A stretch of 64,000 bases of DNA from Clostridium sp. DSM 17811. GTDB taxonomy: Bacteria > Bacillota > Clostridia > Clostridiales > Clostridiaceae. The stretch lies in NCBI RefSeq assembly GCF_018861905.1, contig NZ_JAHLDU010000005.1, positions 124,001 through 188,000 on the forward strand, written 5' to 3'. The notes below the pieces were generated by a model. It had not been told where the DNA came from, did no database searches, and saw only the letters and a list, made by a program, of their open reading frames with translations. The position numbers and the translations under genes are program-made. This document shows, in pieces, positions 1 through 64,000 of the stretch. Within the stretch, counting starts at the first letter, position 1, and every line of letters begins with the position of its first letter.

Positions 1-2
1 TA

Positions 3-158
3 TTCATTGGTACATGTATTTGGTGGGGACTCATTATCGCTATGATTCAGTTGTTTAGGAATCGTATTACTGGGAAGGTGTTCGTTAGATTGAACTACAT
101 TCTTGGAAGCATTATTATCATGTTAGGAGCGGGGGTTGGAATTCGCGTACTGCTTTGA
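3..158 (+). CDS. LysE/RhtB-family exporter, C-terminal end (partial)
   Basis: An open frame runs in from the left edge and stops with TGA at 156-158, giving about 51 residues. It contains two hydrophobic stretches around a basic loop (FRNRITGK) and an early WW pair. This matches the last two membrane segments of LysE/RhtB amino-acid and metabolite exporters, which end with a tryptophan-rich helix, a basic loop, and a glycine-rich final helix. Only the C-terminus is in the window, so substrate and start cannot be judged. Family assignment rests on pattern similarity of a short piece. Confidence 0.6.
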   Translation, partial: FIGTCIWWGLIIAMIQLFRNRITGKVFVRLNYILGSIIIMLGAGVGIRVLL

Positions 159-277
159 CAGAACTGATTCTGGGAAATGATTTGTGTGGATAGTTTTTAC
201 TAAAGATACTGGTTTCAGACTTTTATATATTATGCTAATGAACAAGCAAATTGTTGAGATCAGAAAGGAGATACAGA

Positions 278-1378
278 ATGAAGAAAAAAACAGGTGTGTT
301 AATACTATCCGTACTTTTAGCTATATTTTTGTTGGCAGGATTCGTAGGAATAAGGTTTATGAAGAATAAGGAGGGTTCCACAATGGTAAATGTTCCAAAA
401 TATGATGGCAACGTAGTAAAGCCTACTACGCAGCAAACAAAGCTGGAAGATTATTTTTCTGCTGTTCGATATGAGGGAAACTATGGATTTGATAGCTTTC
501 TTAAACAGGGGGGGGCATCTTCTGATACAGCTGTAATTAAATTTTTAACCCAAAATAATCTGGTTTCAAGAGCAGATAAGCTGTCACTTAAAACTGAAGG
601 TTTTGGTTGCAGTACGCTATCTGTCAAAAGTCCCAAGGGCGATGCCTTATTTGGAAGAAACTTTGATTGGCAGGCATGTAATGCATTGGTGGTTTCTTCA
701 AAACCTTCAGACGGCTATGCCTCTGTTTCTACAGTGAATATGGACTTTATCAGTGCTGGATATGGAGGAAGCATAGATAAATTGCCAGAGAAAGTGCGCA
801 CTATGGTAGCGCTTTATGCACCGCTGGACGGTATGAATGAAAAAGGACTTAGTGCAGCGGTGCTGATGATTGAAGATTCTGATAATATCAATCAGAATAC
901 CGAAAAACCGGATATTACAACGACAACTGCCATTCGTTTGTTGCTGGATAAAGCTGCAAATGTAGATCAAGCAATAAATCTTTTAAAACAGCATGATATG
1001 CATGCCTCGATGGGGTTGATGGTGCATTTTGCTTTGGCTGATACTGAAGGACACAGTGTGGTTGTGGAATATGTTGATAATAAGATGATTGTAACAAAAA
1101 CACCTGTAATTACCAATTTTTATTTAGCTTCTGGTGAAAAAAATGGAATTGGAACAGCCCAATCCCATTCTAGATATGATATTTTAATGAAGCAACTAAG
1201 TAAGACAACAACCATGAGCATGGAAGAAGTCCGTGATGCAATGGATAGCGTAAGCAAGCATAACTTTAAAGATGCTGAATCTACCGAATGGAGTGTAGTC
1301 TACAACCAAAGCAGTGGTGAGGTGCGATATTACCATCGGGAAAATTATAAAAAGGTGTATACATTCCATGTTGAATAA
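278..1378 (+). CDS. Linear amide C-N hydrolase (choloylglycine hydrolase / C45-like Ntn hydrolase), membrane-anchored
   Basis: An ATG at 278 follows AAAGGAG at 264-270; an in-frame ATG at 251 lacks such a site, so 278 is preferred (366 aa). The N-terminus is a short basic stretch plus one hydrophobic segment (about residues 4-28), so the enzyme is probably anchored or exported. The motif GCSTL around Cys111, followed by LFGRNFDW, matches the nucleophile region of linear amide C-N hydrolases, which cleave amide bonds such as conjugated bile acids or penicillin-like amides. In this family the nucleophilic Cys becomes N-terminal after processing; here about 110 residues precede it, as in members with a propeptide. 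The substrate is unknown. Confidence 0.8.
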   Translation: MKKKTGVLILSVLLAIFLLAGFVGIRFMKNKEGSTMVNVPKYDGNVVKPTTQQTKLEDYFSAVRYEGNYGFDSFLKQGGASSDTAVIKFLTQNNLVSRADKLSLKTEGFGCSTLSVKSPKGDALFGRNFDWQACNALVVSSKPSDGYASVSTVNMDFISAGYGGSIDKLPEKVRTMVALYAPLDGMNEKGLSAAVLMIEDSDNINQNTEKPDITTTTAIRLLLDKAANVDQAINLLKQHDMHASMGLMVHFALADTEGHSVVVEYVDNKMIVTKTPVITNFYLASGEKNGIGTAQSHSRYDILMKQLSKTTTMSMEEVRDAMDSVSKHNFKDAESTEWSVVYNQSSGEVRYYHRENYKKVYTFHVE

Positions 1379-1407
1379 TATAAAATTTAAGAATTTTAAT
1401 TAAGGCA

Positions 1408-1438
1408 TTGACATGAAGTTAACTTTAACCATTATGAT
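1408..1438 (+). promoter_or_regulatory. MerR/AdhR-type promoter with 19-bp spacer (site 1)
   Basis: TTGACA (1408-1413) and TATGAT (1433-1438) are separated by exactly 19 bp. The inverted repeat CATGAAG-TTAA-CTTTAAC (1412-1429) fills the spacer. An over-long spacer holding a dyad is the signature of MerR-activated promoters, and the repeat resembles the CTTAAAG-N4-CTTTAAG operator reported for AdhR of Bacillus subtilis. It would drive the DUF3737 gene at 1584. Confidence 0.75.
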
Positions 1439-1537
1439 AGAGGTGTTACTAAGATAAAGAAGGACTTCTACCGTGAGTGGTATTATATTTTAAAATAGCT
1501 ACAAACCATGCAAGAGCAAGGTTTTAAATAAATAAAA

Positions 1538-1563
1538 TAAAGATAGTGTTAACACTATCTTTA
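1538..1563. repeat. Perfect 26-bp palindrome in the 5' leader of the DUF3737 gene
   Basis: A perfect self-complementary sequence of 26 bp is centred between 1550 and 1551 on GTTAAC, with arms AAAGATAGTGTT. It ends 20 bp before the DUF3737 start codon and is not followed by a T-run, so it is not a normal terminator. It could be a regulator-binding site or an RNA hairpin controlling translation; the sequence alone does not decide. Confidence 0.6.
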
Positions 1564-1583
1564 AATGGAAGAAGGATAAAATT

Positions 1584-2423
1584 ATGAAATTAGTAAAAGA
1601 ACAGATACTTAAGGGAGAGAGAGCATTATTTAATAGCAAAGATTTACAGGTTTCCTATTCAACGTTTGCTGATGGGGAGTCTCCATTAAAGGAGAGTCAA
1701 AATATTAATATAGATCACAGTATATTTAAATGGAAATATCCATTATGGTACTGTAAAAACATTGTAGTAGAAGACAGTACATTTCTTGAAATGTCTCGTT
1801 CGGGAATCTGGTATACAGAAAATATTGTAATAAGAAACACTATAATTGAAGCACCGAAGATCTTTAGGCGTGCAAAGGGTATTAAATTAGAGAATGTTAC
1901 TATGCAAAATGCTGGTGAGACTTTTTGGAACTGTGATGAGATTTCTTTGAAAAATGTAACAGCCAAAGGGGATTACTTTGGTATGAATAGTACAAATATT
2001 AAAATTGATGGATTCCAACTGGCCGGAAACTACGCTTTCGATGGAGGAAAAGATATTGAAATTCATAGTGCGAAAATTCTGGCAAAGGATGCATTCTGGA
2101 ACTGTGAGAATGTAACAGTTTATGATTCATTTATTTCGGGAGAATACTTGGGATGGAATTCTAAGAATGTGACCTTTGTAAACTGTACTATTGAAAGCTT
2201 GCAGGGATTATGCTATATTGACAACCTTGTAATGAAAGACTGCCAATTATTGAACACTACACTGGCATTTGAATATTCCACAGTAGATGTACAGATTAAC
2301 GGTACTATTGGTAGTGTTACAAATCCATCTGCTGGTATAATACGGGCAGAGGGTATTGGCGAATTAATTATGGATAAAACTAAAATAGATCCTGAAAAAA
2401 CACAAATTATAACGGAGAAATAA
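1584..2423 (+). CDS. DUF3737 family protein, predicted beta-helix
   Basis: This 279-residue protein is built from short repeating units such as NIVVEDSTF, NIVIRNTII, NVTVYDSFI and NVTFVNCTI, each about 20 residues, typical of a right-handed parallel beta-helix. Repeated FWNC and GWNS turns match the DUF3737 family, which is common in gut and clostridial Firmicutes and has no assigned biochemical function. There is no signal peptide, so it is probably cytoplasmic. It lies downstream of a MerR-type promoter (1408) and a 26-bp palindrome, and ends just before a strong terminator, so it is probably a single-gene unit of the MerR regulon. Confidence 0.8.
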   Translation: MKLVKEQILKGERALFNSKDLQVSYSTFADGESPLKESQNINIDHSIFKWKYPLWYCKNIVVEDSTFLEMSRSGIWYTENIVIRNTIIEAPKIFRRAKGIKLENVTMQNAGETFWNCDEISLKNVTAKGDYFGMNSTNIKIDGFQLAGNYAFDGGKDIEIHSAKILAKDAFWNCENVTVYDSFISGEYLGWNSKNVTFVNCTIESLQGLCYIDNLVMKDCQLLNTTLAFEYSTVDVQINGTIGSVTNPSAGIIRAEGIGELIMDKTKIDPEKTQIITEK

Positions 2424-2447
2424 AGTATGTAAGGGTATCTTAGGTTA
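2422..2447 (+). repeat. 26-nt exact copy of a segment inside the PatB-like aminotransferase gene
   Basis: Positions 2422-2447 are identical to 6794-6819, which lies inside the aminotransferase coding region at 6653-7828. The shared core includes GTATGTAAGGGTATCT. The copy here overlaps the DUF3737 stop codon and is non-coding. It is probably a rearrangement scar or a remnant of a second aminotransferase copy. Confidence 0.7.
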
Positions 2448-2449
2448 AA

Positions 2450-2502
2450 GGGGGTATCTCACAATAGATAGTAATTTCTATTGTGAGATACCCCCACTTT
2501 TC
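2450..2502 (+). terminator. Strong rho-independent terminator after the DUF3737 gene
   Basis: A perfect 19-bp stem (2450-2468 with 2477-2495, arms beginning GGGGGTATCTCAC) encloses an 8-nt loop and is followed by ACTTTTCTT. It ends transcription before the MerR gene. Confidence 0.85.
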
Positions 2503-2604
2503 TTGTGAAATGTTGTTAAACATTCCTAACACCGATACATTTGTAAGTATTCATGGCAAATGATTTACATTTTCACTTTTTAAAAGTTTAATTATATTTA
2601 GTAC

Positions 2605-2635
2605 TTGACTTAGAGCTGACTTAAGGTGGTAACAT
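2605..2635 (+). promoter_or_regulatory. MerR/AdhR-type promoter with 19-bp spacer (site 2)
   Basis: TTGACT (2605-2610) and TAACAT (2630-2635) are 19 bp apart, with the dyad CTTAGAG-CTGA-CTTAAGG (2609-2626) in the spacer. It lies 50 bp before the first MerR gene and implies autoregulation. Confidence 0.75.
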
Positions 2636-2684
2636 TATTTTGAATATCAAAATAGTAGACAAAAACATTTAAGGAGGCAGAGCA

Positions 2685-3116
2685 ATGGTAATAAAGGAGG
2701 CTGCGAAAATAACCGGGATATCTATAGATAATTTAAGATATTATGAAAGAATAGGTTTAATTCCGAAGGTTCGTAGAAATGAATCAGGAATTAGAGATTA
2801 TGATGAGATGTCAATTCACTGGATTGGGTTTGCCATGAGGTTTAAAAAAGCAGGAGTTTCATTAAAGGATATTCGTGAATATATACATCTTGCTATTCAG
2901 GGAGAATCAACAAAGGAAGTAAGAAGAGAAATACTTATTGAAACAAAAACTAGATTAGATAAAAAAATGCAAGATATGCAGGAAACTCTGGATGTAATCA
3001 ATTATAAAATTGATACTTATGAAGAAAAGTGTGAGCCTGTTACAAATGAATTAATAGATGTTTGGAAAGCTAACAGAAAAAAAACTGAAAAAGCACTTGA
3101 CATGAAGTTGACTTAA
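2685..3116 (+). CDS. MerR-family transcriptional regulator (AdhR/NmlR-like, lacks Cys52)
   Basis: The protein has 143 residues and AAGGAGG 7 nt before ATG. The N-terminal winged helix-turn-helix has the family motif LRYYERIGLIP (residues 17-27) and SGIRDYDE, followed by the dimerisation coiled coil (about residues 75-118). It is a close paralogue of the MerR at 18936. In the AdhR group Cys52 senses carbonyl electrophiles; this protein has Arg at the aligned position and its only Cys is far away near residue 112, so it may sense differently or be constitutive. Its last codons (LDMKLT) are encoded by the next MerR-type operator, so gene and downstream promoter overlap. Confidence 0.9.
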   Translation: MVIKEAAKITGISIDNLRYYERIGLIPKVRRNESGIRDYDEMSIHWIGFAMRFKKAGVSLKDIREYIHLAIQGESTKEVRREILIETKTRLDKKMQDMQETLDVINYKIDTYEEKCEPVTNELIDVWKANRKKTEKALDMKLT

Positions 3117-3127
3117 GGGTTTATAGT
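3097..3127 (+). promoter_or_regulatory. MerR/AdhR-type promoter with 19-bp spacer (site 3), overlapping the merR 3' end
   Basis: TTGACA (3097-3102) and TATAGT (3122-3127) are 19 bp apart, with the dyad CATGAAG-TTGA-CTTAAGG between. The -35 box and most of the operator are inside the last codons of the MerR gene (stop 3114-3116). It should drive the FMN reductase, tautomerase and alcohol dehydrogenase genes. Confidence 0.75.
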
Positions 3128-3194
3128 TATTCTATTGTTTAAAAAGAATCAACGGGTAAGAAAATATGATTTTTAATTTGAAAGGGGAATAAAT

Positions 3195-3731
3195 ATGAAA
3201 ATAACAGTTATTACTGGAAGTCCACACAAGCAGGGAACTTCTGCATTGCTCGCAGATAAATTTATCCAAGGAGCAAATGAAGCAGGACATGAGATACTTC
3301 GTTTTGATGCAGCATTTGAAGAGGTTAAACCATGCCTGGCATGTGACTATTGTGCAAGTCATGATGGACAGTGTGTACGAAAGGATGTTATGAACACATG
3401 GTATAAAAAATTGATAGAATCAGATATGATAGTATTCGTAACGCCGCTATATTATTATGGGATGTCATCACAGATAAAAGCAGTTATCGACCGTTTCCAT
3501 GCTAATAATGAAAAATTGGCAGGTAACAAAAAATCAATGCTTTTGGCTACTTCTTATGGTGCAGATGATTGGACAATGGAGGCATTGGAGAAAAATTATG
3601 AAGCTATACTTCGCTTTATGAATTGGAATGATGCAGGAAAGTTATTTGCGACAGGGTGTCCAGTTAGAGAAGTGATTGAACAGACGAATTTTCCAAATCA
3701 AGCATATGTGTTAGGAAAGTCTTTACAATAA
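3195..3731 (+). CDS. Flavodoxin-like NADPH-dependent FMN reductase
   Basis: This 178-residue protein starts with the beta-strand and phosphate-binding loop ITVITGSPHKQGTSALLA, which holds the FMN phosphate in the NADPH-dependent FMN reductase family. The segment CLACDYCASHDGQC (about residues 47-60) is the cysteine-rich loop seen in iron-sulfur-flavoprotein-like members, and TPLYYYGMSSQIKAVIDR is the second flavin loop. It probably reduces quinones, nitro compounds or other electrophiles with NAD(P)H in the cytoplasm. AAAGGGG precedes the start and the gene is first behind MerR promoter site 3. Confidence 0.85.
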   Translation: MKITVITGSPHKQGTSALLADKFIQGANEAGHEILRFDAAFEEVKPCLACDYCASHDGQCVRKDVMNTWYKKLIESDMIVFVTPLYYYGMSSQIKAVIDRFHANNEKLAGNKKSMLLATSYGADDWTMEALEKNYEAILRFMNWNDAGKLFATGCPVREVIEQTNFPNQAYVLGKSLQ

Positions 3732-3765
3732 ATAAGGATTAATAATAAGAGAAGGAGGAAAAAAT

Positions 3766-3948
3766 ATGCCAGTAATTACTTTAGAAGCAGGAAAATTGAA
3801 TAAAGATCAAAAAAGCAAGATGGTAAAAGAATTTACAACAATAGCATCAAAGATTATGAATGTACCGGAGCAGGCATTTACTGTTCTAATAAAAGAAAAT
3901 GAGTCGGACAACATTGGATTTGGGGGACAGCTTTTATCTGATAAATAA
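3766..3948 (+). CDS. 4-oxalocrotonate tautomerase-family protein
   Basis: This is a 60-residue protein starting MPVITLEAG, the standard size for a 4-oxalocrotonate tautomerase subunit. Pro2, which becomes N-terminal after removal of Met, is the catalytic base of the family. The expected downstream pattern VPEQAFTVLIKE is present. These enzymes tautomerise enols and 2-oxo acids and form hexamers. AGGAGG lies just upstream, and the 34-nt gap from the FMN reductase suggests one transcript. The substrate is unknown; a role in handling unsaturated or aromatic breakdown products is an inference from neighbours. Confidence 0.85.
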   Translation: MPVITLEAGKLNKDQKSKMVKEFTTIASKIMNVPEQAFTVLIKENESDNIGFGGQLLSDK

Positions 3949-4037
3949 GTTTATGTTGATGAATTATATAAGTATAAAATGTGTAAAGTAATAAAAATTA
4001 ATCGATGCGCAAAAAATGTGCAGGAATGGAGAAAAGA

Positions 4038-5210
4038 ATGAATTTAGATTTTACTTATCAAAACCCAACAAAGGTTTATTTTGGAAAGACTGCTTTAGAT
4101 AACTTAAGCAGTGAATTTGTAAGTTGTGGTGATACCATTATGCTTGCTTATGGAAAAGGTGCTATTAAGAAAAGCGGACTTTATGATCAGATTGCATCTA
4201 TCTTAAAGAAAAGTGGTAAAAACATCGTTGAATTATCCGGAATTATGGCAAATCCAACTTATGAAAAAGTAATGGAAGGTGCTGCTCTTGTACGTGAGAA
4301 TAAGGTAGATCTTATTTTAGCTGTTGGTGGCGGTTCCGTTATTGATTGTGCAAAGGCAATTTCGGTATCTGCATATTGTAAAGGTGATGCGTGGACACGT
4401 TACTGGTTAAAATTTGAGCCTGTAGATAATGAAATAATACCAGTTGCATCTATTCTTACATTGGCAGGAACAGGATCCGAAATGAATGGTGGATCAGTTA
4501 TTACAAATGATGATATGAAACTTAAGATCGGTCGTGTTTTCCCATCAAATGTGAATCCAAAATTTTCAATATTGAATCCGGAATATACATTTACATTACC
4601 TAAATATCAGATGGTAAGTGGAATTTTTGACATGATGTCACATTTAATGGAAACTTATTTCTCCGGTGAAGATGATACTACTACTGATTATATGATTGAA
4701 GGAGTTCTTCGTTCTATTATGAGCAGTGCAAAAATTGCAGTGAAAGATCCTAAAGACTATGAAGCAAGAAGTAATTTAATGTGGAGCTCTACTCTTGCGA
4801 TGAACCCGATTATGGGGTTAAGTAAAACACAAGACTGGGAAGTTCATATGATTGAACATCAGCTTGGGGCCTATACAAATTGTACACATGGTATGGGACT
4901 GGCAGCAATTTCATTCCCATATTACCGATACATATATCAGTTTGGTTTAGATAAGTTTGTTCGCTTTGCTAAGCAAGTATGGGGTGTAGATGAAACTGGA
5001 AAGACAAAGCAAGACGTTGCTTTGGAAGGTATTGATGCTATGGAAACATTCGTAAAACAATGTGGTATAGTGACGAGCCTTAAGGAGCTTGGTGCGACAG
5101 AAGAAATGCTTCCACTAATTGCAAATTCAACTGTACTTTTAGGTGGATATAAAGTGCTTACTGCAGAGGAAGTCTTAGAAATTTTAAAGACTGCATATGC
5201 TCAGGCTTAA
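4038..5210 (+). CDS. Iron-containing alcohol dehydrogenase (butanol dehydrogenase-like)
   Basis: ATG at 4038 has GGAG 6 nt upstream and starts MNLDFTYQNPTKVYFGK, the usual start of clostridial Bdh/YqhD-type enzymes; in-frame ATGs at 4005 and 4026 are less plausible. The 390-residue length fits. GGGSVIDCAKAI is the NAD(P)-binding glycine motif, TLAGTGSEMN the phosphate-binding segment, and FDMMSHLMETYF plus EHQLGAYTNCTHG supply the Asp and His metal ligands. It reduces aldehydes to alcohols. It closes the MerR-driven group and could remove reactive aldehydes. A decayed relative lies at 14271-14946. Confidence 0.9.
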   Translation: MNLDFTYQNPTKVYFGKTALDNLSSEFVSCGDTIMLAYGKGAIKKSGLYDQIASILKKSGKNIVELSGIMANPTYEKVMEGAALVRENKVDLILAVGGGSVIDCAKAISVSAYCKGDAWTRYWLKFEPVDNEIIPVASILTLAGTGSEMNGGSVITNDDMKLKIGRVFPSNVNPKFSILNPEYTFTLPKYQMVSGIFDMMSHLMETYFSGEDDTTTDYMIEGVLRSIMSSAKIAVKDPKDYEARSNLMWSSTLAMNPIMGLSKTQDWEVHMIEHQLGAYTNCTHGMGLAAISFPYYRYIYQFGLDKFVRFAKQVWGVDETGKTKQDVALEGIDAMETFVKQCGIVTSLKELGATEEMLPLIANSTVLLGGYKVLTAEEVLEILKTAYAQA

Positions 5211-5235
5211 GATTATGAGTAAACAAAAGAATACT

Positions 5236-5312
5236 GGAAGACTACAATAAGAAAGAAGCCCATTGCCGCGGTGAAAAACGGCAGTGGGCATGACTTTAGT
5301 CTTCCATTTTTA
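5236..5312 (+). terminator. Two-part hairpin terminator after the alcohol dehydrogenase gene
   Basis: An inner stem GCCCATTGCCG / CGGCAGTGGGC (5258-5268 with 5279-5289) is enclosed by an outer stem GGAAGACTA / TAGTCTTCC (5236-5244 with 5297-5305), followed by ATTTTTA. It ends the site-3 transcript. Confidence 0.8.
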
Positions 5313-5440
5313 AAACTCAAGATAGCTTGGAAGTATGTCTTTGGTTCTTTAAAAATATCAGGTGACACATGGAATTGTCTTCTCAAATTTAATAGCTGCA
5401 GCTATCATGCAGTTATTTTTAATTGTAAAATTATCTGTTA

Positions 5441-6610
5441 GTGACAATATTAAAAAAGGGAGAAGAAAATGAAAATAAAAAGGAAAAGGGGGAAAAAGTC
5501 ATATTATATTTATCAAGTATATTACTATTACTATGCGTTGGTATTATATTATTTCTAAATTTAGAACCATCCTTTGGCGGAAATCCAACTAAAGAGCAAA
5601 AAAATAGTTATAAACAATTTAGTAACTATGTGAATGGGGAATTTGTTAATGATGTTCCGACAAGTTTAGCCATGAGTCTATCAGATAATTTTTCAATGAT
5701 TATGAAGTCTTTTTCAGGTACTAAAGATCGAAAACCAGATGGTGTAATTCCTGTTTCAGTGATTGATTGGAATAAAATTGAAAGTGATAAAGACAGTGTA
5801 ACTTGGTTTGGACACTCTGCTTTTCTACTTAGTATCGATAATAAAAAGATACTATTAGACCCTATGCTGGGGCCTGTTGCATCACCAGTATCCTTTGCAG
5901 GAAGCAAGAAATATAAATATAGTGAAAATATGCTCAATATTATTGATAAAATGCCACCAATTGATGCAGTTTTTATCTCACATGATCATTACGACCACTT
6001 AGATTATCAATCAATTGTAAAGTTAAAGGACAAGGTAGCACATTTCTTCGTTCCTCTGGGAGTAGGTAATCATCTTATTAGATGGGGTGTGCCAAAAGAA
6101 AAGATTACAGAACTAAATTGGTGGGACGAAATGGATTACCAAGGTTTAAAGGTTTCGCTGACTCTATCCTTACATTACTCTGGAAGAGGCGTTTTTAATA
6201 AGAACTCTACCTTATGGGGTGGTTGGGTCATTCTTGGAAAAAAAACACGTTTATACTATAGCGGAGATGGCGGATATGGTAAACATTTTAAAGAAATTGG
6301 AAAAAAATATGGACCTTTTGATATAACATTGTTGGATGGTGGTCAATATGACAGGCTTTGGTCTTGGGTACATATGACACCAGAAGAAGCTGTCCAAGCT
6401 AATTTGGATGTAAGTGGTAAGAATATGATGTTAATGCATTGGGGAGCATTTTCATTAGCTTATCATGGCTGGAATGAACCTATAGAACGAGCATTAAAAG
6501 CGGCAAAAAAAGAAGATGTAAATCTATTAGCCCCTAAAATTGGTGAAAATGTTCGATTAGATTCAGATTTTCACATTACGCCTTCTACTTGGTGGGATTC
6601 ACTAAAATGA
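5441..6610 (+). CDS. MBL-fold metallo-hydrolase (NAPE-PLD/UlaG-like), membrane-anchored
   Basis: The 389-residue frame opens with GTG and has one N-terminal hydrophobic segment (about residues 20-38). The metallo-beta-lactamase core includes VTWFGHSAFLL, the metal motif SHDHYDHLD, and later YYSGDGGYG and MLMHWGAF, which match the NAPE-phospholipase-D-like and lactonase-like branch; a phosphodiester or lactone substrate is likely. The start is doubtful: the ATG with the best ribosome site (GGGAGA before 5469) is in another frame, so a one-base indel in the A/G-rich stretch 5470-5505 or a GTG start are both possible. The aminotransferase gene follows 42 nt later. Confidence 0.8.
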   Translation: MTILKKGEENENKKEKGEKVILYLSSILLLLCVGIILFLNLEPSFGGNPTKEQKNSYKQFSNYVNGEFVNDVPTSLAMSLSDNFSMIMKSFSGTKDRKPDGVIPVSVIDWNKIESDKDSVTWFGHSAFLLSIDNKKILLDPMLGPVASPVSFAGSKKYKYSENMLNIIDKMPPIDAVFISHDHYDHLDYQSIVKLKDKVAHFFVPLGVGNHLIRWGVPKEKITELNWWDEMDYQGLKVSLTLSLHYSGRGVFNKNSTLWGGWVILGKKTRLYYSGDGGYGKHFKEIGKKYGPFDITLLDGGQYDRLWSWVHMTPEEAVQANLDVSGKNMMLMHWGAFSLAYHGWNEPIERALKAAKKEDVNLLAPKIGENVRLDSDFHITPSTWWDSLK

Positions 6611-6652
6611 TTGTACAAGCTTATGAAATTAGAAGGAATGGAGGGATAAAGT

Positions 6653-7828
6653 ATGCGGTATGATTTTGAAGCATTAACAGACAGGCACAACACCAATTCG
6701 CTAAAATGGAATGTTGATGAAAATGTGCTTCCAATGTGGGTAGCAGACATGGATTTTAAGATAGCTCCTGAGATAATAGATGCAATTCAGGAAAAAGTAT
6801 GTAAGGGTATCTTAGGTTATACCATTGTACCAGATGTTTGGTACAATGCTTTAAGTAACTGGTGGGAAAGAAGGCATGATTTTAAGATAGATAAAGAATG
6901 GATGATTTTTTGTACAGGAGTTGTGCCTGCAGTTTCTAGTGCAGTTAGAAAAATGACATCAGTAGGAGAAAACGTACTGGTGCAGACACCTGTTTACAAT
7001 ATATTTTTTAATTCTATTGTGAATAATGGTAGAAATATTGTGGAAAATAAGCTGCTGTACGATGGAAAACAATACAGTATTGATTTTAAAGATTTAGAAA
7101 ATAAACTAACAGATGCAGAAACAACTATGATGATTCTGTGTAATCCGCACAATCCAATAGGAAAGATATGGGACAAAGATACATTGGAGAGGATTGGGGA
7201 ATTGTGCTATAAACATCATGTTCTTGTTCTTTCAGATGAGATCCATTGTGATTTGACAGATACACAGCATGATTATATTCCATTTGCATCTGTTTCGGAG
7301 ATATGTGCAAAGAATAGTATTACATGTATTGCACCGACAAAAGCATTCAACATAGCAGGTGTTCAAACCGCAGCAGTTGTAGTTCCAGATGAGGTGCTTA
7401 GGCACAAAATGAATAAGGCATTGAATACAGATGAAATAGCTGAGCCAAATGCAATAGCCATGGAAGCGACAGTAGCGGCATTTACTAAGGGAGAAGAGTG
7501 GCTGAAGGAACTATGCTTTTATATAGAAGGAAACAGAAAGTTTGCAGAGAAGTTCATGGAAACTGAGCTGCCAGAATTATATCTGGTGCCTGCCAATGCT
7601 ACATATCTGTTGTGGATTGACTGTAGTGGGATTACACAGGACACAACATGTTTGTGCAAGATCCTGCTAAGTGAAGCTGGACTATATGTTTCAAAAGGAG
7701 AAGCCTATGGGGAAACTGGAAGAGGCTTTATTCGAATCAATATGGCATGTTCAAGAGAACGGCTTGAAGACGGTCTTGCACGTTTGAAAAAAGGAATTGA
7801 ATTATTTAATAAAAGTTTATTGAAATAA
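6653..7828 (+). CDS. PLP-dependent aminotransferase, PatB/MalY cystathionine beta-lyase type
   Basis: This 391-residue fold-type I PLP enzyme starts MRYDFEALTDRHNTNSLKW and has MWVADMDF, both typical of the MalY/PatB branch. CNPHNPIGKIW is the substrate and cofactor loop, LSDEIHCDL holds the cofactor Asp, and APTKAFNIAG contains the Schiff-base Lys. The branch usually carries out C-S beta-lyase reactions on cystathionine or cysteine conjugates. GGAGGGAT precedes the start. Its neighbours make cysteine-adduct breakdown an attractive but unproven role. A 26-nt piece of this gene (6794-6819) is repeated at 2422. Confidence 0.88.
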   Translation: MRYDFEALTDRHNTNSLKWNVDENVLPMWVADMDFKIAPEIIDAIQEKVCKGILGYTIVPDVWYNALSNWWERRHDFKIDKEWMIFCTGVVPAVSSAVRKMTSVGENVLVQTPVYNIFFNSIVNNGRNIVENKLLYDGKQYSIDFKDLENKLTDAETTMMILCNPHNPIGKIWDKDTLERIGELCYKHHVLVLSDEIHCDLTDTQHDYIPFASVSEICAKNSITCIAPTKAFNIAGVQTAAVVVPDEVLRHKMNKALNTDEIAEPNAIAMEATVAAFTKGEEWLKELCFYIEGNRKFAEKFMETELPELYLVPANATYLLWIDCSGITQDTTCLCKILLSEAGLYVSKGEAYGETGRGFIRINMACSRERLEDGLARLKKGIELFNKSLLK

Positions 7829-7887
7829 AAGGTGCTAATAGGTTATCCCTTTTTTTTTCGTTAATTATTTTATAGGAGAGTGATTAT

Positions 7888-8940
7888 ATGTCAAATATTT
7901 TTAGTTCATTTCAAGTAAAAAATGTATCATTTAGTAACAGGATAGTTATGGCTCCTCTTGTACGTTTTGGCTTACCAAGCTATGAGGGAAGTATGGGTGA
8001 AAAACTTATGAATGACTATTTGAGTAGAGCCGATAAAAAAATTGGGCTAATCATCAGTCAAGCACTTTCCGTATCGTCTGACTGTAATACATCAAGTAAG
8101 GCTGGTGGTACATCTGGCGGGGCTGGCGTCTACTCCGACCAACATGTCGGATATCTGAGTGAATTAGCTGAAGCTTACCATAAGAACGGAACTGTTTTTT
8201 TTGCACAGCTTGCTCTTCCTGGTTTCGGTTTTTATGACGACAATTCCAGAGATATTAATAAGTTGACTAAAAAGGATTTAATCAAAATTAGAGACGAGTT
8301 TATTAGGGGGGCAGAGATTTGCAAAAGGGCTGGCCTTGATGGAATTGAACTGCATGGAGCACATTCTTTTTTTCTGAACATGATGGCATCTGAGCATTCC
8401 AATAAGCGTCAAGATAGTTATGGCGGCGATTTGGACGGAAGGCTATCTTTAGTGAAGGAAATCACTGAGGGAATTAAGAGCTTCGCTGGAGATAGTTTCA
8501 TCGTATCCTATCGAATGGGATGGGGGGATAGCTTGGATGCAGACGTAAAGATTGCACAAAAACTTGAGGACATAGGAATTGATATGTTGCATGTGTCTAC
8601 GGGTATACCAGGAGAAAGAAAGCTAGAACTTCCGTCCGATTTTCAGTATAATGAAATAGTTTATACTGGCGGATACGTCAAAAAACATGTAAAAATTCCT
8701 GTTATCTGCGTAAATAACATCAAGACACTGGGTAGAGGCAACGCGCTGATTGAAAATAACTACTGCGATTTTGTTGCATATGGGAAGCCGTTTTTAGCTG
8801 ATGCCAGATTTATCGAAAGGTCATTAAAGGACAGCAATTACAAGCCATGCTTTGAATGCCGTGACTGTAAATGGTTTACAGATGGCGAGAAGTGTCCGGT
8901 ACAATTGAAAGCGAAGGTTAAAGGTAGCAGCCTACATTAA
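7888..8940 (+). CDS. Old yellow enzyme-type NADH:flavin oxidoreductase
   Basis: This 350-residue protein is a single TIM-barrel flavoprotein. NRIVMAPLVR starts the FMN site, HGAHSFFLNMMASEHSN carries the paired His156/His159 that bind the carbonyl of the substrate, and the C-terminal part has phosphate-binding glycines. The end carries CFECRDCKWFTDGEKC, a short cysteine cluster near residues 327-343 instead of the long 2-enoate-reductase extension. It probably reduces activated C=C bonds of enals, enones or quinones. RBS TAGGAGAG is upstream. It is next to other electrophile-handling genes but has no MerR-type promoter of its own that I can see. Confidence 0.88.
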   Translation: MSNIFSSFQVKNVSFSNRIVMAPLVRFGLPSYEGSMGEKLMNDYLSRADKKIGLIISQALSVSSDCNTSSKAGGTSGGAGVYSDQHVGYLSELAEAYHKNGTVFFAQLALPGFGFYDDNSRDINKLTKKDLIKIRDEFIRGAEICKRAGLDGIELHGAHSFFLNMMASEHSNKRQDSYGGDLDGRLSLVKEITEGIKSFAGDSFIVSYRMGWGDSLDADVKIAQKLEDIGIDMLHVSTGIPGERKLELPSDFQYNEIVYTGGYVKKHVKIPVICVNNIKTLGRGNALIENNYCDFVAYGKPFLADARFIERSLKDSNYKPCFECRDCKWFTDGEKCPVQLKAKVKGSSLH

Positions 8941-9022
8941 TCCGTGTGCGTTTTCATACGCCACGGCTTGGGCGAAAGTGATTTCCTACGGCCTTTTTAA
9001 GTTTTGCATAAGGCAATAAAAA

Positions 9023-9070
9023 AAGAGGCTATGTTTTCTAAAAAAGAAAACATAGCCTCTTATACTTTTT
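9023..9070. terminator. Bidirectional-looking terminator after the old yellow enzyme gene
   Basis: The 17-bp stem AAGAGGCTATGTTTTCT / AGAAAACATAGCCTCTT (9023-9039 with 9045-9061) has an A-run on its left and a short T-rich tail on its right. Confidence 0.75.
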
Positions 9071-9113
9071 CCTGATGGAAGCTTTATAAAATTGTTTTGG
9101 TGTAATATGAAAA

Positions 9114-9148
9114 CAAAGGCATCAGAATTTTTGGTTCTAATGCCTTTG
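9114..9148. repeat. Inverted repeat, possible terminator
   Basis: CAAAGGCATCAGAA (9114-9127) pairs with TTCTAATGCCTTTG (9135-9148) with one mismatch and a 7-nt loop. The following bases are only weakly T-rich, so termination is uncertain. Confidence 0.45.
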
Positions 9149-9284
9149 CCTTTAACTCTGTAAACACTAAAAAGTCAGAGCCTTAAGCAATGTAAAGTAT
9201 CTTACTGATATAAGAATCTAGGATATCTTGTGTCTTTCCATTAAATAAGCAGACATATATTTTAATTAATTTTCTAAAAAAGAC

Positions 9285-9315
9285 TTGACTTAAAGTTAAC
9301 TTTAAACTTTAAACT
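9285..9315 (+). promoter_or_regulatory. MerR/AdhR-type promoter with 19-bp spacer (site 4)
   Basis: TTGACT (9285-9290) and TAAACT (9310-9315) are 19 bp apart with dyad CTTAAAG-TTAA-CTTTAAA (9289-9306), the closest match in the window to the published AdhR half-sites. It precedes a flavodoxin remnant and the alpha/beta hydrolase gene at 9649. Confidence 0.75.
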
Positions 9316-9482
9316 GTAGTAGTACATAGATAACAGAACTGATTTAATTGACAGATTTGGAGCAATTTAAAATATTGGAAATATTAAACCAAGGCGAGCA
9401 ATTAACTGTTCTGCTGAATCAATCATGTCTGCACTTTTATGAAAAGTAATTATTATATAACGATAAAAACAGGCAACAAAGA

Positions 9483-9581
9483 TATTTCTTATATTATGGA
9501 AACACAAAAATTATTGCTTATCAAATTCACGAAAAGTAAGGAAGTGATATTTTTGAAATTAAGACATTAATTGTAAAATAA
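9483..9581 (+). pseudogene. Flavodoxin N-terminal remnant
   Basis: Frame 9483 reads YFLYYGNTKIIAYQIHEK, stop, GSDIFEIKTLIVK, stop. The GNTK phosphate-loop and the following DIFEIKT strand are characteristic of bacterial flavodoxins involved in detoxification, but an in-frame TAA interrupts the helix and the rest of the gene is gone. It stands behind MerR promoter site 4, so that promoter probably once served a flavodoxin gene. Confidence 0.6.
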
Positions 9582-9648
9582 AGGAATGAAAAAAAGATGA
9601 ATATTAATAAAACAAATATGTAATCAATAAAAGAAAGAGGAGATTATT

Positions 9649-10764
9649 ATGAAAATGAAGCTTTTTAGTAATAAATTAGCAAAAACTATTATGTTGGGGC
9701 TTTCACTTACAATTGTGGGCGGTGGTGCTGCAGTTGCTTTGGCGGCGCAACATGTGAAACAGACACAAATTAAAGCGGTTAAGAAACTGCCAGTGAGTCT
9801 GCCAGCAGGCGATATGTTACGTGGTGCAGACAATTTTTACAAGAGCGACAAAGTAGATGTTCAGAAAGTTACGTTTCACAACAGTTACAATATGAAGGTA
9901 GCTGGTAATTTGTTTGTGCCAAAGAACTTGGATAAAAGCAAAAAACATTCAGCCATTGTTGTCGGACATCCTATGGGCGCAGTAAAAGAGCAAAGTGCAA
10001 ATCTTTATGCTCAAAAAATGGCAGATAAGGGATATGTAACAATTTCGTATGATATGTCCTTCTGGGGGGACAGTGAAGGGGAACCTGGCAACAATGTATC
10101 ACCAGACATTTATGCGGATGATTTCAGCGCCGCGGTTGATTTTCTTGATACCTTGGCTTATGTAGACCGTGGAAACATTGGAGTCATTGGTATCTGCGGC
10201 AGTGGTAGTTTTGCAATAAGTGCAGCTAAAATTGATCCGCGTATGAAGGCGGTTGCTACGGTCAGCATGTATGATATGGGAAGTGTAAATCGTAATGCAC
10301 TGAATCACAGCCAGACGTTAGCGCAGCGTAAAAAGATTATCGCAGATGCAGCAAGTCAGCGTGATATCGAATATGCAGGCGGTCAACTGAAATATACAAG
10401 TGGTACACCGGAAAAAATCGATGCGAAATCTTCGCCAATTGCTAAAGAATTTTACGATTTCTATCGTACTTCTAGAGGAGCTGCTAATACAACTACACAG
10501 CCGACGCTTACGGGCAATATGAAATTCATGAATTTTTATCCATTCAATGATATTGAAACAATTTCACCGCGTCCATTGCTTTTCATTACTGGTACAAAGG
10601 CTCATTCCATTGAATTCAGTAAGGATGCTTATGCAAAAGCTGCTGAACCGAAAGAATTGTATCTTGTTCCAAATGCTGGGCATGCTGATCTTTATGATCG
10701 AACAGATCTAATTCCTTTTGATAAACTCACGCAGTTTTTCAATAAATACTTGAATAAAAAATAA
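9649..10764 (+). CDS. Secreted or anchored alpha/beta hydrolase (YcjY/dienelactone-hydrolase-like)
   Basis: This 371-residue protein begins with a signal-like segment (basic KMKLFSNKLAK, hydrophobic core to about residue 33, then AAQ). The alpha/beta fold is shown by VVGHPMGAVKEQ, the acidic loop SYDMSFWGDSEG, and the nucleophile elbow GICGSGSFAIS, where Cys stands at the usual nucleophile place, as in dienelactone-hydrolase-like proteins. Near the C-terminus PLLFITGTKAHS and VPNAGHADLYD provide the Asp/His region. RBS AGAGGAG precedes the start. It is the first intact gene after MerR promoter site 4. The natural substrate is unknown. Confidence 0.85.
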   Translation: MKMKLFSNKLAKTIMLGLSLTIVGGGAAVALAAQHVKQTQIKAVKKLPVSLPAGDMLRGADNFYKSDKVDVQKVTFHNSYNMKVAGNLFVPKNLDKSKKHSAIVVGHPMGAVKEQSANLYAQKMADKGYVTISYDMSFWGDSEGEPGNNVSPDIYADDFSAAVDFLDTLAYVDRGNIGVIGICGSGSFAISAAKIDPRMKAVATVSMYDMGSVNRNALNHSQTLAQRKKIIADAASQRDIEYAGGQLKYTSGTPEKIDAKSSPIAKEFYDFYRTSRGAANTTTQPTLTGNMKFMNFYPFNDIETISPRPLLFITGTKAHSIEFSKDAYAKAAEPKELYLVPNAGHADLYDRTDLIPFDKLTQFFNKYLNKK

Positions 10765-10774
10765 AGAAAATGTA

Positions 10775-10820
10775 CCCCATAGAGTAGACAATTAAAAAAA
10801 GTCACTCTATGGGGCATTTT
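10775..10820 (+). terminator. Terminator after the alpha/beta hydrolase gene
   Basis: CCCCATAGAGT (10775-10785) pairs with ACTCTATGGGG (10804-10814) and is followed by CATTTTTA. Confidence 0.8.
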
Positions 10821-10867
10821 TATGGTTAATTAATTTGGAATGTAAATGATTATGTTTTATTCAGTTA

Positions 10868-11355
10868 ACATATAATTTGCGCTGTATTATAAGCACAGTG
10901 GTAAATGTGCTTATGTTATCACCGATGATACTTTTGATGATAACAGGAATTATGATATCAAAAGATGTGTTTGCATTTCTTGAAATAAGTGGTGGATTTG
11001 CGGTACGTGGGTTACATACATTTGCAGCTACATGGAGATTAGTATTTATGTCTGTACATGTTGGTATGCATTGGCAAATGCTGATTAATATGACAACAAA
11101 AATAACTGGGCATACTGATAAGAATATTATAGTAACAATTATTAAACGTCTCACAACACTTGGTATTGTGGTATATGGAATTAAATCCTTTTTGATTTGG
11201 ATATCAGTTAAAAGTTATTCATGCAAACAACTTTTAGCTATTGGAATTTTGACGAGTCGACCATAGGATTTTTCTTATCTTATCTATCAATTATGGGCAT
11301 CTATATTGTAGTAACATATTACTTATTAGTTTTAACAAATAAATTTCATAAGTAA
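10868..11355 (+). pseudogene. DUF4405 membrane protein, 5'-truncated and frameshifted
   Basis: The first part reads as a hydrophobic protein with RGLHTFAATW and MSVHVGMHW, the two histidine-containing helices of DUF4405 (cytochrome-b-like, possibly haem-binding) proteins. Near 11215 the frame is lost, and the C-terminus continues in another frame from 11221 (MQTTFSYWNFDESTIGFF, then a final hydrophobic helix) to TAA at 11355. There is no start codon with a ribosome site, since an in-frame stop lies at 10847-10849. The gene is therefore damaged at both the 5' end and internally, unless the frameshift is a sequencing error. Confidence 0.75.
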
Positions 11356-11361
11356 AAGGGC

Positions 11362-11392
11362 TTGACTTGGAGTGCACTCTAAGTGGTAGGCT
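11362..11392 (+). promoter_or_regulatory. MerR/AdhR-type promoter with 19-bp spacer (site 5)
   Basis: TTGACT (11362-11367) and TAGGCT (11387-11392) are 19 bp apart, with the dyad CTTGGAG-TGCA-CTCTAAG. The 20 bp ACTTGGAGTGCACTCTAAGT is almost a perfect palindrome. It precedes a truncated flavoprotein gene, then DUF362 and carboxymuconolactone decarboxylase-family genes. Confidence 0.78.
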
Positions 11393-11447
11393 ATATATAG
11401 TATCGAAAATATGAAATACAAAATATAGAAAAGAAATGATAAATACA

Positions 11448-11887
11448 ATGAGTAATAGAAAAACTAAAACGACTAATAAAAATTATTCTTTTTTGGATCA
11501 CCAGTGCATTGGGCATCAGCAGGTGGTGCTATAACATCATTTTTAGATAGAGTATTTTATGCAGATCTTAATAGTGGCAGACAGTCATTCTATTTAAAAC
11601 CTGCAGCATGTGTCATATCAGCAAGAAGAGCAGGAACAACTGCAACCTTTGATCAATTGAATAAGTATTTTGGATTAATGCAGATGCCAATTGTTTCATC
11701 ACAATATTGGAATATGGTTCATGGCGCAACTCCAGAGCAAGTAAAACAGGATATAGAAGGACTTCAGATTATGAGAACTCTTGGAAGAAATATGGCATTT
11801 TTCTTAAAATGCAAGGAAGTTGGTCTTAAGAATGGTGTAGAAATGCCAGAACGAGAAACTGCTACATTTACTAATTTTATAAGATGA
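11448..11887 (+). pseudogene. Flavodoxin-like oxidoreductase with an internal/5' deletion
   Basis: From about 11489 the frame reads FGSPVHWASAGGAITSFLDR and continues to IVSSQYWNMVHG and FTNFIR, matching the second half of the intact 209-residue oxidoreductase at 17496 (GSPVYYAGATGQLTSFLNR, IVSSQYWNQVHG, THFIR). The first half, including the FMN phosphate loop, is absent. A separate start (ATG 11448, MSNRKTKTTNK) is out of frame with it and hits a stop. A deletion therefore joined a foreign or residual start to the 3' half. It still sits directly behind MerR promoter site 5. Confidence 0.8.
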
Positions 11888-11916
11888 TTTTAACGTAGCA
11901 TAATATAAGATATATA

Positions 11917-11973
11917 GATTGGTTGATAAAAGTTAATGGCATTGCCTGAGAGAAAAGAATATATCAACTAATC
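11917..11973. repeat. Imperfect hairpin in the DUF362 leader
   Basis: GATTGGTTGATA (11917-11928) pairs with TATCAACTAATC (11962-11973) with one mismatch. No T-run follows. It may be a residual leader structure between the damaged flavoprotein and DUF362; no known riboswitch is recognised. Confidence 0.35.
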
Positions 11974-12030
11974 TTATACATTAAATGATATGCGAAGCAA
12001 GAGAACAGTTATTTAAAAGGAGAGAATGAT

Positions 12031-12930
12031 ATGAAATTATTATTAAACAAGAAAAACAGTAATAACCAAACGCAAGCTTCTGTATATATGACAAAAGATA
12101 TAAGTGCAGAAGGATTAATGGCTATTTACGAAGCATTAGGTCGCATTGCAGCAGGAAAAGTAGCTGTCAAAATATCAAGTGGTGAACCTGGAGGTCATTA
12201 TTTTCTATCTCCAAAATTGATTGCACCATTGGTTCAGTTAGTTAATGGAACAATTGTAGAATGCAATACTGCATATGGTGGAGGACGTGGAGATACATTG
12301 GCTCATCGTCATGTTGTAGAAAGACATGGATTTACAGAGATTGCGACCGTTGACATCATGGATGCAGATGGTTCTATGAGTATCCCAGTTGTTGGAGGAA
12401 AACATCTAAAAGAAGATATGGTTGGTTCACATTTTGCAGATTATGATTTTGTAATTAACCTTGCACATTTTAAAGGGCATGCCATGGGTGGATTTGGCGG
12501 AGTTCTTAAAAATATGTCCATAGGAATTGCGTCTTCTATGGGAAAGAGTCTGATTCATAGTGCAGGTAAGGAAAAGACTGGATTTTCAATGAATACACCT
12601 CAGGATGATTTTTTAGAGTCCATGGCTGAAGCTGCAAAAGCTGTTGCCAGTTATGTGGGAGAAAACATTATTTATATCAATGTTATGAATTACTTATCTG
12701 TAGATTGTGACTGTGATTCTAATCCAGCAAAACCAGAAATGAATGACATTGGGATACTTGCATCTTTAGACCCAGTGGCATTGGATCAAGCATGTGTTGA
12801 TCTAGTATATGCAGCGACCGATGGAAAAGCACTTATTGAGAGAATGGAGTCTAGACATGGAATTCATACAGTAGAATATGCAGAAGAAATTGGAGTTGGA
12901 ACTCGTAACTATGATTTATATAGAATTTAG
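12031..12930 (+). CDS. DUF362 domain-containing protein
   Basis: This 299-residue protein matches DUF362: VAVKISSGEPGGHYFLSPKLIAPLV near the start, TAYGGGRGDT, and the central NLAHFKGHAMGGFGGVLKNMSIG block with clustered His and Gly. Many DUF362 proteins carry a C-terminal ferredoxin domain; this one does not, although it has a CDCDSNPAKP segment near residue 230. Function in the family is unassigned, with a redox role often suggested by context. It has a good AAGGAGAG site and is transcribed with the carboxymuconolactone decarboxylase gene, presumably from MerR promoter site 5. Confidence 0.85.
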   Translation: MKLLLNKKNSNNQTQASVYMTKDISAEGLMAIYEALGRIAAGKVAVKISSGEPGGHYFLSPKLIAPLVQLVNGTIVECNTAYGGGRGDTLAHRHVVERHGFTEIATVDIMDADGSMSIPVVGGKHLKEDMVGSHFADYDFVINLAHFKGHAMGGFGGVLKNMSIGIASSMGKSLIHSAGKEKTGFSMNTPQDDFLESMAEAAKAVASYVGENIIYINVMNYLSVDCDCDSNPAKPEMNDIGILASLDPVALDQACVDLVYAATDGKALIERMESRHGIHTVEYAEEIGVGTRNYDLYRI

Positions 12931-12998
12931 GAATTATTTCTGCCTATGATCGAGGAACTCGAAATCATTTTTGGATAGAAATAAAGGAGGAATTAAAA

Positions 12999-13760
12999 AT
13001 GGCAATTACAGACTTTTCAAAAGAGTATCATGAAAGGATGTTTCCAGGCATTGCATCAAAGCTTTTAGAAACAGACCCAGAATTTGTTGAGCGATTTGAT
13101 AACTTTGCATTTGATGAAGTTGTAAATCAGGATGATTTGGAAGATCGTACTAGAATGATGGTAATTATTGCGACATTGATTGGCTGTCAAGGTATCGATG
13201 AGTTCAAAGTGATGGTACCTGCTGCACTTAATTTTGGAGTAACACCAGTAGAAGTGAAAGAAATTGTATATCAAGCCGTAGCTTACCTTGGAATGGGAAG
13301 GGTAATTCCATTCCTTCATAGCACTAATGATGTATTAACAGCAAGAGGTATTAAGTTACCACTTGAAGGACAGGTTAGCACTACAACTGAAAATCGTTTA
13401 GAAAAAGGAGTTCAGGCGCAGGTTGACATCTTTGGAGATGGAATGAAAGAATTTTATAAGTCAGGACCGCAGGAATCACGTCACATCAATCATTGGTTAG
13501 CTGATAATTGCTTTGGCGATTATTATACGCGAAGTGGCCTTGACTATGGGCAGCGCGAGATGATTACTTTTTGCTTCTTATTCGCACAGGGTGGTTGTGA
13601 GTCACAACTTACAAGCCATGCTGCAGCCAATATGAAGATTGGTAATGATAAGCAGTTTTTAATTAAGATTATTTCACAGTGCCTACCGTTCATAGGTTAT
13701 CCAAGAAGTCTTAATGCACTCAGCTGCCTAAATAATGCAGCTGCTCAGATGGGGAAATAA
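12999..13760 (+). CDS. Carboxymuconolactone decarboxylase-family protein with two CMD domains
   Basis: The 253-residue protein has two AhpD-like helical domains: residues about 35-110 (DRTRMMVIIATLIGCQGIDEF) and about 150-250 (LDYGQREMITFCFLFAQGG, then SHAAANMKIGN). The family includes gamma-carboxymuconolactone decarboxylases and AhpD-type peroxidases. The usual CxxC of AhpD is not visible; a single Cys occurs in IGCQGI, so a thiol peroxidase function is less likely. AAGGAGG precedes the start. Similar two-domain proteins are often found next to cupins and MerR genes in clostridia. Confidence 0.87.
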   Translation: MAITDFSKEYHERMFPGIASKLLETDPEFVERFDNFAFDEVVNQDDLEDRTRMMVIIATLIGCQGIDEFKVMVPAALNFGVTPVEVKEIVYQAVAYLGMGRVIPFLHSTNDVLTARGIKLPLEGQVSTTTENRLEKGVQAQVDIFGDGMKEFYKSGPQESRHINHWLADNCFGDYYTRSGLDYGQREMITFCFLFAQGGCESQLTSHAAANMKIGNDKQFLIKIISQCLPFIGYPRSLNALSCLNNAAAQMGK

Positions 13761-13776
13761 AAGCTGAAACTGTTAC

Positions 13777-13807
13777 TTGACTTGAAGTTGACTCTAAGTA
13801 GTAGAAT
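13777..13807 (+). promoter_or_regulatory. MerR/AdhR-type promoter with 19-bp spacer (site 6)
   Basis: TTGACT (13777-13782) and TAGAAT (13802-13807) are 19 bp apart with dyad CTTGAAG-TTGA-CTCTAAG. It starts 17 bp after the carboxymuconolactone decarboxylase stop codon and drives the cupin gene. Confidence 0.78.
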
Positions 13808-13848
13808 AATTATGTTGTAAATTTTATTGTAAAAGGAGATTATATAAT

Positions 13849-14265
13849 ATGAGTAATAATAAGGAATTAAATAACAATACAATTTTTTCAAAAGGAGAGC
13901 CGCTTCCAGAGAAGTTTTCCAAATATTTTATTGGCCAGGCATATTTAAATATGCTTACGACTACTGGTGTACCAATTGGAAATGTAACATTTGAACCAGC
14001 ATGCCGTAATAATTGGCATATTCATCATAATGGTGGTCAGATTCTTCTCGTAACAGAGGGAAGAGGATGGTATCAGGAATGGGAAAAAGAGGTACAAGAA
14101 TTACATCCAGGTGATGTTGTTAACATTCCACCTGAAGTAAAGCATTGGCATGGAGCAGCAAAAGACAGTACTTTTTCACACTTGGCAGTGGAAGTACCTG
14201 CAGAAGGCGCCTCTAATGAATGGTTAGAAGCAGTTACAGATGAAGTGTACGGAAAGTTAAAATAA
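13849..14265 (+). CDS. Cupin domain-containing protein
   Basis: This 138-residue single-domain cupin has the first metal motif WHIHHNGGQILLVTEGRGWYQE (His residues near 63-66) and the second motif PGDVVNIPPEVKHWHGA. Conserved His and Glu give a typical metal site. Small cupins of this type are often paired with carboxymuconolactone decarboxylase-family proteins, as here, but their reaction is generally unknown. AAAGGAG precedes the ATG, and MerR promoter site 6 lies 42 bp upstream. Confidence 0.88.
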   Translation: MSNNKELNNNTIFSKGEPLPEKFSKYFIGQAYLNMLTTTGVPIGNVTFEPACRNNWHIHHNGGQILLVTEGRGWYQEWEKEVQELHPGDVVNIPPEVKHWHGAAKDSTFSHLAVEVPAEGASNEWLEAVTDEVYGKLK

Positions 14266-14270
14266 GCAAA

Positions 14271-14946
14271 ATGAACAGAACTAAATATATTGGAGCGGCT
14301 ATCTATTACGATGGAGATGCTTGGGATATTTTGTTGGGCAAGACACTAGTGGAAAAATGTCTTCCTGTTATTACCGTGCTAACACTCGCAGCTACAGGTT
14401 CTGAAATGGATGCAGGCGGAGTTATTAGTAATCCTGATACAAAGGACAAGATTGGTTTGATTTTCCCACCAATGCAACCAAAAGTTTCTTTTCTTGATCC
14501 TACCAATACCTACACAGTAAGCAAGTTTCAGACTGCTTCTGGTGCAGCAGATATGTTAAATCATATTATGGAGTTGCCATCCAATGGAACATGAGCTATC
14601 TGCAATTTATGATATTACTCATGGCTTAGGTCTTGCTATTTTAACGCCACATTGGATGGAGTACACATTAGATATGGCGACAGTCTCAAAATTCTATCAG
14701 TTTGGTACCAATGTATTTGGAATTGATAATGGAATGGAACCTATGGAAGTTGCAAAGAGGAGCATTGAACTTGTAAAAGAGTTTTTATTTAATACATTAG
14801 ATTTAAAGAGCACATTTACAGAAATCGGTATCGATGAATCTAATTTTGCAGTTATGGCAAAGAAAGCATGTATGGATGGAGTGATTCCAGCATTTAAACC
14901 ATTGAATCAGAAAGATATTGAAAATATATTTAGAATGTGTCTTTAA
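14271..14946 (+). pseudogene. Iron-containing alcohol dehydrogenase remnant with deletions and a frameshift
   Basis: The first piece (14271-14594) contains YYDGDAWDILLGK, TLAATGSEMDAGGVISN and FQTASGAADMLNHIME, corresponding to the middle of the intact dehydrogenase at 4038. It then jumps, with a frame change near 14580, to PMEHELSAIYDITHGLGLAIL and the C-terminus up to 14946. About 100 N-terminal residues and roughly 80 internal residues are missing. It is only 5 nt after the cupin stop codon, so an alcohol dehydrogenase was probably once part of the cupin operon. Confidence 0.88.
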
Positions 14947-15038
14947 TAATTTAGTTAATGAACTGTAACGCACTTGCATCAAAAGCAGGCGTGATCTAGT
15001 TGTTTTGGTACAGCCTATCCTTGTGTACAATATATAAT

Positions 15039-15093
15039 AAATGGCATGTCAAGAAAACACTGAAATATCAGAGACCTTGATGTGCCATTTTTA
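15039..15093 (+). terminator. Terminator after the alcohol dehydrogenase remnant
   Basis: ATGGCATGTCAAG (15041-15053) pairs with CTTGATGTGCCAT (15076-15088) with two mismatches and is followed by TTTTTAA. Confidence 0.65.
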
Positions 15094-15149
15094 ATAAGTT
15101 GTATTGCTTGATTTCCAGCTAACTTTTGCCAACTATAGACTTTCACCCG

Positions 15150-15250
15150 TTAGTTTAAGACATTCCTTCCATTGCTCAAGCTATATGCCTTAAAATTCTC
15201 TACAATATTACCACCACAAATTGGACATTTACCTATAAGGTTTCTTGCAT
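15150..15250 (-). pseudogene. Possible topoisomerase-III-type zinc-ribbon remnant
   Basis: On the minus strand, downstream of the HxlR gene, the sequence reads IGKCPICGGNIVENFKAYSL and then, with a frame change, WKECLKLTG. This resembles the C-terminal zinc-ribbon repeat of type IA topoisomerases carried on mobile elements. Only one ribbon half remains and the reading frame is broken. It may mark an old mobile-element junction. The assignment is tentative. Confidence 0.4.
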
Positions 15251-15597
15251 CAAATTTTTTTATTACAACATCTGACATTGTCGCCCCATTCACACATACT
15301 GTCTAGAATCGGTATTAGCGACTTGCCGCGCTCAGTTAGGCTGTATTCCACCTTTGGAGGAATCTGTGGATATTCCTCCCGATGGATCAAGTGATCTGCT
15401 TCCAATCCTTTCAGCATCACACTCAAAGTTTTATATGAAATTGTATTGATGTACTTCTTCATCTCATTGAACCTCACTACCTCGAACTCCATGAGACAAT
15501 AGAGAATTACCATTTTATATTTGCCGTTGATAAGGGACAATGTATAGCTGAATCCTGTTTTCTCAAGATCAGCATCTGCAATACATGCTATGCCCAT
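15250..15597 (-). CDS. HxlR-family transcriptional regulator
   Basis: This 115-residue winged-helix protein has the HxlR pattern: GKYKMVILYCLMEFEVVRFNE, then ISYKTLSVMLKGLEADHLIHRE and the wing PPKVEYSLTERGKSL. HxlR proteins such as YodB and HypR respond to quinones, aldehydes or disulfide stress and usually control adjacent oxidoreductases. Cys residues are at positions 5, 34, 103, 109 and 110; Cys5 fits the N-terminal sensing Cys of the YodB type. It is divergent from the NTF2/flavodoxin genes at 15893-18125, its probable targets. RBS GGAGAG is visible on the minus strand. Confidence 0.9.
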   Translation of the reverse strand: MGIACIADADLEKTGFSYTLSLINGKYKMVILYCLMEFEVVRFNEMKKYINTISYKTLSVMLKGLEADHLIHREEYPQIPPKVEYSLTERGKSLIPILDSMCEWGDNVRCCNKKI

Positions 15598-15643
15598 TTT
15601 TTACACTCTCCTTTTGGTAAGTATTAAACGCTTTTGTTAGTAT

Positions 15644-15659
15644 CGCACATAGATGTGCG
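15644..15659. promoter_or_regulatory. Candidate HxlR operator (CGCACAT-AG-ATGTGCG)
   Basis: A perfect 7+2+7 inverted repeat lies 47 bp upstream of the HxlR start codon in the divergent intergenic region. Its position suits autoregulation and control of the NTF2/flavodoxin genes. Confidence 0.5.
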
Positions 15660-15727
15660 TACTTGATTGATTTCCTATTTGCAATATAATCGTAGTAGAT
15701 AAAAACATTGTTGTCAATCAAATCTAA

Positions 15728-15832
15728 CTTTCTGACAACGGTGCCGTGATTTGTGATTCCGGCGACGGCATACAAGTTGGAAAAATCATGCGGGCGGTTT
15801 TTGGTGGATATGAAATTGTCAACAACATCTAA
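15728..15832 (+). pseudogene. Unrecognised 3' gene remnant
   Basis: Between the HxlR gene and the NTF2 gene a 34-codon frame without a start reads LSDNGAVICDSGDGIQVGKI, then MRAVFGGYEIVNNI and TAA. Amino-acid composition and higher GC content look like real coding sequence, so this is probably the tail of a lost gene. I do not recognise the family. Confidence 0.4.
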
Positions 15833-15892
15833 TCAGATAACTTGGATCAATGATCCTTATTATAATAAATTATTAAAAAGGAGTCTTTTATC

Positions 15893-16273
15893 ATGAGAAA
15901 CAATATTAGCGATTACGAAGCAGTTGAAAAGGCCGCAAGAAAGTTTGCCGAGGCTGTTGCCACGGGTAAAAGTGAAATCTGTAAACCGTATTTCTATGAC
16001 GAAGCAGTAATGTTCGGCTATCTGGACGGCAGACTGGAGCACGGCGGTATCCAAAATCTCTACGACAACCTAGATAATGCAGGTTCTGATCCGAAATATG
16101 TTTATCGTGTTGACGTTCTCACCATCGAGGAAACCGTAGCCATCGTACAGGTTATCGAGGATAACTGGGGCGGACACAACTTCACTGATTATTTGATGAT
16201 GATGAAGATGGAGGACGGCTGGAAGGTCGTAGCTAAGGTTTACAACCAGAATTCCAACACAATTAAAAAGTAA
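15893..16273 (+). CDS. NTF2-like / lumazine-binding-family (SnoaL-type) protein
   Basis: This 126-residue protein fits the cone-shaped NTF2-like fold: N-terminal helix EAVEKAARKFAEAVATGK, then YDEAVMFGYLDGR, and the closing strands NFTDYLMMMKMEDGWKVVAKVY. The putative lumazine-binding subgroup is common next to flavoproteins. No catalytic residues can be assigned. An AAGGAG site lies before the start. It is the first gene of an apparent four-gene unit with three flavodoxin-like oxidoreductases, divergent from HxlR. Its third codon positions are richer in G and C than those of the genes to its left. Confidence 0.8.
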   Translation: MRNNISDYEAVEKAARKFAEAVATGKSEICKPYFYDEAVMFGYLDGRLEHGGIQNLYDNLDNAGSDPKYVYRVDVLTIEETVAIVQVIEDNWGGHNFTDYLMMMKMEDGWKVVAKVYNQNSNTIKK

Positions 16274-16348
16274 TTTTGAGGCAAGGTGATTAGGTTGAAA
16301 CATCCAGCCACTTTTTCTAAACAATTAAAACAAAAAAGGAGATAAAAC

Positions 16349-16894
16349 ATGAGAAAAAGAATTATAATTATTACCGGCAGTCCCCGGAAAACAGGAAACA
16401 GCTTTGCAATGACTGAGGCTTTTATTAAAGCTGCCGAGGTAAAAGGCCACACCATCACTCGCTTTGATGCGGCTGGAATGACCTTAGGAGGTTGTCACGC
16501 CTGCGAAGCTTGCTTCAAGACTGGAAAGCCATGCAGCTTTGATGATGACTTTAACAAAATGGCTCCGGCAATTGAAGAAGCGGACGCAATCGTCTTTACC
16601 ATGCCGGTTTACTGGTATTCTATGCCTTCGCAGATAAAAGCTGCAATTGACAAGCTATTCTGCTTTGTTGTTGGCGGTAAGAATATCGCTGGAAAGGAGT
16701 GCGCTCTGATCACCTGTTGTGAGGAAAATGATATATCTGTAATGGACGGTGTTCGAATTCCTTACGAGCGTACCGCGGCTTTGCTAAAATGGAAATCTGT
16801 CGGCGAGGTGCTGGTTCCCAATGTTCTCAATCCTGGTGATATTGATAAAACTGATGGTATAAAAAAAGCGGCGGCGCTGGCTGATTTATTTTAA
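16349..16894 (+). CDS. Flavodoxin-like NAD(P)H-dependent oxidoreductase 1
   Basis: This 181-residue protein has the FMN phosphate loop ITGSPRKTGNSFAMTEAFI, the cysteine-rich loop GGCHACEACFKTGKPC, and the second flavin loop MPVYWYSMPSQIKAAIDKLF. It belongs to the NADPH-dependent FMN reductase group with iron-sulfur-flavoprotein-like cysteines. It probably reduces quinones or nitro-aromatics in the cytoplasm. AAAGGAG precedes the start; the next gene begins 13 nt after the stop. The three reductases of this unit differ clearly from one another, so they are not recent tandem copies. Confidence 0.88.
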   Translation: MRKRIIIITGSPRKTGNSFAMTEAFIKAAEVKGHTITRFDAAGMTLGGCHACEACFKTGKPCSFDDDFNKMAPAIEEADAIVFTMPVYWYSMPSQIKAAIDKLFCFVVGGKNIAGKECALITCCEENDISVMDGVRIPYERTAALLKWKSVGEVLVPNVLNPGDIDKTDGIKKAAALADLF

Positions 16895-16907
16895 GGAGAT
16901 TTTAAAT

Positions 16908-17456
16908 ATGAGTAAAAAAATTATTATTCTGAATGGTAGTCCAAGACCAAAGGGCAATACTTCCGCATTAATTCAGGCATTTACAAAAGGTGCAGAGGAA
17001 GCCGGCAATATCGTTACAACCTTTTTTTTAGATGGCATGAACGTTAATGGATGCAAAGGCTGCTTTAGCGGTGGCAAAAATTCTGAAAGCCCTTGCGTAC
17101 AGACGGATGACATGAATAAAATTTATCCGTTCTACAAAGAAGCTGACATAGTTGTGCTTGCCTCTCCGCTGTATTACTGGAGCATTAGCGGTCAATTAAA
17201 GGTTGCTTTTGACCGCCTGTTTGCGGTTGCTGAATGCGATCCTAACTATCGCAATCCACAGAAGGATGCAATTCTTCTTATGGCAGCTGAGGGTTATGGT
17301 TTTGAGGAAACTGTCTACTATTACAAATCTTTGATGAAACACCTGAACTGGAACGACCTCGGTCAGGTGCTCGCTGGTGGTGTGACGGCTGTCGGGGATA
17401 TTAAAGGCAAGTCTGTTTTAGAAGAAGCTAGAAATCTGGGCGTTACGATTAATTAA
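16908..17456 (+). CDS. Flavodoxin-like NAD(P)H-dependent oxidoreductase 2
   Basis: This 182-residue protein has ILNGSPRPKGNTSALIQAF (FMN phosphate loop), NGCKGCFSGGKNSESPC (cysteine loop) and SPLYYWSISGQLKVAFDRLF. It is more similar to the reductase at 3195 than its neighbours are: both share a YGAD/GYGF-type loop and an LNWNDLGQVLAGG / MNWNDAGKLFATG segment near residue 147. AAGGAG precedes the start, and it is in one run with the genes at 16349 and 17496. Confidence 0.88.
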   Translation: MSKKIIILNGSPRPKGNTSALIQAFTKGAEEAGNIVTTFFLDGMNVNGCKGCFSGGKNSESPCVQTDDMNKIYPFYKEADIVVLASPLYYWSISGQLKVAFDRLFAVAECDPNYRNPQKDAILLMAAEGYGFEETVYYYKSLMKHLNWNDLGQVLAGGVTAVGDIKGKSVLEEARNLGVTIN

Positions 17457-17495
17457 AACAAAATAAAGGAATAAGAAATTTTAGGAGGTATTATT

Positions 17496-18125
17496 ATGAG
17501 CACTGTAAAAGTGTTACTTATCAATGGAAGTCCAAATGAGCATGGATGTACCTACACAGCGCTTTCGGAAATTGCAGATACGCTTGATAAACACGATATT
17601 GAAACTGAAATCTTGTATTTGGGTAAGAAACCTATTGCAGGTTGTATTGCCTGCATGAAATGCGCTCAAACAGGCAAATGTGTGTTTGACGATCAAGTTA
17701 ATAGCGTATTGACTGTACTGGACGATATTGATGCGATTGTAGTTGGATCACCAGTATATTATGCAGGAGCGACCGGACAACTCACATCTTTTTTAAATCG
17801 CCTGTTCTTTTGTAGTGAACCCCGTATGGCTGGAAAACTCGGCGCATCTGTTGTATCCTGCCGTCGGGGTGGTGCATCAGCAGCATTTGACCAACTGAAT
17901 AAATACTTCACGATTTGCAATATGCCTATCGTGTCCTCTCAGTATTGGAATCAGGTACATGGTTTCACCCCTGATGATGTGCGCAAGGACGAGGAAGGAT
18001 TACAGACCATGCGAACACTCGGTGAAAATATGGCGTGGCTCTTAAAAAACATTGAAGCAGGGCGCAAAAACGGTGTTCCCGCACCAAAGTATGAGCCACG
18101 TATGAAAACACACTTTATTCGTTAA
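17496..18125 (+). CDS. Flavodoxin-like NAD(P)H-dependent oxidoreductase 3
   Basis: This 209-residue protein has LINGSPNEHGCTYTALSEIA, the cysteine loop AGCIACMKCAQTGKC, VGSPVYYAGATGQLTSFLNR and a longer C-terminal part with IVSSQYWNQVHG and THFIR. The longer form is typical of flavoproteins that accept NAD(P)H and reduce electrophiles. It is the intact relative of the truncated gene at 11448-11887. TAGGAGG precedes the start. It ends the HxlR-linked unit. Confidence 0.88.
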   Translation: MSTVKVLLINGSPNEHGCTYTALSEIADTLDKHDIETEILYLGKKPIAGCIACMKCAQTGKCVFDDQVNSVLTVLDDIDAIVVGSPVYYAGATGQLTSFLNRLFFCSEPRMAGKLGASVVSCRRGGASAAFDQLNKYFTICNMPIVSSQYWNQVHGFTPDDVRKDEEGLQTMRTLGENMAWLLKNIEAGRKNGVPAPKYEPRMKTHFIR

Positions 18126-18237
18126 CAGTTTTGAGTATACAACACAAAAACAAAGGATACTTACATTTATAAATATATCATATATTTTCTTGGACGAATT
18201 GATATTCATAATAAAGGCAAATACAGTAGGAACGAAA

Positions 18238-18447
18238 ATGTGTGAATTTAAGTGGATAATTTATTCGATTTGCGGAAATAAAACTCGTATACAAGTAAGG
18301 GTCGACACTCTACTTGTAAATTTTTCTCTACTGTCTGAAAAAGAAAGCGATATAATAACAAAAAAATGGCATTGGAAAAATGAAGACGGCTCGTTGAGCA
18401 TTATAAATCTTGCTTCGACAGTAGGGATTTGCAAAAGAAGATATTGA
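18238..18447 (+). pseudogene. Degenerate cysteine-rich KTR-domain protein
   Basis: The frame reads MCEFKWIIYSICGNKTRIQV followed by RVDTLLVNFSLL. Intact KTR proteins have W(I/L)xCPxCGxKTR, an IRxDTxLxNFPLxCPKC segment and then the end. Here the first CP has become YS and the second cysteine pair is lost, and the frame continues into unrelated sequence. KTR genes usually travel with conjugative or other mobile elements, so this is a trace of past transfer. Confidence 0.65.
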
Positions 18448-18478
18448 AAATATATTTAAAATATCAGCCGAAGTAAGA
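18425..18478 (+). pseudogene. Possible C-terminal scrap of an iron alcohol dehydrogenase
   Basis: One frame reads GFAKEDIENIFKISAEV, similar to the C-terminus of the remnant at 14271 (NQKDIENIFRM). The match is short, and it overlaps the end of the KTR remnant. Confidence 0.35.
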
Positions 18479-18601
18479 GGGGAGTGTATCTGTAATGGGT
18501 ACATTCTTTTTGCTTTATATGGGACTATAAAACTTTGTAATTGTGAATAACTTTGAGTTAAGACGAAAAGGAAGGCTTTTCAAAATTTTTTATAAAACCA
18601 C

Positions 18602-18632
18602 TTGACTTGGAGTTCACTCCAGATGATAAACT
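18602..18632 (+). promoter_or_regulatory. MerR/AdhR-type promoter with 19-bp spacer (site 7)
   Basis: TTGACT (18602-18607) and TAAACT (18627-18632) are 19 bp apart with dyad CTTGGAG-TTCA-CTCCAGA; TGGAGT and ACTCCA pair perfectly. It precedes a MATE remnant and, 304 bp downstream, the second MerR gene. Confidence 0.76.
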
Positions 18633-18653
18633 ATTACAAGGCGTTGGATCTGT

Positions 18654-18876
18654 ATGAACAATAACATTTTATTATTATACATATCAAATACATATCTTAT
18701 GATTACGGCAATATCCATTCAGTTCCTTGCACTATATAATGTGGGAGCTGCAATTTTCCGTACTATGGATAATTCCAAACTGGCCAATGATTAAAAAAAT
18801 GTTAAGTATTGGTGTTCCATTTGGTGTGGATATTATTAATAAAATGAAACAGGCTGTTAAACTATTTGGAAATTAG
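18654..18876 (+). pseudogene. MATE-family efflux pump remnant
   Basis: Frame 18654-18794 reads ITAISIQFLALYNVGAAIFR then TMDNSK, which matches a conserved membrane segment of MATE multidrug exporters. Another frame then gives KKMLSIGVPFGVDIINKM, resembling the start of the next MATE half (IGIPNGLE). Most of the gene is missing and the pieces are out of frame. It stands directly behind MerR promoter site 7, suggesting that drug or electrophile export was part of the regulon. Confidence 0.6.
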
Positions 18877-18935
18877 ACAATTAGACAAGTCACCAAATTG
18901 AGTAGTTACGAATAGAAGATTGGAGGAAATCAAAG

Positions 18936-19313
18936 ATGACTATTACCCAAGTAAGTAAAAGATTTGATCTTTCTCAGGATACATTGCGTTATTATGAACG
19001 TATTGGACTGATACCACAGGTAAACCGTACGAAAAGTGGTATCAGGGATTATACAGAAGAATCCTGTAAATGGATTGAACTCGCAAAATGCATGCGTTTG
19101 GCTGGAGTGCCAATAGAAGCCCTTATTGAGTATTGTGTACTTACACAGCAAGGAGATTTGACAGTAACAGCCAGAAAAGAACTTTTAGTAGAAGAACGCA
19201 GAAAACTTATGGAAAAAATGGCGAATATGGCAAAAACGTTAGATAGACTGAATTATAAAATAGACAGATATGAAAAGGCAGAAGTTACAGGCATTTTGTC
19301 TTGGGATAAGTAG
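18936..19313 (+). CDS. MerR-family transcriptional regulator (AdhR/NmlR-like, with Cys52)
   Basis: This 125-residue protein has the motif LRYYERIGLIPQV and SGIRDYTEE, then a C-terminal coiled coil (about 72-115). It is a close paralogue of the MerR at 2685. Unlike that protein it has Cys52 (in ELAKCMRLAGVP), the position of the sensing Cys in Bacillus subtilis AdhR, plus Cys44 and Cys67. This makes it the better candidate for electrophile sensor of the seven-site regulon. GGAGG precedes the start. It could be transcribed from site 7 through the MATE remnant. Confidence 0.9.
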   Translation: MTITQVSKRFDLSQDTLRYYERIGLIPQVNRTKSGIRDYTEESCKWIELAKCMRLAGVPIEALIEYCVLTQQGDLTVTARKELLVEERRKLMEKMANMAKTLDRLNYKIDRYEKAEVTGILSWDK

Positions 19314-19339
19314 AATAAAGATTTGTAACAGGATTAAAA

Positions 19340-19378
19340 TTTCCGTACTCTTAAAATAGAGAGTACGGAGATTTTTTT
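19340..19378 (+). terminator. Terminator after the second MerR gene
   Basis: TCCGTACTCT (19342-19351) pairs with AGAGTACGGA (19360-19369) and is followed by GATTTTTTT. Confidence 0.85.
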
Positions 19379-19414
19379 GATAATAATTTGCACACTATAA
19401 ACTAATAAACATGA

Positions 19415-19813
19415 CTAATTTGAAATTAACGCCTTATTGACAGTTGCACTGTCCACAATTTGAATAAACTTTTTAACTTTATCATTTTCATCAAATTCAT
19501 ATAGATGACAAAAATCAGCAATAAAGGATTTACCTGTTAATCTATAGGTTCCGCTATAGTTTCCATAGACAATAACAATATTTTTATTAAATGTATATAT
19601 ATTGTCTTTGGCGGCATAACCTTCCCATTCTGTTCCCAAACGTTCATGTACATTTTTCACCACTTCATCTGGGCCTATATATATACCAGCATAAGGAAAT
19701 CCCGCAGCTTCTGTCCATGACACATTATCGCTTAAATACGTTTTGAATTCCTCTAATTTTCCTTCACCACTTAACACGTAAGTTTCATGTAATAATTTTT
19801 GATATTTATTCAT
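19415..19813 (-). CDS. NTF2-like (SnoaL-type) protein
   Basis: This 132-residue protein fits the NTF2-like fold: N-terminal helices MNKYQKLLHETYVLSGEGKL, SDNVSWTEAAGFPYAG, and C-terminal strands YSGTYRLTGKSFIADFCHLY. These small cavity proteins include SnoaL isomerases, but no catalytic residues can be assigned. It is the last gene of the minus-strand DsbA/MBL/NTF2 group, starting 4 nt after the MBL stop codon. An SnoaL-type gene paired with an MBL gene is a common arrangement in stress-response loci. Confidence 0.8.
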   Translation of the reverse strand: MNKYQKLLHETYVLSGEGKLEEFKTYLSDNVSWTEAAGFPYAGIYIGPDEVVKNVHERLGTEWEGYAAKDNIYTFNKNIVIVYGNYSGTYRLTGKSFIADFCHLYEFDENDKVKKFIQIVDSATVNKALISN

Positions 19814-19817
19814 AACA

Positions 19818-20639
19818 TTACCCCCAAGGAATTTCTTTCATTACAACTTTTGCACTTAATGCTAATACACCTTTGTTTGCAAATCCTGGATATGCTGCTT
19901 CAAGCTTTTCAATAAAGTCTGCAGAATTTTTACTTTGCTCAGATGCTTTGATAGCAGTTTCAAGGTAATCTATAGTTGCAGTGAGTAACTGATCATCGAA
20001 TGATTTTTCAATTGAACCGTGACTTGGCACGACAATTTTAGCGTGTAATTCTTGTAATTTTTTTAAGTTAGCAGTCCAATCTTCCATTGCTTCTTTGGAA
20101 CTAGTGTCTGCTAAGAAGATGTGAATTTCGTTGAATGTATCAATTCCACCAAATAATAACTCTAATTCTTTATTGAATAAGCTTATCCTGTGATTGTCTA
20201 AACCAACAAGATCAAAGGTTAAACCTTGAAATTCAATTGTTTTCTCAGCAAAAACCTGTGGTAAAACAATATTGGTTGGTCCATTTTCTAAAAGAATAGG
20301 GTTCCAAACTTGTAATTTACCTAATACAGAAGAAGCAATATGTTCTACAGTTGGTTGTGTTGCATATGCAATTGCTTTTGGAAATGCTGCTTTGATTGTT
20401 TCTAGTCCAAAATAGTAGTCTGGATCTCCATGAATAATGAAAATTTTGTCTAAAGTTAAGTTGTTTTTTTCAATGTAATCAACAATTTCTTTAGCATCAG
20501 ATTGAGTGAATTTTGCATTAATCAAAAATGCATGCCCTGCCTTTTCAATTAGAGTAGACGTAACCATAAAACTGGTCTCATCTGAAGTAAATACTGTTAA
20601 TTTTACATTATTTTGTTTTGTTTCAATTGTTTTAATCAT
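19818..20639 (-). CDS. MBL-fold hydrolase with a reduced metal motif
   Basis: This 273-residue protein has the MBL layout: N-terminal strands, IIHGDPDYYFGLETI in place of the canonical HxHxDH, a central GLDNHRISLF, FGGIDTF, and VVPSHGS near residue 209, the latter a usual third metal-ligand His. The first motif keeps one His and two Asp but lacks two of the histidines, so zinc binding may be altered. Some quorum- and stress-linked MBL proteins show this HGDxDY form. A ribosome site (AAAGGGG) lies before the start. Confidence 0.8.
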   Translation of the reverse strand: MIKTIETKQNNVKLTVFTSDETSFMVTSTLIEKAGHAFLINAKFTQSDAKEIVDYIEKNNLTLDKIFIIHGDPDYYFGLETIKAAFPKAIAYATQPTVEHIASSVLGKLQVWNPILLENGPTNIVLPQVFAEKTIEFQGLTFDLVGLDNHRISLFNKELELLFGGIDTFNEIHIFLADTSSKEAMEDWTANLKKLQELHAKIVVPSHGSIEKSFDDQLLTATIDYLETAIKASEQSKNSADFIEKLEAAYPGFANKGVLALSAKVVMKEIPWG

Positions 20640-20767
20640 AAAATTTTATCCCCTTTATACTAATGTGTTTTTTAAAGTATTATGTGTATATTAATCCCTG
20701 ATTATTCATGATCTCAAATTATATGTCATTTTTTAAAATAACCATAGAATTTGAATTTATTTATTTA

Positions 20768-21406
20768 TTAGGTCAATGATCCAATACTTTTTTCAATATG
20801 GGTTTTAACTTCCTCAAATGGTAAATAACCAGAGGATATTAAAGATGATTTTTCATTATTAACCAAAATTAAACTTGGATATGAGCTTACATCTAACTCA
20901 CTTGCAAAGTTAAATTGCTTAAAAGTTTGATCAATTAATTCCTTTGAAGAAAATTCTTTTTTGAAGCTATCACTATCTATTCCGAAATCTTCAGCTATTT
21001 TAGAATAAACCTCTACATCATTCATATTTTTACCATTAATAAAAAATTCTTTCTGTAGCGTTTTCAGATAGCTAAAGCTAGCTTGAGTATCAAGGTTAAT
21101 AATAACATTAATAGCCTTAGAACCTGGAAGACTATCTAAAACTGTATTACTATCTTTAAGCATAAGATAGTAATCTTCTCCAAATTCTTTCCCTGAAAGT
21201 TGAGTTATTCTAACATTATTTTCTCTAATAAAGTCACTAAATCCAGGTGTCATTTCTTTTACATCTTTATTTACCCACATTCCTGCAGGAACAATTGTAA
21301 AATCTACCTGATCTTTAAATTCTTCATAGATTTTTGTAACAACATCGCTGAAGGAATAGCACCAACCACACATTGTATCCATTACATAATATATTTTAGG
21401 TTTCAT
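20768..21406 (-). CDS. DsbA-family thioredoxin-fold protein
   Basis: This 212-residue protein starts KPKIYYVMDTMCGWCYSFSD; CGWC is the redox CxxC motif of the thioredoxin fold, followed by the long helical insertion of the DsbA family. No signal peptide is visible, so it is probably a cytoplasmic thiol-disulfide oxidoreductase, like the FrnE/ClpXP-adaptor SpxH relatives. ASELDVSSYPSLILVNN has the usual cis-Pro after the helical domain. AGGAGG precedes the ATG on the minus strand. It is the first gene after the strong promoter/operator at 21547-21583. Confidence 0.85.
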   Translation of the reverse strand: MKPKIYYVMDTMCGWCYSFSDVVTKIYEEFKDQVDFTIVPAGMWVNKDVKEMTPGFSDFIRENNVRITQLSGKEFGEDYYLMLKDSNTVLDSLPGSKAINVIINLDTQASFSYLKTLQKEFFINGKNMNDVEVYSKIAEDFGIDSDSFKKEFSSKELIDQTFKQFNFASELDVSSYPSLILVNNEKSSLISSGYLPFEEVKTHIEKSIGSLT

Positions 21407-21456
21407 TAAAGTACCTCCTTATTTATTTATTTATTTATTAATAATTCACCAAGTAT

Positions 21457-21479
21457 ATTGTAACCACTAAGGTTACAAT
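21457..21479. promoter_or_regulatory. GTAAC palindrome, copy 1 (ATTGTAACC-N5-GGTTACAAT)
   Basis: A perfect 9-bp inverted repeat with a 5-bp spacer lies in the leader of the DsbA gene, about 80 bp downstream of the -10 box. It is a likely second operator for the regulator that binds copy 2; MarR or HxlR type is an inference. Confidence 0.6.
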
Positions 21480-21546
21480 GTACTTAAAAAAAATATTTTT
21501 TTCTTTTATTTAGATCCTTAATAATTTTTATTACTAGCATCTCTTC

Positions 21547-21583
21547 TTGTAACCATTATAGTTACAACAAAAGAAAATGTCAA
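21547..21583 (-). promoter_or_regulatory. Consensus sigma-A promoter overlapped by GTAAC palindrome, copy 2
   Basis: On the minus strand TTGACA (21583-21578) and TATAAT (21560-21555) are 17 bp apart, a perfect consensus. The palindrome TTGTAAC-N7-GTTACAA (21547-21567) covers the -10 box and part of the spacer, so a bound repressor would block polymerase. This promoter should drive DsbA, MBL and NTF2 genes. Confidence 0.8.
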
Positions 21584-21635
21584 TACATTTATAAATAGTT
21601 TAATAATAATATAATACCTTTAGTAATTAGTAGTG

Positions 21636-22202
21636 TTAGTTAATACTATCTAAACCTTGGCAAACAAGTTGAGTAGAAAAACGGACCATTTCATCTTTAT
21701 CCATCTGGCATCCGGATAGAAACCAGTTTCGCCATAGAGCAAAAACACCATGACTTAAATAAGTCATAACCATATTTTGATGTGCAGTGTCAATATTTTT
21801 GCCAGCAAATAATTTTTTTGAATGTTTTTCTGTTGTAATATTTTGAATTCCTTCTACAAGAAAACGATAATTTTCGCAACAAAATAATCTTTGATGAATC
21901 GGTTGATCATTTAATAATGTTGAAAATGCCGTCATTAATTTTTGAATATCAATAGAATTTTCATTAGAAGTTTCTTGATTAAGTATATCCATCAGACTGT
22001 TTATAATCTCGCTCTGAAGTGCATACAGTATTTCGTCTAAAGAATGGTAGTGTAAATAAAATGTTTTTCGATTTATGCCAGCTATACTAGTTAAATCTTT
22101 AATTGTAATTTTTGAAAAATCCATTTCAATAATCATATTTTTAAAGGTATCCATTAGTAGCTTCTGAGTGCGTTTATACCTTGCATCATTTTTGTTTTCC
22201 AT
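21636..22202 (-). CDS. TetR-family transcriptional regulator
   Basis: This 188-residue protein has an N-terminal TetR helix-turn-helix: RYKRTQKLLMDTFKNMI, then MDFSKITIKDLTSIAGINRK and TFYLHYHSLDEIL. The C-terminal domain includes a YLSHGVFALWRNWF segment typical of the DUF-type TetR C-terminal domain (TetR_C_8-like). GGAG lies before the ATG on the minus strand. It is divergent from the carboxylesterase gene, the most likely target, with a palindrome at 22267 between them; control of the downstream DsbA group is possible too. Confidence 0.9.
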   Translation of the reverse strand: MENKNDARYKRTQKLLMDTFKNMIIEMDFSKITIKDLTSIAGINRKTFYLHYHSLDEILYALQSEIINSLMDILNQETSNENSIDIQKLMTAFSTLLNDQPIHQRLFCCENYRFLVEGIQNITTEKHSKKLFAGKNIDTAHQNMVMTYLSHGVFALWRNWFLSGCQMDKDEMVRFSTQLVCQGLDSIN

Positions 22203-22266
22203 TAATTTTCTCCTTTTTATTGATGTTTTGAAAGTTACGCCACATATGAGTTATATTTGGCAATTG

Positions 22267-22298
22267 ATTTGAAGTACTATAAATATTATAATTCAAAT
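22267..22298. promoter_or_regulatory. Imperfect 32-bp palindrome between tetR and the esterase gene
   Basis: ATTTGAA at 22267-22273 and TTCAAAT at 22292-22298 flank an AT-rich centre with partial symmetry. Its place in the divergent region suits a TetR operator. Confidence 0.45.
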
Positions 22299-22406
22299 TA
22301 CAAGATAAGCAACACGCGAGTAATATATTTTTGAGATGATGAGATGCTAAAAATTAGTGAGATATAAACAGATAATCAAAGAACATAGAAGAAGGAGAAA
22401 TTTAAA

Positions 22407-23888
22407 ATGGTAAATTTAGTTGTTGAGACAAAAAATGGAAAAGTTGAAGGGTTTGAAGTAGATGGAATGTATAAATGGTTTGGAATTCCTTATGCTAAGC
22501 CACCAGTTGAAGAATTACGGTTTAAGCGTTCGGTTCCTTGTGATAATTGGAATGGCATAAAACATGCAGGAGAATTTGGAAATAGACCATATCAGTTTGC
22601 CACAATGGGTGGCATTGGTAAAGATATGAAGACAGTTCCAGAAAGTGAAGATTGTCTTTATTTAAATGTATGGGCGCCTAAACAGGCAAAAAAATCTCCA
22701 GTATTCGTATGGATTTATGGTGGAGCAAATACAGTTGGTGAAGGTTCTGATCCGCATTATTTTGGTGAATCATTTACTAAGGATGATATTATTTATGTGA
22801 ATTTTAATTATCGTGTAGGTCCACTTGGATTTTATAATTTTTCTATATATGATGATAGTTTTGATTCGAATTGTGCAGTATCAGATATGATCAATGCATT
22901 GAAATGGGTGAAGGAAAATATTGAAGTTTTTGGTGGTGACCCTGACAATATTACGATTGCAGGAGAATCAGCAGGTGGGACAGCAGTATATTCTATGCTT
23001 TCCGCTCCTAGTGCAAAAGGTTTATTTAATAAAGCAATTGCGCAGAGTGGTTTAGCGGGGAATATTTCCACACCAAAAACTCAGCAACTTAACATAGGAT
23101 TGTTCATTGAGCAAATGAACATGAAAAAAGAAGAGCTAAATAAGTTGAAAACTATGCCAATTGAAAAAATGTATAGTGCAGCCGAGTATGTTTATCAAAA
23201 AAATTGTGATTCATATCCGGGAATTCTTATTGCAGGTCCAGTTATTGATGATTTAATACCGATGAAGCCATGGGAGGCAATGGCAAATGGAAGTGCGGAG
23301 GGTGTAGATGTTATTTTTGGTACATGCCATGATGAAGGAAGCTTGTTTTATAACATGAAGATGTTTCCAAGAAACTGGGATCAAGTCGAAAAGATGCTTG
23401 CGCTTAGTGGATGCTCAGAAAAGTTAGAAGGATTAAAGAGGTTATATAAAGGTAAAAGTAAAAAGAAGGCAATGATGGAGTTGGGTAGAGACAGGGCTTT
23501 CTGGGCAGATTATATTAAATGCATACAGGCACAGTGCACTCATGGTAAGACTTATGCATATCGCTTTGATTTTGTAACTGTGTTATTGAAATTAATGGGA
23601 CTCAATGCAACGCATGGTTCTGATGTAGGGCCAGCATTGGATATTTATGTAGGAGCTTTAGATAAGTTTACACCGAAGAAAAGAATTGATCGAATTCATA
23701 AATATATGCATGGTGCTTGGGTGAATTTTGCTAAAAATGGTGTCCCAAATGGAACACTTCCTATGCTATGGGAGCCTTATACAGATGAAAAAAGAACAAC
23801 ATTTATTTTTAATAATAAATGTTCTATTGAATATAATCCGGGTCATGAAGCATTTGAAGTATGGAAGGATATTAAAATATATGATTAA
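22407..23888 (+). CDS. Type-B carboxylesterase (para-nitrobenzyl esterase-like)
   Basis: This 493-residue enzyme has the type-B carboxylesterase signatures: EDCLYLNVWAP, IYGGANTVGEG (oxyanion loop), and FGGDPDNITIAGESAGG with nucleophile Ser188. FGTCHDEGSLF carries the acidic region and NATHGSDVGPALD the catalytic His region. There is no signal peptide. It hydrolyses carboxylic esters; physiological substrate is unknown. AAGGAG precedes the start. It is divergent from a TetR gene and followed by a terminator shared with the convergent transporter. Confidence 0.92.
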   Translation: MVNLVVETKNGKVEGFEVDGMYKWFGIPYAKPPVEELRFKRSVPCDNWNGIKHAGEFGNRPYQFATMGGIGKDMKTVPESEDCLYLNVWAPKQAKKSPVFVWIYGGANTVGEGSDPHYFGESFTKDDIIYVNFNYRVGPLGFYNFSIYDDSFDSNCAVSDMINALKWVKENIEVFGGDPDNITIAGESAGGTAVYSMLSAPSAKGLFNKAIAQSGLAGNISTPKTQQLNIGLFIEQMNMKKEELNKLKTMPIEKMYSAAEYVYQKNCDSYPGILIAGPVIDDLIPMKPWEAMANGSAEGVDVIFGTCHDEGSLFYNMKMFPRNWDQVEKMLALSGCSEKLEGLKRLYKGKSKKKAMMELGRDRAFWADYIKCIQAQCTHGKTYAYRFDFVTVLLKLMGLNATHGSDVGPALDIYVGALDKFTPKKRIDRIHKYMHGAWVNFAKNGVPNGTLPMLWEPYTDEKRTTFIFNNKCSIEYNPGHEAFEVWKDIKIYD

Positions 23889-23899
23889 TTAATAAATAA

Positions 23900-23945
23900 A
23901 AGGAATACTCAGAGCAATGTAAGCGCTTTGAGTATTCCTTTTTCT
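23900..23945. terminator. Terminator between the convergent esterase and transporter genes
   Basis: AAGGAATACTCA (23900-23911) pairs with TGAGTATTCCTT (23929-23940), followed by TTTTC; AAA precedes it, so it may act both ways. Confidence 0.85.
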
Positions 23946-23981
23946 ATTTAAAGGGGGAATAACTTCAGATGAATTGTTACT

Positions 23982-25376
23982 TTAATCATTTTTTCTGCGT
24001 TGTGCAAGTTCTTTAGTAATTTGAGCTTGTTTTTCACCTGTAAGATCCAACCACATTATAGCTCCAGTAAATATAGCAATAATAGCAGGTACAACACTCA
24101 TTAATACCCTAAGTCCAAGGAGTGTGGAACTGTTTTGCTCTGCTCCTGGTACATATCCAACAAAAACTAGTGCACTTGCAACTAATGCACCTGATAACGC
24201 AGTAGATAAAGTTTGTAAGAATTTTTGAATAGAACCCATAAATGCATTTATATTAAGCCCACTCTTCCACTCAGTATAATCCATTGCAGCTGGCATCAGC
24301 GTAGCAAGAGCTGGAGTAGATATTCCATTAAATAAACCAGCGGTGCCCATTAAAATTAAGAAAAATGTAGAACCAGTTGAAGTAGCTGGAACTAGCATAA
24401 TTCCTGCAAATGTTATCACATTGACGATAACACCTATTATTATATTATTTTTAATACCAAAGATTTTAGTTACTTTTGAACTTATGATTACACCAATAAG
24501 AGAAGGAACCAAAGCAGCAATTCCCATGGTGACCATCAAATTCTCATTGTGGAAAAAATATTTAAAATAATATAGCATGACAGCAGATTTAACACCAGTA
24601 GATAAATTTGTTGCAAACATATATATATATACAATTACAGCAGTTTTATTTGTGATAACAGCCATAAACATCTGTTTAAGTGAAGGGGCATTTTCATCTT
24701 TTTTTACTTTTGCTATATATCTTTCCTTTAAGGTAAAGCCCTCAAATAGTGATATTAATACAGTAATAATACCAACGCCTGCCATAAGTAAAGAGAATCC
24801 TTTAGAATCATTACCACCACCTAACAGTTTATATAAAGGTTGTATCCCTATGGTAGCTAATATAGCTCCTAGCATAACACCCATCATGGAAATCTGCCCG
24901 ATTGATACTCTCTCATCAATTCTTTTTGTAATAGCAGGTATTATTGCAGCTTTTGGTCCGCTTGCAAATGCGTCTGCAAGACTATAGATAGTATAAGTGA
25001 TAGTTACATATATTAACTTTCCCGTAGGACTTAAACCCATATTTGTATAGGTTAAGAAACCAAAAATACCAAAAGGTACACCTAGTATTATAAACCATGG
25101 CTTGTATTTACCCCATGGTGTAGTTACTCTATCCACAAAAACTGCAAAAACTGGCGCTGATACAGCAGAGAGAACACGAACAACTAGAAATAATCCTCCA
25201 ACATAAGCCACACTAATTTTCATTATGTCAGTATAAAAAAAGAGTAAAAATATTTGTATCATTTCATAATGAAAAGTTCCAGACAATCCACCGATACCAC
25301 AAGCTAACTTCTCACGAAACTTAAGTTTTCGGTCTTCACCTTCAATAATATTTGTATCTATAATTCTTTCTTCCAT
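23982..25376 (-). CDS. GPH-family sugar:cation symporter (MFS transporter)
   Basis: This 464-residue protein has about 12 hydrophobic segments and the glycoside-pentoside-hexuronide (GPH) pattern: GIGGLSGTFHYEMIQIFLLFFYTDIMKIS at the start, PVFAVFVDRVTTPWGKYKPWFIILGVPFG after helix 3, and DYTEWKSGLNINAFMGSIQKF after helix 8. It imports or exchanges sugars or glycosides with cations. Its promoter region (25546-25584) carries the same four-hexamer array found upstream of galU, so it probably belongs to the regulon of the two-component system at 25768. Confidence 0.9.
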   Translation of the reverse strand: MEERIIDTNIIEGEDRKLKFREKLACGIGGLSGTFHYEMIQIFLLFFYTDIMKISVAYVGGLFLVVRVLSAVSAPVFAVFVDRVTTPWGKYKPWFIILGVPFGIFGFLTYTNMGLSPTGKLIYVTITYTIYSLADAFASGPKAAIIPAITKRIDERVSIGQISMMGVMLGAILATIGIQPLYKLLGGGNDSKGFSLLMAGVGIITVLISLFEGFTLKERYIAKVKKDENAPSLKQMFMAVITNKTAVIVYIYMFATNLSTGVKSAVMLYYFKYFFHNENLMVTMGIAALVPSLIGVIISSKVTKIFGIKNNIIIGVIVNVITFAGIMLVPATSTGSTFFLILMGTAGLFNGISTPALATLMPAAMDYTEWKSGLNINAFMGSIQKFLQTLSTALSGALVASALVFVGYVPGAEQNSSTLLGLRVLMSVVPAIIAIFTGAIMWLDLTGEKQAQITKELAQRRKND

Positions 25377-25500
25377 ATTTACACTCCTTATCTTTTGAGT
25401 TGTTATAAAGTTTTAAAAAAACAATGATTCACTTATTTCTTATTTTAATCTCCCCTCATTAAGGTATTTCTATGGTTTATATGTTTAAACCAACATATTC

Positions 25501-25588
25501 TTAATATTTAATTGTTCACTTGATGACCTTATTATCTTATACCGGTGTTAAAATGCTTTTAAAGTAATGTTAAAAAAATGTTAAATTG
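25501..25588 (-). promoter_or_regulatory. Four-hexamer promoter module A (upstream of the GPH transporter)
   Basis: Read on the minus strand, hexamers TTAACA, TTAACA, TTAAAA and TTAACA start every 11 bp (plus-strand positions 25579-25584, 25568-25573, 25557-25562, 25546-25551), followed by a TATAAG/GATAAT -10 region and a leader containing AATAAGGTCATCAAGT. The same order and almost the same bases occur at 28525-28612. Hexamers on one helix face fit a tandem OmpR-type dimer site. Confidence 0.8.
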
Positions 25589-25689
25589 ATTAATTAACCA
25601 TAATTTACAATCAATTAATTAATTTCCATAGTAATTTATAAAATATACAAAAAATATTTTATGATAACATGAGAATTGCAGTTAAAAAA

Positions 25690-25721
25690 TTAACAACTTT
25701 TTAACATTAATATTGTATAAT
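25690..25721 (+). promoter_or_regulatory. TTAACA-N5-TTAACA site and -10 box of the two-component operon
   Basis: TTAACA at 25690-25695 and 25701-25706 have an 11-bp period and overlap the -35 region of a promoter with TATAAT at 25716-25721. The gap from the second hexamer to the -10 box is 9 bp, unlike module A and B, so the regulator may act differently on its own operon. Confidence 0.65.
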
Positions 25722-25767
25722 ATAATTATTAATGAAGTCTTATAAAATGAAGGGAGAAACGCAGGCG

Positions 25768-26439
25768 ATGTTTAATATTCTTGTTGTTGAAGATGATACA
25801 AAATTGAATTATATTATATGCGCTTATCTTAACCGTAATGGGTACAACGCTTATGGATGCAAGAATCCGATAGAAGGATTTGATAAAATGGCCTCCACCA
25901 TGTGTGATTTGATTATTTCAGATATTATGATGCCAGAGATGGATGGTTTTGAATTTGCAAAGGTTATGAGGGAACAGGATAAGACAATGCCAATCCTATT
26001 TATTACTTCCCGTGATGATATTTCATCAAAGCAGAAGGGATTCCGTATTGGTATTGATGATTATATGGTGAAACCGATAGATATGGATGAATTAATTCTT
26101 CATGTTGGAGCTCTGCTGAGGCGTGCGAACATTGCTAATGCAAGGAAGATTACGATTGGAAGATTGGAGATGAACATTGACGAGATGACAGCAACCTTGG
26201 ATGAAGAAGAAATTCCGATAACAGTTAAAGAATTTAATATATTGTATAAATTGCTTTCCTATCCGAAACGCACATTTACTAGAAGTCAGTTGATGGATGA
26301 ATTTTGGGGATTATCCAGTGAAAGCGGTTGCCGAACTGTTGATGTTTATATTACAAAAATAAGAAATAAATTTTCCGATTGCAAAGACTTTGAAATAGTA
26401 ACGGTACATGGGCTGGGATATAAGGCGGTGCTAAAATGA
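25768..26439 (+). CDS. OmpR-family response regulator
   Basis: ATG at 25768 (MFNILVVEDD) is preferred over 25732 because GGGAGA lies just upstream and receiver domains normally begin this way (223 aa). The receiver has the DD acidic pair, phosphoacceptor Asp in DLIISDIMMPEMDG and the conserved Lys in DDYMVKPID. The C-terminal winged helix includes PITVKEFNILYKLLSYPKRTFTRSQLMDEFWG and VDVYITKIRNKF. It is the likely binder of the TTAACA 11-bp repeats. The stop overlaps the kinase start codon. Confidence 0.93.
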   Translation: MFNILVVEDDTKLNYIICAYLNRNGYNAYGCKNPIEGFDKMASTMCDLIISDIMMPEMDGFEFAKVMREQDKTMPILFITSRDDISSKQKGFRIGIDDYMVKPIDMDELILHVGALLRRANIANARKITIGRLEMNIDEMTATLDEEEIPITVKEFNILYKLLSYPKRTFTRSQLMDEFWGLSSESGCRTVDVYITKIRNKFSDCKDFEIVTVHGLGYKAVLK

Positions 26440-27500
26440 AAAAGGATAGAAAAATAAAAAATAAGCGAATTAATGCAAGCCTTTTTTCATTAAAAGAATA
26501 TTCGTTAATATTCATTATGCTTTTTATAGTAATCAATACTTACGACAGTTTGAATTACAGTTTAAAAAGTGATAATGATTCGTCTTTTTTTATTATTAAC
26601 GGTTTATTGATGGGGAATTTAATCTTTTTATGTTTAGTCATTTGCATTGCTCTAGGAGTAATAAGACAGCATATTATAGGTAAACCGATTAAGAAAGTTT
26701 GTAAAGCTGCGAATAAAATTGCTGATGGCGATTTCTCGGTAAGAATTGCGCCATTTCGTACAGATGGTAAAAAAGATGATATAGAGGTTTTGATTGATGA
26801 TTTTAATAAGATGGCAGTGGAACTGTCAAGTATTGAAATGATGAAAAATGACTTTATCTCTAATGTATCACATGAGATTAAGTCACCACTTTCTGTGATT
26901 CAAAGCTATTCTATGGCATTACAAGATGATGATCTTTCATTAGAAGAGAGGAGAGAGTATACAAAGACCATAGTAAATGCAACACAAAAACTGTCATCCC
27001 TTGTAACGGGTATCCTAAGACTTAATAAATTGGAGAATCAGGTTATATTTCCGGTAGCTGTGGAGTATAGTCTGGATGAACAATTACGTTGTTGTGCGCT
27101 TGACTATGAGGAAAAATGGGAAGAAAAAAATATTACGCTGGAAGTCGAACTTGATGAGGTGACTATATCTAGTGATGAAAGCCTATTAGAAATCGTCTGG
27201 AATAATTTGATAGGAAATGCAATTAAATTTACTGATGATGGTGGTATTATAAATTTGAAATTGAGAAAAGAAGAAGACACAGCGATTGTTACAATTGGGG
27301 ATAGTGGATGCGGCATGCATGAGGAGATAATAAGACATATTTTTGACAAGTTTTATCAGGGAGATGTATCTCATTTTAAAGAAGGAAATGGGCTGGGACT
27401 TGCTATGGTGAAGAAAGTTTTGGATATTGTTGATGGAGAGATTAAAGTAGATAGTAGACCAAATGAGGGAACTACTTTTACGATAAGTTTACATATGTAA
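26436..27500 (+). CDS. Sensor histidine kinase partner of the 25768 regulator
   Basis: This 354-residue kinase overlaps the regulator by 4 nt (ATGA). Two membrane segments (about 20-40 and 55-78) flank a short outside loop of only some 15 residues, so it may sense a membrane event or a partner protein. A HAMP domain (GKPIKKVCKAANKIADGDF), the phospho-acceptor motif FISNVSHEIKSPL, and the ATPase boxes NNLIGNAIKFT, GDSGCGM and NGLGLAMVKK follow. A nearly extracellular-domain-free kinase next to an export system resembles intramembrane-sensing kinases of antimicrobial and envelope stress. Confidence 0.92.
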   Translation: MKKDRKIKNKRINASLFSLKEYSLIFIMLFIVINTYDSLNYSLKSDNDSSFFIINGLLMGNLIFLCLVICIALGVIRQHIIGKPIKKVCKAANKIADGDFSVRIAPFRTDGKKDDIEVLIDDFNKMAVELSSIEMMKNDFISNVSHEIKSPLSVIQSYSMALQDDDLSLEERREYTKTIVNATQKLSSLVTGILRLNKLENQVIFPVAVEYSLDEQLRCCALDYEEKWEEKNITLEVELDEVTISSDESLLEIVWNNLIGNAIKFTDDGGIINLKLRKEEDTAIVTIGDSGCGMHEEIIRHIFDKFYQGDVSHFKEGNGLGLAMVKKVLDIVDGEIKVDSRPNEGTTFTISLHM

Positions 27501-27508
27501 ATTTAATA

Positions 27509-27562
27509 CATTTTAAAACCTGCATAATATAATAAAATCATCAAATAAACAATTAAATATCA
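27509..27562 (+). promoter_or_regulatory. Promoter module C, partial (upstream of the CDF-like gene)
   Basis: This stretch repeats the -10 and leader part of module B (CATTTTAAAACC, GCATAATATAATAA, then TCATCAAATAAACAATTAAA), with TATAAT at 27528-27533. Only the two hexamers nearest the -10 box are preserved (TTTAAT 27502, TTAAAA 27513); the upstream TTAACA pair is missing. Confidence 0.65.
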
Positions 27563-27591
27563 AGAAGATCCTATTAGAGGAGAAGGAAGTT

Positions 27592-28434
27592 ATGAAAAAA
27601 AGAAATTATGAGCGGATACTGTTTTTTACCAAATTATCCGTACTGTTAAATGTAATTATGGCGGTCGGGAAAATACTTGTAGGAATTTTTTCTTTATCTT
27701 TCTTTTTATGCATAAATGCTTTCTATAATATCGCAATGGGCATGGCAAAAACAATTTTTATAAAGGAATATTATGATGGTAAAAAGGAGCCTGATGAAGA
27801 ACATCCAGACGGATACGGAAAAGGAGAATATCACTGTTATTACCTCGGTGGAATTATTGTTCTCATATCAAGTATTGTTTACATGGTTTATTGTATCAGA
27901 ATGTTTGTCAGCGGTGACAGTGTCAAATATTCGATGATTGTTTCGTTAGCAATCGCTGTTTTTACTTTTACAGAGCTTGGAGTGTCAATTCAAGGCGCAA
28001 TTGTGACAAGACGAGATAAAGAGCCTGTAATTGAGGCAATTAAGCTGACAAATCTTGCTTCTTCTATGATATCACTTGTGCTTACGCAGACTGCCATAAT
28101 GTCTTTTTCTTATGATGGGGATGCTTCTTTTTATAACGGAATGTCAGGAATGATATTGGGAAGCGCTTCGGCAATTCTTGGACTGTATATGATTATCTAT
28201 ATACAACGTATTATGCTTGGTAAAAATCACGCCTCGGTTTTAAGAAAAGCAAATAAAATCGCAAAAAAATGTGCTCCCGGTTTCTTTTTTGAAGCAATTA
28301 AATATGAGGACAACGGACCGAGTACAAGAAAAATATATGTACGAACGACGGAACAATATTCGGAAGAATTCTATGAGAAAGTACAATATGAAATCAAATC
28401 AAGGTTACATATAGACGTGATAAGAGTACTATAA
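27592..28434 (+). CDS. CDF-like membrane protein without canonical metal ligands
   Basis: This 280-residue protein has five or six hydrophobic segments and a cytoplasmic C-terminal domain of about 75 residues. LLNVIMAVGKILVGIFSLSF and the loop EEHPDGYGKGEYHCYYLGGI match the second and third helix region of cation diffusion facilitators (usual form HPYGHGKxE). However, the helix-2 metal pair HxxxD/DxxxD is replaced by INAFYNIAMG, and no HxxxD pair is visible in the helix-5 counterpart (NLASSMISLV). It is therefore probably not a standard metal exporter. AGGAGAAGG precedes the start. It sits between the sensor kinase and galU behind promoter module C. Confidence 0.65.
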   Translation: MKKRNYERILFFTKLSVLLNVIMAVGKILVGIFSLSFFLCINAFYNIAMGMAKTIFIKEYYDGKKEPDEEHPDGYGKGEYHCYYLGGIIVLISSIVYMVYCIRMFVSGDSVKYSMIVSLAIAVFTFTELGVSIQGAIVTRRDKEPVIEAIKLTNLASSMISLVLTQTAIMSFSYDGDASFYNGMSGMILGSASAILGLYMIIYIQRIMLGKNHASVLRKANKIAKKCAPGFFFEAIKYEDNGPSTRKIYVRTTEQYSEEFYEKVQYEIKSRLHIDVIRVL

Positions 28435-28447
28435 TAAAACTGATAAG

Positions 28448-28500
28448 GAGCTGTCTTTTCTAATGATTTAAAAAATCATTAGAAAAGACAGCTCTTTTTT
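28448..28500 (+). terminator. Very strong terminator after the CDF-like gene
   Basis: A perfect 22-bp stem (28448-28469 with 28473-28494, arm beginning GAGCTGTCTTTTCTAATGAT) with an AAA loop is followed by TTTTTT. Its sequence closely resembles the split hairpin at 36311 and 43490. Confidence 0.92.
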
Positions 28501-28524
28501 ATTTGGGGAAAAAACTCCTATATT

Positions 28525-28612
28525 CAATTTAACATTTTTTTAACATTTCTTTAAAAACATTTTAATATCGGCATAATATAATAAGGTCATCAAGTAAACA
28601 ATTAAATATTAA
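28525..28612 (+). promoter_or_regulatory. Four-hexamer promoter module B (upstream of galU)
   Basis: Hexamers TTAACA (28529), TTAACA (28540), TTAAAA (28551) and TTAATA (28562) start exactly 11 bp apart, followed by TATAAT at 28577-28582 and a leader with AATAAGGTCATCAAGT. It is nearly identical to module A over about 85 bp. The spacing and direct orientation fit an OmpR-type regulator, most simply the one encoded at 25768. Confidence 0.8.
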
Positions 28613-28643
28613 AAATAACTTACATAAAAAGGAGATATAGTAT

Positions 28644-29558
28644 ATGAAAATTAAAAAAGTTATTATACCGGCAGCAGGACTTGGAACAAGATTTCTGCCT
28701 GCAACAAAGGCAATACCTAAAGAAATGTTACCTATAGTTGATAAGCCTACAATGCAATATATTATAGAGGAAGCGGTTGCTTCTGGCATAGAAGAAATAT
28801 TAATTATTACAGGAAGAAATAAAAAATCTATTGAAGATCACTTTGATAAATCAGTAGAACTTGAGCTAGAATTAGAACATAAACATAAGGAGGAGCTTCT
28901 TAAACAGGTTAGAGACATATCAAACATGGTGAATATACAATTTATAAGGCAAAAGGAACCAAAAGGACTTGGACATGCTATAAATAAAGCAAGAGCTTTT
29001 GTAGGTAATGAACCCTTTGCTGTAATGCTTGGTGATGATATAGTTGATGCTAAAACTCCATGTTTAAAGCAGTTAATGAATTGTTTTGAGGAAAAGAATG
29101 TAACAATCGTTGGAGTTCAAGAAGTAGCGAAAGAAAATGTTGATAAATATGGCATAGTTGATGGAGTTCAAGTTAGTGATCGAGTATACAAAGTAAATAA
29201 TCTTGTTGAAAAACCTGATGTTAATGTAGCACCCTCTAATTTAGCTATACTTGGTAGGTATATAATAACTCCAGAAATTTTTGATATATTAGATAATACA
29301 TCACCTGGCAAGGGCGGAGAAATTCAGTTAACTGATGCTCTAAAAACATTGATTTCAAGGCAAGATATGTATGCATACGTATTTGAAGGACGTAGATATG
29401 ATGTAGGTGATAAATTGGGATTTCTCGAAGCAACAGTTGAGTTTGCTTTAAAGAGACCTGAATTAAAGGTTCCATTTATGAAGTATCTTCAGACCTTAAA
29501 AAATAATGATAACTTTAAGGGGATATATGAAGAAGTAGCTTGTGACAATGAAAAATAA
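28644..29558 (+). CDS. galU: UTP-glucose-1-phosphate uridylyltransferase
   Basis: This 304-residue protein has the GalU nucleotide-binding start VIIPAAGLGTRFLPATKAIPKEMLPIVDKP, the MLGDDIV metal motif and VEKP plus RYDVGDKLGFLEA near the end. It makes UDP-glucose from UTP and glucose-1-phosphate. Full length and well formed, with AAGGAGA before the start. The neighbouring glycosyltransferase would use UDP-glucose, and both are behind promoter module B. A housekeeping galU may exist elsewhere, in which case this is a dedicated copy. Confidence 0.95.
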   Translation: MKIKKVIIPAAGLGTRFLPATKAIPKEMLPIVDKPTMQYIIEEAVASGIEEILIITGRNKKSIEDHFDKSVELELELEHKHKEELLKQVRDISNMVNIQFIRQKEPKGLGHAINKARAFVGNEPFAVMLGDDIVDAKTPCLKQLMNCFEEKNVTIVGVQEVAKENVDKYGIVDGVQVSDRVYKVNNLVEKPDVNVAPSNLAILGRYIITPEIFDILDNTSPGKGGEIQLTDALKTLISRQDMYAYVFEGRRYDVGDKLGFLEATVEFALKRPELKVPFMKYLQTLKNNDNFKGIYEEVACDNEK

Positions 29559-29608
29559 GAACTATAGATTTAATATACTAATAAAATAAAAAGGATGGTT
29601 AAAATAAA

Positions 29609-30790
29609 ATGGCTAAAATATTATTTATAAATTTGTTCGGTAATGGACACTTTAACCCTACAATAGGTCTAGTTAAAGAATTAATGAGTAGAGGAGAACA
29701 GGTTACTTATACTGCTGGTGAAGAGTTTAGAGAGAAAATAGAAAAGACAGGAGCTGAATTTAAAAGCCATACTAGTTTATCAAATTCAATTAATGGACAT
29801 TCAAATTCAGATTCGAAAAATAGTAAGTCTCCGCTAGAAGAGTTAAAAGAAATGATTGAAGAAATAACTGACTATGTATTTAATTCAAAAGAAAAATTTG
29901 ATTATATTTTTTACGATTCAGCTTTTATTATAGGAAGTGAAGTTGGAAGAATATTAAAAATACCTACGATTTGTTCTATTACTACTTTTGCAACTAACGA
30001 AAAAGCAAATGTTTTTTCAGAGGTATTTAAGCAATATGGACCTATAATACAGCAACTTGTAAATAGCCCCGTGTACATAAATTTAGCTAAAAATTTAAAA
30101 GAAAAATATGATATAAAGATTCCTAGTTTAACTACTGCAGTTACTGGGACAGGCATGATTAATCTTGTATATACTTCTAAGTATTTTCAACTTTGTGGTG
30201 AAAGTTTTGATGAAAGTTACAAATTTATTGGCCCATCAATATCAGATAGAAAGGATGAATTGGATTTTTCTTTAGAAACTAATGGTAAGAAGAAGGTTAT
30301 TTATATATCTTTAGGTACTCTATTTAATGCGTCTATTGAGTTTTATGAAAATTGCTTTAAAGCTTTTGGTAATATGGATGCAACGGTTATTATGTCTATA
30401 GGTAAAGACACAAATATTAATATATTTAGTGATATTCCATCTAATTTTATTGTTCGCAATTATGTATCTCAGCTTGAAGTTTTAAAACATACAGATGTAT
30501 TTATTACCCATGGTGGTATGAACAGTACTAATGAAGCTCTGTATTATGATGTTCCATTGATTCTTATTCCTCAATCAGTTGATCAGCCTGCCGTAGCAAA
30601 TAGGGTAGCGGAGCTCGGTGCAGGTATTGTTATTGAAAAAGATAAAATTACCCCTGAGACATTGAATCAATCGGTAGTTAAAATTCTTTCAGACAATACA
30701 TTTAGAATAAACAGTGAAAAGCTTGGAAGATCGCTTAGAGAAGCAGGAGGATATAAAAAAGCTGTTGATGAAATACTTAAATTAAAGTGA
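29609..30790 (+). CDS. MGT-type (GT1, YjiC-like) UDP-glycosyltransferase
   Basis: This 393-residue GT-B enzyme starts AKILFINLFGNGHFNPTIGLVKEL, the acceptor-side start of macrolide-type glycosyltransferases. The C-terminal donor site has ISLGTLFNAS, NYVSQLEVLKHTDVFITHGGMNSTNEAL, VPLILIPQSVDQPAVANRV, the UDP-sugar motif of GT1. Relatives glucosylate small hydrophobic acceptors such as macrolides, flavonoids or isoprenoids. Placed after galU and before an ABC exporter, it probably glucosylates a lipid or a toxic compound for export. No membrane segment is seen. Confidence 0.9.
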   Translation: MAKILFINLFGNGHFNPTIGLVKELMSRGEQVTYTAGEEFREKIEKTGAEFKSHTSLSNSINGHSNSDSKNSKSPLEELKEMIEEITDYVFNSKEKFDYIFYDSAFIIGSEVGRILKIPTICSITTFATNEKANVFSEVFKQYGPIIQQLVNSPVYINLAKNLKEKYDIKIPSLTTAVTGTGMINLVYTSKYFQLCGESFDESYKFIGPSISDRKDELDFSLETNGKKKVIYISLGTLFNASIEFYENCFKAFGNMDATVIMSIGKDTNINIFSDIPSNFIVRNYVSQLEVLKHTDVFITHGGMNSTNEALYYDVPLILIPQSVDQPAVANRVAELGAGIVIEKDKITPETLNQSVVKILSDNTFRINSEKLGRSLREAGGYKKAVDEILKLK

Positions 30791-30925
30791 AGATATTATT
30801 GTCAAAGTTGAAATACATATAAACTTTGGTCACATTTTGGGATAATATCCATCATGTGGCTATATTTTTAAGGGCTAGGGGAACTTTCGAGTAAAAAAAG
30901 ATCAAGATGAATGGGGATGATACTT

Positions 30926-32701
30926 ATGATTAAATTGTTTAGGTTTTTAAAACAGTATAAGCTGCAGATAATAGTAATAGTTATATTAACTTTTGTTCAA
31001 GTACTTGCAAATCTATATTTACCTACGCTAATGGCTGATGTAGTTGACAAAGGTATATCACAGAAGGATGTAATGCATACTGTTTCGTTTTTAGGATTTA
31101 GTGGTACGTATAAAGGGATAGATTATATTCTTAGAATAGGCGGACTAATGCTAATATTCTCAGCAGGGGCTGTTATATGCTCAATGGCAGTTACATTCTT
31201 ATCATCAAAGACTGCTGTAGGGCTAGGTAGAATTATTCGTAGTAAATTGTTTGCTAAAGTTGAGGGATTTTCGCTACATGAGTTTGATAAGGTTGGTACT
31301 GCTACCCTTATAACAAGAACTACAAATGATGTTACTCAGGTTCAAACAGCATCAATAATGATTTTTTCTATTCTGCTTCCTGCTCCTTTAACAGCTATAG
31401 GTGGTATTATTATGGCGTTAAGAGAGGATATATCACTAAGCTTAATTTTTGCAGTTGTAATTCCACTACTTGGAATAATTATTGCAATAACTCTTAAATT
31501 TGCTATCCCATTATTTAAAGTTATGCAAGTGAAAATAGATAAATTAAATCTTGTATTACGTGAAGGACTTACTGGTATTAGGGTTGTACGTGCATTTAAT
31601 CGTATAGATACTGAAAAGGCTAGATTTGATCTAGCTAATACTGATCTTATGGACAATGCTGTAAAAGTTAATAAAATTATGGCGTTTTTAATACCTATAA
31701 TAATGTTAGTAATGAACGTTACAACGCTTGCTATAATTTGGTTTGGTGCTAAAAGAATAAATGTTGGAAGTATGGAAGTTGGTTCATTAATAGCATTTAT
31801 ACAATATGGAATGCAAATTTTAATGGGGTTCTTGATGCTTGCTATGGTGTTCATTATGTTACCAAGGGCTCAAGCCTCTGCGGTAAGAATAAACGAAGTG
31901 CTAGAAATGGAATCTGAAATCAAGGATCCATTGAATACAAAACTAGCTGATACAAAAAGTGGATATGTTGAGTTTAAGGATGTAACATTTAGTTATCCTG
32001 GCGCAGAAAAGCCAGCTATTAATCACATAACATTTAATGCTAGTCCTGGCGAAACGACTGCAATTATTGGCGGTACAGGTTCTGGTAAATCAACTCTTAT
32101 AAATCTAATACCACGTTTTTATGATGTAACTAGTGGTGCAATACTTATCAATGGAGTGGATGTACGTGAAATGAGTCAAGAAAGCCTAAGGGCCAAAATA
32201 GGATTTGTGCCTCAAAATACTGTACTATTTTCTGGGACAATTGCTGAAAATATTAAATATGGTAATAATGAGGCTTCTATTGAAGAAATAGAGCATGCAG
32301 CAAAAGTTGCACAAGCAACGGATTTCATTTGCGAAATGGAAGAAGGATATGAACATCAGATTGCTCAAGGAGGTACAAATGTTTCCGGTGGTCAAAAACA
32401 GCGTCTGTCTATAGCTCGTGCTTTAGTTAGAAAACCAGAAATATATATTTTCGATGATAGTTTTTCAGCGCTTGATTTTAAAACTGATGCAAAACTTCGC
32501 GGGGCACTTAAAGAAGAAACGGTAAAATCCACAGTAATAATAATTGCTCAAAGAGTTGCAACTGTTATGGATGCAGATAGAATTATAGTAATAGATGATG
32601 GTGAAATTTGCGGCATAGGAACTCACAAGGAACTTTTAACTAGTTGTAAGATATATCATGAGATTGTATCGTCACAGCTTTCAGAGGAGGAATTATCATG
32701 A
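30926..32701 (+). CDS. ABC exporter half-transporter A (degenerate catalytic site)
   Basis: The start at ATG 30926 is preferred (GGGG 9 nt upstream) over in-frame ATG 30911 (591 aa). An N-terminal six-helix export domain is followed by an ATPase with Walker A GGTGSGKST, signature NVSGGQKQR and Walker B IFDDSFSALD. In Walker B the catalytic Glu is Asp, which marks the degenerate half of heterodimeric exporters such as TM287/288 and BmrCD. The neighbour at 32698 has a normal Glu. Stop and next start overlap by 4 nt. It would export a hydrophobic or glycosylated product. Confidence 0.93.
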   Translation: MIKLFRFLKQYKLQIIVIVILTFVQVLANLYLPTLMADVVDKGISQKDVMHTVSFLGFSGTYKGIDYILRIGGLMLIFSAGAVICSMAVTFLSSKTAVGLGRIIRSKLFAKVEGFSLHEFDKVGTATLITRTTNDVTQVQTASIMIFSILLPAPLTAIGGIIMALREDISLSLIFAVVIPLLGIIIAITLKFAIPLFKVMQVKIDKLNLVLREGLTGIRVVRAFNRIDTEKARFDLANTDLMDNAVKVNKIMAFLIPIIMLVMNVTTLAIIWFGAKRINVGSMEVGSLIAFIQYGMQILMGFLMLAMVFIMLPRAQASAVRINEVLEMESEIKDPLNTKLADTKSGYVEFKDVTFSYPGAEKPAINHITFNASPGETTAIIGGTGSGKSTLINLIPRFYDVTSGAILINGVDVREMSQESLRAKIGFVPQNTVLFSGTIAENIKYGNNEASIEEIEHAAKVAQATDFICEMEEGYEHQIAQGGTNVSGGQKQRLSIARALVRKPEIYIFDDSFSALDFKTDAKLRGALKEETVKSTVIIIAQRVATVMDADRIIVIDDGEICGIGTHKELLTSCKIYHEIVSSQLSEEELS

Positions 32702-34569
32702 GTGCAAACAATAAAGAAAATAAATCAGCAGGTGGAATAGGAGACTCAGACGGCCCAATGGGATCGCTTGCGAGTCCTAAAGCTAAAGCCAAAGATTTCA
32801 AAGGGACGCTTAAAAGACTTTTAGGTTATTTAAAGCCACAAAGAACTAATTTTATTCTAGTATTTATATTTGCGATCATCAGTACTATTTTTACAATAGT
32901 AGGACCTAAGATTTCAGCAAAAGCGATAGACAAATTGGTTGAGGGTATAACAAACGTAAATGGCGTTAATATAGATTTCACATATATAAAAAATATTATC
33001 CTTATATTAATTGTATTGTATTTAATAAGTACAGTTTTCGGCTTCCTTCAACAATATATTATGTCCGGAGTTGCGCAGAAAACTGTTTACAATATGCGTC
33101 TTGAGGTTGAGGATAAGTTATCAAGGTTACCTCTTAAATTCTTTGATGCAAGAACTCACGGCGAGATATTAAGTCGTGTAACAAATGATGTTGATAATAT
33201 ATCAACAACGCTTCAACAAAGTCTTACACAACTTATTACGTCTATTGTTACGATAATTGGTATTATCGTTATGATGCTTACAATAAGCCCAATAATGACA
33301 CTAGTTGTAATTTTAACATTGCCATTATATATTGGTGTGACAGCATTAGTCGCAAAAAGGTCTCAAAAATATTTTGCAGCGCAGCAAAAAGAAATTGGAG
33401 AACTTAATGGTCATGTTGAAGAGATGTACACTGGCCACAAAATCGTTAAATCTTTTGGACATGAGAAAGATTCAATTGAAGAATTTGAAAACATAAATGA
33501 TAAGTTATATGACGCGGGCTGGAAAGCTCAGTTCATATCTGGGATAATAATGCCTATTATGAAATTCGTTGGTAATATAGGTTATGTAGTAGTTTGTGTT
33601 GTTGGTGGACTTTTAGCAACACAGGGTAAAGTCACTATTGGTAATATTCAAGCCTTTATCCAATACTCTAATCAGTTTACACAACCAATAGTTCAAACTG
33701 CTAATATTGCTAATATCATCCAATCAACAGTAGCTTCAGCTGAGCGTATTTTTGAATTGTTGGATGAGGTTGAAGAACTTGAAGAAACTTCTGCGACTAA
33801 AGTAATTAAGCTTCCTAAGGGAGAAGTTAAGTTCGAACATGTTGATTTTAGTTATAATTCAGAAAAATCACTTATAAAAGATATGAATATTGATGTAAAG
33901 AGGGGACATACAATTGCAATTGTTGGACCAACTGGTGCTGGTAAGACTACGCTTGTTAACTTGCTTATGAGGTTCTATGAAATTGATGCTGGTAAAATTT
34001 CAATAGATGGAGTTGATATAAGAGATATAAAACGTGGAAATCTACGTAATATGTTTGGTATGGTACTTCAAGATACTTGGCTATTTAATGGTACTATAAT
34101 GGAAAATATTGCTTATGGTAGAGTTGGCTCAACAGATGAGGAAGCTATGCAGGCAGCAAGAGCGGCTCATGCACATCACTTTATTAAGACTCTTCCTGAT
34201 GGATATAATACAATACTAAATGAAGAAGCATCAAATATATCACAGGGCCAAAAACAACTTCTCACTATAGCTAGGGCAATACTTGCAAATCCAACTATTA
34301 TGATACTTGACGAAGCCACAAGTAGTGTCGACTCAAGAACAGAAGTTTATATACAAAGGGCTATGACAGAACTTATGCAAAATAGAACAAGTTTTGTAAT
34401 TGCACATAGACTTTCTACAATTAAAGATGCAGAGTTAATTTTAGTTATGGATAAAGGAAGTATTATTGAAATGGGTAACCATAATGAGCTTATTGCTAAA
34501 AATGGATTCTATGCAGATCTTTATAATAGTCAGTTTTCTGGGGCAAACTTAGATAATGACGTAGTATAA
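32698..34569 (+). CDS. ABC exporter half-transporter B (canonical ATPase)
   Basis: This 623-residue half-transporter has an extra hydrophilic N-terminal tail rich in Lys, Gly and Ser (about 40 residues), then six helices and an ATPase with Walker A GPTGAGKTT, signature NISQGQKQ, Walker B MILDEATSSVD with the catalytic Glu. Its start overlaps the partner by 4 nt. Together they form a heterodimeric type IV exporter. The tail is longer than usual and may be regulatory. The pair directly follows a glycosyltransferase gene. Confidence 0.93.
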   Translation: MSANNKENKSAGGIGDSDGPMGSLASPKAKAKDFKGTLKRLLGYLKPQRTNFILVFIFAIISTIFTIVGPKISAKAIDKLVEGITNVNGVNIDFTYIKNIILILIVLYLISTVFGFLQQYIMSGVAQKTVYNMRLEVEDKLSRLPLKFFDARTHGEILSRVTNDVDNISTTLQQSLTQLITSIVTIIGIIVMMLTISPIMTLVVILTLPLYIGVTALVAKRSQKYFAAQQKEIGELNGHVEEMYTGHKIVKSFGHEKDSIEEFENINDKLYDAGWKAQFISGIIMPIMKFVGNIGYVVVCVVGGLLATQGKVTIGNIQAFIQYSNQFTQPIVQTANIANIIQSTVASAERIFELLDEVEELEETSATKVIKLPKGEVKFEHVDFSYNSEKSLIKDMNIDVKRGHTIAIVGPTGAGKTTLVNLLMRFYEIDAGKISIDGVDIRDIKRGNLRNMFGMVLQDTWLFNGTIMENIAYGRVGSTDEEAMQAARAAHAHHFIKTLPDGYNTILNEEASNISQGQKQLLTIARAILANPTIMILDEATSSVDSRTEVYIQRAMTELMQNRTSFVIAHRLSTIKDAELILVMDKGSIIEMGNHNELIAKNGFYADLYNSQFSGANLDNDVV

Positions 34570-34650
34570 AATCTTCATTTTAACTTATTATATATTTATC
34601 AGCTAAAGAAAAACTTAAAAATATTATAAATAAAGTGAGGGATAAATATT

Positions 34651-35469
34651 ATGAAAGATGTATGTGTAATTACTGGTGGCGGAAGCGGAATGGGATTTGC
34701 GGCGGCTAAACTGGCGGGAAAAGATCATTATATAATTATTTCAGGAAGAACTATTGAAAAATTACAATCAGCACTTAATGAGTTAAAAGCAGAAGGAATT
34801 GAGGCAGAAGCTTTTGCTTGTGATGTATCAGATTTTGAATCGGTTACAAAATTGGCTGATCGTGCAGGTGAAGTTGGAAAAATAGTTGCGGTCATTCATT
34901 CAGCGGGGTTATCACCACATATGGGTGATGCACAAAAGATTATGGAAGTTAATGCACTTGGAACTATTAATGTGAATGAGGTTTTTAGTGCTAAAATGGG
35001 AAAAGAAACTTGTATTCTGGATGTTGCATCTACTTCGGCATATATGTTGCCGGATGAGTCTTTACCTGTATCGGATTATGAAATAAGTTTTACAGATAAA
35101 GAGCAATTTATAAAAAAGATGGTAGAATCAGTAAAGCATTTTCCAGAACATATGCATGCAAGCATTGCATATCCCATATCTAAAAATTTTGTAATCTGGT
35201 ATGCAAAAAAATGTGCAGCGCTATATGGAGATAAAGGAATCCGTGTAGTATCAGTGTCTCCAGGAAATATAGAAACACCGATGGGGAAATTAGAATCTGA
35301 AGGAGCAGATAAATTAACAAAATTGTGTGCAATTAAAAGATTTGGCTATGCCAAGGAAGTTGCATATCTAATTAATTCTTGTATTGATAAAAGAAATGGA
35401 TTTTTAACGGGTACGGACATACTTTGCGATGGAGGACTAATATCTGGTATGAAATCAATGAAAAAGTAA
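34651..35469 (+). CDS. Short-chain dehydrogenase/reductase 1
   Basis: This 272-residue SDR has the nucleotide motif TGGGSGMGFAAA, a modified NAG region (HSAGLSPHMGDAQ) and the active-site region AYPISKNFVIWYAKK with Tyr and Lys separated as YPISK. The catalytic Ser lies in STSAYML. An insertion of about 35 residues between catalytic Ser and Tyr (SLPVSDYEISFTDKEQFIKK) is longer than usual and could shape the substrate pocket. The end GTDILCDGGLISG is typical. It is 81 nt after the ABC genes and 53 nt before a second SDR. Confidence 0.88.
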   Translation: MKDVCVITGGGSGMGFAAAKLAGKDHYIIISGRTIEKLQSALNELKAEGIEAEAFACDVSDFESVTKLADRAGEVGKIVAVIHSAGLSPHMGDAQKIMEVNALGTINVNEVFSAKMGKETCILDVASTSAYMLPDESLPVSDYEISFTDKEQFIKKMVESVKHFPEHMHASIAYPISKNFVIWYAKKCAALYGDKGIRVVSVSPGNIETPMGKLESEGADKLTKLCAIKRFGYAKEVAYLINSCIDKRNGFLTGTDILCDGGLISGMKSMKK

Positions 35470-35522
35470 CAACATTCTGCAAATAACTAAGACCTTATAC
35501 AAATATTAAAGGAGGAATAATA

Positions 35523-36281
35523 ATGAAACTTAATGAAAGAATTGCAATAGTAACAGGGGCTGCGTCAGGGATGGGAAGGTCGATTGCCATTCTATATGCT
35601 AAGGAAGGAGCGAAAGTGGTAGTATCAGACATTGACTTGGAAGGTGCAAAAGCAACAGTAGCTGAGATTGAAACAAATGGTGGATCTGCTATGGCGGTAT
35701 TAACCAATGTAACCAAAGAAGAAGACATACAAAACTTAATTGATACTACCGTTAAAGTTTATGGCACAGTTGATATACTAGTCAATAATGCAGGTATAAT
35801 GGACAATATGGCTGCAGCTGGGGATGTTACAGATGAACTATGGGATAGGGTATTTGCAGTTAATACTACTTCAGTGATGAGAGCTACTAGAAAAGTGTTG
35901 CCGATATTTTTGACTAAAGGAGCTGGGGTAATCATCAATATAGCTTCAGTAGGTGGCCTTCGTGGTAGTACAGCTGGTGCTGCATATACAGCTTCCAAAC
36001 ATGCAGTGGTAGGCTTTACCAAGAATACAGGATTCCAATATGCAAAGGAAGGAATCCGATGCAACGCCATAGCTCCAGGCCCCATAAAGACCAATATCAG
36101 TGCATCTATGGGAAATGTTAATCAGCGGGGTGCAGCAATATGTAATACTGGAATGAGTCTGATTCAAAGGCTCGGTGAGCCGGAAGAAATAGCCGGAGCA
36201 GCGCTTTTCCTAGCAACAGACGATTCCAGTTTTGTTAATGGTACGGTCTTGACTGTTGATGGCGGTTGGACTGCTTATTAA
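35523..36281 (+). CDS. Short-chain dehydrogenase/reductase 2
   Basis: This 252-residue classical SDR has TGAASGMGRSIA, NNAGIMDN, the catalytic Ser in NIASVGG, YTASKHAV (Tyr, Lys), and C-terminal NGTVLTVDGGW. Asp36-type residue VVVSDIDLEG suggests NAD(H) preference. AAGGAGG precedes the start. It is a separate branch from the SDR at 34651. Function is not deducible; a tailoring role in the same product pathway as the glycosyltransferase is an inference from position. It is the last gene before the IS-bounded block. Confidence 0.9.
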   Translation: MKLNERIAIVTGAASGMGRSIAILYAKEGAKVVVSDIDLEGAKATVAEIETNGGSAMAVLTNVTKEEDIQNLIDTTVKVYGTVDILVNNAGIMDNMAAAGDVTDELWDRVFAVNTTSVMRATRKVLPIFLTKGAGVIINIASVGGLRGSTAGAAYTASKHAVVGFTKNTGFQYAKEGIRCNAIAPGPIKTNISASMGNVNQRGAAICNTGMSLIQRLGEPEEIAGAALFLATDDSSFVNGTVLTVDGGWTAY

Positions 36282-36310
36282 AATTGTTTTATGATTTTTC
36301 TTGAAAAAAA

Positions 36311-36329
36311 GAGTTACCTTTTCTAATGA
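36311..36329. other. Left half of a split terminator hairpin
   Basis: GAGTTACCTTTTCTAATGA follows an A-run after the SDR genes. Its complement, with few changes, is at 43490-43507. Between the halves lies the whole IS-bounded block. A complete relative of this hairpin is at 28448. Confidence 0.6.
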
Positions 36330-36378
36330 TAAAGTGGACTCTGTGTCAAAGACATTTTAAAAAAAGAGACTTAAATAA

Positions 36379-36418
36379 AATACCCTCCTGTCATAAATAT
36401 GCTGTGAGGGTATTTTTC
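36379..36418. terminator. Hairpin near the IS 3' end
   Basis: AATACCCTC (36379-36387) pairs with GAGGGTATT (36406-36414) and continues into TTTTTC; inner bases CTGT/GCTG pair partly. It would stop transcripts coming from the SDR side. Confidence 0.65.
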
Positions 36419-36423
36419 TATAT

Positions 36424-36818
36424 GTTTATGGGATATTCAACGGGTCTTAAGTAAGTTACGTATTGATTTGGTGATAATTTTGCTAGTCCCATTGATAATG
36501 GTCATTGTTGTAATAATCCATATAATCATCAATCACAAGCTTTAAATCTAAGATACTATAGAATCTTTCAAGATGTATTTCATCCTTCATATGTTCAAAG
36601 AATGATTCCTGTGGAGCATTGTCCCAACAGTAGCCTCGCCTAGACATAGACTGGCGTAGTTTCTTGTCTTTTAAAAGCTGTCGAAAAGATATGCTTGTAG
36701 CCATGATTGTAGAAAAGGTAGTTATATCGGTGAGAAGTATCATACCAGGACCATGTTCTTGGAACTCTCGGGTTACCAGCTTTTCAGAAACATTGCTGGT
36801 TTTCATGGCTTTTGCCAT
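36424..36818 (-). pseudogene. IS3-family transposase orfB remnant
   Basis: The minus-strand frame includes GMILLTDITTF (first catalytic Asp), then jumps by deletion to LRQSMSRRGYCWDNAPQESF with second Asp and FFEHMKDEIHLE with catalytic Glu, and YYNNDHYQWD. A one-base loss after QWD shifts the frame; the last part (LAKLSPNQYV..LRPVEYP) continues in another frame. The DDE order is normal for the family but the enzyme is not functional. Confidence 0.85.
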
Positions 36819-37089
36819 ACGTCGATATGGATTTGCCTTTCATATTGGACATATTAGCCTGTATTTGTCCATAAAGCGCTGTATTTTTTTGCGGTTCATT
36901 CTAATTCATTGATTCAGAAGGTGACGCCCCGAGTTATTTTTTCTTATGTCTTCAAAGCATTCCGGCCTTAACTCACAACGTTTCAGTCGGGTTACAATGC
37001 TGACTCTTCGTTTTCTTCCAAGTATAAGATGATCAGGACCCATATCATCTAAAATTTGCACTGGCAGTTTTCCACCAAGATATTATTCC

Positions 37090-37206
37090 TCAAATTCTTC
37101 TTTGAATTTTTTTTGTATAAGTAATTGATTTCGCGCTTACCTTCCGGACATATGTATTCTTCAGAAGTTCACTCTGTTGTTCTTCAGTATAATAAGTTCT
37201 CTCCAT
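37090..37206 (-). pseudogene. IS3-family orfA remnant
   Basis: The start MERTYYTEEQQSELLKNTYV with VSAKSITYTKK matches the helix-turn-helix orfA of IS150-group elements but ends after 38 codons; intact orfA proteins are well over 100 residues. A related piece (TEEQQSELRTNIQNVSANSI) is present in the relic at 43259. Confidence 0.7.
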
Positions 37207-37338
37207 AGCAGCACTCTCATAACTTGATGTACTAAGTATAACAAAAAAGACCCTGTAAAATAGCGTCAGTTAATTTATTTGAGACAAGTATGTCTCTTTC
37301 TTTAAACTGTCTACCTTATAGGGCCATTTTAATTTATA

Positions 37339-37437
37339 GATGCTGTTTCTTTTGGTAAAAATATTATATTTAATAAACTAAATGTAGAAAAATATGGATT
37401 ATACATGAAGGCTGCGTATACTTTGGAGGATTACTAA
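37339..37437 (+). pseudogene. 3' remnant of an unknown gene next to the IS
   Basis: Directly right of the IS end an open frame without a start reads DAVSFGKNIIFNKLNVEKYG, then LYMKAAYTLEDY and TAA. It looks like the tail of a gene cut by the IS. I do not recognise it. Confidence 0.4.
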
Positions 37438-37451
37438 TTATTTATTTTATC

Positions 37452-38210
37452 TTACAGTGGAAGGTCTTTCTTACAGAACCATGAGCTGCCTATTACATAT
37501 GAAGCTACTGCAATTCCAATAGGGAATATCATTTTAAAAATCCAGTCATTCACTCCGTATAACACTGACTTATAATCATAGAATGAACAAATTGTGAGGT
37601 ATTTGAAATTCTCTAAGCCACCTATGCCAAGATTACCAAACATTGATAGCATATTTGCAAGAACCATAACTCCAATAAATGTTCCACTAAATCCAATAGA
37701 ATACTTTGATGCGTTAAATATGCCTGAAAATAGGAAGCAGACACTTGCCATTGCAATGCATACCATAAGTGCTGAAATATTCACCTGCAAAATCATTGTG
37801 TTTGTAAGGTTTCCAGTTAATTGTTTGTAGCCTAGTTTTGCGAGTGCAATTGGGGTAACATTATTTACTATTAAATGTCCAACTGTTTGAACTGCAAACA
37901 TAGCAACAAGCGAACCAGTCAAATAAATTATCTGAGTAAATACTACAGTGCAGCGCCTTGTTGGTGTTGATAGTACATATGCCATGGAGCCACTGTCCAC
38001 CTGGCTGGCTAACAATTTGTTAGCTGTAACCAGTACATAGATTCCAGGCAGGATTGTGGTCATCATTCCATAAAAAATGACAAATAACATGGACTGCGTC
38101 ATTTCCATGCCTGCAAACTGAACACATAACAATGTCATAACCAATGTCATTGCTCCCCATATTACTGAATTTGATTTAACTGTTTGTTTAAATAAAGGAA
38201 AACTAAACAT
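37452..38210 (-). CDS. ABC-2-type transporter permease
   Basis: This 252-residue protein has about six hydrophobic segments and the ABC-2 arrangement: TVKSNSVIWGAMTLVMTLLC start, a loop LLASQVDSGSMAYVLSTPTRR (typical after helix 2), long helices, and a C-terminal ASYVIGSSWFCKKDLPL. It would form a heteromeric exporter with the two ATPases at 38203 and 39098. Its start overlaps the preceding gene by 8 nt. The gene order ATPase-ATPase-permease is read leftwards, divergent from the two-component genes at 40220. Confidence 0.88.
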   Translation of the reverse strand: MFSFPLFKQTVKSNSVIWGAMTLVMTLLCVQFAGMEMTQSMLFVIFYGMMTTILPGIYVLVTANKLLASQVDSGSMAYVLSTPTRRCTVVFTQIIYLTGSLVAMFAVQTVGHLIVNNVTPIALAKLGYKQLTGNLTNTMILQVNISALMVCIAMASVCFLFSGIFNASKYSIGFSGTFIGVMVLANMLSMFGNLGIGGLENFKYLTICSFYDYKSVLYGVNDWIFKMIFPIGIAVASYVIGSSWFCKKDLPL

Positions 38211-39114
38211 ATTTCTGTACCTCCTGTTTTTCTATAATGTTTGTGTAATACCATTCCAATGTATATGGCTGATAATTAATATATCTAATGTTATAAGGTT
38301 GCAAACTCTTAAAAAGTCTGTTCATTTGTGTATCATTTATTTTGATTACCAGATGATTGTAATTTTCATTTTGAGTTAAAATCTCATAATTGCATTTTAA
38401 GAACTGTTGGTATTCTTTTGGGACAGCAAACCCAATTTTATATTGCTTATCCATATTTTCCTCATACTGTGCACGATCTACGATATTAATCATTTTGCCA
38501 TTATGTATAAATGCAACTCTGTCACAAGTATCTTCTAATTCTTTAAATATGTGACTACTTAAAAAAATGGTTTTGCCTTTTTTCTTCTGTTCCAGAATTA
38601 ATTCAATTAATTTATCACGCATCATGGGATCCAATCCTGTCGACGGTTCATCCATAATTAGAATATCCGGCTGCGACATAAATGCTGCAACAATTGCAGT
38701 TTTCTGCTTCATTCCTTTACTCATTCTTTTTAAACTGGCATCTGAATCAAGCTTAAACATATCAATCAGTTTGTTCATATATGACAAATCTTTGATTCCT
38801 AAAAAATCAGCCTGGATTTTTAGAAAATCAGTTCCGGTTCCAACATCGGGAAAATCAATCTGTCCGGGAATATATCCTACGGACTTTTTAATTTCATAGG
38901 CGTCTTTCCAGCTGTCATTTCCATTGATAGTAATTTTACCATTCTGTGGTTTTATAAAACCCATCATATTTCTTATTGTTGTAGTTTTTCCACTCCCATT
39001 AGTCCCCACGAGACCAAACACTTCGCCACGCTTTATATCAAATGAAAAATCAAATATTCCTCGCCCATGTCCATAATCCTTGGTAAGATTACTGATGTTA
39101 ATGATTTTTTCCAT
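38203..39114 (-). CDS. ABC transporter ATP-binding protein 2
   Basis: This 303-residue ATPase has Walker A GTNGSGKTT, signature RMSKGMKQKTAI, Walker B ILIMDEPSTGLD, and a C-terminal domain of about 90 residues. It shares the start NLTKDYGHGRGIFDFSF with the adjacent ATPase (NLTKDYGHGRGIYDVTF), so the two are tandem duplicates that diverged. It overlaps the upstream ATPase gene by 17 nt and the permease by 8 nt. Confidence 0.92.
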   Translation of the reverse strand: MEKIINISNLTKDYGHGRGIFDFSFDIKRGEVFGLVGTNGSGKTTTIRNMMGFIKPQNGKITINGNDSWKDAYEIKKSVGYIPGQIDFPDVGTGTDFLKIQADFLGIKDLSYMNKLIDMFKLDSDASLKRMSKGMKQKTAIVAAFMSQPDILIMDEPSTGLDPMMRDKLIELILEQKKKGKTIFLSSHIFKELEDTCDRVAFIHNGKMINIVDRAQYEENMDKQYKIGFAVPKEYQQFLKCNYEILTQNENYNHLVIKINDTQMNRLFKSLQPYNIRYINYQPYTLEWYYTNIIEKQEVQKYV

Positions 39115-40024
39115 TAGTCACACCTCCAAACTTCTTATCACTCTTATAAAAATGCATGAAATATTCTTCTAATGTTACTGGATTTTCCACAAAAAATTTC
39201 ACATTATAACTTACTATAACAGCGAGAAACTTATTCACGTCTGCATCTTCCATAACAATTTCTACTTTTAGTTGCTTCTCATTCATGCTTTCAAATTCAA
39301 ACTTTTCATTCAGGAATCTTTTATAATCTTCCTTTCCTATAAATGTAATCTCTACAATTTTACGCAAGCCATGTTTTACCTCAGCTGCATCAACAACAGA
39401 AACTATTCTTCCATCCTTTATAATTGCAATTCTGTCGCAAAGTGCCTCTACTTCAGCAAACATATGACTCGAAAGTAAAATCGTTTTTCCTCTTTTCTTT
39501 TCATCTTTAATAAACTCTATGAATTTCTCCTGCATAACTGGATCTAGTCCACTAGTTGGTTCATCAAGCAGAAGTATTTCAGGGTCATTCATAAATGCTG
39601 CAATTACTGCAAGCTTTCTTTTTTCACCAATACTCATTCGCTTAACATTTTGCTGTAGATCTATTTCAAATATTTCGGAAAGTTTTATTACTCCTTCCTG
39701 ATTCTTGGCTTTTCTTAGTCCCTGCATCATATCTATAAATCCATTTCCATTCAATCCTTCTGGAAGTTCTACCTCCCCGGGAAGATATCCTACACTTTTC
39801 AGAATCTTTGCATAATCTTTTCTACAATCCATTCCTAATATTTTCGCATATCCTTTTTGTGGTGCTGCAAAACCCATAAGATGTCTAATCGTTGTTGACT
39901 TCCCTGCGCCATTTGGTCCAAGGAACCCTAGTGTTTCACCTTTATTTACTTCAAAGGTCACATCATAGATTCCACGTCCGTGACCATAATCTTTCGTCAA
40001 ATTATTAACTTCAATCACTGCCAT
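39098..40024 (-). CDS. ABC transporter ATP-binding protein 1
   Basis: This 308-residue ATPase has Walker A GPNGAGKST, signature RMSIGEKRKLAV, Walker B ILLLDEPTSGLD and a His-switch in LLSSHMFAE. A C-terminal domain of about 90 residues follows. It is first in the ABC operon, with AGGGAGG 7 nt before the start on the minus strand, and a TATAAT at 40060-40055. It is divergent from a two-component system, which is the usual way such exporters of peptides or antibiotics are controlled. Confidence 0.92.
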   Translation of the reverse strand: MAVIEVNNLTKDYGHGRGIYDVTFEVNKGETLGFLGPNGAGKSTTIRHLMGFAAPQKGYAKILGMDCRKDYAKILKSVGYLPGEVELPEGLNGNGFIDMMQGLRKAKNQEGVIKLSEIFEIDLQQNVKRMSIGEKRKLAVIAAFMNDPEILLLDEPTSGLDPVMQEKFIEFIKDEKKRGKTILLSSHMFAEVEALCDRIAIIKDGRIVSVVDAAEVKHGLRKIVEITFIGKEDYKRFLNEKFEFESMNEKQLKVEIVMEDADVNKFLAVIVSYNVKFFVENPVTLEEYFMHFYKSDKKFGGVTNGKNH

Positions 40025-40219
40025 TTCTTTTCCTCCCTTGTTGTCTATAATTGTATTATACTTATCTAAAGTAACATGAACGTAAACAATTTTTATTTAT
40101 TCCTGGTATATGTTAAAATGATTTACATACTTCATATATAATTTCAAATAATCTCAAAATAATAATAATAATCAATATAAACAAATTGATACAAAAAAAC
40201 ACATGAAAGGAGGACATTC

Positions 40220-40894
40220 GTGGCAATAATTTTAATTGCAGAAGATGAAAAAAATTTACAAGTACTATTGGATGAACGTCTAAAACACTATTATACAATT
40301 ATTCTTGCTAATGATGGAATTGAGGCAATGGATATTCTATTATCCAGACATATTGATCTTTTAATCGCAGATGTGATGATGCCGAAAATGGATGGATTCC
40401 AATTATTAAATGGAATCAGACAGGATGGCATGAAACTTCCAGTCTTGATACTGACTGCAAAACAATCTTTTTCAGATAAACAAACTGGTTTTACATTTGG
40501 AACGGATGATTATATGACAAAGCCCGTTAATTTTGATGAACTTCATTGGCGTATTGATGCCCTGCTTAGAAGAGCTAATATAGCATCACAGCGCATTATC
40601 CGCATTGGTGATGTTACGCTTAACGAAGCTAATTATACAATTTCAAAAAACAGTATGACTATAGAACTGCCTCCAAAAGAATTTGACTTAATATATAAAT
40701 TTCTTTCCTATCCTGGCATGATATTCACAAAAGCCCAACTTCTAAATGAAATATGGGGCTATGATTCAGAGAGTAGTGAAGATACAGTAAAGACTCATGT
40801 AAGTCGTCTACGCAATAAGCTTGTAGAATTTCAGGAATTTCAAATAGTAACAATTAAGGGACTTGGTTACAAAGGTATTATTATAGATAATTAA
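40220..40894 (+). CDS. OmpR-family response regulator (ABC-2 module)
   Basis: This 224-residue regulator starts with GTG at 40220, with AGGAGG 9 nt upstream. Receiver: AEDEKNL, phosphoacceptor Asp in DLLIADVMMPKMDG, Lys in DDYMTKPVNF. Winged helix: IELPPKEFDLIYKFLSYPGMIFTKAQLLNEIWG and TVKTHVSRLRNKL. Related to the regulator at 25768 (same order, about half of visible residues shared). It probably controls the divergent ABC genes through the 195-bp intergenic region. Confidence 0.93.
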   Translation: MAIILIAEDEKNLQVLLDERLKHYYTIILANDGIEAMDILLSRHIDLLIADVMMPKMDGFQLLNGIRQDGMKLPVLILTAKQSFSDKQTGFTFGTDDYMTKPVNFDELHWRIDALLRRANIASQRIIRIGDVTLNEANYTISKNSMTIELPPKEFDLIYKFLSYPGMIFTKAQLLNEIWGYDSESSEDTVKTHVSRLRNKLVEFQEFQIVTIKGLGYKGIIIDN

Positions 40895-40911
40895 GAAGGG
40901 AGACCCCTGCT

Positions 40912-41961
40912 ATGAAGAAGTCTAAAAAAAAATTAAAATCTAATTTAGGATTACTTGGATGGATGAGGATAGAATGCATGGTTGTGGTTATCGGTTCTAT
41001 CCTAATATACGAATTAACCGATTTTATTACTAACTACGTTCTATATAAAAATTATGACTATAAACCTATTTCAGGAATTGGAATGTTTTTTCCGATGAGT
41101 ATTCTCGTATATGCTATTACCACGGCTTTTTCCAGAACACTCTATCATCATATTTCTGAGTTAACGAATGGAATATCTAAGATTGCGAAAGGCGAATTTA
41201 ACGTCAAATTGAACGAGAGTAGTGGTGGCCCATTAAAAGAAGTCTACCATAACTTTAATATCATGTGTGATGAACTAAACAGCATTGATACATTAAGGAA
41301 TGATTTTGCAAATGAATTTTCACATGAATTTAGGACTCCTATTGCCTCCATTAATGGATTCTCCAATCTATTATTAGATGGAAACTGCTCACAAGAACAA
41401 GTAACAAAATATCTGTCCATAATTGCATCAGAGAGTGAACGGCTTGTTGCGCTTACACAAAGTCAGTTATTATTATCAAAACTTGATTCCCAAAATATTG
41501 TGATTAACAAAACTAGTTATTATTTGGATGAACAGATTCGTCAATGCGCTATTATGTTGGTTTCTGAGTGGGAAAAAAAGAAACTTGAAGTTTCTTTTGA
41601 ATTGCCTAAAATTCCATTCTTTGGAAATGCTGACATGATGAATCATTTATGGATTAATCTATTAACTAATGCAATAAAATACACTCCTGAAAATGGAGAG
41701 ATATTTATTCAATCTCGGTCAAATGATAGCGAGATTGAAATTTCGATTAGTGATACTGGCATAGGAATGACAGATGAACAAATTGAACAAATTTTTAAAA
41801 AATATTACCAAGTGGAAAACAGTATATCCGTAAGCGGTCTCGGTCTTGGACTACCAATTGTAAAACGAATCATTATGCTTAACAACGGACAGCTTAAGGT
41901 AACTAGTACTCCTGGTGAAGGGAGTACCTTTACTGTTGTTCTTCCGCTTGAAAACGCATAG
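40912..41961 (+). CDS. Sensor histidine kinase (ABC-2 module)
   Basis: This 349-residue kinase has two membrane segments (about 16-36 and 58-78) with a short loop, HAMP, phospho-acceptor motif FANEFSHEFRTPIASINGF, and ATPase boxes NLLTNAIKYT, SDTGIGM and GLGLGLPIVKR. The small outside loop and the adjacent exporter suggest an envelope-stress or peptide-antibiotic sensor. RBS AAGGGAG precedes the start. It is 17 nt behind the regulator gene. Confidence 0.93.
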   Translation: MKKSKKKLKSNLGLLGWMRIECMVVVIGSILIYELTDFITNYVLYKNYDYKPISGIGMFFPMSILVYAITTAFSRTLYHHISELTNGISKIAKGEFNVKLNESSGGPLKEVYHNFNIMCDELNSIDTLRNDFANEFSHEFRTPIASINGFSNLLLDGNCSQEQVTKYLSIIASESERLVALTQSQLLLSKLDSQNIVINKTSYYLDEQIRQCAIMLVSEWEKKKLEVSFELPKIPFFGNADMMNHLWINLLTNAIKYTPENGEIFIQSRSNDSEIEISISDTGIGMTDEQIEQIFKKYYQVENSISVSGLGLGLPIVKRIIMLNNGQLKVTSTPGEGSTFTVVLPLENA

Positions 41962-42239
41962 TAATTCCTAGAAACATCCAGTTAAACAATATATGTTTGA
42001 CTGAGTAATTCTATCTGTAGTGATTAGCTTTTCTCAATAAATAAAAAAGTTTTAAAGGGGATCCTTTATCTGCATTTTATAAAAAAAATGAAATTACAAC
42101 ATGTATATTAAACACTATGAAGATTTACAAGATGATATTTATTTTGTATCATTTTGGCAATTAGATTAAAAAGCAAATGCTTGTGAAATTATGAGAAGTA
42201 TATATTATTTGTGAGCAACTTGGAAAAAGGAGTACAGGA

Positions 42240-42365
42240 GTGGATATCGTACTTATAGAAGATAAGGAGAGTAATCTGGAAGTACAAATAAGGTACCCGA
42301 TTATGCATATTGATGTACTAGATAGTGTAACCACACTTTTTAATAGTCGATTAAAGCAACATTAA
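42240..42365 (+). pseudogene. LytTR-type regulator N-terminal remnant
   Basis: GTG at 42240 after GGAGTACAGGA opens 41 codons: VDIVLIEDKESNLEVQIRYP, then IMHIDVLDSVTTLFNSRLKQ. This resembles the start of small LytTR DNA-binding proteins (IEEDKxxxEPEVxIRxxxM). The LytTR domain itself is absent, so the gene is truncated. Confidence 0.45.
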
Positions 42366-42535
42366 CCATTGATGAAAAGGTTATCATTACAAGAACCTAT
42401 ATTCTGGAAATTGGATATTCACTACGATTGGTAGGGGTAAGAAAGGATGCTGATTATATCAACAAAAAATTGACAGAGTGAAAAAAGAGGGAAAAATAGG
42501 AACCATAGAGGAATAATTAGATATTAGAAAATAGT

Positions 42536-42562
42536 AAAAAGCTGCCGGAAGGTGGCTTTTTG
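42536..42562 (+). terminator. Small hairpin terminator
   Basis: AAAAAGCTGCC (42536-42546) pairs with GGTGGCTTTTT (42551-42561) using two GU pairs around a GGAA loop and ends in T-run. Confidence 0.6.
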
Positions 42563-42649
42563 TAAGTAATGACAGTTTATTTGTAACACGGGACAATTGC
42601 TATTGCATGTGGTATAAGAGATTGTTAGGATATAGCTGAGCAATTATAA

Positions 42650-43258
42650 ATGAAAGAAACTGTCAAAATGAAAAAGTACAAAATAATTACTTCTTTTAAA
42701 CGAGGTTTAGCACGAAGGGTTGGTAAAATAATTTTGATTTCATTTTCTCTCATTACTCTATGTATCATTGCACTTGCAATTATTTTATTAGTACAAAGCG
42801 CAGGAAAAGTAAAACCATTTATAGATAAAAACGGAAAAGCAATAAAAGGTAGTATTTCGCAAAAGTTTATGTTGAAATTAACGGAGTAAAGATGGGAATG
42901 ATTATTAAAAGTAAGAATACATCAAATCCAGTACTGATTTTTGTTCACGGAGGCCCCGGTATGTCGGAATATCAGCTTACGGAGACATATCCTACGGAAC
43001 TTGATGAATATTTTACGGTAGTATGGTGGAATCAACGGGGCTCAGGTTTATCCTATAGCAGTGATATCTCAGCAAAAGCATCTGAGTTATATCATGCCTA
43101 TATTGGTGTCTGACAAATATCAAATCAAATGGAATCAGAGAAAACTGCATACAAATATATGATTATACAGTAAACTATTCGATGTCGGAAGCTTATCTTA
43201 AAAAACTTAGTGCACCTGTAAAGGGATTTTATCTTTTTAAGAAATCTGCCCACAGTCC
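42650..43258 (+). pseudogene. Alpha/beta hydrolase (prolyl iminopeptidase-like), frameshifted, internally deleted and cut by an IS
   Basis: The first frame (42650-42889) gives an N-terminal membrane anchor. Around 42866 the frame changes: VYVEINGVKMGM runs on into FVHGGPGMSEYQL and VVWWNQRGSGLSYS, the oxyanion and acid motifs of this family. After 43113 the middle is missing, and a later piece (about 43151-43258) reads DYTVNYSMSEAYLKKLSAPV then KGFYLFKKSAHSPI, the typical C-terminus. The sequence ends abruptly where the IS relic begins. A membrane-anchored relative is intact at 62864. Confidence 0.8.
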
Positions 43259-43489
43259 AATATTTCTTTTCTTTGAATTCTTTTGTATAGGCAATTGAAT
43301 TTGCACTTACATTTTGAATATTGGTTCGTAGTTCGCTCTGTTGTTCTTCTGTAAAATGATTTCCCCCATAGTATCACTCTCCCAACTTAATGTATTAAAT
43401 ATAACCAAAAGACCCTACAAAGTAGAATCAGTTAATTTGAGAAATCTAGGCCTTTTTTTTTAACTGTCCACATTATAGGGTCCATTTTA
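43259..43489 (-). mobile_element. IS3-type insertion sequence, truncated relic (copy 2)
   Basis: The right end on the minus strand starts TAAAATGGACCCTATAATG, like copy 1. Inside, the minus strand reads FTEEQQSELRTNIQNVSANSI and AYTKEFKEK, orfA-type sequence. Orientation is the same as copy 1. About 230 bp remain; the rest including orfB is absent, and the left boundary abuts the hydrolase remnant. Confidence 0.7.
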
Positions 43490-43507
43490 TGATTAGAAAA
43501 GGTAGCT
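43490..43507. other. Right half of the split terminator hairpin
   Basis: TGATTAGAAAAGGTAGCT lies directly outside the right IS end. It is nearly the reverse complement of 36311-36329, so the two flanks of the 7.2-kb block may once have been one hairpin. Confidence 0.6.
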
Positions 43508-43729
43508 ATTTCTCTATAATTCGGAATTATTATTATAGAATATGATGTTTATATAACAATAGACATGATACAAGATTCTTTAACTAAGTTTAATAATGAT
43601 ATAATAGTAGGGAAGAATATTAATGTAATTAATATAAGCCACTGTTGGATAATTCCCTCGCTGTGATTCAAGGTATATTAAATAGGATTTATAGTATTAG
43701 ATGAAGTATCGAAAGGAGTGGTTATTAAA

Positions 43730-45496
43730 ATGAAAGTTAATTCTTTCAAAAAATTATTTATTAAAATTAAATCGTTAAATCACAAACTTCAATATCAGGT
43801 TTTAGTTTCTTTCTTAATACTAATATTTATTCCAACTATATTAGTATTAGTTATAATGTATAATATATATTTTAATTTTATTAGCGATAAGACTCAAATG
43901 TATACATCGCAATTGATTAATCAAGTGAATATTACCATAGATTCAAAACTTATGATATATAATAATCTTACAAGGCAAATATATTCCAATAAAGCTATAA
44001 TCGAAAGTATGAAAAAACCATATAAGGATACTTATGAAAAATATGAGATTCAAAAATCAGTAGCGGATATAATGTTAAGCCTAATTAATATTGATAAATA
44101 TGTTCTTTCTTCCTATATAATGACTAATGATGGACGTGTTTATTATAGTGGGTATGGTACCCCCTATAATGATGGAAACTATGAAAAGATAAGAAAAAAA
44201 GCTTTTGAAGCAGATGGTAGAGTTGTATGGATTCCTACTGAAAAGTTACAATCTATATTAAACGATATGGGTTTTAGTGCTGTGAGGGAAATTAAATCAC
44301 AGAATGGAACAAAAGTTGGTACACTTGTATTAATAATTAGTGATAGCTTTTTTAATGATATTTACAAGAATATTAACTTAAGTAAAACCTCTACTAATAT
44401 TGTAGTTTCCCAAGATCTAACAGTAGTTTCATCAATGGACAAGAAATTAATAGGAAAACAATTAGAGAATGATTATTTAAAAAAAGCTGTAAAATTAAAA
44501 AATGGTAGCTTTGTTGAAAAAATAGGGAATAAAAAAACTCTTATAGTATTCTCTACATCTAATGTTACCGGATGGACATTTGTTTCTTATATTCCATTAC
44601 ATGAACTTCTTAAGGAAGTATATTCAATAAAGAACATAATATTAACTATAATTGTTATTTTTATAATTTTTTTATCCTTTCTAATTTATATATTTCCTAA
44701 AAAAATAACTAAACCTATTAAAAATCTAAGCGAAAAAATTAAAATGGTGCAAGAAGGCTGCTTTACGATTACTGTTGATGACACTAGTGAAGATGAGATA
44801 GGAGCTCTGAGTAGAACATTTAATGTGATGGTTAAAAAAATAAATGAACTTGTTACTGAAGTGAAGGAAAAGGAAAAAGAAAAAGGAAAAGCTGAATTAT
44901 TAGCGTTACAATCACAAATTAATCCACATTTTATGTATAACACTTTAAATTCAATAAAGTTTATTGCAATTTTGAATAAGCAAGATGCAATTAAGAAAAT
45001 GCTTAGTGCATTTATTAAACTTTTAAGAAATGTAGCTAAAAATGGTGATGAGTTAATAACAATTACAGAGGAAATTGAGTTACTAGATAACTATGTGTAC
45101 ATACAAAATGTAAGATTCGGGAACTTTAATATTAATTATGAGGTGCCTGAGGACATTAAAAACAATAAAATTATGAAATTTACAATTCAGCCTGTAGTAG
45201 AAAATTGTATATTGCATGGGTTTAGCGAAAAGGGTATGTTTGGAGAAATAAATATAAAAATATTCATTAAAGAAGAAAAACTGTATATTCAAATTAAAGA
45301 TAATGGAATTGGTATGAGTCAGGAAGATTTAAGTAAATTATACTTAGGGAAGAGCGATAATACCTACAATAAAATGGGAATAAAAAATATAAATGACAGG
45401 ATTGTTCTAAACTATAGCAATAAATATGGGATAAGCATAGAAAGTACTTTTGGGGTAGGAACTATAGTAACAATTGTGCTACCGTTAATATTATAA
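43730..45496 (+). CDS. YesM-type sensor histidine kinase of a sugar-uptake locus
   Basis: ATG at 43730 is preferred over GTG 43718, since AAAGGAG ends 1 nt before the GTG (588 aa). Two membrane segments (about 25-48 and 303-325) enclose a large extracellular sensor of some 250 residues (Cache-like). HAMP follows, then the His_kinase domain LLALQSQINPHFMYNTLNSI with the phospho-acceptor His, and ATPase boxes VENCILHG, DNGIGMS and GIKNINDRI. Such kinases sense carbohydrate or binding-protein signals and pair with AraC-type regulators. An extended -10 (TGATATAAT, 43597-43605) lies upstream. Confidence 0.93.
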   Translation: MKVNSFKKLFIKIKSLNHKLQYQVLVSFLILIFIPTILVLVIMYNIYFNFISDKTQMYTSQLINQVNITIDSKLMIYNNLTRQIYSNKAIIESMKKPYKDTYEKYEIQKSVADIMLSLINIDKYVLSSYIMTNDGRVYYSGYGTPYNDGNYEKIRKKAFEADGRVVWIPTEKLQSILNDMGFSAVREIKSQNGTKVGTLVLIISDSFFNDIYKNINLSKTSTNIVVSQDLTVVSSMDKKLIGKQLENDYLKKAVKLKNGSFVEKIGNKKTLIVFSTSNVTGWTFVSYIPLHELLKEVYSIKNIILTIIVIFIIFLSFLIYIFPKKITKPIKNLSEKIKMVQEGCFTITVDDTSEDEIGALSRTFNVMVKKINELVTEVKEKEKEKGKAELLALQSQINPHFMYNTLNSIKFIAILNKQDAIKKMLSAFIKLLRNVAKNGDELITITEEIELLDNYVYIQNVRFGNFNINYEVPEDIKNNKIMKFTIQPVVENCILHGFSEKGMFGEINIKIFIKEEKLYIQIKDNGIGMSQEDLSKLYLGKSDNTYNKMGIKNINDRIVLNYSNKYGISIESTFGVGTIVTIVLPLIL

Positions 45497-45522
45497 AATT
45501 ATTTAAAGAAGGAGAACACTTT

Positions 45523-47139
45523 ATGTGTAATATAATAATTGTAGATGATGAAATTTTAGTTAGACTTGGAATTAAATCTTATATAGAGGATTCAAAAGAA
45601 TTTACTGTAGTTAACACATTTTCTAATGGTAAGGATGCTCTTGAATATTGTAAGAAAAGCAAACCTGATATTGTGTTAACAGATATCACTATGCCTATAA
45701 TGGATGGAATGCAGCTAATCCAGGAGTTGAAAAAGATATATAACGACATAAAAATTGTTGTTTTAACTTGTCATGATGATTTTAAACTTATAAGAGGTGC
45801 GTTTAAGCAAGGCGCCGATGATTATATCTTAAAGTATGAAATTGAGGAAAATGGACTAATTGACATTCTATTGAAAATTAAGGAACAAATCTTTAATGAA
45901 AAAGGTAGTAGTAGTAGTAGTAGTAGTATACAAATTGCAGTAAATTTGGACGAAATGAAGAAAAGTATTATAAGTGAATTAATGAATTTACAACAAGATG
46001 ATTTTGTGGGCGAAGAATTGCAAAATAAAATTTCAACATACTGCAAAAGATTAGGTTCAAATAATTTAATATTAGTTATGCTGGGAATTGATGAGGAATA
46101 TGATGATGAATTTTTTGATATTAAAAACGGTTTTGATTTAAAGTCAGTAATAAGTGTTATTGATGAAATATTTAATAGATATGGGTTAGGAGAAGTTTTC
46201 ATTGATAAAGATTTAAGAATCATAGTATTAATAACAATTGAAGAAGAAAATAGTAAGAAGGTAATATTTGAAAAGGTAAATTACCTAATTGAGAATATCT
46301 GTAGATCACTTAATGAATATTTTAATTGCAGTATTTCAGTTGGAATAAGTAAAATGCACAATTCATTAGTTTTGTTAAAAAAAGCATATACAGAGGCCGA
46401 AGAAGCTTTTTTATTTAGATTTTATAATGGGAAAGGCAGTATTGTTTATTATGAATCTACAATGAAATTTAACAGTATTACAGACATTAATAATATAAAA
46501 AAAATTAAAGATAATATCATAGATAAATTCAATTATAGTTTTAACAAAACGAAAATGGTTCAAGGCATCCAACAATATTTTAAATACATGACGGAACAAA
46601 ACATATTACCGTCTATATTCAAACAAGAAGTAAATAGTATTTTGTATTCTATTAATTTTTATTTGGTTGAATATTTTGACTTTCGTTTAGATCAAAATAT
46701 ATATAATAGTAAACAGCTTACTCCTTACCGATTAATAGAAGATATTAAATATGCAAACACAATAGAAAAGTATATAGTCCGTTGTTTAGAACAAATAGAA
46801 CAAAATATTGAAAAACAATCTACTCAAATAAAATTAATAAATAAGATAAAAACTTATATAGATAACCACTATAGTGAAGAACTAAGTTTGCAATTTATGT
46901 CAGAAGAATTTCATTTGAATAAAAATTATCTATGTCAGTATTTTAAAAAAGAAATGAATAAAAACTTTATAGATTACTTAACACAATTACGAATTGAAAA
47001 AGCAAAAATGATATTAAAAAATGAAAGTTTATCTGCAATTGAGGTTTCCGAAAGAGTTGGATTTAATAGTGTCAATTATTTTGTAAAGGTTTTTAAAAAA
47101 ACAACAGGGAAAAATATTACAGAATATAAAAAATCTTAA
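45523..47139 (+). CDS. AraC-type response regulator (YesN-like)
   Basis: This 538-residue protein has an N-terminal receiver (IIVDDEILVRLG, Asp in DIVLTDITMPIMDG), a long middle region and a C-terminal AraC double helix-turn-helix (about 440-538, LSLQFMSEEFHLNKNYLCQYF and SAIEVSERVGFNSVNYFVKVF). A seven-serine run encoded by AGT repeats links receiver and middle region. It should activate the ABC transporter and glycosidase genes that follow. AAGGAGAA precedes the ATG, 26 nt after the kinase stop. Confidence 0.94.
   Translation: MCNIIIVDDEILVRLGIKSYIEDSKEFTVVNTFSNGKDALEYCKKSKPDIVLTDITMPIMDGMQLIQELKKIYNDIKIVVLTCHDDFKLIRGAFKQGADDYILKYEIEENGLIDILLKIKEQIFNEKGSSSSSSSIQIAVNLDEMKKSIISELMNLQQDDFVGEELQNKISTYCKRLGSNNLILVMLGIDEEYDDEFFDIKNGFDLKSVISVIDEIFNRYGLGEVFIDKDLRIIVLITIEEENSKKVIFEKVNYLIENICRSLNEYFNCSISVGISKMHNSLVLLKKAYTEAEEAFLFRFYNGKGSIVYYESTMKFNSITDINNIKKIKDNIIDKFNYSFNKTKMVQGIQQYFKYMTEQNILPSIFKQEVNSILYSINFYLVEYFDFRLDQNIYNSKQLTPYRLIEDIKYANTIEKYIVRCLEQIEQNIEKQSTQIKLINKIKTYIDNHYSEELSLQFMSEEFHLNKNYLCQYFKKEMNKNFIDYLTQLRIEKAKMILKNESLSAIEVSERVGFNSVNYFVKVFKKTTGKNITEYKKS
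45907..45927 (+). repeat. AGT triplet microsatellite in the regulator linker
   Basis: Seven perfect AGT triplets encode seven Ser residues between the receiver and the middle region. Triplet gain or loss would change linker length without a frameshift. Confidence 0.9.
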
Positions 47140-47332
47140 TTTTTGGAATCAAAATCTAAATATTTTACACATTATTCTTAATATTTGTATTTTCGATAAT
47201 TGTAAACGTATAGATGGCTAATATTTTGCAGAAGTCTATAAGTTTTAACTATTATGAAAAATATTTTTCTAAGCTATAATAGAAATATAAGAAAAAGTAA
47301 TTAATTTTATATAATTATAGGGGGGAATACTA

Positions 47333-48625
47333 ATGAATAAAAAGAATTTTAAAAGTTTATCGTTTATAATTACAACTATATTAATAGGTTCAGTTTTATC
47401 AGGTTGTGGTGCTAGTTCATCAAGTACATCTAAAAGTGGTACTAAAGGTGAAACTGTAAATCTTACATTGTGGGATCATAATGAACCTTATTCAACGGCT
47501 GACCAGAAAATAATTGATTTATTTAATAAAAAAAATCCTAATATCAAAATTACGGTTGAAAACAAAGGTGAACAGTATGATACTTTGTTAAATACTGCAA
47601 TACAAGCAGGAGATGCACCCGATATATTTTGGTCAAATGGTAATAAAGATAATAAACTGTCCAGTATTGTAAAAAATGGTGGAGCAATGGATTTGACTGA
47701 TAAAATAGACTTAACAAAATATAACACGAATGCTCAAGCAATTCTATTTTTAAAGGATGCGGCAGGAAAGAATAAACTATATGTAACGCCAGGAGCTACA
47801 ATTGATACGAGGGTTATTTATTACCATAAGGACATATTTAAAAAATATGGAATAAAAGTTCCTAATACTTTGGCAGAATTTGAAACTGCTTGTGATACAT
47901 TACTTAAAAATGGCGTTACACCTATGTCTTTAGGAGAAAAATCAAGTTGGGATATTTTATTCACTTTAGAACCAATAATTGCAGGAGTATCACCTGATTG
48001 GTTGGATGAAGCTGTAGCTGGAAAAGCGAAGATCAATGACCCAAGATTGCTTAAAGCCTTAAAAAAATATGAAGAATGGAAGAAAAAAGGATATTTTACG
48101 AACAATGGATTAGGGTCAGATGCTACTGCAGCAACTCTAAATTTCGCAAAGAAGAATGCTGCTATGATTATAAATGGATCTTGGCTTGTAAGTGATATTA
48201 AAAGTAGTAATCCAGACGTGGATTTAGGAGCTTTTCAGATGCCAATGGTTAAAGGAGGAAAATCAATGGTTGTTACTTATTCAGTCGGTTGGTCAGGGTA
48301 TGCAAAGACAAAACATCCGGCTGAGGTATTGAAATATTTACAATTTGCAGCATCAGTAGAAGCACAACAAGCGTTTGTTACATCTACAGGAAGTGTTCCA
48401 GGAATAGCAAGTTTAAAGGCTAATGATCAATTAACAAAGGACATGGGTACTGCTAACAGACAGGTAGATAGTTTCTATTCAATTATTGGGTACAGAGCTA
48501 AAGAGGGTTCAAATCCAAGAAAGCTTTGGGAAGATGATAGTTCAAAGTGGGTTGGGGGAAAAATAACTGCTCAGGATTTAATAAAGGAACTTGATGCTGT
48601 ACAAGATTATTCGAAAAAAAGATAA
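47333..48625 (+). CDS. Sugar ABC transporter substrate-binding lipoprotein
   Basis: This 430-residue protein has a lipoprotein signal (basic start, hydrophobic core, lipobox LSGC with Cys25) followed by a Ser/Thr/Gly linker. NLTLWDHNEPYSTADQKIIDLF and APDIFWSNGNKDNK fit family 1 solute-binding proteins for oligosaccharides. The protein is tethered outside the membrane and feeds the permeases at 48706 and 49625. GGGGGGAA precedes the ATG, with TATAAT at 47275-47280. No ATPase gene is nearby, as usual for systems that share MsmX-type ATPase. Confidence 0.94.
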   Translation: MNKKNFKSLSFIITTILIGSVLSGCGASSSSTSKSGTKGETVNLTLWDHNEPYSTADQKIIDLFNKKNPNIKITVENKGEQYDTLLNTAIQAGDAPDIFWSNGNKDNKLSSIVKNGGAMDLTDKIDLTKYNTNAQAILFLKDAAGKNKLYVTPGATIDTRVIYYHKDIFKKYGIKVPNTLAEFETACDTLLKNGVTPMSLGEKSSWDILFTLEPIIAGVSPDWLDEAVAGKAKINDPRLLKALKKYEEWKKKGYFTNNGLGSDATAATLNFAKKNAAMIINGSWLVSDIKSSNPDVDLGAFQMPMVKGGKSMVVTYSVGWSGYAKTKHPAEVLKYLQFAASVEAQQAFVTSTGSVPGIASLKANDQLTKDMGTANRQVDSFYSIIGYRAKEGSNPRKLWEDDSSKWVGGKITAQDLIKELDAVQDYSKKR

Positions 48626-48705
48626 CTAATATTATTTTTAGAATTTAAGTGGAGTCTTAAAAACTCTGCTTTAATTTTAAAAAAACTTATATGGAGGGGT
48701 GGAAT

Positions 48706-49608
48706 ATGAAATTTTTTAAAAAAAGACCATACATATTATTTATATTACCAGGACTAATTTTATATACAATTTTTAGTGTTTATCCTATGATTGATTCAAT
48801 TAGATATAGTTTTTACGAGTGGTCTGGAATTGGTCCCATGAAATTTATAGGCCTTCAAAATTATTATAAACTGTTGGTTGATCCAAGAACTTCAACAATG
48901 TTTTTATCTGCATTCATGAATAATATGAAATACATATTTTGGACTCTTTTGATTATTACCCCAATACAAGTTCTGTTTGCATATCTAATATATACAAAAA
49001 TCAGAGGATACAAAATTTTTCAAATGCTAATTCTTATGCCATGGGTAATTGGCAATGTCATTACTAGTTTCTTTTTTATGATGATGTTTAATGGACAAAT
49101 AGGATTAATTAATAATATTTTACAAACACTTCATCTTCAAAAGTTTCAACAAGATTGGTTTGGTAATCCTAAATACTCATTTATAGTATTGATTATAGCT
49201 GTTACATGGTCAGGTGTAGGTTATGGTATGATCTTGTTTGTAGCAAATATGAGAGATATTTCTGAATCAATTATAGAAGCAGCATTAGTAGATGGTGCAG
49301 GAGCATTAAAAAGGTTTACTTCTATAATACTCCCATTAATGTGGCCATCTATAACTAATGTGATAGTGCTTGACACAATATGGGGTTTAACTGTTTTTGA
49401 TTTACCATATATGATTGCCGGAGCCAATGGTGGGGCAACAGGCTCATTAGACTTTATGAGCACATTCTTTTTTAGGTATGCTTTTGGTAATTCATTAAAT
49501 GGAGATGCGGCTTTTGGTTTCGGAGCAGCTGTTAGTGTGGTAATGTTTGTTATGATATTAAGTGTAACAGTCATACAGTCGAAATTACTTAAAAAATTGG
49601 AAATTTGA
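48706..49608 (+). CDS. Sugar ABC transporter permease 1
   Basis: ATG at 48706 is preferred: GGAGGGG lies 7-13 nt before it, inside the region after an upstream ATG at 48691 (300 aa). Six hydrophobic segments; typical MalF-like features FSVYPMIDSIRYSFYEWSG, FIGLQNYYKLL, and the EAA loop EAALVDGAGALKRFTSIILPL, which contacts the ATPase. It forms the membrane channel with permease 2 for an oligosaccharide. Confidence 0.94.
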   Translation: MKFFKKRPYILFILPGLILYTIFSVYPMIDSIRYSFYEWSGIGPMKFIGLQNYYKLLVDPRTSTMFLSAFMNNMKYIFWTLLIITPIQVLFAYLIYTKIRGYKIFQMLILMPWVIGNVITSFFFMMMFNGQIGLINNILQTLHLQKFQQDWFGNPKYSFIVLIIAVTWSGVGYGMILFVANMRDISESIIEAALVDGAGALKRFTSIILPLMWPSITNVIVLDTIWGLTVFDLPYMIAGANGGATGSLDFMSTFFFRYAFGNSLNGDAAFGFGAAVSVVMFVMILSVTVIQSKLLKKLEI

Positions 49609-49624
49609 GGGCGGTGGAAATATT

Positions 49625-50476
49625 ATGAAAAAAGAATCTATTGATTTTAAATTTAGTAAATCAGAAAAAAAATGGAAAAAATCTTTTACGGTGCTGCTTG
49701 TTATGTATTGTTCATTTACAATATATATGCTTGCAATGACCGCATCTAATTCTTTTAAGACAAGACAAGATTTACTATATAATACATTTGGATTACCAAA
49801 AACAATATCCTTTGAAAGTTTTAAACATGTGTTTATGAATGGATACTTAAAAAGTCTTTTAAATTCCTTTGGTATTACAGTTTTAGTAGTTGTAGGTGCC
49901 ATAGCCTTAGCTTGCTCTGTTGCTTATGGAATTTCGAAATTTAATTTTAAATTTAAAGGTTTAATATTAGCATATTTTTTAATGGGTATGATGTTGCCCG
50001 TACAGTTAAAATTAATACCTCTTTATAATATTATAAAAATGCTTAATCTCAATAATGATATTTTTGGAGTAGTAATAATAGGAATTTCAAATCTATCTCT
50101 TCCTGTTTTTATTTTATCTATGTTTTTTAAAAATCTTCCAGGAGAGTTGTACGAAGCGGGTAAAATAGATGGAGCAAGTGAATTTAGAATTTTTTACTCA
50201 ATCATGTTACCACTAGCACGACCTGTTATATCTGCAGTGGCATTACTTACAACATTCGCAACGTGGAACGACTTTTTTATTCCACTTGTATTTTTATCAA
50301 CTAAAAGTAATATGACACTTCCATTAATGATTAATAATTATACAGCAACATTACTGCAAAGTTGGAATTATTTATTTGCAGCAGTTACTTTATCAGTTTT
50401 ACCAATAATTTTTATGTTTTTCTTTTTCTCTGAACAAATAGTTTCTGGAATTGCTAGTGGAGGAGTTAAAGAGTAG
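49625..50476 (+). CDS. Sugar ABC transporter permease 2
   Basis: This 283-residue MalG-like permease has six hydrophobic segments, NSFKTRQDLLYNTFGLPKTISFESFKHVF near the start, and the EAA loop EAGKIDGASEFRIFYSIMLPL. It starts 16 nt after permease 1 with GGGCGG upstream. It completes the importer with the lipoprotein at 47333. The terminator at 50512 follows and precedes the GH78-like gene. Confidence 0.94.
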   Translation: MKKESIDFKFSKSEKKWKKSFTVLLVMYCSFTIYMLAMTASNSFKTRQDLLYNTFGLPKTISFESFKHVFMNGYLKSLLNSFGITVLVVVGAIALACSVAYGISKFNFKFKGLILAYFLMGMMLPVQLKLIPLYNIIKMLNLNNDIFGVVIIGISNLSLPVFILSMFFKNLPGELYEAGKIDGASEFRIFYSIMLPLARPVISAVALLTTFATWNDFFIPLVFLSTKSNMTLPLMINNYTATLLQSWNYLFAAVTLSVLPIIFMFFFFSEQIVSGIASGGVKE

Positions 50477-50511
50477 CAAAATTGATAGTTATAAAAAAGA
50501 TTATGTAAAAT

Positions 50512-50560
50512 AAACTCCCATCCCGCTTAAGCTTATATATACCAGGGTATGGGAGTTTTA
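50512..50560 (+). terminator. Terminator after the sugar permeases
   Basis: AAACTCCCATCCC (50512-50524) pairs with GGGTATGGGAGTTT (50545-50558) with one bulge. It lies 30 nt before the real start of the next gene and might act as partial stop in the operon. Confidence 0.75.
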
Positions 50561-50590
50561 AAATTAACTATATGTGATAGGAGGACTAGT

Positions 50591-52975
50591 GTGGAAGAAC
50601 AAAGTAGAAAATGGAAATCAAAATTCATATGGCGAGACCATGGCAAAAAAAGAAATTTTAATGCAGAAAATGAAGTTGTATATTTTCGTAAAGTATTTGA
50701 AATTGAAGATATTGGATGCCGATTTTTAGCTCATATTTCAGCAGATAGCAGATATCGAATGTATTTAAATGGTGAGCCTGTAGCAGTGGGACCTTGTAAA
50801 GGAAATGGCTTTTCTTTTTATTACGAAACAGTTGATTTATCAGACAGATTACGGGTTGGCAAAAATATTATTGCAGTCAAAGTTTTACATCATCCACCAA
50901 TAGGAGAAAATATTTCTGTATGGCGTTCACCTTTGGGTATGCTTGTTTTTGATGGGGAATTGACTGATAGTAACGGAACTAAATTAGAAAATATAGTTTC
51001 AGATGATTCTTGGGTTTGCCTAAAGGATGAGTCTATTCGCTTTGTGGAAGGTAGATACAATACTATGTTTTTGGGAGGGGCTGAAAGAGTAGAAGGAGAA
51101 TCTTGTAACTTTGAGTGGGAGAAACTGGAGTATGATGATAATCACTGGGAGAGATGTATTTGCTATGATTCTTTAGATATTTCAACGGGGGTTTTGAATA
51201 CTTGGCAGCTAACTAAAAGAACCATTCCAATGCTTTATGAAGAGCGTAAAGAATTTGTTGGAATAAAGTACGTGAATGATGAAGAAATTAAAAAAGCGGA
51301 TATATTAGAAAAGTTTTCTTCAACTAATAAGGGATGTTTAAAACTTGATTCGGGAAAGCGTTTTATAGTAGAAATTGATGCAGGGATACTAACAACTGGA
51401 TATATAAAGATTAGGCTAAGTGGTGGTAAGGATAGTAAAATTAAAATTCTTTGCGCTGAATGTTATGAAAATGAACCAATTGAAATACCTTGGACAAGGG
51501 ACCGAGGGGTTAGAGATGATGAGAAGAAAGGCAAATTATATGGCGATATTGATATTTATAAGGTTTCAGGCAGAGGTAATAAAGATGAAAACATATTTGA
51601 AAGCTATGAGCCCTTTTGGTTTAGAACCTTTCGATTTATTAGAATAGAAATTACTGTGGGTGAAAGCCCTCTATATATTCATAGTTTTAATTATAGAGAG
51701 ACAGGATATCCCCTCGAAGTAAAGGCAGAGTTTCAATGTTCAGATGTTTCCTTACACAAACTTTGGGATATAAGCATTAACACATTGAGACGCTGCATGC
51801 ATGAGACTTATGAAGATTGTCCTTATTACGAACAGTTTCAGTATACTATGGACACGTACCTTCAGACACTTTTTACTTATCATGTCAGTGGAGATGATAG
51901 GTTAGCAAGAAAAGCTATTTATGATTTTCATAGTTCATTATTACCGCAAGGTTTGTTACAAAGCCGGTATCCTTCAATTGAACCTCAAATTATACCTGCA
52001 TTTAATTTTTATTGGATTCTAATGTTGCATGATCATTATAGCTATTTTAGAGATAGTAAATTGGTGAAAAGGTACCGTGCAACCATGGATACAGTGCTTG
52101 AATGGTTTGATAGACGTTTAAATGAGGAAGGGTTGGTGGATAATATCCCAGATCAGTATTGGAAGTTTGTTGACTGGGTTCCAGAGTGGAGAAGTAGTAG
52201 AGGAGTTCCACAAGCTGCAAAAACAGGATCTTTGACAGTGTACAGCCTTATGTATGCGGTATCTTTACAAAAGGCTGCAGAATTAAACATAGTTGTAGGT
52301 AGAAAAGGAATAGCACAGGAGTATTTAGAAAGAGCCACAAAAGTTAACCATGCTGTTATAAAAAATTGTTGGTCAGAAGAGAATAAAATGTTCAGAGATG
52401 GACCTGCTGTAGAATTATACAGTCAACATGCTCAGATTTGGGCTGTGTTATCGGGTGCAATTGAAGGAAAAAAGGCCTCAAATCTTATGGAAGTTGCAAC
52501 TAAAATCAAAACTATTGCACAAGTTTCATATGCTATGTCTTATTTTCTTTTTAGAGCACTTTCGAAAACTGGACTTTATGATAAATCCTTTGAATTGTGG
52601 GATGCTTGGAGGGAAATGACGAACTTAAATGTTACAACATGGAATGAAGACCCTGTAACACAGCGTAGTGAATGTCATGCTTGGGGGGCAGTGCATCTAT
52701 ATGAATTCTGTGCAGAGATTCTAGGAGTAAAACCAAGCGAGGGTAATGCTGACAGTGTCACTATTGATCCGAAACTAGGCCCGCTTACCTGGGCTAAAGG
52801 AAAAGTTGTAACAAGGCTAGGAGAAATTGGTGTAAGCTGGAAACTGCTAAATGGGAATTTTAATATTGGTATTTATAATCCTAATAAAGCCAATATAGAT
52901 ATGTACTTACCTGATGGAACAATTATAAAGAATTTATGTGACAAAGTAATACAACTAAAGTCTAAACTAAACTAA
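50591..52975 (+). CDS. Alpha-L-rhamnosidase-like (GH78) glycoside hydrolase
   Basis: GTG at 50591 has a perfect AGGAGG six nt upstream. An in-frame ATG at 50549 lies inside the terminator stem and is rejected (794 aa). The N-terminal beta-sandwich includes FRKVFEIEDIGCRFLAHISADSRYRMYLNG, as in GH78. The catalytic (alpha/alpha)6 barrel shows YEDCPYYEQFQYTMDTYLQTL, corresponding to the DCPxRDERxGWxGD acid region, and WKFVDWVPEW. No signal peptide, so it acts on imported sugars. The region NERLGW of classic rhamnosidases is altered, so substrate may differ from rhamnosides. Confidence 0.85.
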   Translation: MEEQSRKWKSKFIWRDHGKKRNFNAENEVVYFRKVFEIEDIGCRFLAHISADSRYRMYLNGEPVAVGPCKGNGFSFYYETVDLSDRLRVGKNIIAVKVLHHPPIGENISVWRSPLGMLVFDGELTDSNGTKLENIVSDDSWVCLKDESIRFVEGRYNTMFLGGAERVEGESCNFEWEKLEYDDNHWERCICYDSLDISTGVLNTWQLTKRTIPMLYEERKEFVGIKYVNDEEIKKADILEKFSSTNKGCLKLDSGKRFIVEIDAGILTTGYIKIRLSGGKDSKIKILCAECYENEPIEIPWTRDRGVRDDEKKGKLYGDIDIYKVSGRGNKDENIFESYEPFWFRTFRFIRIEITVGESPLYIHSFNYRETGYPLEVKAEFQCSDVSLHKLWDISINTLRRCMHETYEDCPYYEQFQYTMDTYLQTLFTYHVSGDDRLARKAIYDFHSSLLPQGLLQSRYPSIEPQIIPAFNFYWILMLHDHYSYFRDSKLVKRYRATMDTVLEWFDRRLNEEGLVDNIPDQYWKFVDWVPEWRSSRGVPQAAKTGSLTVYSLMYAVSLQKAAELNIVVGRKGIAQEYLERATKVNHAVIKNCWSEENKMFRDGPAVELYSQHAQIWAVLSGAIEGKKASNLMEVATKIKTIAQVSYAMSYFLFRALSKTGLYDKSFELWDAWREMTNLNVTTWNEDPVTQRSECHAWGAVHLYEFCAEILGVKPSEGNADSVTIDPKLGPLTWAKGKVVTRLGEIGVSWKLLNGNFNIGIYNPNKANIDMYLPDGTIIKNLCDKVIQLKSKLN

Positions 52976-53094
52976 TTCAATAGATAACATGCTGAATGTA
53001 ATATAAGGAAAAAAAGTATTACTATATATAATCTTTCAATAGAATTACACAGTATAAATTTATCAAAAAAACTATACGTAAAGAGGTGTCATTA

Positions 53095-55269
53095 ATGAAT
53101 TATATATATCAAAATCCTTCACTTACACCAATGGAAAGAACATTAAACCTACTTTCACTTATGACTTTGGAAGAAAAAGTTGGACAGATGATGCAAATAA
53201 GTTATAGCATGGTGAATCCAACTGAAGCGGAAGAGTGGGTCAGCAAAAAATTCTCAGGCTCTTTCCTTCACGTTCTAGGAGATAATGCAGATCATCTTCA
53301 AGAATTAGCATTATCTACAAGACTTGGAATTCCGCTTATATTTGGTATAGATGCTATACATGGTCATGGACTTCTTAATGGGGCAACAATATTTCCTTCA
53401 CAACTTGCTATGTCATGTAGCTTTAATACAGACCTTATAGAAAAAGCTGGGCGCGTAACGGCTAAAGAAGTTGCTGCTGATGGCTTACATTGGACGTTTT
53501 CTCCTGTACTTTGCATTGGACGCGATGCAAGATGGGGACGTATTGATGAGACATTTGGAGAAGATCCTTATCTTATAGGGATATTAGCTTCTGCAATAAT
53601 CAAAGGATATCAAGGTGAGAATTTATCTGATCCAAATAGTATATTGGCTTGTGCTAAACACTATTTAGCTTATGGTGAAAGTACAGGTGCTAAAGATGCT
53701 TACGACACTGAAGTTACGGTAAGAAAAATACGAGAAGTTTTTTTGCCACCATTTAAGAAGGCAGTTGAAGTTGGTTGTGCTACCTTCATGACGGGATATC
53801 AATCTATAGATGGAACACCTATGGCAGCCAATAAAAAAATGCTAAAAGGCATATTAAAAGATGAACTTGGATTTGAAGGATTTGTAGTTACAGATTGGAA
53901 TAATACAGGGAGCCTTGTGAGTAATCAAAAAGTATCTCCTGACATTTTCGATGCGTCTAAGAAAACTATCGAAAGCGGAAATGATATGATTATGAATACT
54001 AATGATTTTTATGACGCTACTTTGGAGCAAGTTAAAAAAGGTGAAATTTCTGAATCACTTATTGATGAAGCCGTTAAGAGAATACTAAATATTAAGTTTT
54101 CAATGGGACTCTTTGATGGTAAGAAAAGACGTGGTTATGTTTCTAAAGACGTTATTAATTGCGTTGAACATCAAGAAGCTAATATTCAGCTCACAAGAGA
54201 ATCTATGGTATTGTTAGAAAACAAAAATAACACATTACCACTTAAAAATATTAAAAAAATCGCTGTAATAGGTCCTAATGCAGATGATATACAAGCTCAG
54301 TTCGGGGATTGGACATTTTTCAGCCATCCGAATCCTAGCCCCGATGCTATACCTAATTTTGAGTATTATACCATGTTAAGAGGGATCCAAGAATTGGCTT
54401 CATCTAAAGAGGTAGAAGTTAGCTATCATAAAGGCTGCGATATTATGAATAAAGAAGACATAGATATAGATGGTGCTATTAACTCATGCAAGGATGCGGA
54501 TGTAATAATTGCTGTGGTGGGAGACTGCCTTGCACTAAACGGTGAGTTTAAAGATAGAGCTACTCTTGATTTATCTGGATCTCAACAGAAGCTTTTGGAA
54601 GAATTAAAAAAATTAAATAAACCTTTGGTTGTTGTACTAGTTAATGGCAAACCCCTATCAATTCAATGGATAACGCAAAATGCAGATGCAGTCATAGAAA
54701 CTTTTAATTCTGGAACCTTAGGTGGAAAAGCATTGGCGCAAATTCTGTTTGGAGAATTTAATCCTTGTGGAAAACTTACTATCTCATTCCCATATCATAG
54801 TGGGCAAACGCCTGTATATTATAATCATTTGCCAGGTTGGCATAGTCCTAAATATGCAGATATGCCTGTAGCAGAACCTTTATATAGTTTTGGTTATGGA
54901 CTGTCTTACACTAATTATGAGTATTCTAATCTCAAGCTTTCTAAGGCAATATGTTCAAAAGAGGATACTATAACAGTAAGTGTTGATGTCACTAATGTGG
55001 GTGAGTCTGATGGTACAGAAATTGTACAGTTATACATTAACGACATTGTAAGTTCTGTTATGACTCCTGTAAAAGAATTAAAAGGCTTCAAAAGAGTATT
55101 TATAAAAGCTGGAGAGACAAACACCGTAAATATTAATTTAGCCATTTCAGATCTTATTATTGTAAATGCTGATGAAGAATATGTAGTTGAGCCAGGAGAG
55201 TTTGAAATTATGGTAGGTTCAGACTCAAGAGATCAAAGTCTGATTAAAGAAATTCTTACAGTAAAATAG
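53095..55269 (+). CDS. Family 3 beta-glucosidase
   Basis: ATG at 53095 has AAGAGG 8 nt upstream; an in-frame GTG at 53086 overlaps that site (724 aa). GH3 domain features: LTLEEKVGQMMQISY, IDAIHGHGLLNGATIFPSQLAMSCSF, ACAKHYLAYGESTGAKDAYD (the KH motif), and GFEGFVVTDWNNTG with nucleophile Asp. A second alpha/beta domain and C-terminal fibronectin-like domain (VTNVGESDGTEIVQLYI) complete the enzyme. No signal peptide, so it cleaves imported beta-glucosides in the cytoplasm. Last gene of the carbohydrate locus. Confidence 0.95.
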   Translation: MNYIYQNPSLTPMERTLNLLSLMTLEEKVGQMMQISYSMVNPTEAEEWVSKKFSGSFLHVLGDNADHLQELALSTRLGIPLIFGIDAIHGHGLLNGATIFPSQLAMSCSFNTDLIEKAGRVTAKEVAADGLHWTFSPVLCIGRDARWGRIDETFGEDPYLIGILASAIIKGYQGENLSDPNSILACAKHYLAYGESTGAKDAYDTEVTVRKIREVFLPPFKKAVEVGCATFMTGYQSIDGTPMAANKKMLKGILKDELGFEGFVVTDWNNTGSLVSNQKVSPDIFDASKKTIESGNDMIMNTNDFYDATLEQVKKGEISESLIDEAVKRILNIKFSMGLFDGKKRRGYVSKDVINCVEHQEANIQLTRESMVLLENKNNTLPLKNIKKIAVIGPNADDIQAQFGDWTFFSHPNPSPDAIPNFEYYTMLRGIQELASSKEVEVSYHKGCDIMNKEDIDIDGAINSCKDADVIIAVVGDCLALNGEFKDRATLDLSGSQQKLLEELKKLNKPLVVVLVNGKPLSIQWITQNADAVIETFNSGTLGGKALAQILFGEFNPCGKLTISFPYHSGQTPVYYNHLPGWHSPKYADMPVAEPLYSFGYGLSYTNYEYSNLKLSKAICSKEDTITVSVDVTNVGESDGTEIVQLYINDIVSSVMTPVKELKGFKRVFIKAGETNTVNINLAISDLIIVNADEEYVVEPGEFEIMVGSDSRDQSLIKEILTVK

Positions 55270-55315
55270 TTATAAATTATTAATGAACTCAAAAGTTGTG
55301 GATATTATAACTAAT

Positions 55316-55358
55316 AGCAGTGCTAGCCAAAAAAAGTTGGTTAGTTCTGCTTTTTTTA
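55316..55358 (+). terminator. Terminator after the beta-glucosidase gene
   Basis: AGCAGTGCTAGCCAA (55316-55330) pairs with TTGGTTAGTTCTGCT (55337-55351) with two mismatches, followed by TTTTTTT. Confidence 0.88.
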
Positions 55359-55468
55359 TATTTCAAAGAGTACATGTTCAAGAGTTATATTATTGTATAA
55401 TAATAAGTATTGACAAAAAAGTTTTAAGAGTTAATATTAATTCATACCCTAACCAACGAGGTGAATGA

Positions 55469-55570
55469 ATGAAAAAAAGCTGTATATTAGGTAGGATAAA
55501 CGAAATCAACTCTATTTCTAATAAGTTTAAAACCAGAGGCGTTATATATAAAGCAGAATTAGTAGAATAA
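55469..55570 (+). pseudogene. Probable MarR-family N-terminal remnant (33 codons)
   Basis: GAGGTG precedes the ATG and the frame reads MKKSCILGRINEINSISNKF, then KTRGVIYKAELVE and TAA. The pattern ILGRIN..SNKF resembles the first helix of MarR regulators, but the DNA-binding domain is absent. It is upstream of a DsbA gene. It may instead be a genuine small peptide. Confidence 0.4.
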
Positions 55571-55597
55571 TTAAATATGGAAATGGGAGGAATAATA

Positions 55598-56239
55598 ATG
55601 AAAATAGAAGTGTGGTCCGATTTTGTGTGTCCGTTTTGTTATATAGGTAAAAGGAGATTAGAAATTGCTTTAAAAAAATTTGAATATAAGGATGAGGTTG
55701 AATTAGTTTTTAAAAGTTTTGAGCTTGATCCGTCATCTAAAAAGAAATTTTATGGAAATATTCATGAGATTATAGCAAAAAAATATGGCATACCGGTAGA
55801 ACAAGCTAAAGCATCAAATAACCAAATAGCTGCAGAGGCTAAGGCTATAGGTCTTAACTATAATTTTGATGATTTAATTCCAACGAATACTTTTGATGCT
55901 CACAGGGTAGCACATTATGCAAAAACACAAGGTAAGATGAATGAGTTATCAGAAAGAATTTTAAAGGCATATTTTGTAGATTCTTTAAATATATCTGATA
56001 ATAAAGTATTAGCTAGTCTTGCTTACGAGGTCGGTCTTAATAGCGAAAAAGTATTAAGTATTTTGGAATCAGATCAGTATAGTAACGAAGTAAGAAAAGA
56101 TGAAGAAACAGCTTCAGGGCTTGGAATAAGTGGTGTTCCATACTTTGTAATTAATAATAAATATACGGTATCTGGAGCACAACAACCTGAAATATTTTTA
56201 GAGGCACTTGAGAAAGCAAGAGAAGACGAATATAAGTAA
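55598..56239 (+). CDS. DsbA-family oxidoreductase (FrnE-like)
   Basis: ATG at 55598 follows GGGAGG and begins MKIEVWSDFVCPFCYIGKRR, the standard FrnE start (213 aa); earlier ATG 55577 is out of position for that site. CPFC is the redox centre and GVPYFVINNKYTVSGAQ the cis-Pro loop. These proteins sit in the cytoplasm and act as 2-hydroxychromene-2-carboxylate isomerase-like or thiol oxidoreductases. It is distinct from the DsbA-family protein at 20768 (CGWC). Confidence 0.92.
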   Translation: MKIEVWSDFVCPFCYIGKRRLEIALKKFEYKDEVELVFKSFELDPSSKKKFYGNIHEIIAKKYGIPVEQAKASNNQIAAEAKAIGLNYNFDDLIPTNTFDAHRVAHYAKTQGKMNELSERILKAYFVDSLNISDNKVLASLAYEVGLNSEKVLSILESDQYSNEVRKDEETASGLGISGVPYFVINNKYTVSGAQQPEIFLEALEKAREDEYK

Positions 56240-56292
56240 TATTGTAGCTACGCAGGAGATGATTTGGTTATTTTTAAGGGGGGTAAGTATCA

Positions 56293-56745
56293 ATGGATAA
56301 AAAATTATTAAAGCTTTATTCACTTGAAGAAGCTAAAAAAGAGCTATTAAATATTTCTAAATCAAATAGAGTAGAAGCGCCAATATGGTCTTTATATAAG
56401 ATTTTAGTACATTGTAGTCAAACAATTGAATATTCTATGGAAGGATATCCTAAACTAAAACCTAAGTTTATTCAAATTACTGTAGGCAAAATAGCCATTA
56501 AAAAATTTTTAAAGCAAGGATTTATGAAACATAGTTTAACTGCACCAGTTCCAGATGCTCCAGTAATACCTAATGAAGGGGATGCGGTAGAAGCAATGCA
56601 AAAATTAATTTCTTCCATAGACAAATTTTTGGGGTATAAATCTGATTTATATCCACACCTTTTGTTTGGAAAATTAACAAAGATTAATTATGATAAGTAT
56701 TTTGCAATGCATATCGCAGATCATTTATCAGAATTGAATTATTAA
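56293..56745 (+). CDS. DUF1569 domain-containing protein
   Basis: This 150-residue protein has the DUF1569 four-helix (DinB-like) pattern: WSLYKILVHCSQTIEYSMEGYP, LKQGFMKHSLTAPVPDAP, YPHLLFGKLTKINYDKYFAMHIADHLSEL. The paired histidines (VHCSQ, MHIADH) could form the metal site of DinB-type proteins. GGGGGG lies before the ATG. Function is unknown. It is 53 nt after the FrnE gene. Confidence 0.75.
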   Translation: MDKKLLKLYSLEEAKKELLNISKSNRVEAPIWSLYKILVHCSQTIEYSMEGYPKLKPKFIQITVGKIAIKKFLKQGFMKHSLTAPVPDAPVIPNEGDAVEAMQKLISSIDKFLGYKSDLYPHLLFGKLTKINYDKYFAMHIADHLSELNY

Positions 56746-56826
56746 TAAATAAATTGCGATTTAAATTTTTATGAAACTATAAGTTTGATAACATAAAATT
56801 AGCTTTATAAAGGAGAAAATATAGTT

Positions 56827-57192
56827 ATGGTTGCATCAAAAATTTTAATAGGATTAATAGCTTTTGAACATTTATGCATAATGTGGATTGAGATGTTTGC
56901 ATGGACTACATTGGGTAAAAAAGTATTTAAAGTTTTACCAGAGGACTTATTTCCTAAAACTAAAGTCATGGCAGCAAATCAAGGGTTATACAATGGGTTT
57001 TTATCTGCAGGCTTAATATGGTCTTTATTTATTAAAGACTATATGTGGTCAAATAATGTGGCTATATTCTTTTTGTGTTGTGTAATAATGGCGGGTATAT
57101 ATGGAGCAATTACTGTAACAAAGAGCGTATTTTTCAAACAATCACTTCCAGCAATAATAGTTATGGCAGTATTTTTTCTAAAAGTATTATAA
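56827..57192 (+). CDS. DUF1304 small membrane protein
   Basis: This 121-residue protein has four hydrophobic segments. The start VASKILIGLIAFEHLCIMWIEMFAW and KVMAANQGLYNGFLSAGLIWSL match DUF1304 (the N-G-Y-N-G-F-L-A type motif). It is an integral membrane protein of unknown role. AAAGGAG precedes the ATG. No close operon partner. Confidence 0.85.
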   Translation: MVASKILIGLIAFEHLCIMWIEMFAWTTLGKKVFKVLPEDLFPKTKVMAANQGLYNGFLSAGLIWSLFIKDYMWSNNVAIFFLCCVIMAGIYGAITVTKSVFFKQSLPAIIVMAVFFLKVL

Positions 57193-57197
57193 AATTC

Positions 57198-57206
57198 TGA
57201 TATAAT
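57198..57206 (+). promoter_or_regulatory. Extended -10 promoter of dus
   Basis: TGATATAAT at 57198-57206, 31 nt before the dus start codon, is an extended -10 element. No convincing -35 is seen. Confidence 0.5.
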
Positions 57207-57237
57207 GTTTTTAGAATAGTTATAAAGGAGTTATTAA

Positions 57238-58203
57238 ATGAAGTATTATTTAGCACCAATGGAAGGAATTACGGGATACGTATATAGAAATTCTTATAAA
57301 AAATTTTTTAATAATATTGATAAATACTTTACACCTTTTATTGTTACAAATAAAAGTAGAAGTCTTAAGTCTAAAGAATTAAGAGATGTTTTACCTGAAA
57401 ATAATAAAGGAATGAATGTAGTTCCACAAATACTTACTAACGATTCAGAAGGTTTTATTATTACTTCTAGAAAATTACAACAATTAGGGTATAACGAGGT
57501 TAATTTAAATTTAGGCTGTCCTGCTGGAACGGTTGTTTCAAAAAATAAGGGCTCAGGATTTCTAGCCAAAAGAGAAGAACTCGATATGTTTTTAGGTGAA
57601 ATATTTAAAATAGATGATATGAAAATTTCTATAAAAACTAGAATAGGAAAAGATAATCCAGAAGAGTTTTATGAGCTAATAAAAATTTACAATAAATATC
57701 CTTTAGAAGAATTAATTATCCATCCGAGAATACAGAAAGATTTTTATGGGAATAAACCTAATTTAGAGGTATTTAAAGATGCATTATCTTTAAGCATAAA
57801 TCCAGTATGTTATAATGGGGATATTTTCACTAGTGATGATCATAATAAATTAATGAAAACTTTTCCAGAAGTAAAAACAGTAATGCTAGGAAGAGGAATA
57901 ATAGCCAATCCAAGGTTGATGAATGAGATTAAAAATAATGCTAATATAGATAAAAAAATATTAAAAGATTTTCATGATGAAATTTTAAATAAATATATAG
58001 AAGTATTTGATGAAGATAGAAATGCAATATTTAGAATGAAAGAATTATGGGGATATATGATTTACATGTTTTCAAATAATAAAAAATATGCTAAAAAAAT
58101 AAAGAAGTCACAAAACTTAAGTGAATACAATGAAGCTGTCTTAAGTTTATTTACTGAGCAGGAGATCATAGAAGGGGCTGGATTATTTAATAATAAATAT
58201 TAA
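57238..58203 (+). CDS. tRNA-dihydrouridine synthase
   Basis: This 321-residue flavoenzyme starts MKYYLAPMEGITGYVYRNSY and has NLNLGCPAGTVVSKNKGSGFL with the catalytic Cys in GCP, KISIKTRIG, LIIHPRIQKDFYG and MLGRGIIANPRLM for FMN binding. It reduces uridine in tRNA D-loops. This short form without C-terminal RNA-binding extension resembles the clostridial Dus subgroup. AAAGGAG precedes the ATG. Confidence 0.93.
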   Translation: MKYYLAPMEGITGYVYRNSYKKFFNNIDKYFTPFIVTNKSRSLKSKELRDVLPENNKGMNVVPQILTNDSEGFIITSRKLQQLGYNEVNLNLGCPAGTVVSKNKGSGFLAKREELDMFLGEIFKIDDMKISIKTRIGKDNPEEFYELIKIYNKYPLEELIIHPRIQKDFYGNKPNLEVFKDALSLSINPVCYNGDIFTSDDHNKLMKTFPEVKTVMLGRGIIANPRLMNEIKNNANIDKKILKDFHDEILNKYIEVFDEDRNAIFRMKELWGYMIYMFSNNKKYAKKIKKSQNLSEYNEAVLSLFTEQEIIEGAGLFNNKY

Positions 58204-58262
58204 ATAAGTATGATTAAGAAGAGCAAGAGAAGATAACTATCTTTTGTTTTTGCGAGGAAAGA

Positions 58263-58271
58263 TGATATAAT
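58263..58271 (+). promoter_or_regulatory. Extended -10 promoter of the Bce-type module
   Basis: TGATATAAT at 58263-58271, about 60 bp before the response regulator, with TTGTTT near 58244 as weak -35. Confidence 0.5.
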
Positions 58272-58330
58272 ATCAACATCTAAGAATAAAATTGTCTAAT
58301 AGATAAATTAGGGTGGGTTAGGGCGTCGAA

Positions 58331-59014
58331 ATGATTAATACATATAAATTATTGATAATTGAAGATGATAAAAACATGTGTGAAGTGTTAAGTAATATTC
58401 TAAGCAAATGGGGATTTGAAGTAATTGTATGTGAAGATTTTGAAAAAATAATAGAGTGCTTTAAAGAATGTGAACCTAAGGTTGTTCTTATGGATATTAA
58501 TCTTCCAATTTGTGACGGATTTTATTGGTGTAAAAATATAAGAAAAACATCTAAAATACCAATTATATTTGTATCTTCAAGGGATAGTAATATGGATATA
58601 GTAATGGCAATTAACAATGGTGGAGATGATTATATACAAAAACCATTTGATTCAAATGTGTTAATTGCAAAAATACAAGCTATTATAAGAAGGACATATG
58701 AGTATAAAAATGAAGAAGCAAGAGTATTAAAATGTGATGATTTATTGTTAAATTTAGATAATACAACCCTTTTATATAATGAAAATTCTTTAGAACTTAC
58801 AAAAAATGAAATGCTCATTTTACAAACTCTTATGGAGAATAGGGGAAAAGGGGTTTCTAGAAGCAAACTAATGAAAAAGCTTTGGGATGACGATATATAT
58901 GTTAATGAGAATACTTTAACAGTAAATATTAATAGATTAAGAAATCGCTTAGAGCAAGTTGGAATAAAAGATTTAATAATAACACAAAAAGGCATTGGAT
59001 ATATAATATTATGA
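58331..59014 (+). CDS. BceR-like response regulator
   Basis: This 227-residue OmpR-family regulator has a receiver (IIEDDKNM, Asp in VVLMDINLPICDG, Lys in DDYIQKPF) and winged helix (LELTKNEMLILQTLMENRGKGVSRSKLMKKLWDDDIYVNENTLTVNINRLR). The NENTLTVNINRLR sequence is characteristic of the BceR/GraR branch that controls peptide-antibiotic ABC transporters. It has only a weak ribosome site. A hairpin separates it from the kinase gene. Confidence 0.9.
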   Translation: MINTYKLLIIEDDKNMCEVLSNILSKWGFEVIVCEDFEKIIECFKECEPKVVLMDINLPICDGFYWCKNIRKTSKIPIIFVSSRDSNMDIVMAINNGGDDYIQKPFDSNVLIAKIQAIIRRTYEYKNEEARVLKCDDLLLNLDNTTLLYNENSLELTKNEMLILQTLMENRGKGVSRSKLMKKLWDDDIYVNENTLTVNINRLRNRLEQVGIKDLIITQKGIGYIIL

Positions 59015-59018
59015 TACT

Positions 59019-59060
59019 AAGTCAACTGTTTGGATAAAAATCCTGAATGGTTGGCTTTTT
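59019..59060 (+). terminator. Attenuator-like hairpin between regulator and kinase genes
   Basis: AGTCAAC (59019-59025) pairs with GTTGGCT (59049-59055) followed by TTTTC. It may lower the kinase:regulator ratio. Confidence 0.55.
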
Positions 59061-59117
59061 CTTAAGAGACAAAAAATATAAGTATTTATATAAAGGATAA
59101 AAAGGGGAAAATAGTAG

Positions 59118-60125
59118 ATGAAGATAATTGATTATATGAAGATTAATAAAGTATGGTTAACAAATAATATAATAATTTTTATAATAACTAATTGTATAGT
59201 ATATAGCAGTAGTACTATAAATAAAACGGTTAAAGATATTGTGTATATGGACGTACTTATTTTATTAATAGCATTTATAACTTTTACCTATGGATATATA
59301 AAAGAAAAAAATAAATACAGTAATATTTTGAAATTCAATGAGGGATTAGCTAATAAAACAAATGATTTTCATTTAAATATTGTTTCAAATATTTTAGAAA
59401 AACAAAGTTTAGAATATCTAAAGAAGGAAGAAAGTTTAAAAAACAATATAAATGATTTTGAAGATTATATTACAAAATGGGTTCATGATATTAAAATTAA
59501 TATTGCTATTGTTGATTTATTATTAGAAGACTTGGAAGAGGATGAATCGCAAAAGATAATATCTGAAATGAAACAAATGGAGTTTAGTGTAAATCAAGTT
59601 CTATATGTTACAAGAGCAAATAATTATAATTTAGATGTGAAAAGTGAGCAAGTAGCAGTAGGAGATGAAATTAGAAAGGCAATAAAAGTGAATGCAATAT
59701 TTTTCATAAACAAAAACATTGAAATAATATTAGATGTTGAAGGTTTTAATATACTAAGTGATAGAAAATGGATTCACTATATCCTTTCTCAAATTATTAA
59801 TAATAGTAGCAAGTACACCAATGAAAATGGACAATTACATGTTTTGAGTAAAGAGGATAGCAAGGCTTATTATTTACATATTAAAGATAATGGAATTGGT
59901 ATTCCAAAGGAAGATATAAATAGAATATTTAATAAAGGATTTACTGGGAAAAATGGAAGAACTAGAACTAAATCAACTGGCATTGGCTTATATTATGCAA
60001 AAAAGATGTGTAATAATTTAAATATAGATTTAAAGGTAGAAAGTAGAGCGGGAGAGTACTCTGAATTTATTTTAAGCTTTTACAAGCTAGCCGATTACTA
60101 TAATGTTACACCAATGTCACATTAG
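59118..60125 (+). CDS. BceS-like intramembrane-sensing histidine kinase
   Basis: This 335-residue kinase has two membrane segments (about 15-32 and 42-61) with almost no extracellular loop, and no HAMP domain. The phosphorylation site is DYITKWVHDIKINIAIVDLL, the typical WVHxIK form of BceS. ATPase boxes: QIINNSSKYT, DNGIGIP, STGIGLYYAKK. Such kinases read their flux from the cognate ABC transporter. It is followed by that transporter at 60198-62871. Confidence 0.92.
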   Translation: MKIIDYMKINKVWLTNNIIIFIITNCIVYSSSTINKTVKDIVYMDVLILLIAFITFTYGYIKEKNKYSNILKFNEGLANKTNDFHLNIVSNILEKQSLEYLKKEESLKNNINDFEDYITKWVHDIKINIAIVDLLLEDLEEDESQKIISEMKQMEFSVNQVLYVTRANNYNLDVKSEQVAVGDEIRKAIKVNAIFFINKNIEIILDVEGFNILSDRKWIHYILSQIINNSSKYTNENGQLHVLSKEDSKAYYLHIKDNGIGIPKEDINRIFNKGFTGKNGRTRTKSTGIGLYYAKKMCNNLNIDLKVESRAGEYSEFILSFYKLADYYNVTPMSH

Positions 60126-60197
60126 AATCTAATTTGTAACCTTGATAGGTGGAGGAGTAATCGGGTATAAATTATACTATAGATACGAGGTGATAAT

Positions 60198-60962
60198 ATG
60201 AAAAAAATTGTAGCGGTATCAAAGTTAATTAAAGAATATGGAAGGTTAACTAATAAATATAAAGTATTAAAGGAAGTAGATTTAGAAATTAATGAAGGTG
60301 AATTTATTAGTATAATGGGACCTTCAGGTTCAGGGAAAACTACCCTCTTAAATGTAATGTCAACAATAGACAAAGCAACTTCGGGAGAGGTTTTAATTGA
60401 TGGTAAAGATGTGAACAGTCTAAAAGAAAATGAATTGGCTAGGTTTAGGAGAGACGTAATAGGTTTTGTATTTCAAGATTTTAATTTGTTAGATAATATG
60501 ACAATAAGAGATAATATTGCATTGCCATTAACTTTAAACAATGAAAAGGTAGAGATAATATTAGAAAAGATTATTAAATTAACAAAACTCTTAGGAATTG
60601 AAAAACATCTAGATAAATATCCTTATCAATTGTCAGGGGGCCAAAAGCAAAGAGCAGCAATCTGTAGAGCATTAATTACATCTCCAAAGGTGATTTTTGC
60701 AGATGAACCAACCGGTGCTTTAGATTCTAAAGCAGCTATAGAAGTTCTTGAATGTTTTGTAAATATAAATAAAAATTATAATACTACAATTATAATGGTA
60801 AGTCATGATGCTAGGGCTACAAGCTATGCAGATAGAGTAATGTTTTTGAAAGATGGAAATATATTTGGTGAGTTGGATAGCAATGGAGATAAAAACGAGA
60901 TGTTTAAAAAGATTCTTAATATGATAGCTATGATGGGGGGAGAAAGCGATGAACTCATTTAA
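60198..60962 (+). CDS. BceA-like ABC transporter ATPase
   Basis: This 254-residue ATPase has Walker A GPSGSGKTT, signature LSGGQKQRAAICRAL, Walker B VIFADEPTGALDSKAA and the Q-loop VFQDFNLLD, a pattern of the MacB/LolD/BceA group. GAGGTG precedes the start. Its last codons overlap the permease gene by 14 nt. With the permease it forms a detoxification module against peptide antibiotics such as bacitracin. Confidence 0.93.
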   Translation: MKKIVAVSKLIKEYGRLTNKYKVLKEVDLEINEGEFISIMGPSGSGKTTLLNVMSTIDKATSGEVLIDGKDVNSLKENELARFRRDVIGFVFQDFNLLDNMTIRDNIALPLTLNNEKVEIILEKIIKLTKLLGIEKHLDKYPYQLSGGQKQRAAICRALITSPKVIFADEPTGALDSKAAIEVLECFVNINKNYNTTIIMVSHDARATSYADRVMFLKDGNIFGELDSNGDKNEMFKKILNMIAMMGGESDELI

Positions 60963-62871
60963 ACTATCATTGAAGCTTTTTAAGGATAATATAAAGGTAT
61001 ATAAACTTTATTTGCTTATAACAATTGTATCTGTTGCAACTTTATATAATTTTTTAGCCATAGAAAACAATGATGCATTTACTGCAATTAGTGAAAGGTT
61101 TCAGGCAGCAAGTGTAGCAAGTCTTTCATGTGGATTTATTTTAGTATGTACAGTAATATATTTTATATTTAATGCAGATAAATTTTTTCTATTAAATAGG
61201 AAAAAGGAGACCGCCTTGTATATGTTAATGGGAATTACTCAATCAAAAATTGGACAGGTATTTGCAATAGAAAGTTTATTGCTTGGGGTTACCTCTATAG
61301 TTAGTGGACTTGCATTTGGTATGATTTTATCTAAATTATTTTTTATGTTACTCGCAAAATCAATTTCTTTAAATGTAGAGATACCTTTCAAAATATCATT
61401 AAACTCTATTTTTATAGTGATTATAGTATTCTCATGTATTTTTGGAATATTAGGTTATAAGAAATATAGAGTGGTAAAAAAAAGTAAACTCATAGATATG
61501 ATTAATGCTACAAAGGAAAAGGAAGATCTACAAAAGTTAAGGTATTTTAAGGGAATTTTAGGGGTACTATTAATTTTAGCTGGCTACTTAGTTGGAGTTA
61601 TGATTAAGATATGGGATCTAGATTTGATGTTTTCATCTATGACAGCACTATTATGTGTTTCAATAGGAACATACTTTTTCTTTGGAAGTTTCATGTCCAT
61701 AGTTTTTAATAAGATGATTAAAAACAAAAAAATGGTATATAAGAATGTTAGGTTAGTAAGTATTTCTAATGTGTATTTTAGACTAAAAGGGAATTATCGT
61801 AATCTAGCTATGACGGCAATATTATGTGCAGCAGCTATAACAGCCTTTGGAGTAAGCTTATCCTTTGAGAAAGTTGCCCAAAAAGAAATTATTAAAGAAT
61901 CTCCATATAGTTTTAGTTATGAAAGTAACGATGAAAAATTAAAAGAGAAAGTAGTAGGAATAATTAATGAATCTAATAATAAGTTAATTGGAATTAATGA
62001 AAATAAATTTTTCCTCGGAAAGATTGACTATATAAACTATCCTAGAAAAGTAGATTATAATAATGAAGCAATAATAATAAGCTATTCAACATTAAAAAAG
62101 AATTTAGAGTTTCTGAATTATAAAGTAACAGATAATATTAAGCCTAAGGGAGGCGAGGCTGTTTTTATAATAAGTGCAACAACATTAGCATCTCCATTGA
62201 ATGCTCTGAAAAAAGAAATAAAAATAAAAAATAGAGAATATGTAATTAAAAAACAAGAAGATGTACCTTTTACTGGGATTATAGAGAAATTAGGAAAAAA
62301 GAATATATATATTTTAGAAGATGATGAATATGAAAAGGTTAAGGAAGGGTTTAATGAAACATCTTTAAATTGCGTTCAAATAAGTAAGGAGAAAGAAGCA
62401 GACCAATTAATATTAAATATAAGTAAAGTCATAAAAAAGGATAAGATATATCCACATATTAATGAATATACATGGGATTATTATGCAATAGAAATATTTC
62501 ATTTTTTAGGGTTAATAATGTCTATAATATTTATACTTTCAACCTTTAGTACAATTTATTTTAAAATATTAAAGGATGCCTTCATGGATAAAGAGCAGTA
62601 CAAAATATTGAAGAAAATAGGTATGAGCAAAGAGGAAGTAAAGAGATCTGTGTATGTACAAGTTGGAATTTCATTTATTTTACCTGGTAGTGTAGGGATA
62701 TTCCATAGTATTATTGCAATGAAGATGTTAGAACAAATAATGAATTTTTCATTTAATACCCAGTTAATAATTGCGATATGCTTATATTCAATAACAATGA
62801 TTTTATTCTATTTTTTCATAAGTAATAATTATGTGAAGATGGTCTATGAAGAAGGTGATAATAATGCTTAA
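60949..62871 (+). CDS. BceB-like ABC permease (FtsX-type)
   Basis: This 640-residue permease has ten hydrophobic segments and a large extracellular domain of roughly 200 residues between helices 7 and 8 (about 305-515), the BceB layout. FtsX-like regions: KETALYMLMGITQSKIG and KEQYKILKKIGMSKEEVKRSV. Start overlaps the ATPase gene by 14 nt. GGGGGGAG lies upstream. The large domain probably binds a lipid II-cycle intermediate or peptide; the exact drug is not deducible. Confidence 0.92.
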   Translation: MNSFKLSLKLFKDNIKVYKLYLLITIVSVATLYNFLAIENNDAFTAISERFQAASVASLSCGFILVCTVIYFIFNADKFFLLNRKKETALYMLMGITQSKIGQVFAIESLLLGVTSIVSGLAFGMILSKLFFMLLAKSISLNVEIPFKISLNSIFIVIIVFSCIFGILGYKKYRVVKKSKLIDMINATKEKEDLQKLRYFKGILGVLLILAGYLVGVMIKIWDLDLMFSSMTALLCVSIGTYFFFGSFMSIVFNKMIKNKKMVYKNVRLVSISNVYFRLKGNYRNLAMTAILCAAAITAFGVSLSFEKVAQKEIIKESPYSFSYESNDEKLKEKVVGIINESNNKLIGINENKFFLGKIDYINYPRKVDYNNEAIIISYSTLKKNLEFLNYKVTDNIKPKGGEAVFIISATTLASPLNALKKEIKIKNREYVIKKQEDVPFTGIIEKLGKKNIYILEDDEYEKVKEGFNETSLNCVQISKEKEADQLILNISKVIKKDKIYPHINEYTWDYYAIEIFHFLGLIMSIIFILSTFSTIYFKILKDAFMDKEQYKILKKIGMSKEEVKRSVYVQVGISFILPGSVGIFHSIIAMKMLEQIMNFSFNTQLIIAICLYSITMILFYFFISNNYVKMVYEEGDNNA

Positions 62872-63835
62872 AAAGACACTAAAGATATTAAAAAAAATTA
62901 TTGTTGTGATATTAGCATTGTTAACAATTATATCTATAGTAGGTCAAGTTCGAAAAGATCTAGAAAAGGACGATGTTAATCATTTAGGTACATTAGTTAA
63001 GGTTGATGGTAAAAAAATACACGTATATTCTGAGGGAGTAGGAAAAAAAACAATTGTTTTAATGCCTGGTTTAGGAAGTATTGCACCTTCAATTGATTTT
63101 AAACCTTTGATTAAAGAATTAAAAAAGGACTTTAAAGTAGTCGTTGTTGAACCCTTTGGTTATGGGTTTAGCGATGAAACTCCAAAAGAGCGTAGCGTAG
63201 AAAATATTGTTGCTGAAACCAGGGCGGCATTGAAGGAAGCGAATATAGTTGGAACATATATACTTATGCCTCACTCTGTATCAGGCATATACGCTCAGTA
63301 TTACGCAGCAGTTTATCCGAAAGAAGTTGAAGCAATAATTATGATGGATACAACATTAGTTAAGGCATGTCTAGAAGAAGCGGATAAAGTTGATTTATCT
63401 ATTGGTAAAAAGCAATATATCGCAGCTACTGTAGGAAATTTTTTAGGCATTGATAGGATATACTATAATAACATTTATAAAGATGAAGCTTGTTTTTCAC
63501 AAAAGGATAAAAATGATTTGGTTAAAATGGGGGTACAAAATCCATTTAACAAAACTATGGAAAATGAAGTTAATATGATATTAAAGAATTGTGAAACAGT
63601 TAATAAAACTAGAATGTCAAAGAATTTGCCAATACTAAAATTTATTGCAATTAGATCTATGAAAGATATAAATAATGAGAAATATACAAAAATAATGAGT
63701 AAAAATTTAAATGAATTTAAGCGGTATACTAAATTTAGTTATTCTACTATAGAAGTAAAACATTACATTTTCTATACGAAATCACAAGAGATTGGGAAAA
63801 AAACTCGAGATTTTTTAGACAAGCATGATAATTAA
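62864..63835 (+). CDS. Membrane-anchored alpha/beta hydrolase
   Basis: ATG at 62864 is preferred over 62846; both overlap the permease end (8 or 26 nt), so translation is coupled (323 aa). One hydrophobic segment near the N-terminus (about 10-26) anchors the enzyme. The fold shows VVVEPFGYGFSDE, the nucleophile elbow PHSVSGIYAQYYAA with Ser, and MMDTTLVKAC. The catalytic His would be in IEVKHYIFY near the end. Similar hydrolases follow Bce-type modules in clostridia; substrate is unknown. Confidence 0.85.
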   Translation: MLKKTLKILKKIIVVILALLTIISIVGQVRKDLEKDDVNHLGTLVKVDGKKIHVYSEGVGKKTIVLMPGLGSIAPSIDFKPLIKELKKDFKVVVVEPFGYGFSDETPKERSVENIVAETRAALKEANIVGTYILMPHSVSGIYAQYYAAVYPKEVEAIIMMDTTLVKACLEEADKVDLSIGKKQYIAATVGNFLGIDRIYYNNIYKDEACFSQKDKNDLVKMGVQNPFNKTMENEVNMILKNCETVNKTRMSKNLPILKFIAIRSMKDINNEKYTKIMSKNLNEFKRYTKFSYSTIEVKHYIFYTKSQEIGKKTRDFLDKHDN

Positions 63836-64000
63836 TATTCTTAAGAAGAAAAACCTTTGCTGAAAAATATAACGTTAGCAAATTAGATTATGCCACAGGT
63901 AAATCTTATTACTTTTATACAATGCTATTTATTTTAACTAATTCTTAACCTTTTATTTGGTATAATAAATTTAAAATAAAAGATGGAGGTAACAAAGCAT
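63836..64000 (+). promoter_or_regulatory. Intergenic end with promoter and ribosome site of the next gene
   Basis: The final 165 bp contain TATAAT at 63961-63966 and ATGGAGGTAACAAAG near the edge. GGAGG at about 63984-63988 indicates a gene starting just beyond the window. No coding sequence is seen before it. Confidence 0.5.

Follow-up and report, generated by a model that had tools for sequence, protein, structure and literature searches.

Tandem hexamer arrays with an 11 bp period as putative operators of an OmpR/PhoB-type regulator in Clostridium sp. DSM 17811

Pho boxes are located at −35, and those of Bacillus PhoP are TT(A/T/C)ACA-like sequences recurring at 11 bp. In the available part of the source the Pho boxes of PhoB/PhoP are described as tandem 11 nt direct repeats to which regulators of the OmpR/PhoB family bind head-to-tail (PMC4415409). 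In the SaeRS system of Staphylococcus aureus the half-sites of the box GTTAA-N6-GTTAA lie 11 bp apart and TTAA is essential for SaeR; the excerpted text also reports two SaeR sites for saeP, an autoregulated promoter P1, membrane accessory proteins within the operon and a kinase of 351 amino acids with a short linker (PMC5083920). For the OmpR-family regulator RR_1586 of Clostridioides difficile the excerpt gives the motif DRTTAAGNWWW, occurring twice, and a dispersed predicted regulon (PMC6222199). TTAACA occurs solely within a Rex site in the accessible part of a further report (PMC8457756). No description of the array system presented below was found in the literature searched.

The window was a 64 kb stretch of the genome of Clostridium sp. 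DSM 17811, the relevant features of which are listed in Table 1. Modules A and B were 91% identical across 97 nt, slightly longer than the approximately 85 bp of near-identity claimed in the preliminary description, and the four hexamers claimed for each module recurred at exact 11 bp steps in both, with 15 nt from the start of the fourth hexamer to the start of the −10 box. The four-hexamer scores were 23.4 (A) and 22.8 (B), whereas 30 first-order Markov shuffles of the window reached at most 19.8. In the sister genome (G001) 89 of 90 nt of module A were retained. The two-hexamer version described at the promoter of the two-component operon (promoter D) was present with exact spacings (hexamers at 25690 and 25701, TATAAT at 25716), its last hexamer again lying 15 nt from the −10 box. 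The base preceding TTAACA in A, B and D is T or A.

Table 1. Features of the array locus (positions within the window).
Feature	Position	Strand	Details
GPH-type sugar:cation symporter, behind module A	23982..25376	minus	
Module A, upstream of the symporter gene	25496..25592	minus	Four-hexamer 11 bp array, −10, leader
−10 of module A	25531..25536	minus	GATAAT; predicted transcription start 25524
Array A	25546..25584	minus	TTAACA-N5-TTAACA-N5-TTAAAA-N5-TTAACA; hexamers 25584-25579, 25573-25568, 25562-25557, 25551-25546
Promoter D of the two-component operon	25690..25721	plus	TTAACA-N5-TTAACA-N9-TATAAT
Response regulator, proposed array binder	25768..26439	plus	Receiver + winged helix
Sensor histidine kinase	26436..27500	plus	HAMP, HisKA, HATPase_c
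Degenerate module C, ahead of the CDF-like gene	27502..27573	plus	Two hexamers, −10 at 27528, conserved leader
CDF-fold membrane protein	27592..28434	plus	Divergent; its family is encoded close to this kinase in relatives
Intrinsic-terminator-like hairpin between the CDF-like gene and module B	28448..28494	plus	
Module B, upstream of galU	28521..28617	plus	Four-hexamer array, −10, leader
Array B	28529..28567	plus	TTAACA-N5-TTAACA-N5-TTAAAA-N5-TTAATA; hexamer starts 28529, 28540, 28551, 28562
−10 of module B	28577..28582	plus	TATAAT; predicted transcription start 28589
GalU (UTP-glucose-1-phosphate uridylyltransferase), behind module B	28644..29558	plus	
MGT/YjiC-type UDP-glycosyltransferase, downstream of galU	29609..30790	plus	

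The response regulator matched PF00072 and PF00486 above their cut-offs, and two membrane helices were predicted for the kinase (residues 15–33 and 58–76, with ∼24 residues between them). The recognition helix of the regulator reads VDV(Y/S)ITK in all 12 family orthologues (identity of at least 60%; the genome itself and some close pairs are counted), while the corresponding residues are (V/I)DVH in ten paralogues (45–54% identity), VKTH in the second response regulator of the window and VDVHIRHLR in the PhoP of the same genome.

Sequence, spacing, conservation, locality and co-occurrence of the arrays were computed directly. Promoter D was kept upstream of the regulator with exact spacings in 11 of the 12 family orthologues, and no pair of TTAACA/TAAACA hexamers was found in the 11 paralogous regulator promoters that were scored (the ten paralogues at 45–54% identity and the second regulator of the window at 41%). 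A single TTAACA at spacing 15 in one paralogue (L103) scored 16.1, the weakest orthologue (G179) scored 16.0 and shuffles reached 16.4. Among 80 regulator relatives from named genomes (58–72% identity), a relaxed pattern, ..AACA-N5-..AACA-N9-(−10), which was written after a first inspection of these promoters, occurred upstream in 54, compared with none on the reverse strand and a mean of 0.02 (maximum 1) in shuffles; the half-site period was 11 in 49 and the −10 distance was 15 in 47. The pattern was missing in 26, including the closest relative (L135; 72%) and three with 169 nt or less of upstream sequence. The stricter TTAACA score set beforehand exceeded 16.5 in only 14 of the 80, 13 of them at spacing 15, and in no shuffle. 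The commonest first half-site in the relatives was (C/T/G)AAACA, and further distances of 10 nt (16 loci) and 20 nt (eight loci) occurred with a loose −10 pattern.

Around 91 orthologue loci, 61 of 864 upstream regions passed the array cut-off at period 11, whereas 1, 0, 2 and 0 of the same regions passed at periods 9, 10, 12 and 13, respectively; at paralogue loci one of 133 regions passed. Of the unique arrays, 40 had a strong −10-like hexamer 7–30 nt away, in 32 of them at 15 nt. In other genera, too, four-hexamer arrays adjoin this two-component system; their period is 11 and their −10 distance in most cases 15. The second such system of the sister genome lacks D, yet its downstream genes carry arrays. 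The recurrence of similar arrays next to this regulator in numerous relatives makes them look like a genuine control code and not like a repeat arisen by chance or a mobile element. A model built from 12 promoters gave 14 matches at E < 1e-3 in eight genomes, all within 6 kb of the two-component system; 12 were members of the model itself and the two new ones were also local. In the genome of Clostridium sp. DSM 17811 this model returned A and B alone, the next best match being at 0.08 (150 of 13 050 first-look candidates scored); weak sites may exist elsewhere in this genome.

Features of an OmpR/PhoB-type operator are found here: a regulator with a receiver and a winged helix, 11 bp head-to-tail half-sites and a fixed placement relative to −35 and −10. 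The arrays are very probably the operators of the adjoining regulator, which would control a private, local and autoregulated regulon; binding and activation are inferred, as are the number of dimers, the signal and the function. Head-to-tail dimers of the phosphorylated regulator would occupy the hexamers, with one dimer over the two hexamers of D leading to positive autoregulation and two dimers over the four hexamers of A and B. The −35 region lies under the array, the last hexamer of which starts a constant 15 nt before the −10 box; the array may therefore replace the −35 box and bring RNA polymerase to a promoter that would be weak without it. The regulon would consist of the two-component system, the symporter, galU with the glycosyltransferase gene and, perhaps weakly, the CDF-like gene. 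The link to these targets that had been proposed is plausible for the symporter and for galU and the glycosyltransferase gene, and the assignment of the array to the neighbouring two-component system is supported. Modules A, B and C, leader included, would be copies of one promoter cassette, the copying of which may have put species-specific genes under an old, widespread sensor system.

Some members of the OmpR family act as repressors, and a protein on the −35 region could block polymerase, so that the regulator might repress rather than activate from the array. A σ70 consensus scan of 25300–30900 yielded 36 sites, where shuffles would lead one to expect 31.7, and was thus uninformative overall; three of its σ70-like pairs (9 of 12), at 28540, 28550 and 25701, coincide in part with arrays B and D, which would suit a repressor given other −10 boxes. 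Repression is nevertheless unlikely: the bases 17 nt upstream of the −10 boxes used in A and B fit TTGACA poorly, most of the relatives' 54 promoters with the operator have a TG directly before the −10 (A and B do not) and the fixed 15 nt phasing would be typical of activator–polymerase contact. Activation by the neighbouring regulator also has to be weighed against the arrays being Pho boxes of the genome's own PhoP that report phosphate starvation, as the Bacillus-like hexamers, the 11 nt direct repeats (PMC4415409) and the best-scoring models of kinase and regulator, which are Pho-type, could suggest. The scores of these models were under their cut-offs (164.6 of 270 and 149.7 of 296.2 bits for the regulator against PhoB models). 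The promoters of PhoPR-pst-phoU carry no TTAACA array, two AAAGTTAACTTTA copies, spaced by 22 bp, precede the gene taken for pstS from its position, the 12-promoter model gave no site at PhoPR-pst-phoU at E up to 1 (150 of 13 050 candidates scored) and across genera the array follows the neighbouring two-component system. With a different pstS promoter and a local array regulon, this very unlikely explanation was rejected.

Operator and leader were copied as one and A is inverted relative to B, as might be seen if the modules were copies of a mobile or dispersed MITE-like repeat lying at promoters by chance. Many dispersed copies would then be expected, but the search of 5.19 Mb gave only three close copies, clustered in 3.2 kb: a search of the genome with A returned B at E = 1.3e-32 and C at 2e-12, with the next best at 0.011 (40 of 105 first-look candidates scored). 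As the genome scan proposed in the preliminary description gave no further close copy beyond A, B and C among the candidates scored, and as other genera carry arrays beside this same two-component system, a mobile repeat is hardly conceivable and was rejected. The conservation of the leader, which between A, B and C equals that of the array, had been tentatively attributed to recent duplication or an RNA function; of the two, local duplication looks the more probable. That the leader acts as a functional RNA or 5′ regulatory element in its own right, independently of the regulator, is quite unlikely: although conservation across genera extends over positions 6 to 9 downstream of the −10 (Y 57/65, A 52/65, T 37/65, C 25/65), the leaders folded no better than shuffled sequence (z = −0.28, 1.12 and 0.31) and Rfam gave no credible match, its four rows at E = 0.008–0.82 being models of animal microRNAs that did not reach their gathering scores. 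The match looks like part pyrimidine-ATC initiator common to genera and part local copying; beyond the initiator it extends no further than copies A, B and C in this species pair, and the scarcity of cross-genus signal there indicates that lineage-specific copying would explain the rest. The four sub-threshold Rfam rows fall on the terminator hairpin (28439–28503).

The partial copy described before the CDF-like gene exists (module C; 82% likeness to B over 72 nt), but its array is mostly lost, the two hexamers kept (27503 and 27513) being 10 bp rather than 11 bp apart. Since in addition a remnant of C in the sister genome has no CDF gene adjoining, the tie of this gene to the array system is weak. 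The transport site of cation diffusion facilitators is formed by Asp/His in TM2 and TM5. The encoded protein has the CDF fold, and an alignment of 30 proteins, inspected by eye, contained no D/H pair at TM2 and TM5 and many proteins with Glu in TM5; the encoded protein may lack the transport-site residues. Searching genome contigs with this protein gave 40 pattern stretches and no confirmed relative, and among 206 family genomes matches were obtained in its own genome and G179 alone, at 1e-15. An order-level search (225 genomes) gave the same matches as the family-level search. The neighbours of this two-component system include CDF-like proteins and small Y(T/E)Y membrane proteins, the latter with no match above cut-off to the Pfam or NCBIfam models scanned.

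The system is apparently widespread, and its kind of operator, OmpR/PhoB-type, is already known. As a tentative wider reading, it may be an unnamed Bacillota sensor system consisting of the regulator, the kinase, a CDF-fold protein probably without its metal site and a Y(T/E)Y protein, in which a dead transporter would serve as sensor or brake of the kinase and a promoter cassette with a fixed grammar (two or four half-sites, period 11, −10 at 15, YATC initiator) would bring in new cargo by being copied, for example glucosylation and export genes. A repeat spotted by eye becomes a testable regulatory code common to numerous anaerobes, of which a large share is known from metagenomes only, and with it the regulon of an uncharacterized sensor could be predicted from sequence alone. 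The code also points to a transporter-fold protein family, perhaps without a transport site, that travels with a kinase, and the copies A, B and C suggest that cassette duplication of promoters wires new genes into an old system.

Compared with the systems described, the array resembles Pho boxes in its tandem 11 nt direct repeats for an OmpR/PhoB-family regulator (as excerpted from PMC4415409) and differs in its genes, in the other box before pstS, in a regulator that scores under the PhoB cut-offs and in its local regulon. With SaeRS, as far as the excerpt describes it, it shares half-sites 11 bp apart, an autoregulated promoter (predicted here) and membrane proteins beside the two-component system; the SaeR box is not found, the half-site being TTAACA here and, in relatives, often CAAACA, where the TTAA that SaeR needs is missing, and the neighbouring CDF-fold and small Y(T/E)Y proteins are set apart by description, as are the targets. 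RR_1586 is likewise an OmpR-family regulator with TTAA-type half-sites every 11 bp; its description, in the part available, includes no four-site array, and its predicted regulon is dispersed where the one proposed here is local (PMC6222199).

Modules A and B, two promoter cassettes of the window, were 91% identical over 97 nt, and in each the hexamers stood at offsets 0, 11, 22 and 33 with the -10 box beginning at 48, 15 nt past the start of the fourth hexamer. Their four-hexamer scores (23.4 and 22.8) lay above the best score from 30 shuffles of the window (19.8), in agreement with the preliminary description, which had proposed a duplicated module with four hexamers at an 11 bp period. The two-hexamer version described at the promoter of the two-component system (TCS) was likewise present (promoter D). 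The third cassette (module C), described as a partial copy, retained the -10 box and the leader, but its array was reduced to two hexamers spaced 10 bp apart. Many unrelated genomic copies, the case raised against the proposal, were not seen: a search of the 5.19 Mb genome of the strain (40 of 105 candidates scored) returned these close copies only, the next match having E = 0.011.

Positions of the promoter modules and neighbouring features in the window
Feature	Position	Strand	Basis or remark
Module A	25496-25592	minus	sequence comparison
Module B	28521-28617	plus	sequence comparison
Promoter D (TCS promoter)	hexamers 25690 + 25701, -10 at 25716		-10 again 15 nt past start of last hexamer
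Inverted repeat TGGTTTA-N6-TAAACCA	25473-25492		within long leader of symporter gene
CDF-like protein	27592-28434		behind C
Terminator-like hairpin	28448-28494		end of CDF-like gene, ahead of B
SDR promoter	34565-34655		
SDR genes	34651-36281		
Second TCS	40220-41961 with 37452-40024		next to ABC transporter-like genes

The D operon comprises the genes for a regulator of the receiver-winged-helix type and for a HAMP/HisKA kinase, in which two membrane helices separated by about 24 residues are predicted. Module A faces a GPH-type symporter gene; the inverted repeat in the long leader of this gene formed a small hairpin on folding and is perhaps another operator. Module B precedes galU and then the gene of an MGT-type UDP-glycosyltransferase related to YjiC, and probably starts a separate transcription unit, because the terminator-like hairpin closes the CDF-like gene before it. 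Two overlapping ORFs elsewhere (14271-14946) look by eye like pieces of a single iron alcohol dehydrogenase resembling 4005-5210.

Twelve regulator loci at least 60% identical to the window's regulator, its own included, were found in 206 genomes of the family; they are partly non-independent (the regulator of the sister genome G001 is 99% identical, and G160 and G161 share one promoter sequence). Eleven of the 12 carried a TTAACA or TAAACA pair, N5 apart, with a -10-like hexamer exactly 15 nt from where the second begins (scores 16.0-18.0; maximum of 1200 shuffles 16.4). The weakest true site (G179, 16.0) was by score not above the controls; both hexamers and the spacing are perfect and the -10 (TAGGAT) is poor. 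No such pair was found in 11 paralogous promoters (13.4-16.1), the best of which (L103) has a single TTAACA at spacing 15 with TTCATA ahead of it, or at the second TCS of G001 (13.0). The window also holds a second TCS of the same type, whose regulator is 41% identical to the first and has no paired operator. The recognition helix reads VDV(Y/S)ITK in all 12 orthologues, (V/I)DVH in ten paralogues (45-54% identity), VKTH in the window's second regulator and VDVHIRHLR in the strain's own PhoP.

Wider relatives were sampled as the best 80 of at least 571 found in named genomes (58-72% identity). A preset TTAACA score exceeded 16.5 in 14 of the 80, 13 of them at spacing 15, and in no shuffle. Because the first half-site in these results was frequently CAAACA or GAAACA, a relaxed pattern, ..AACA-N5-..AACA-N9-(-10), was defined after inspection. 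Of the 80 regulator genes, 54 have it upstream (reverse strand 0; shuffles over 50 rounds, mean 0.02, maximum 1), with a half-site period of 11 in 49 and a -10 distance of 15 in 47; the loose -10 pattern had further matches at distances of 10 nt (16 loci) and 20 nt (eight loci). In most of the 54 promoters the -10 box has TG in front of it, and the approximate consensus is (C/T)AAACA-AAACT-TTAACA-N9-TATAAT. The pattern extends to Thermoanaerobacterium (L136), Paenibacillus algorifonticola (L137), a Spirochaetales MAG (L139) and Planomicrobium (L155). The 26 negatives, three of which have 169 nt or less upstream, include Paenibacillus phytohabitans (L135, the closest among the relatives listed), Acetobacterium (L142) and Enterococcus larvae (L165). 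Since VDVYMTK or VDVYITK is found in most of the 80, whether or not the relaxed operator is present, the helix is, as read from these sequences, a mark of the family and not of each operator.

A four-hexamer array score was applied to 864 upstream regions drawn from 91 loci that have such a TCS: 61 regions passed at period 11, and 1, 0, 2 and 0 at periods 9, 10, 12 and 13; paralogue loci gave 1/133 at period 11 and 2/133 at period 12, and shuffles 4/2592. A strong -10-like hexamer lay at 15 nt in 32 of the 40 unique arrays having one anywhere 7-30 nt downstream, and an earlier count with the -10 fixed at 14 or 15 nt placed 80 of 879 regions above all shuffles. A sequence-only model built from 12 such promoters was run on eight genomes (150 first-look candidates scored per genome). 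All 14 matches with E < 1e-3 lay no more than 6 kb from such a TCS; 12 are the model's own members, and the informative part is the two new matches (G179 and G140) and the absence elsewhere. G168 gave no match below 1e-3 among its 150 scored candidates; of its weak matches (E 0.006-0.009) two were at its TCS and others elsewhere.

Leaders were compared in the 80 promoters of the earlier array count minus 12 regulator genes and three near-duplicates; the resulting 65 retain at least one regulator gene (L149), and some may be chance members. Positions six to nine past the -10 show a pyrimidine in 57 promoters, A in 52, T in 37 and C in 25, respectively, as a start site would be expected to look. 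Because bases further downstream contribute little signal (T is modestly favoured at base 13), the more extended match between the leaders of A, B and C is local. Conservation of the leader had been tentatively ascribed to recent duplication or an RNA function. Of 90 positions, a single one separates module A from its counterpart in G001, 17 separate B from its counterpart there and nine separate B from A. Recent copying or conversion between A and B within the window's lineage would account for these counts, as would a faster rate of change in G001. The RNA alternative drew no support from folding, the leaders folding no better than shuffles.

The sister genome retains A, B and D. Of C it has a remnant, with no CDF gene alongside. 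At its second TCS, arrays precede a gene for a Y(T/E)Y protein (a small membrane protein found near the TCS in relatives) and an SDR pair 92-93% identical to that of the window. The window's SDR promoter keeps the -10 region of this array-bearing copy, has lost the array and now sits behind ABC exporter genes. An ORF resembling by eye a transposase fragment (36483-36818) lies downstream of the SDR genes.

Of the best 80 relatives, 37 encode a member of the CDF-like family close to the kinase gene and 53 a Y(T/E)Y-like protein at the TCS locus. In the 72 with more than 3 kb of downstream sequence, 57 loci encode at least one of the two (both 29, CDF-like only seven, Y(T/E)Y only 21, neither 15). 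The Y(T/E)Y-like proteins (e.g. L089:6973-7509, L090:10591-11097, L092:6141-6530 and L050:11042-11647) have about 125-200 residues with the motif N-terminal and gave no Pfam or NCBIfam match over the cut-off; none was found in the strain's own genome in a search run without a positive control. Within the CDF-like family the window's protein is divergent (40% identical to that of G179 over 199 residues, 15-23% to the other aligned ones), and its predicted model has a CDF fold (mean pLDDT 88.8). In 30 aligned proteins, including 27 of the 37 from relatives, no D/H pair was visible by eye in the helices that correspond to the metal site of transporters. The protein may act as a sensor or brake.

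Because the cargo comprises GalU, the glycosyltransferase and, further downstream, ABC exporter genes (the first of which was domain-tested), a role in glucosylation or export under envelope or chemical stress is suggested with low confidence. Membership of the Pho regulon was considered and rejected, the features tested for being absent. In the strain's own genome AAAGTTAACTTTA occurs twice, 22 bp apart, at about 1255-1290 of locus L104 ahead of a gene that is pstS by position, and this pair is likely to be the genome's Pho box. Binding at the -35 position and contact with the polymerase are features of the PhoB family. By analogy with PhoB (PMC4415409), regulator dimers would bind head-to-tail on the 11 bp repeats. 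SaeR (PMC5083920) is a close parallel of the array system, which differs from Sae in its half-site and so does not belong to it, and RR_1586 (PMC6222199) is a further close parallel.
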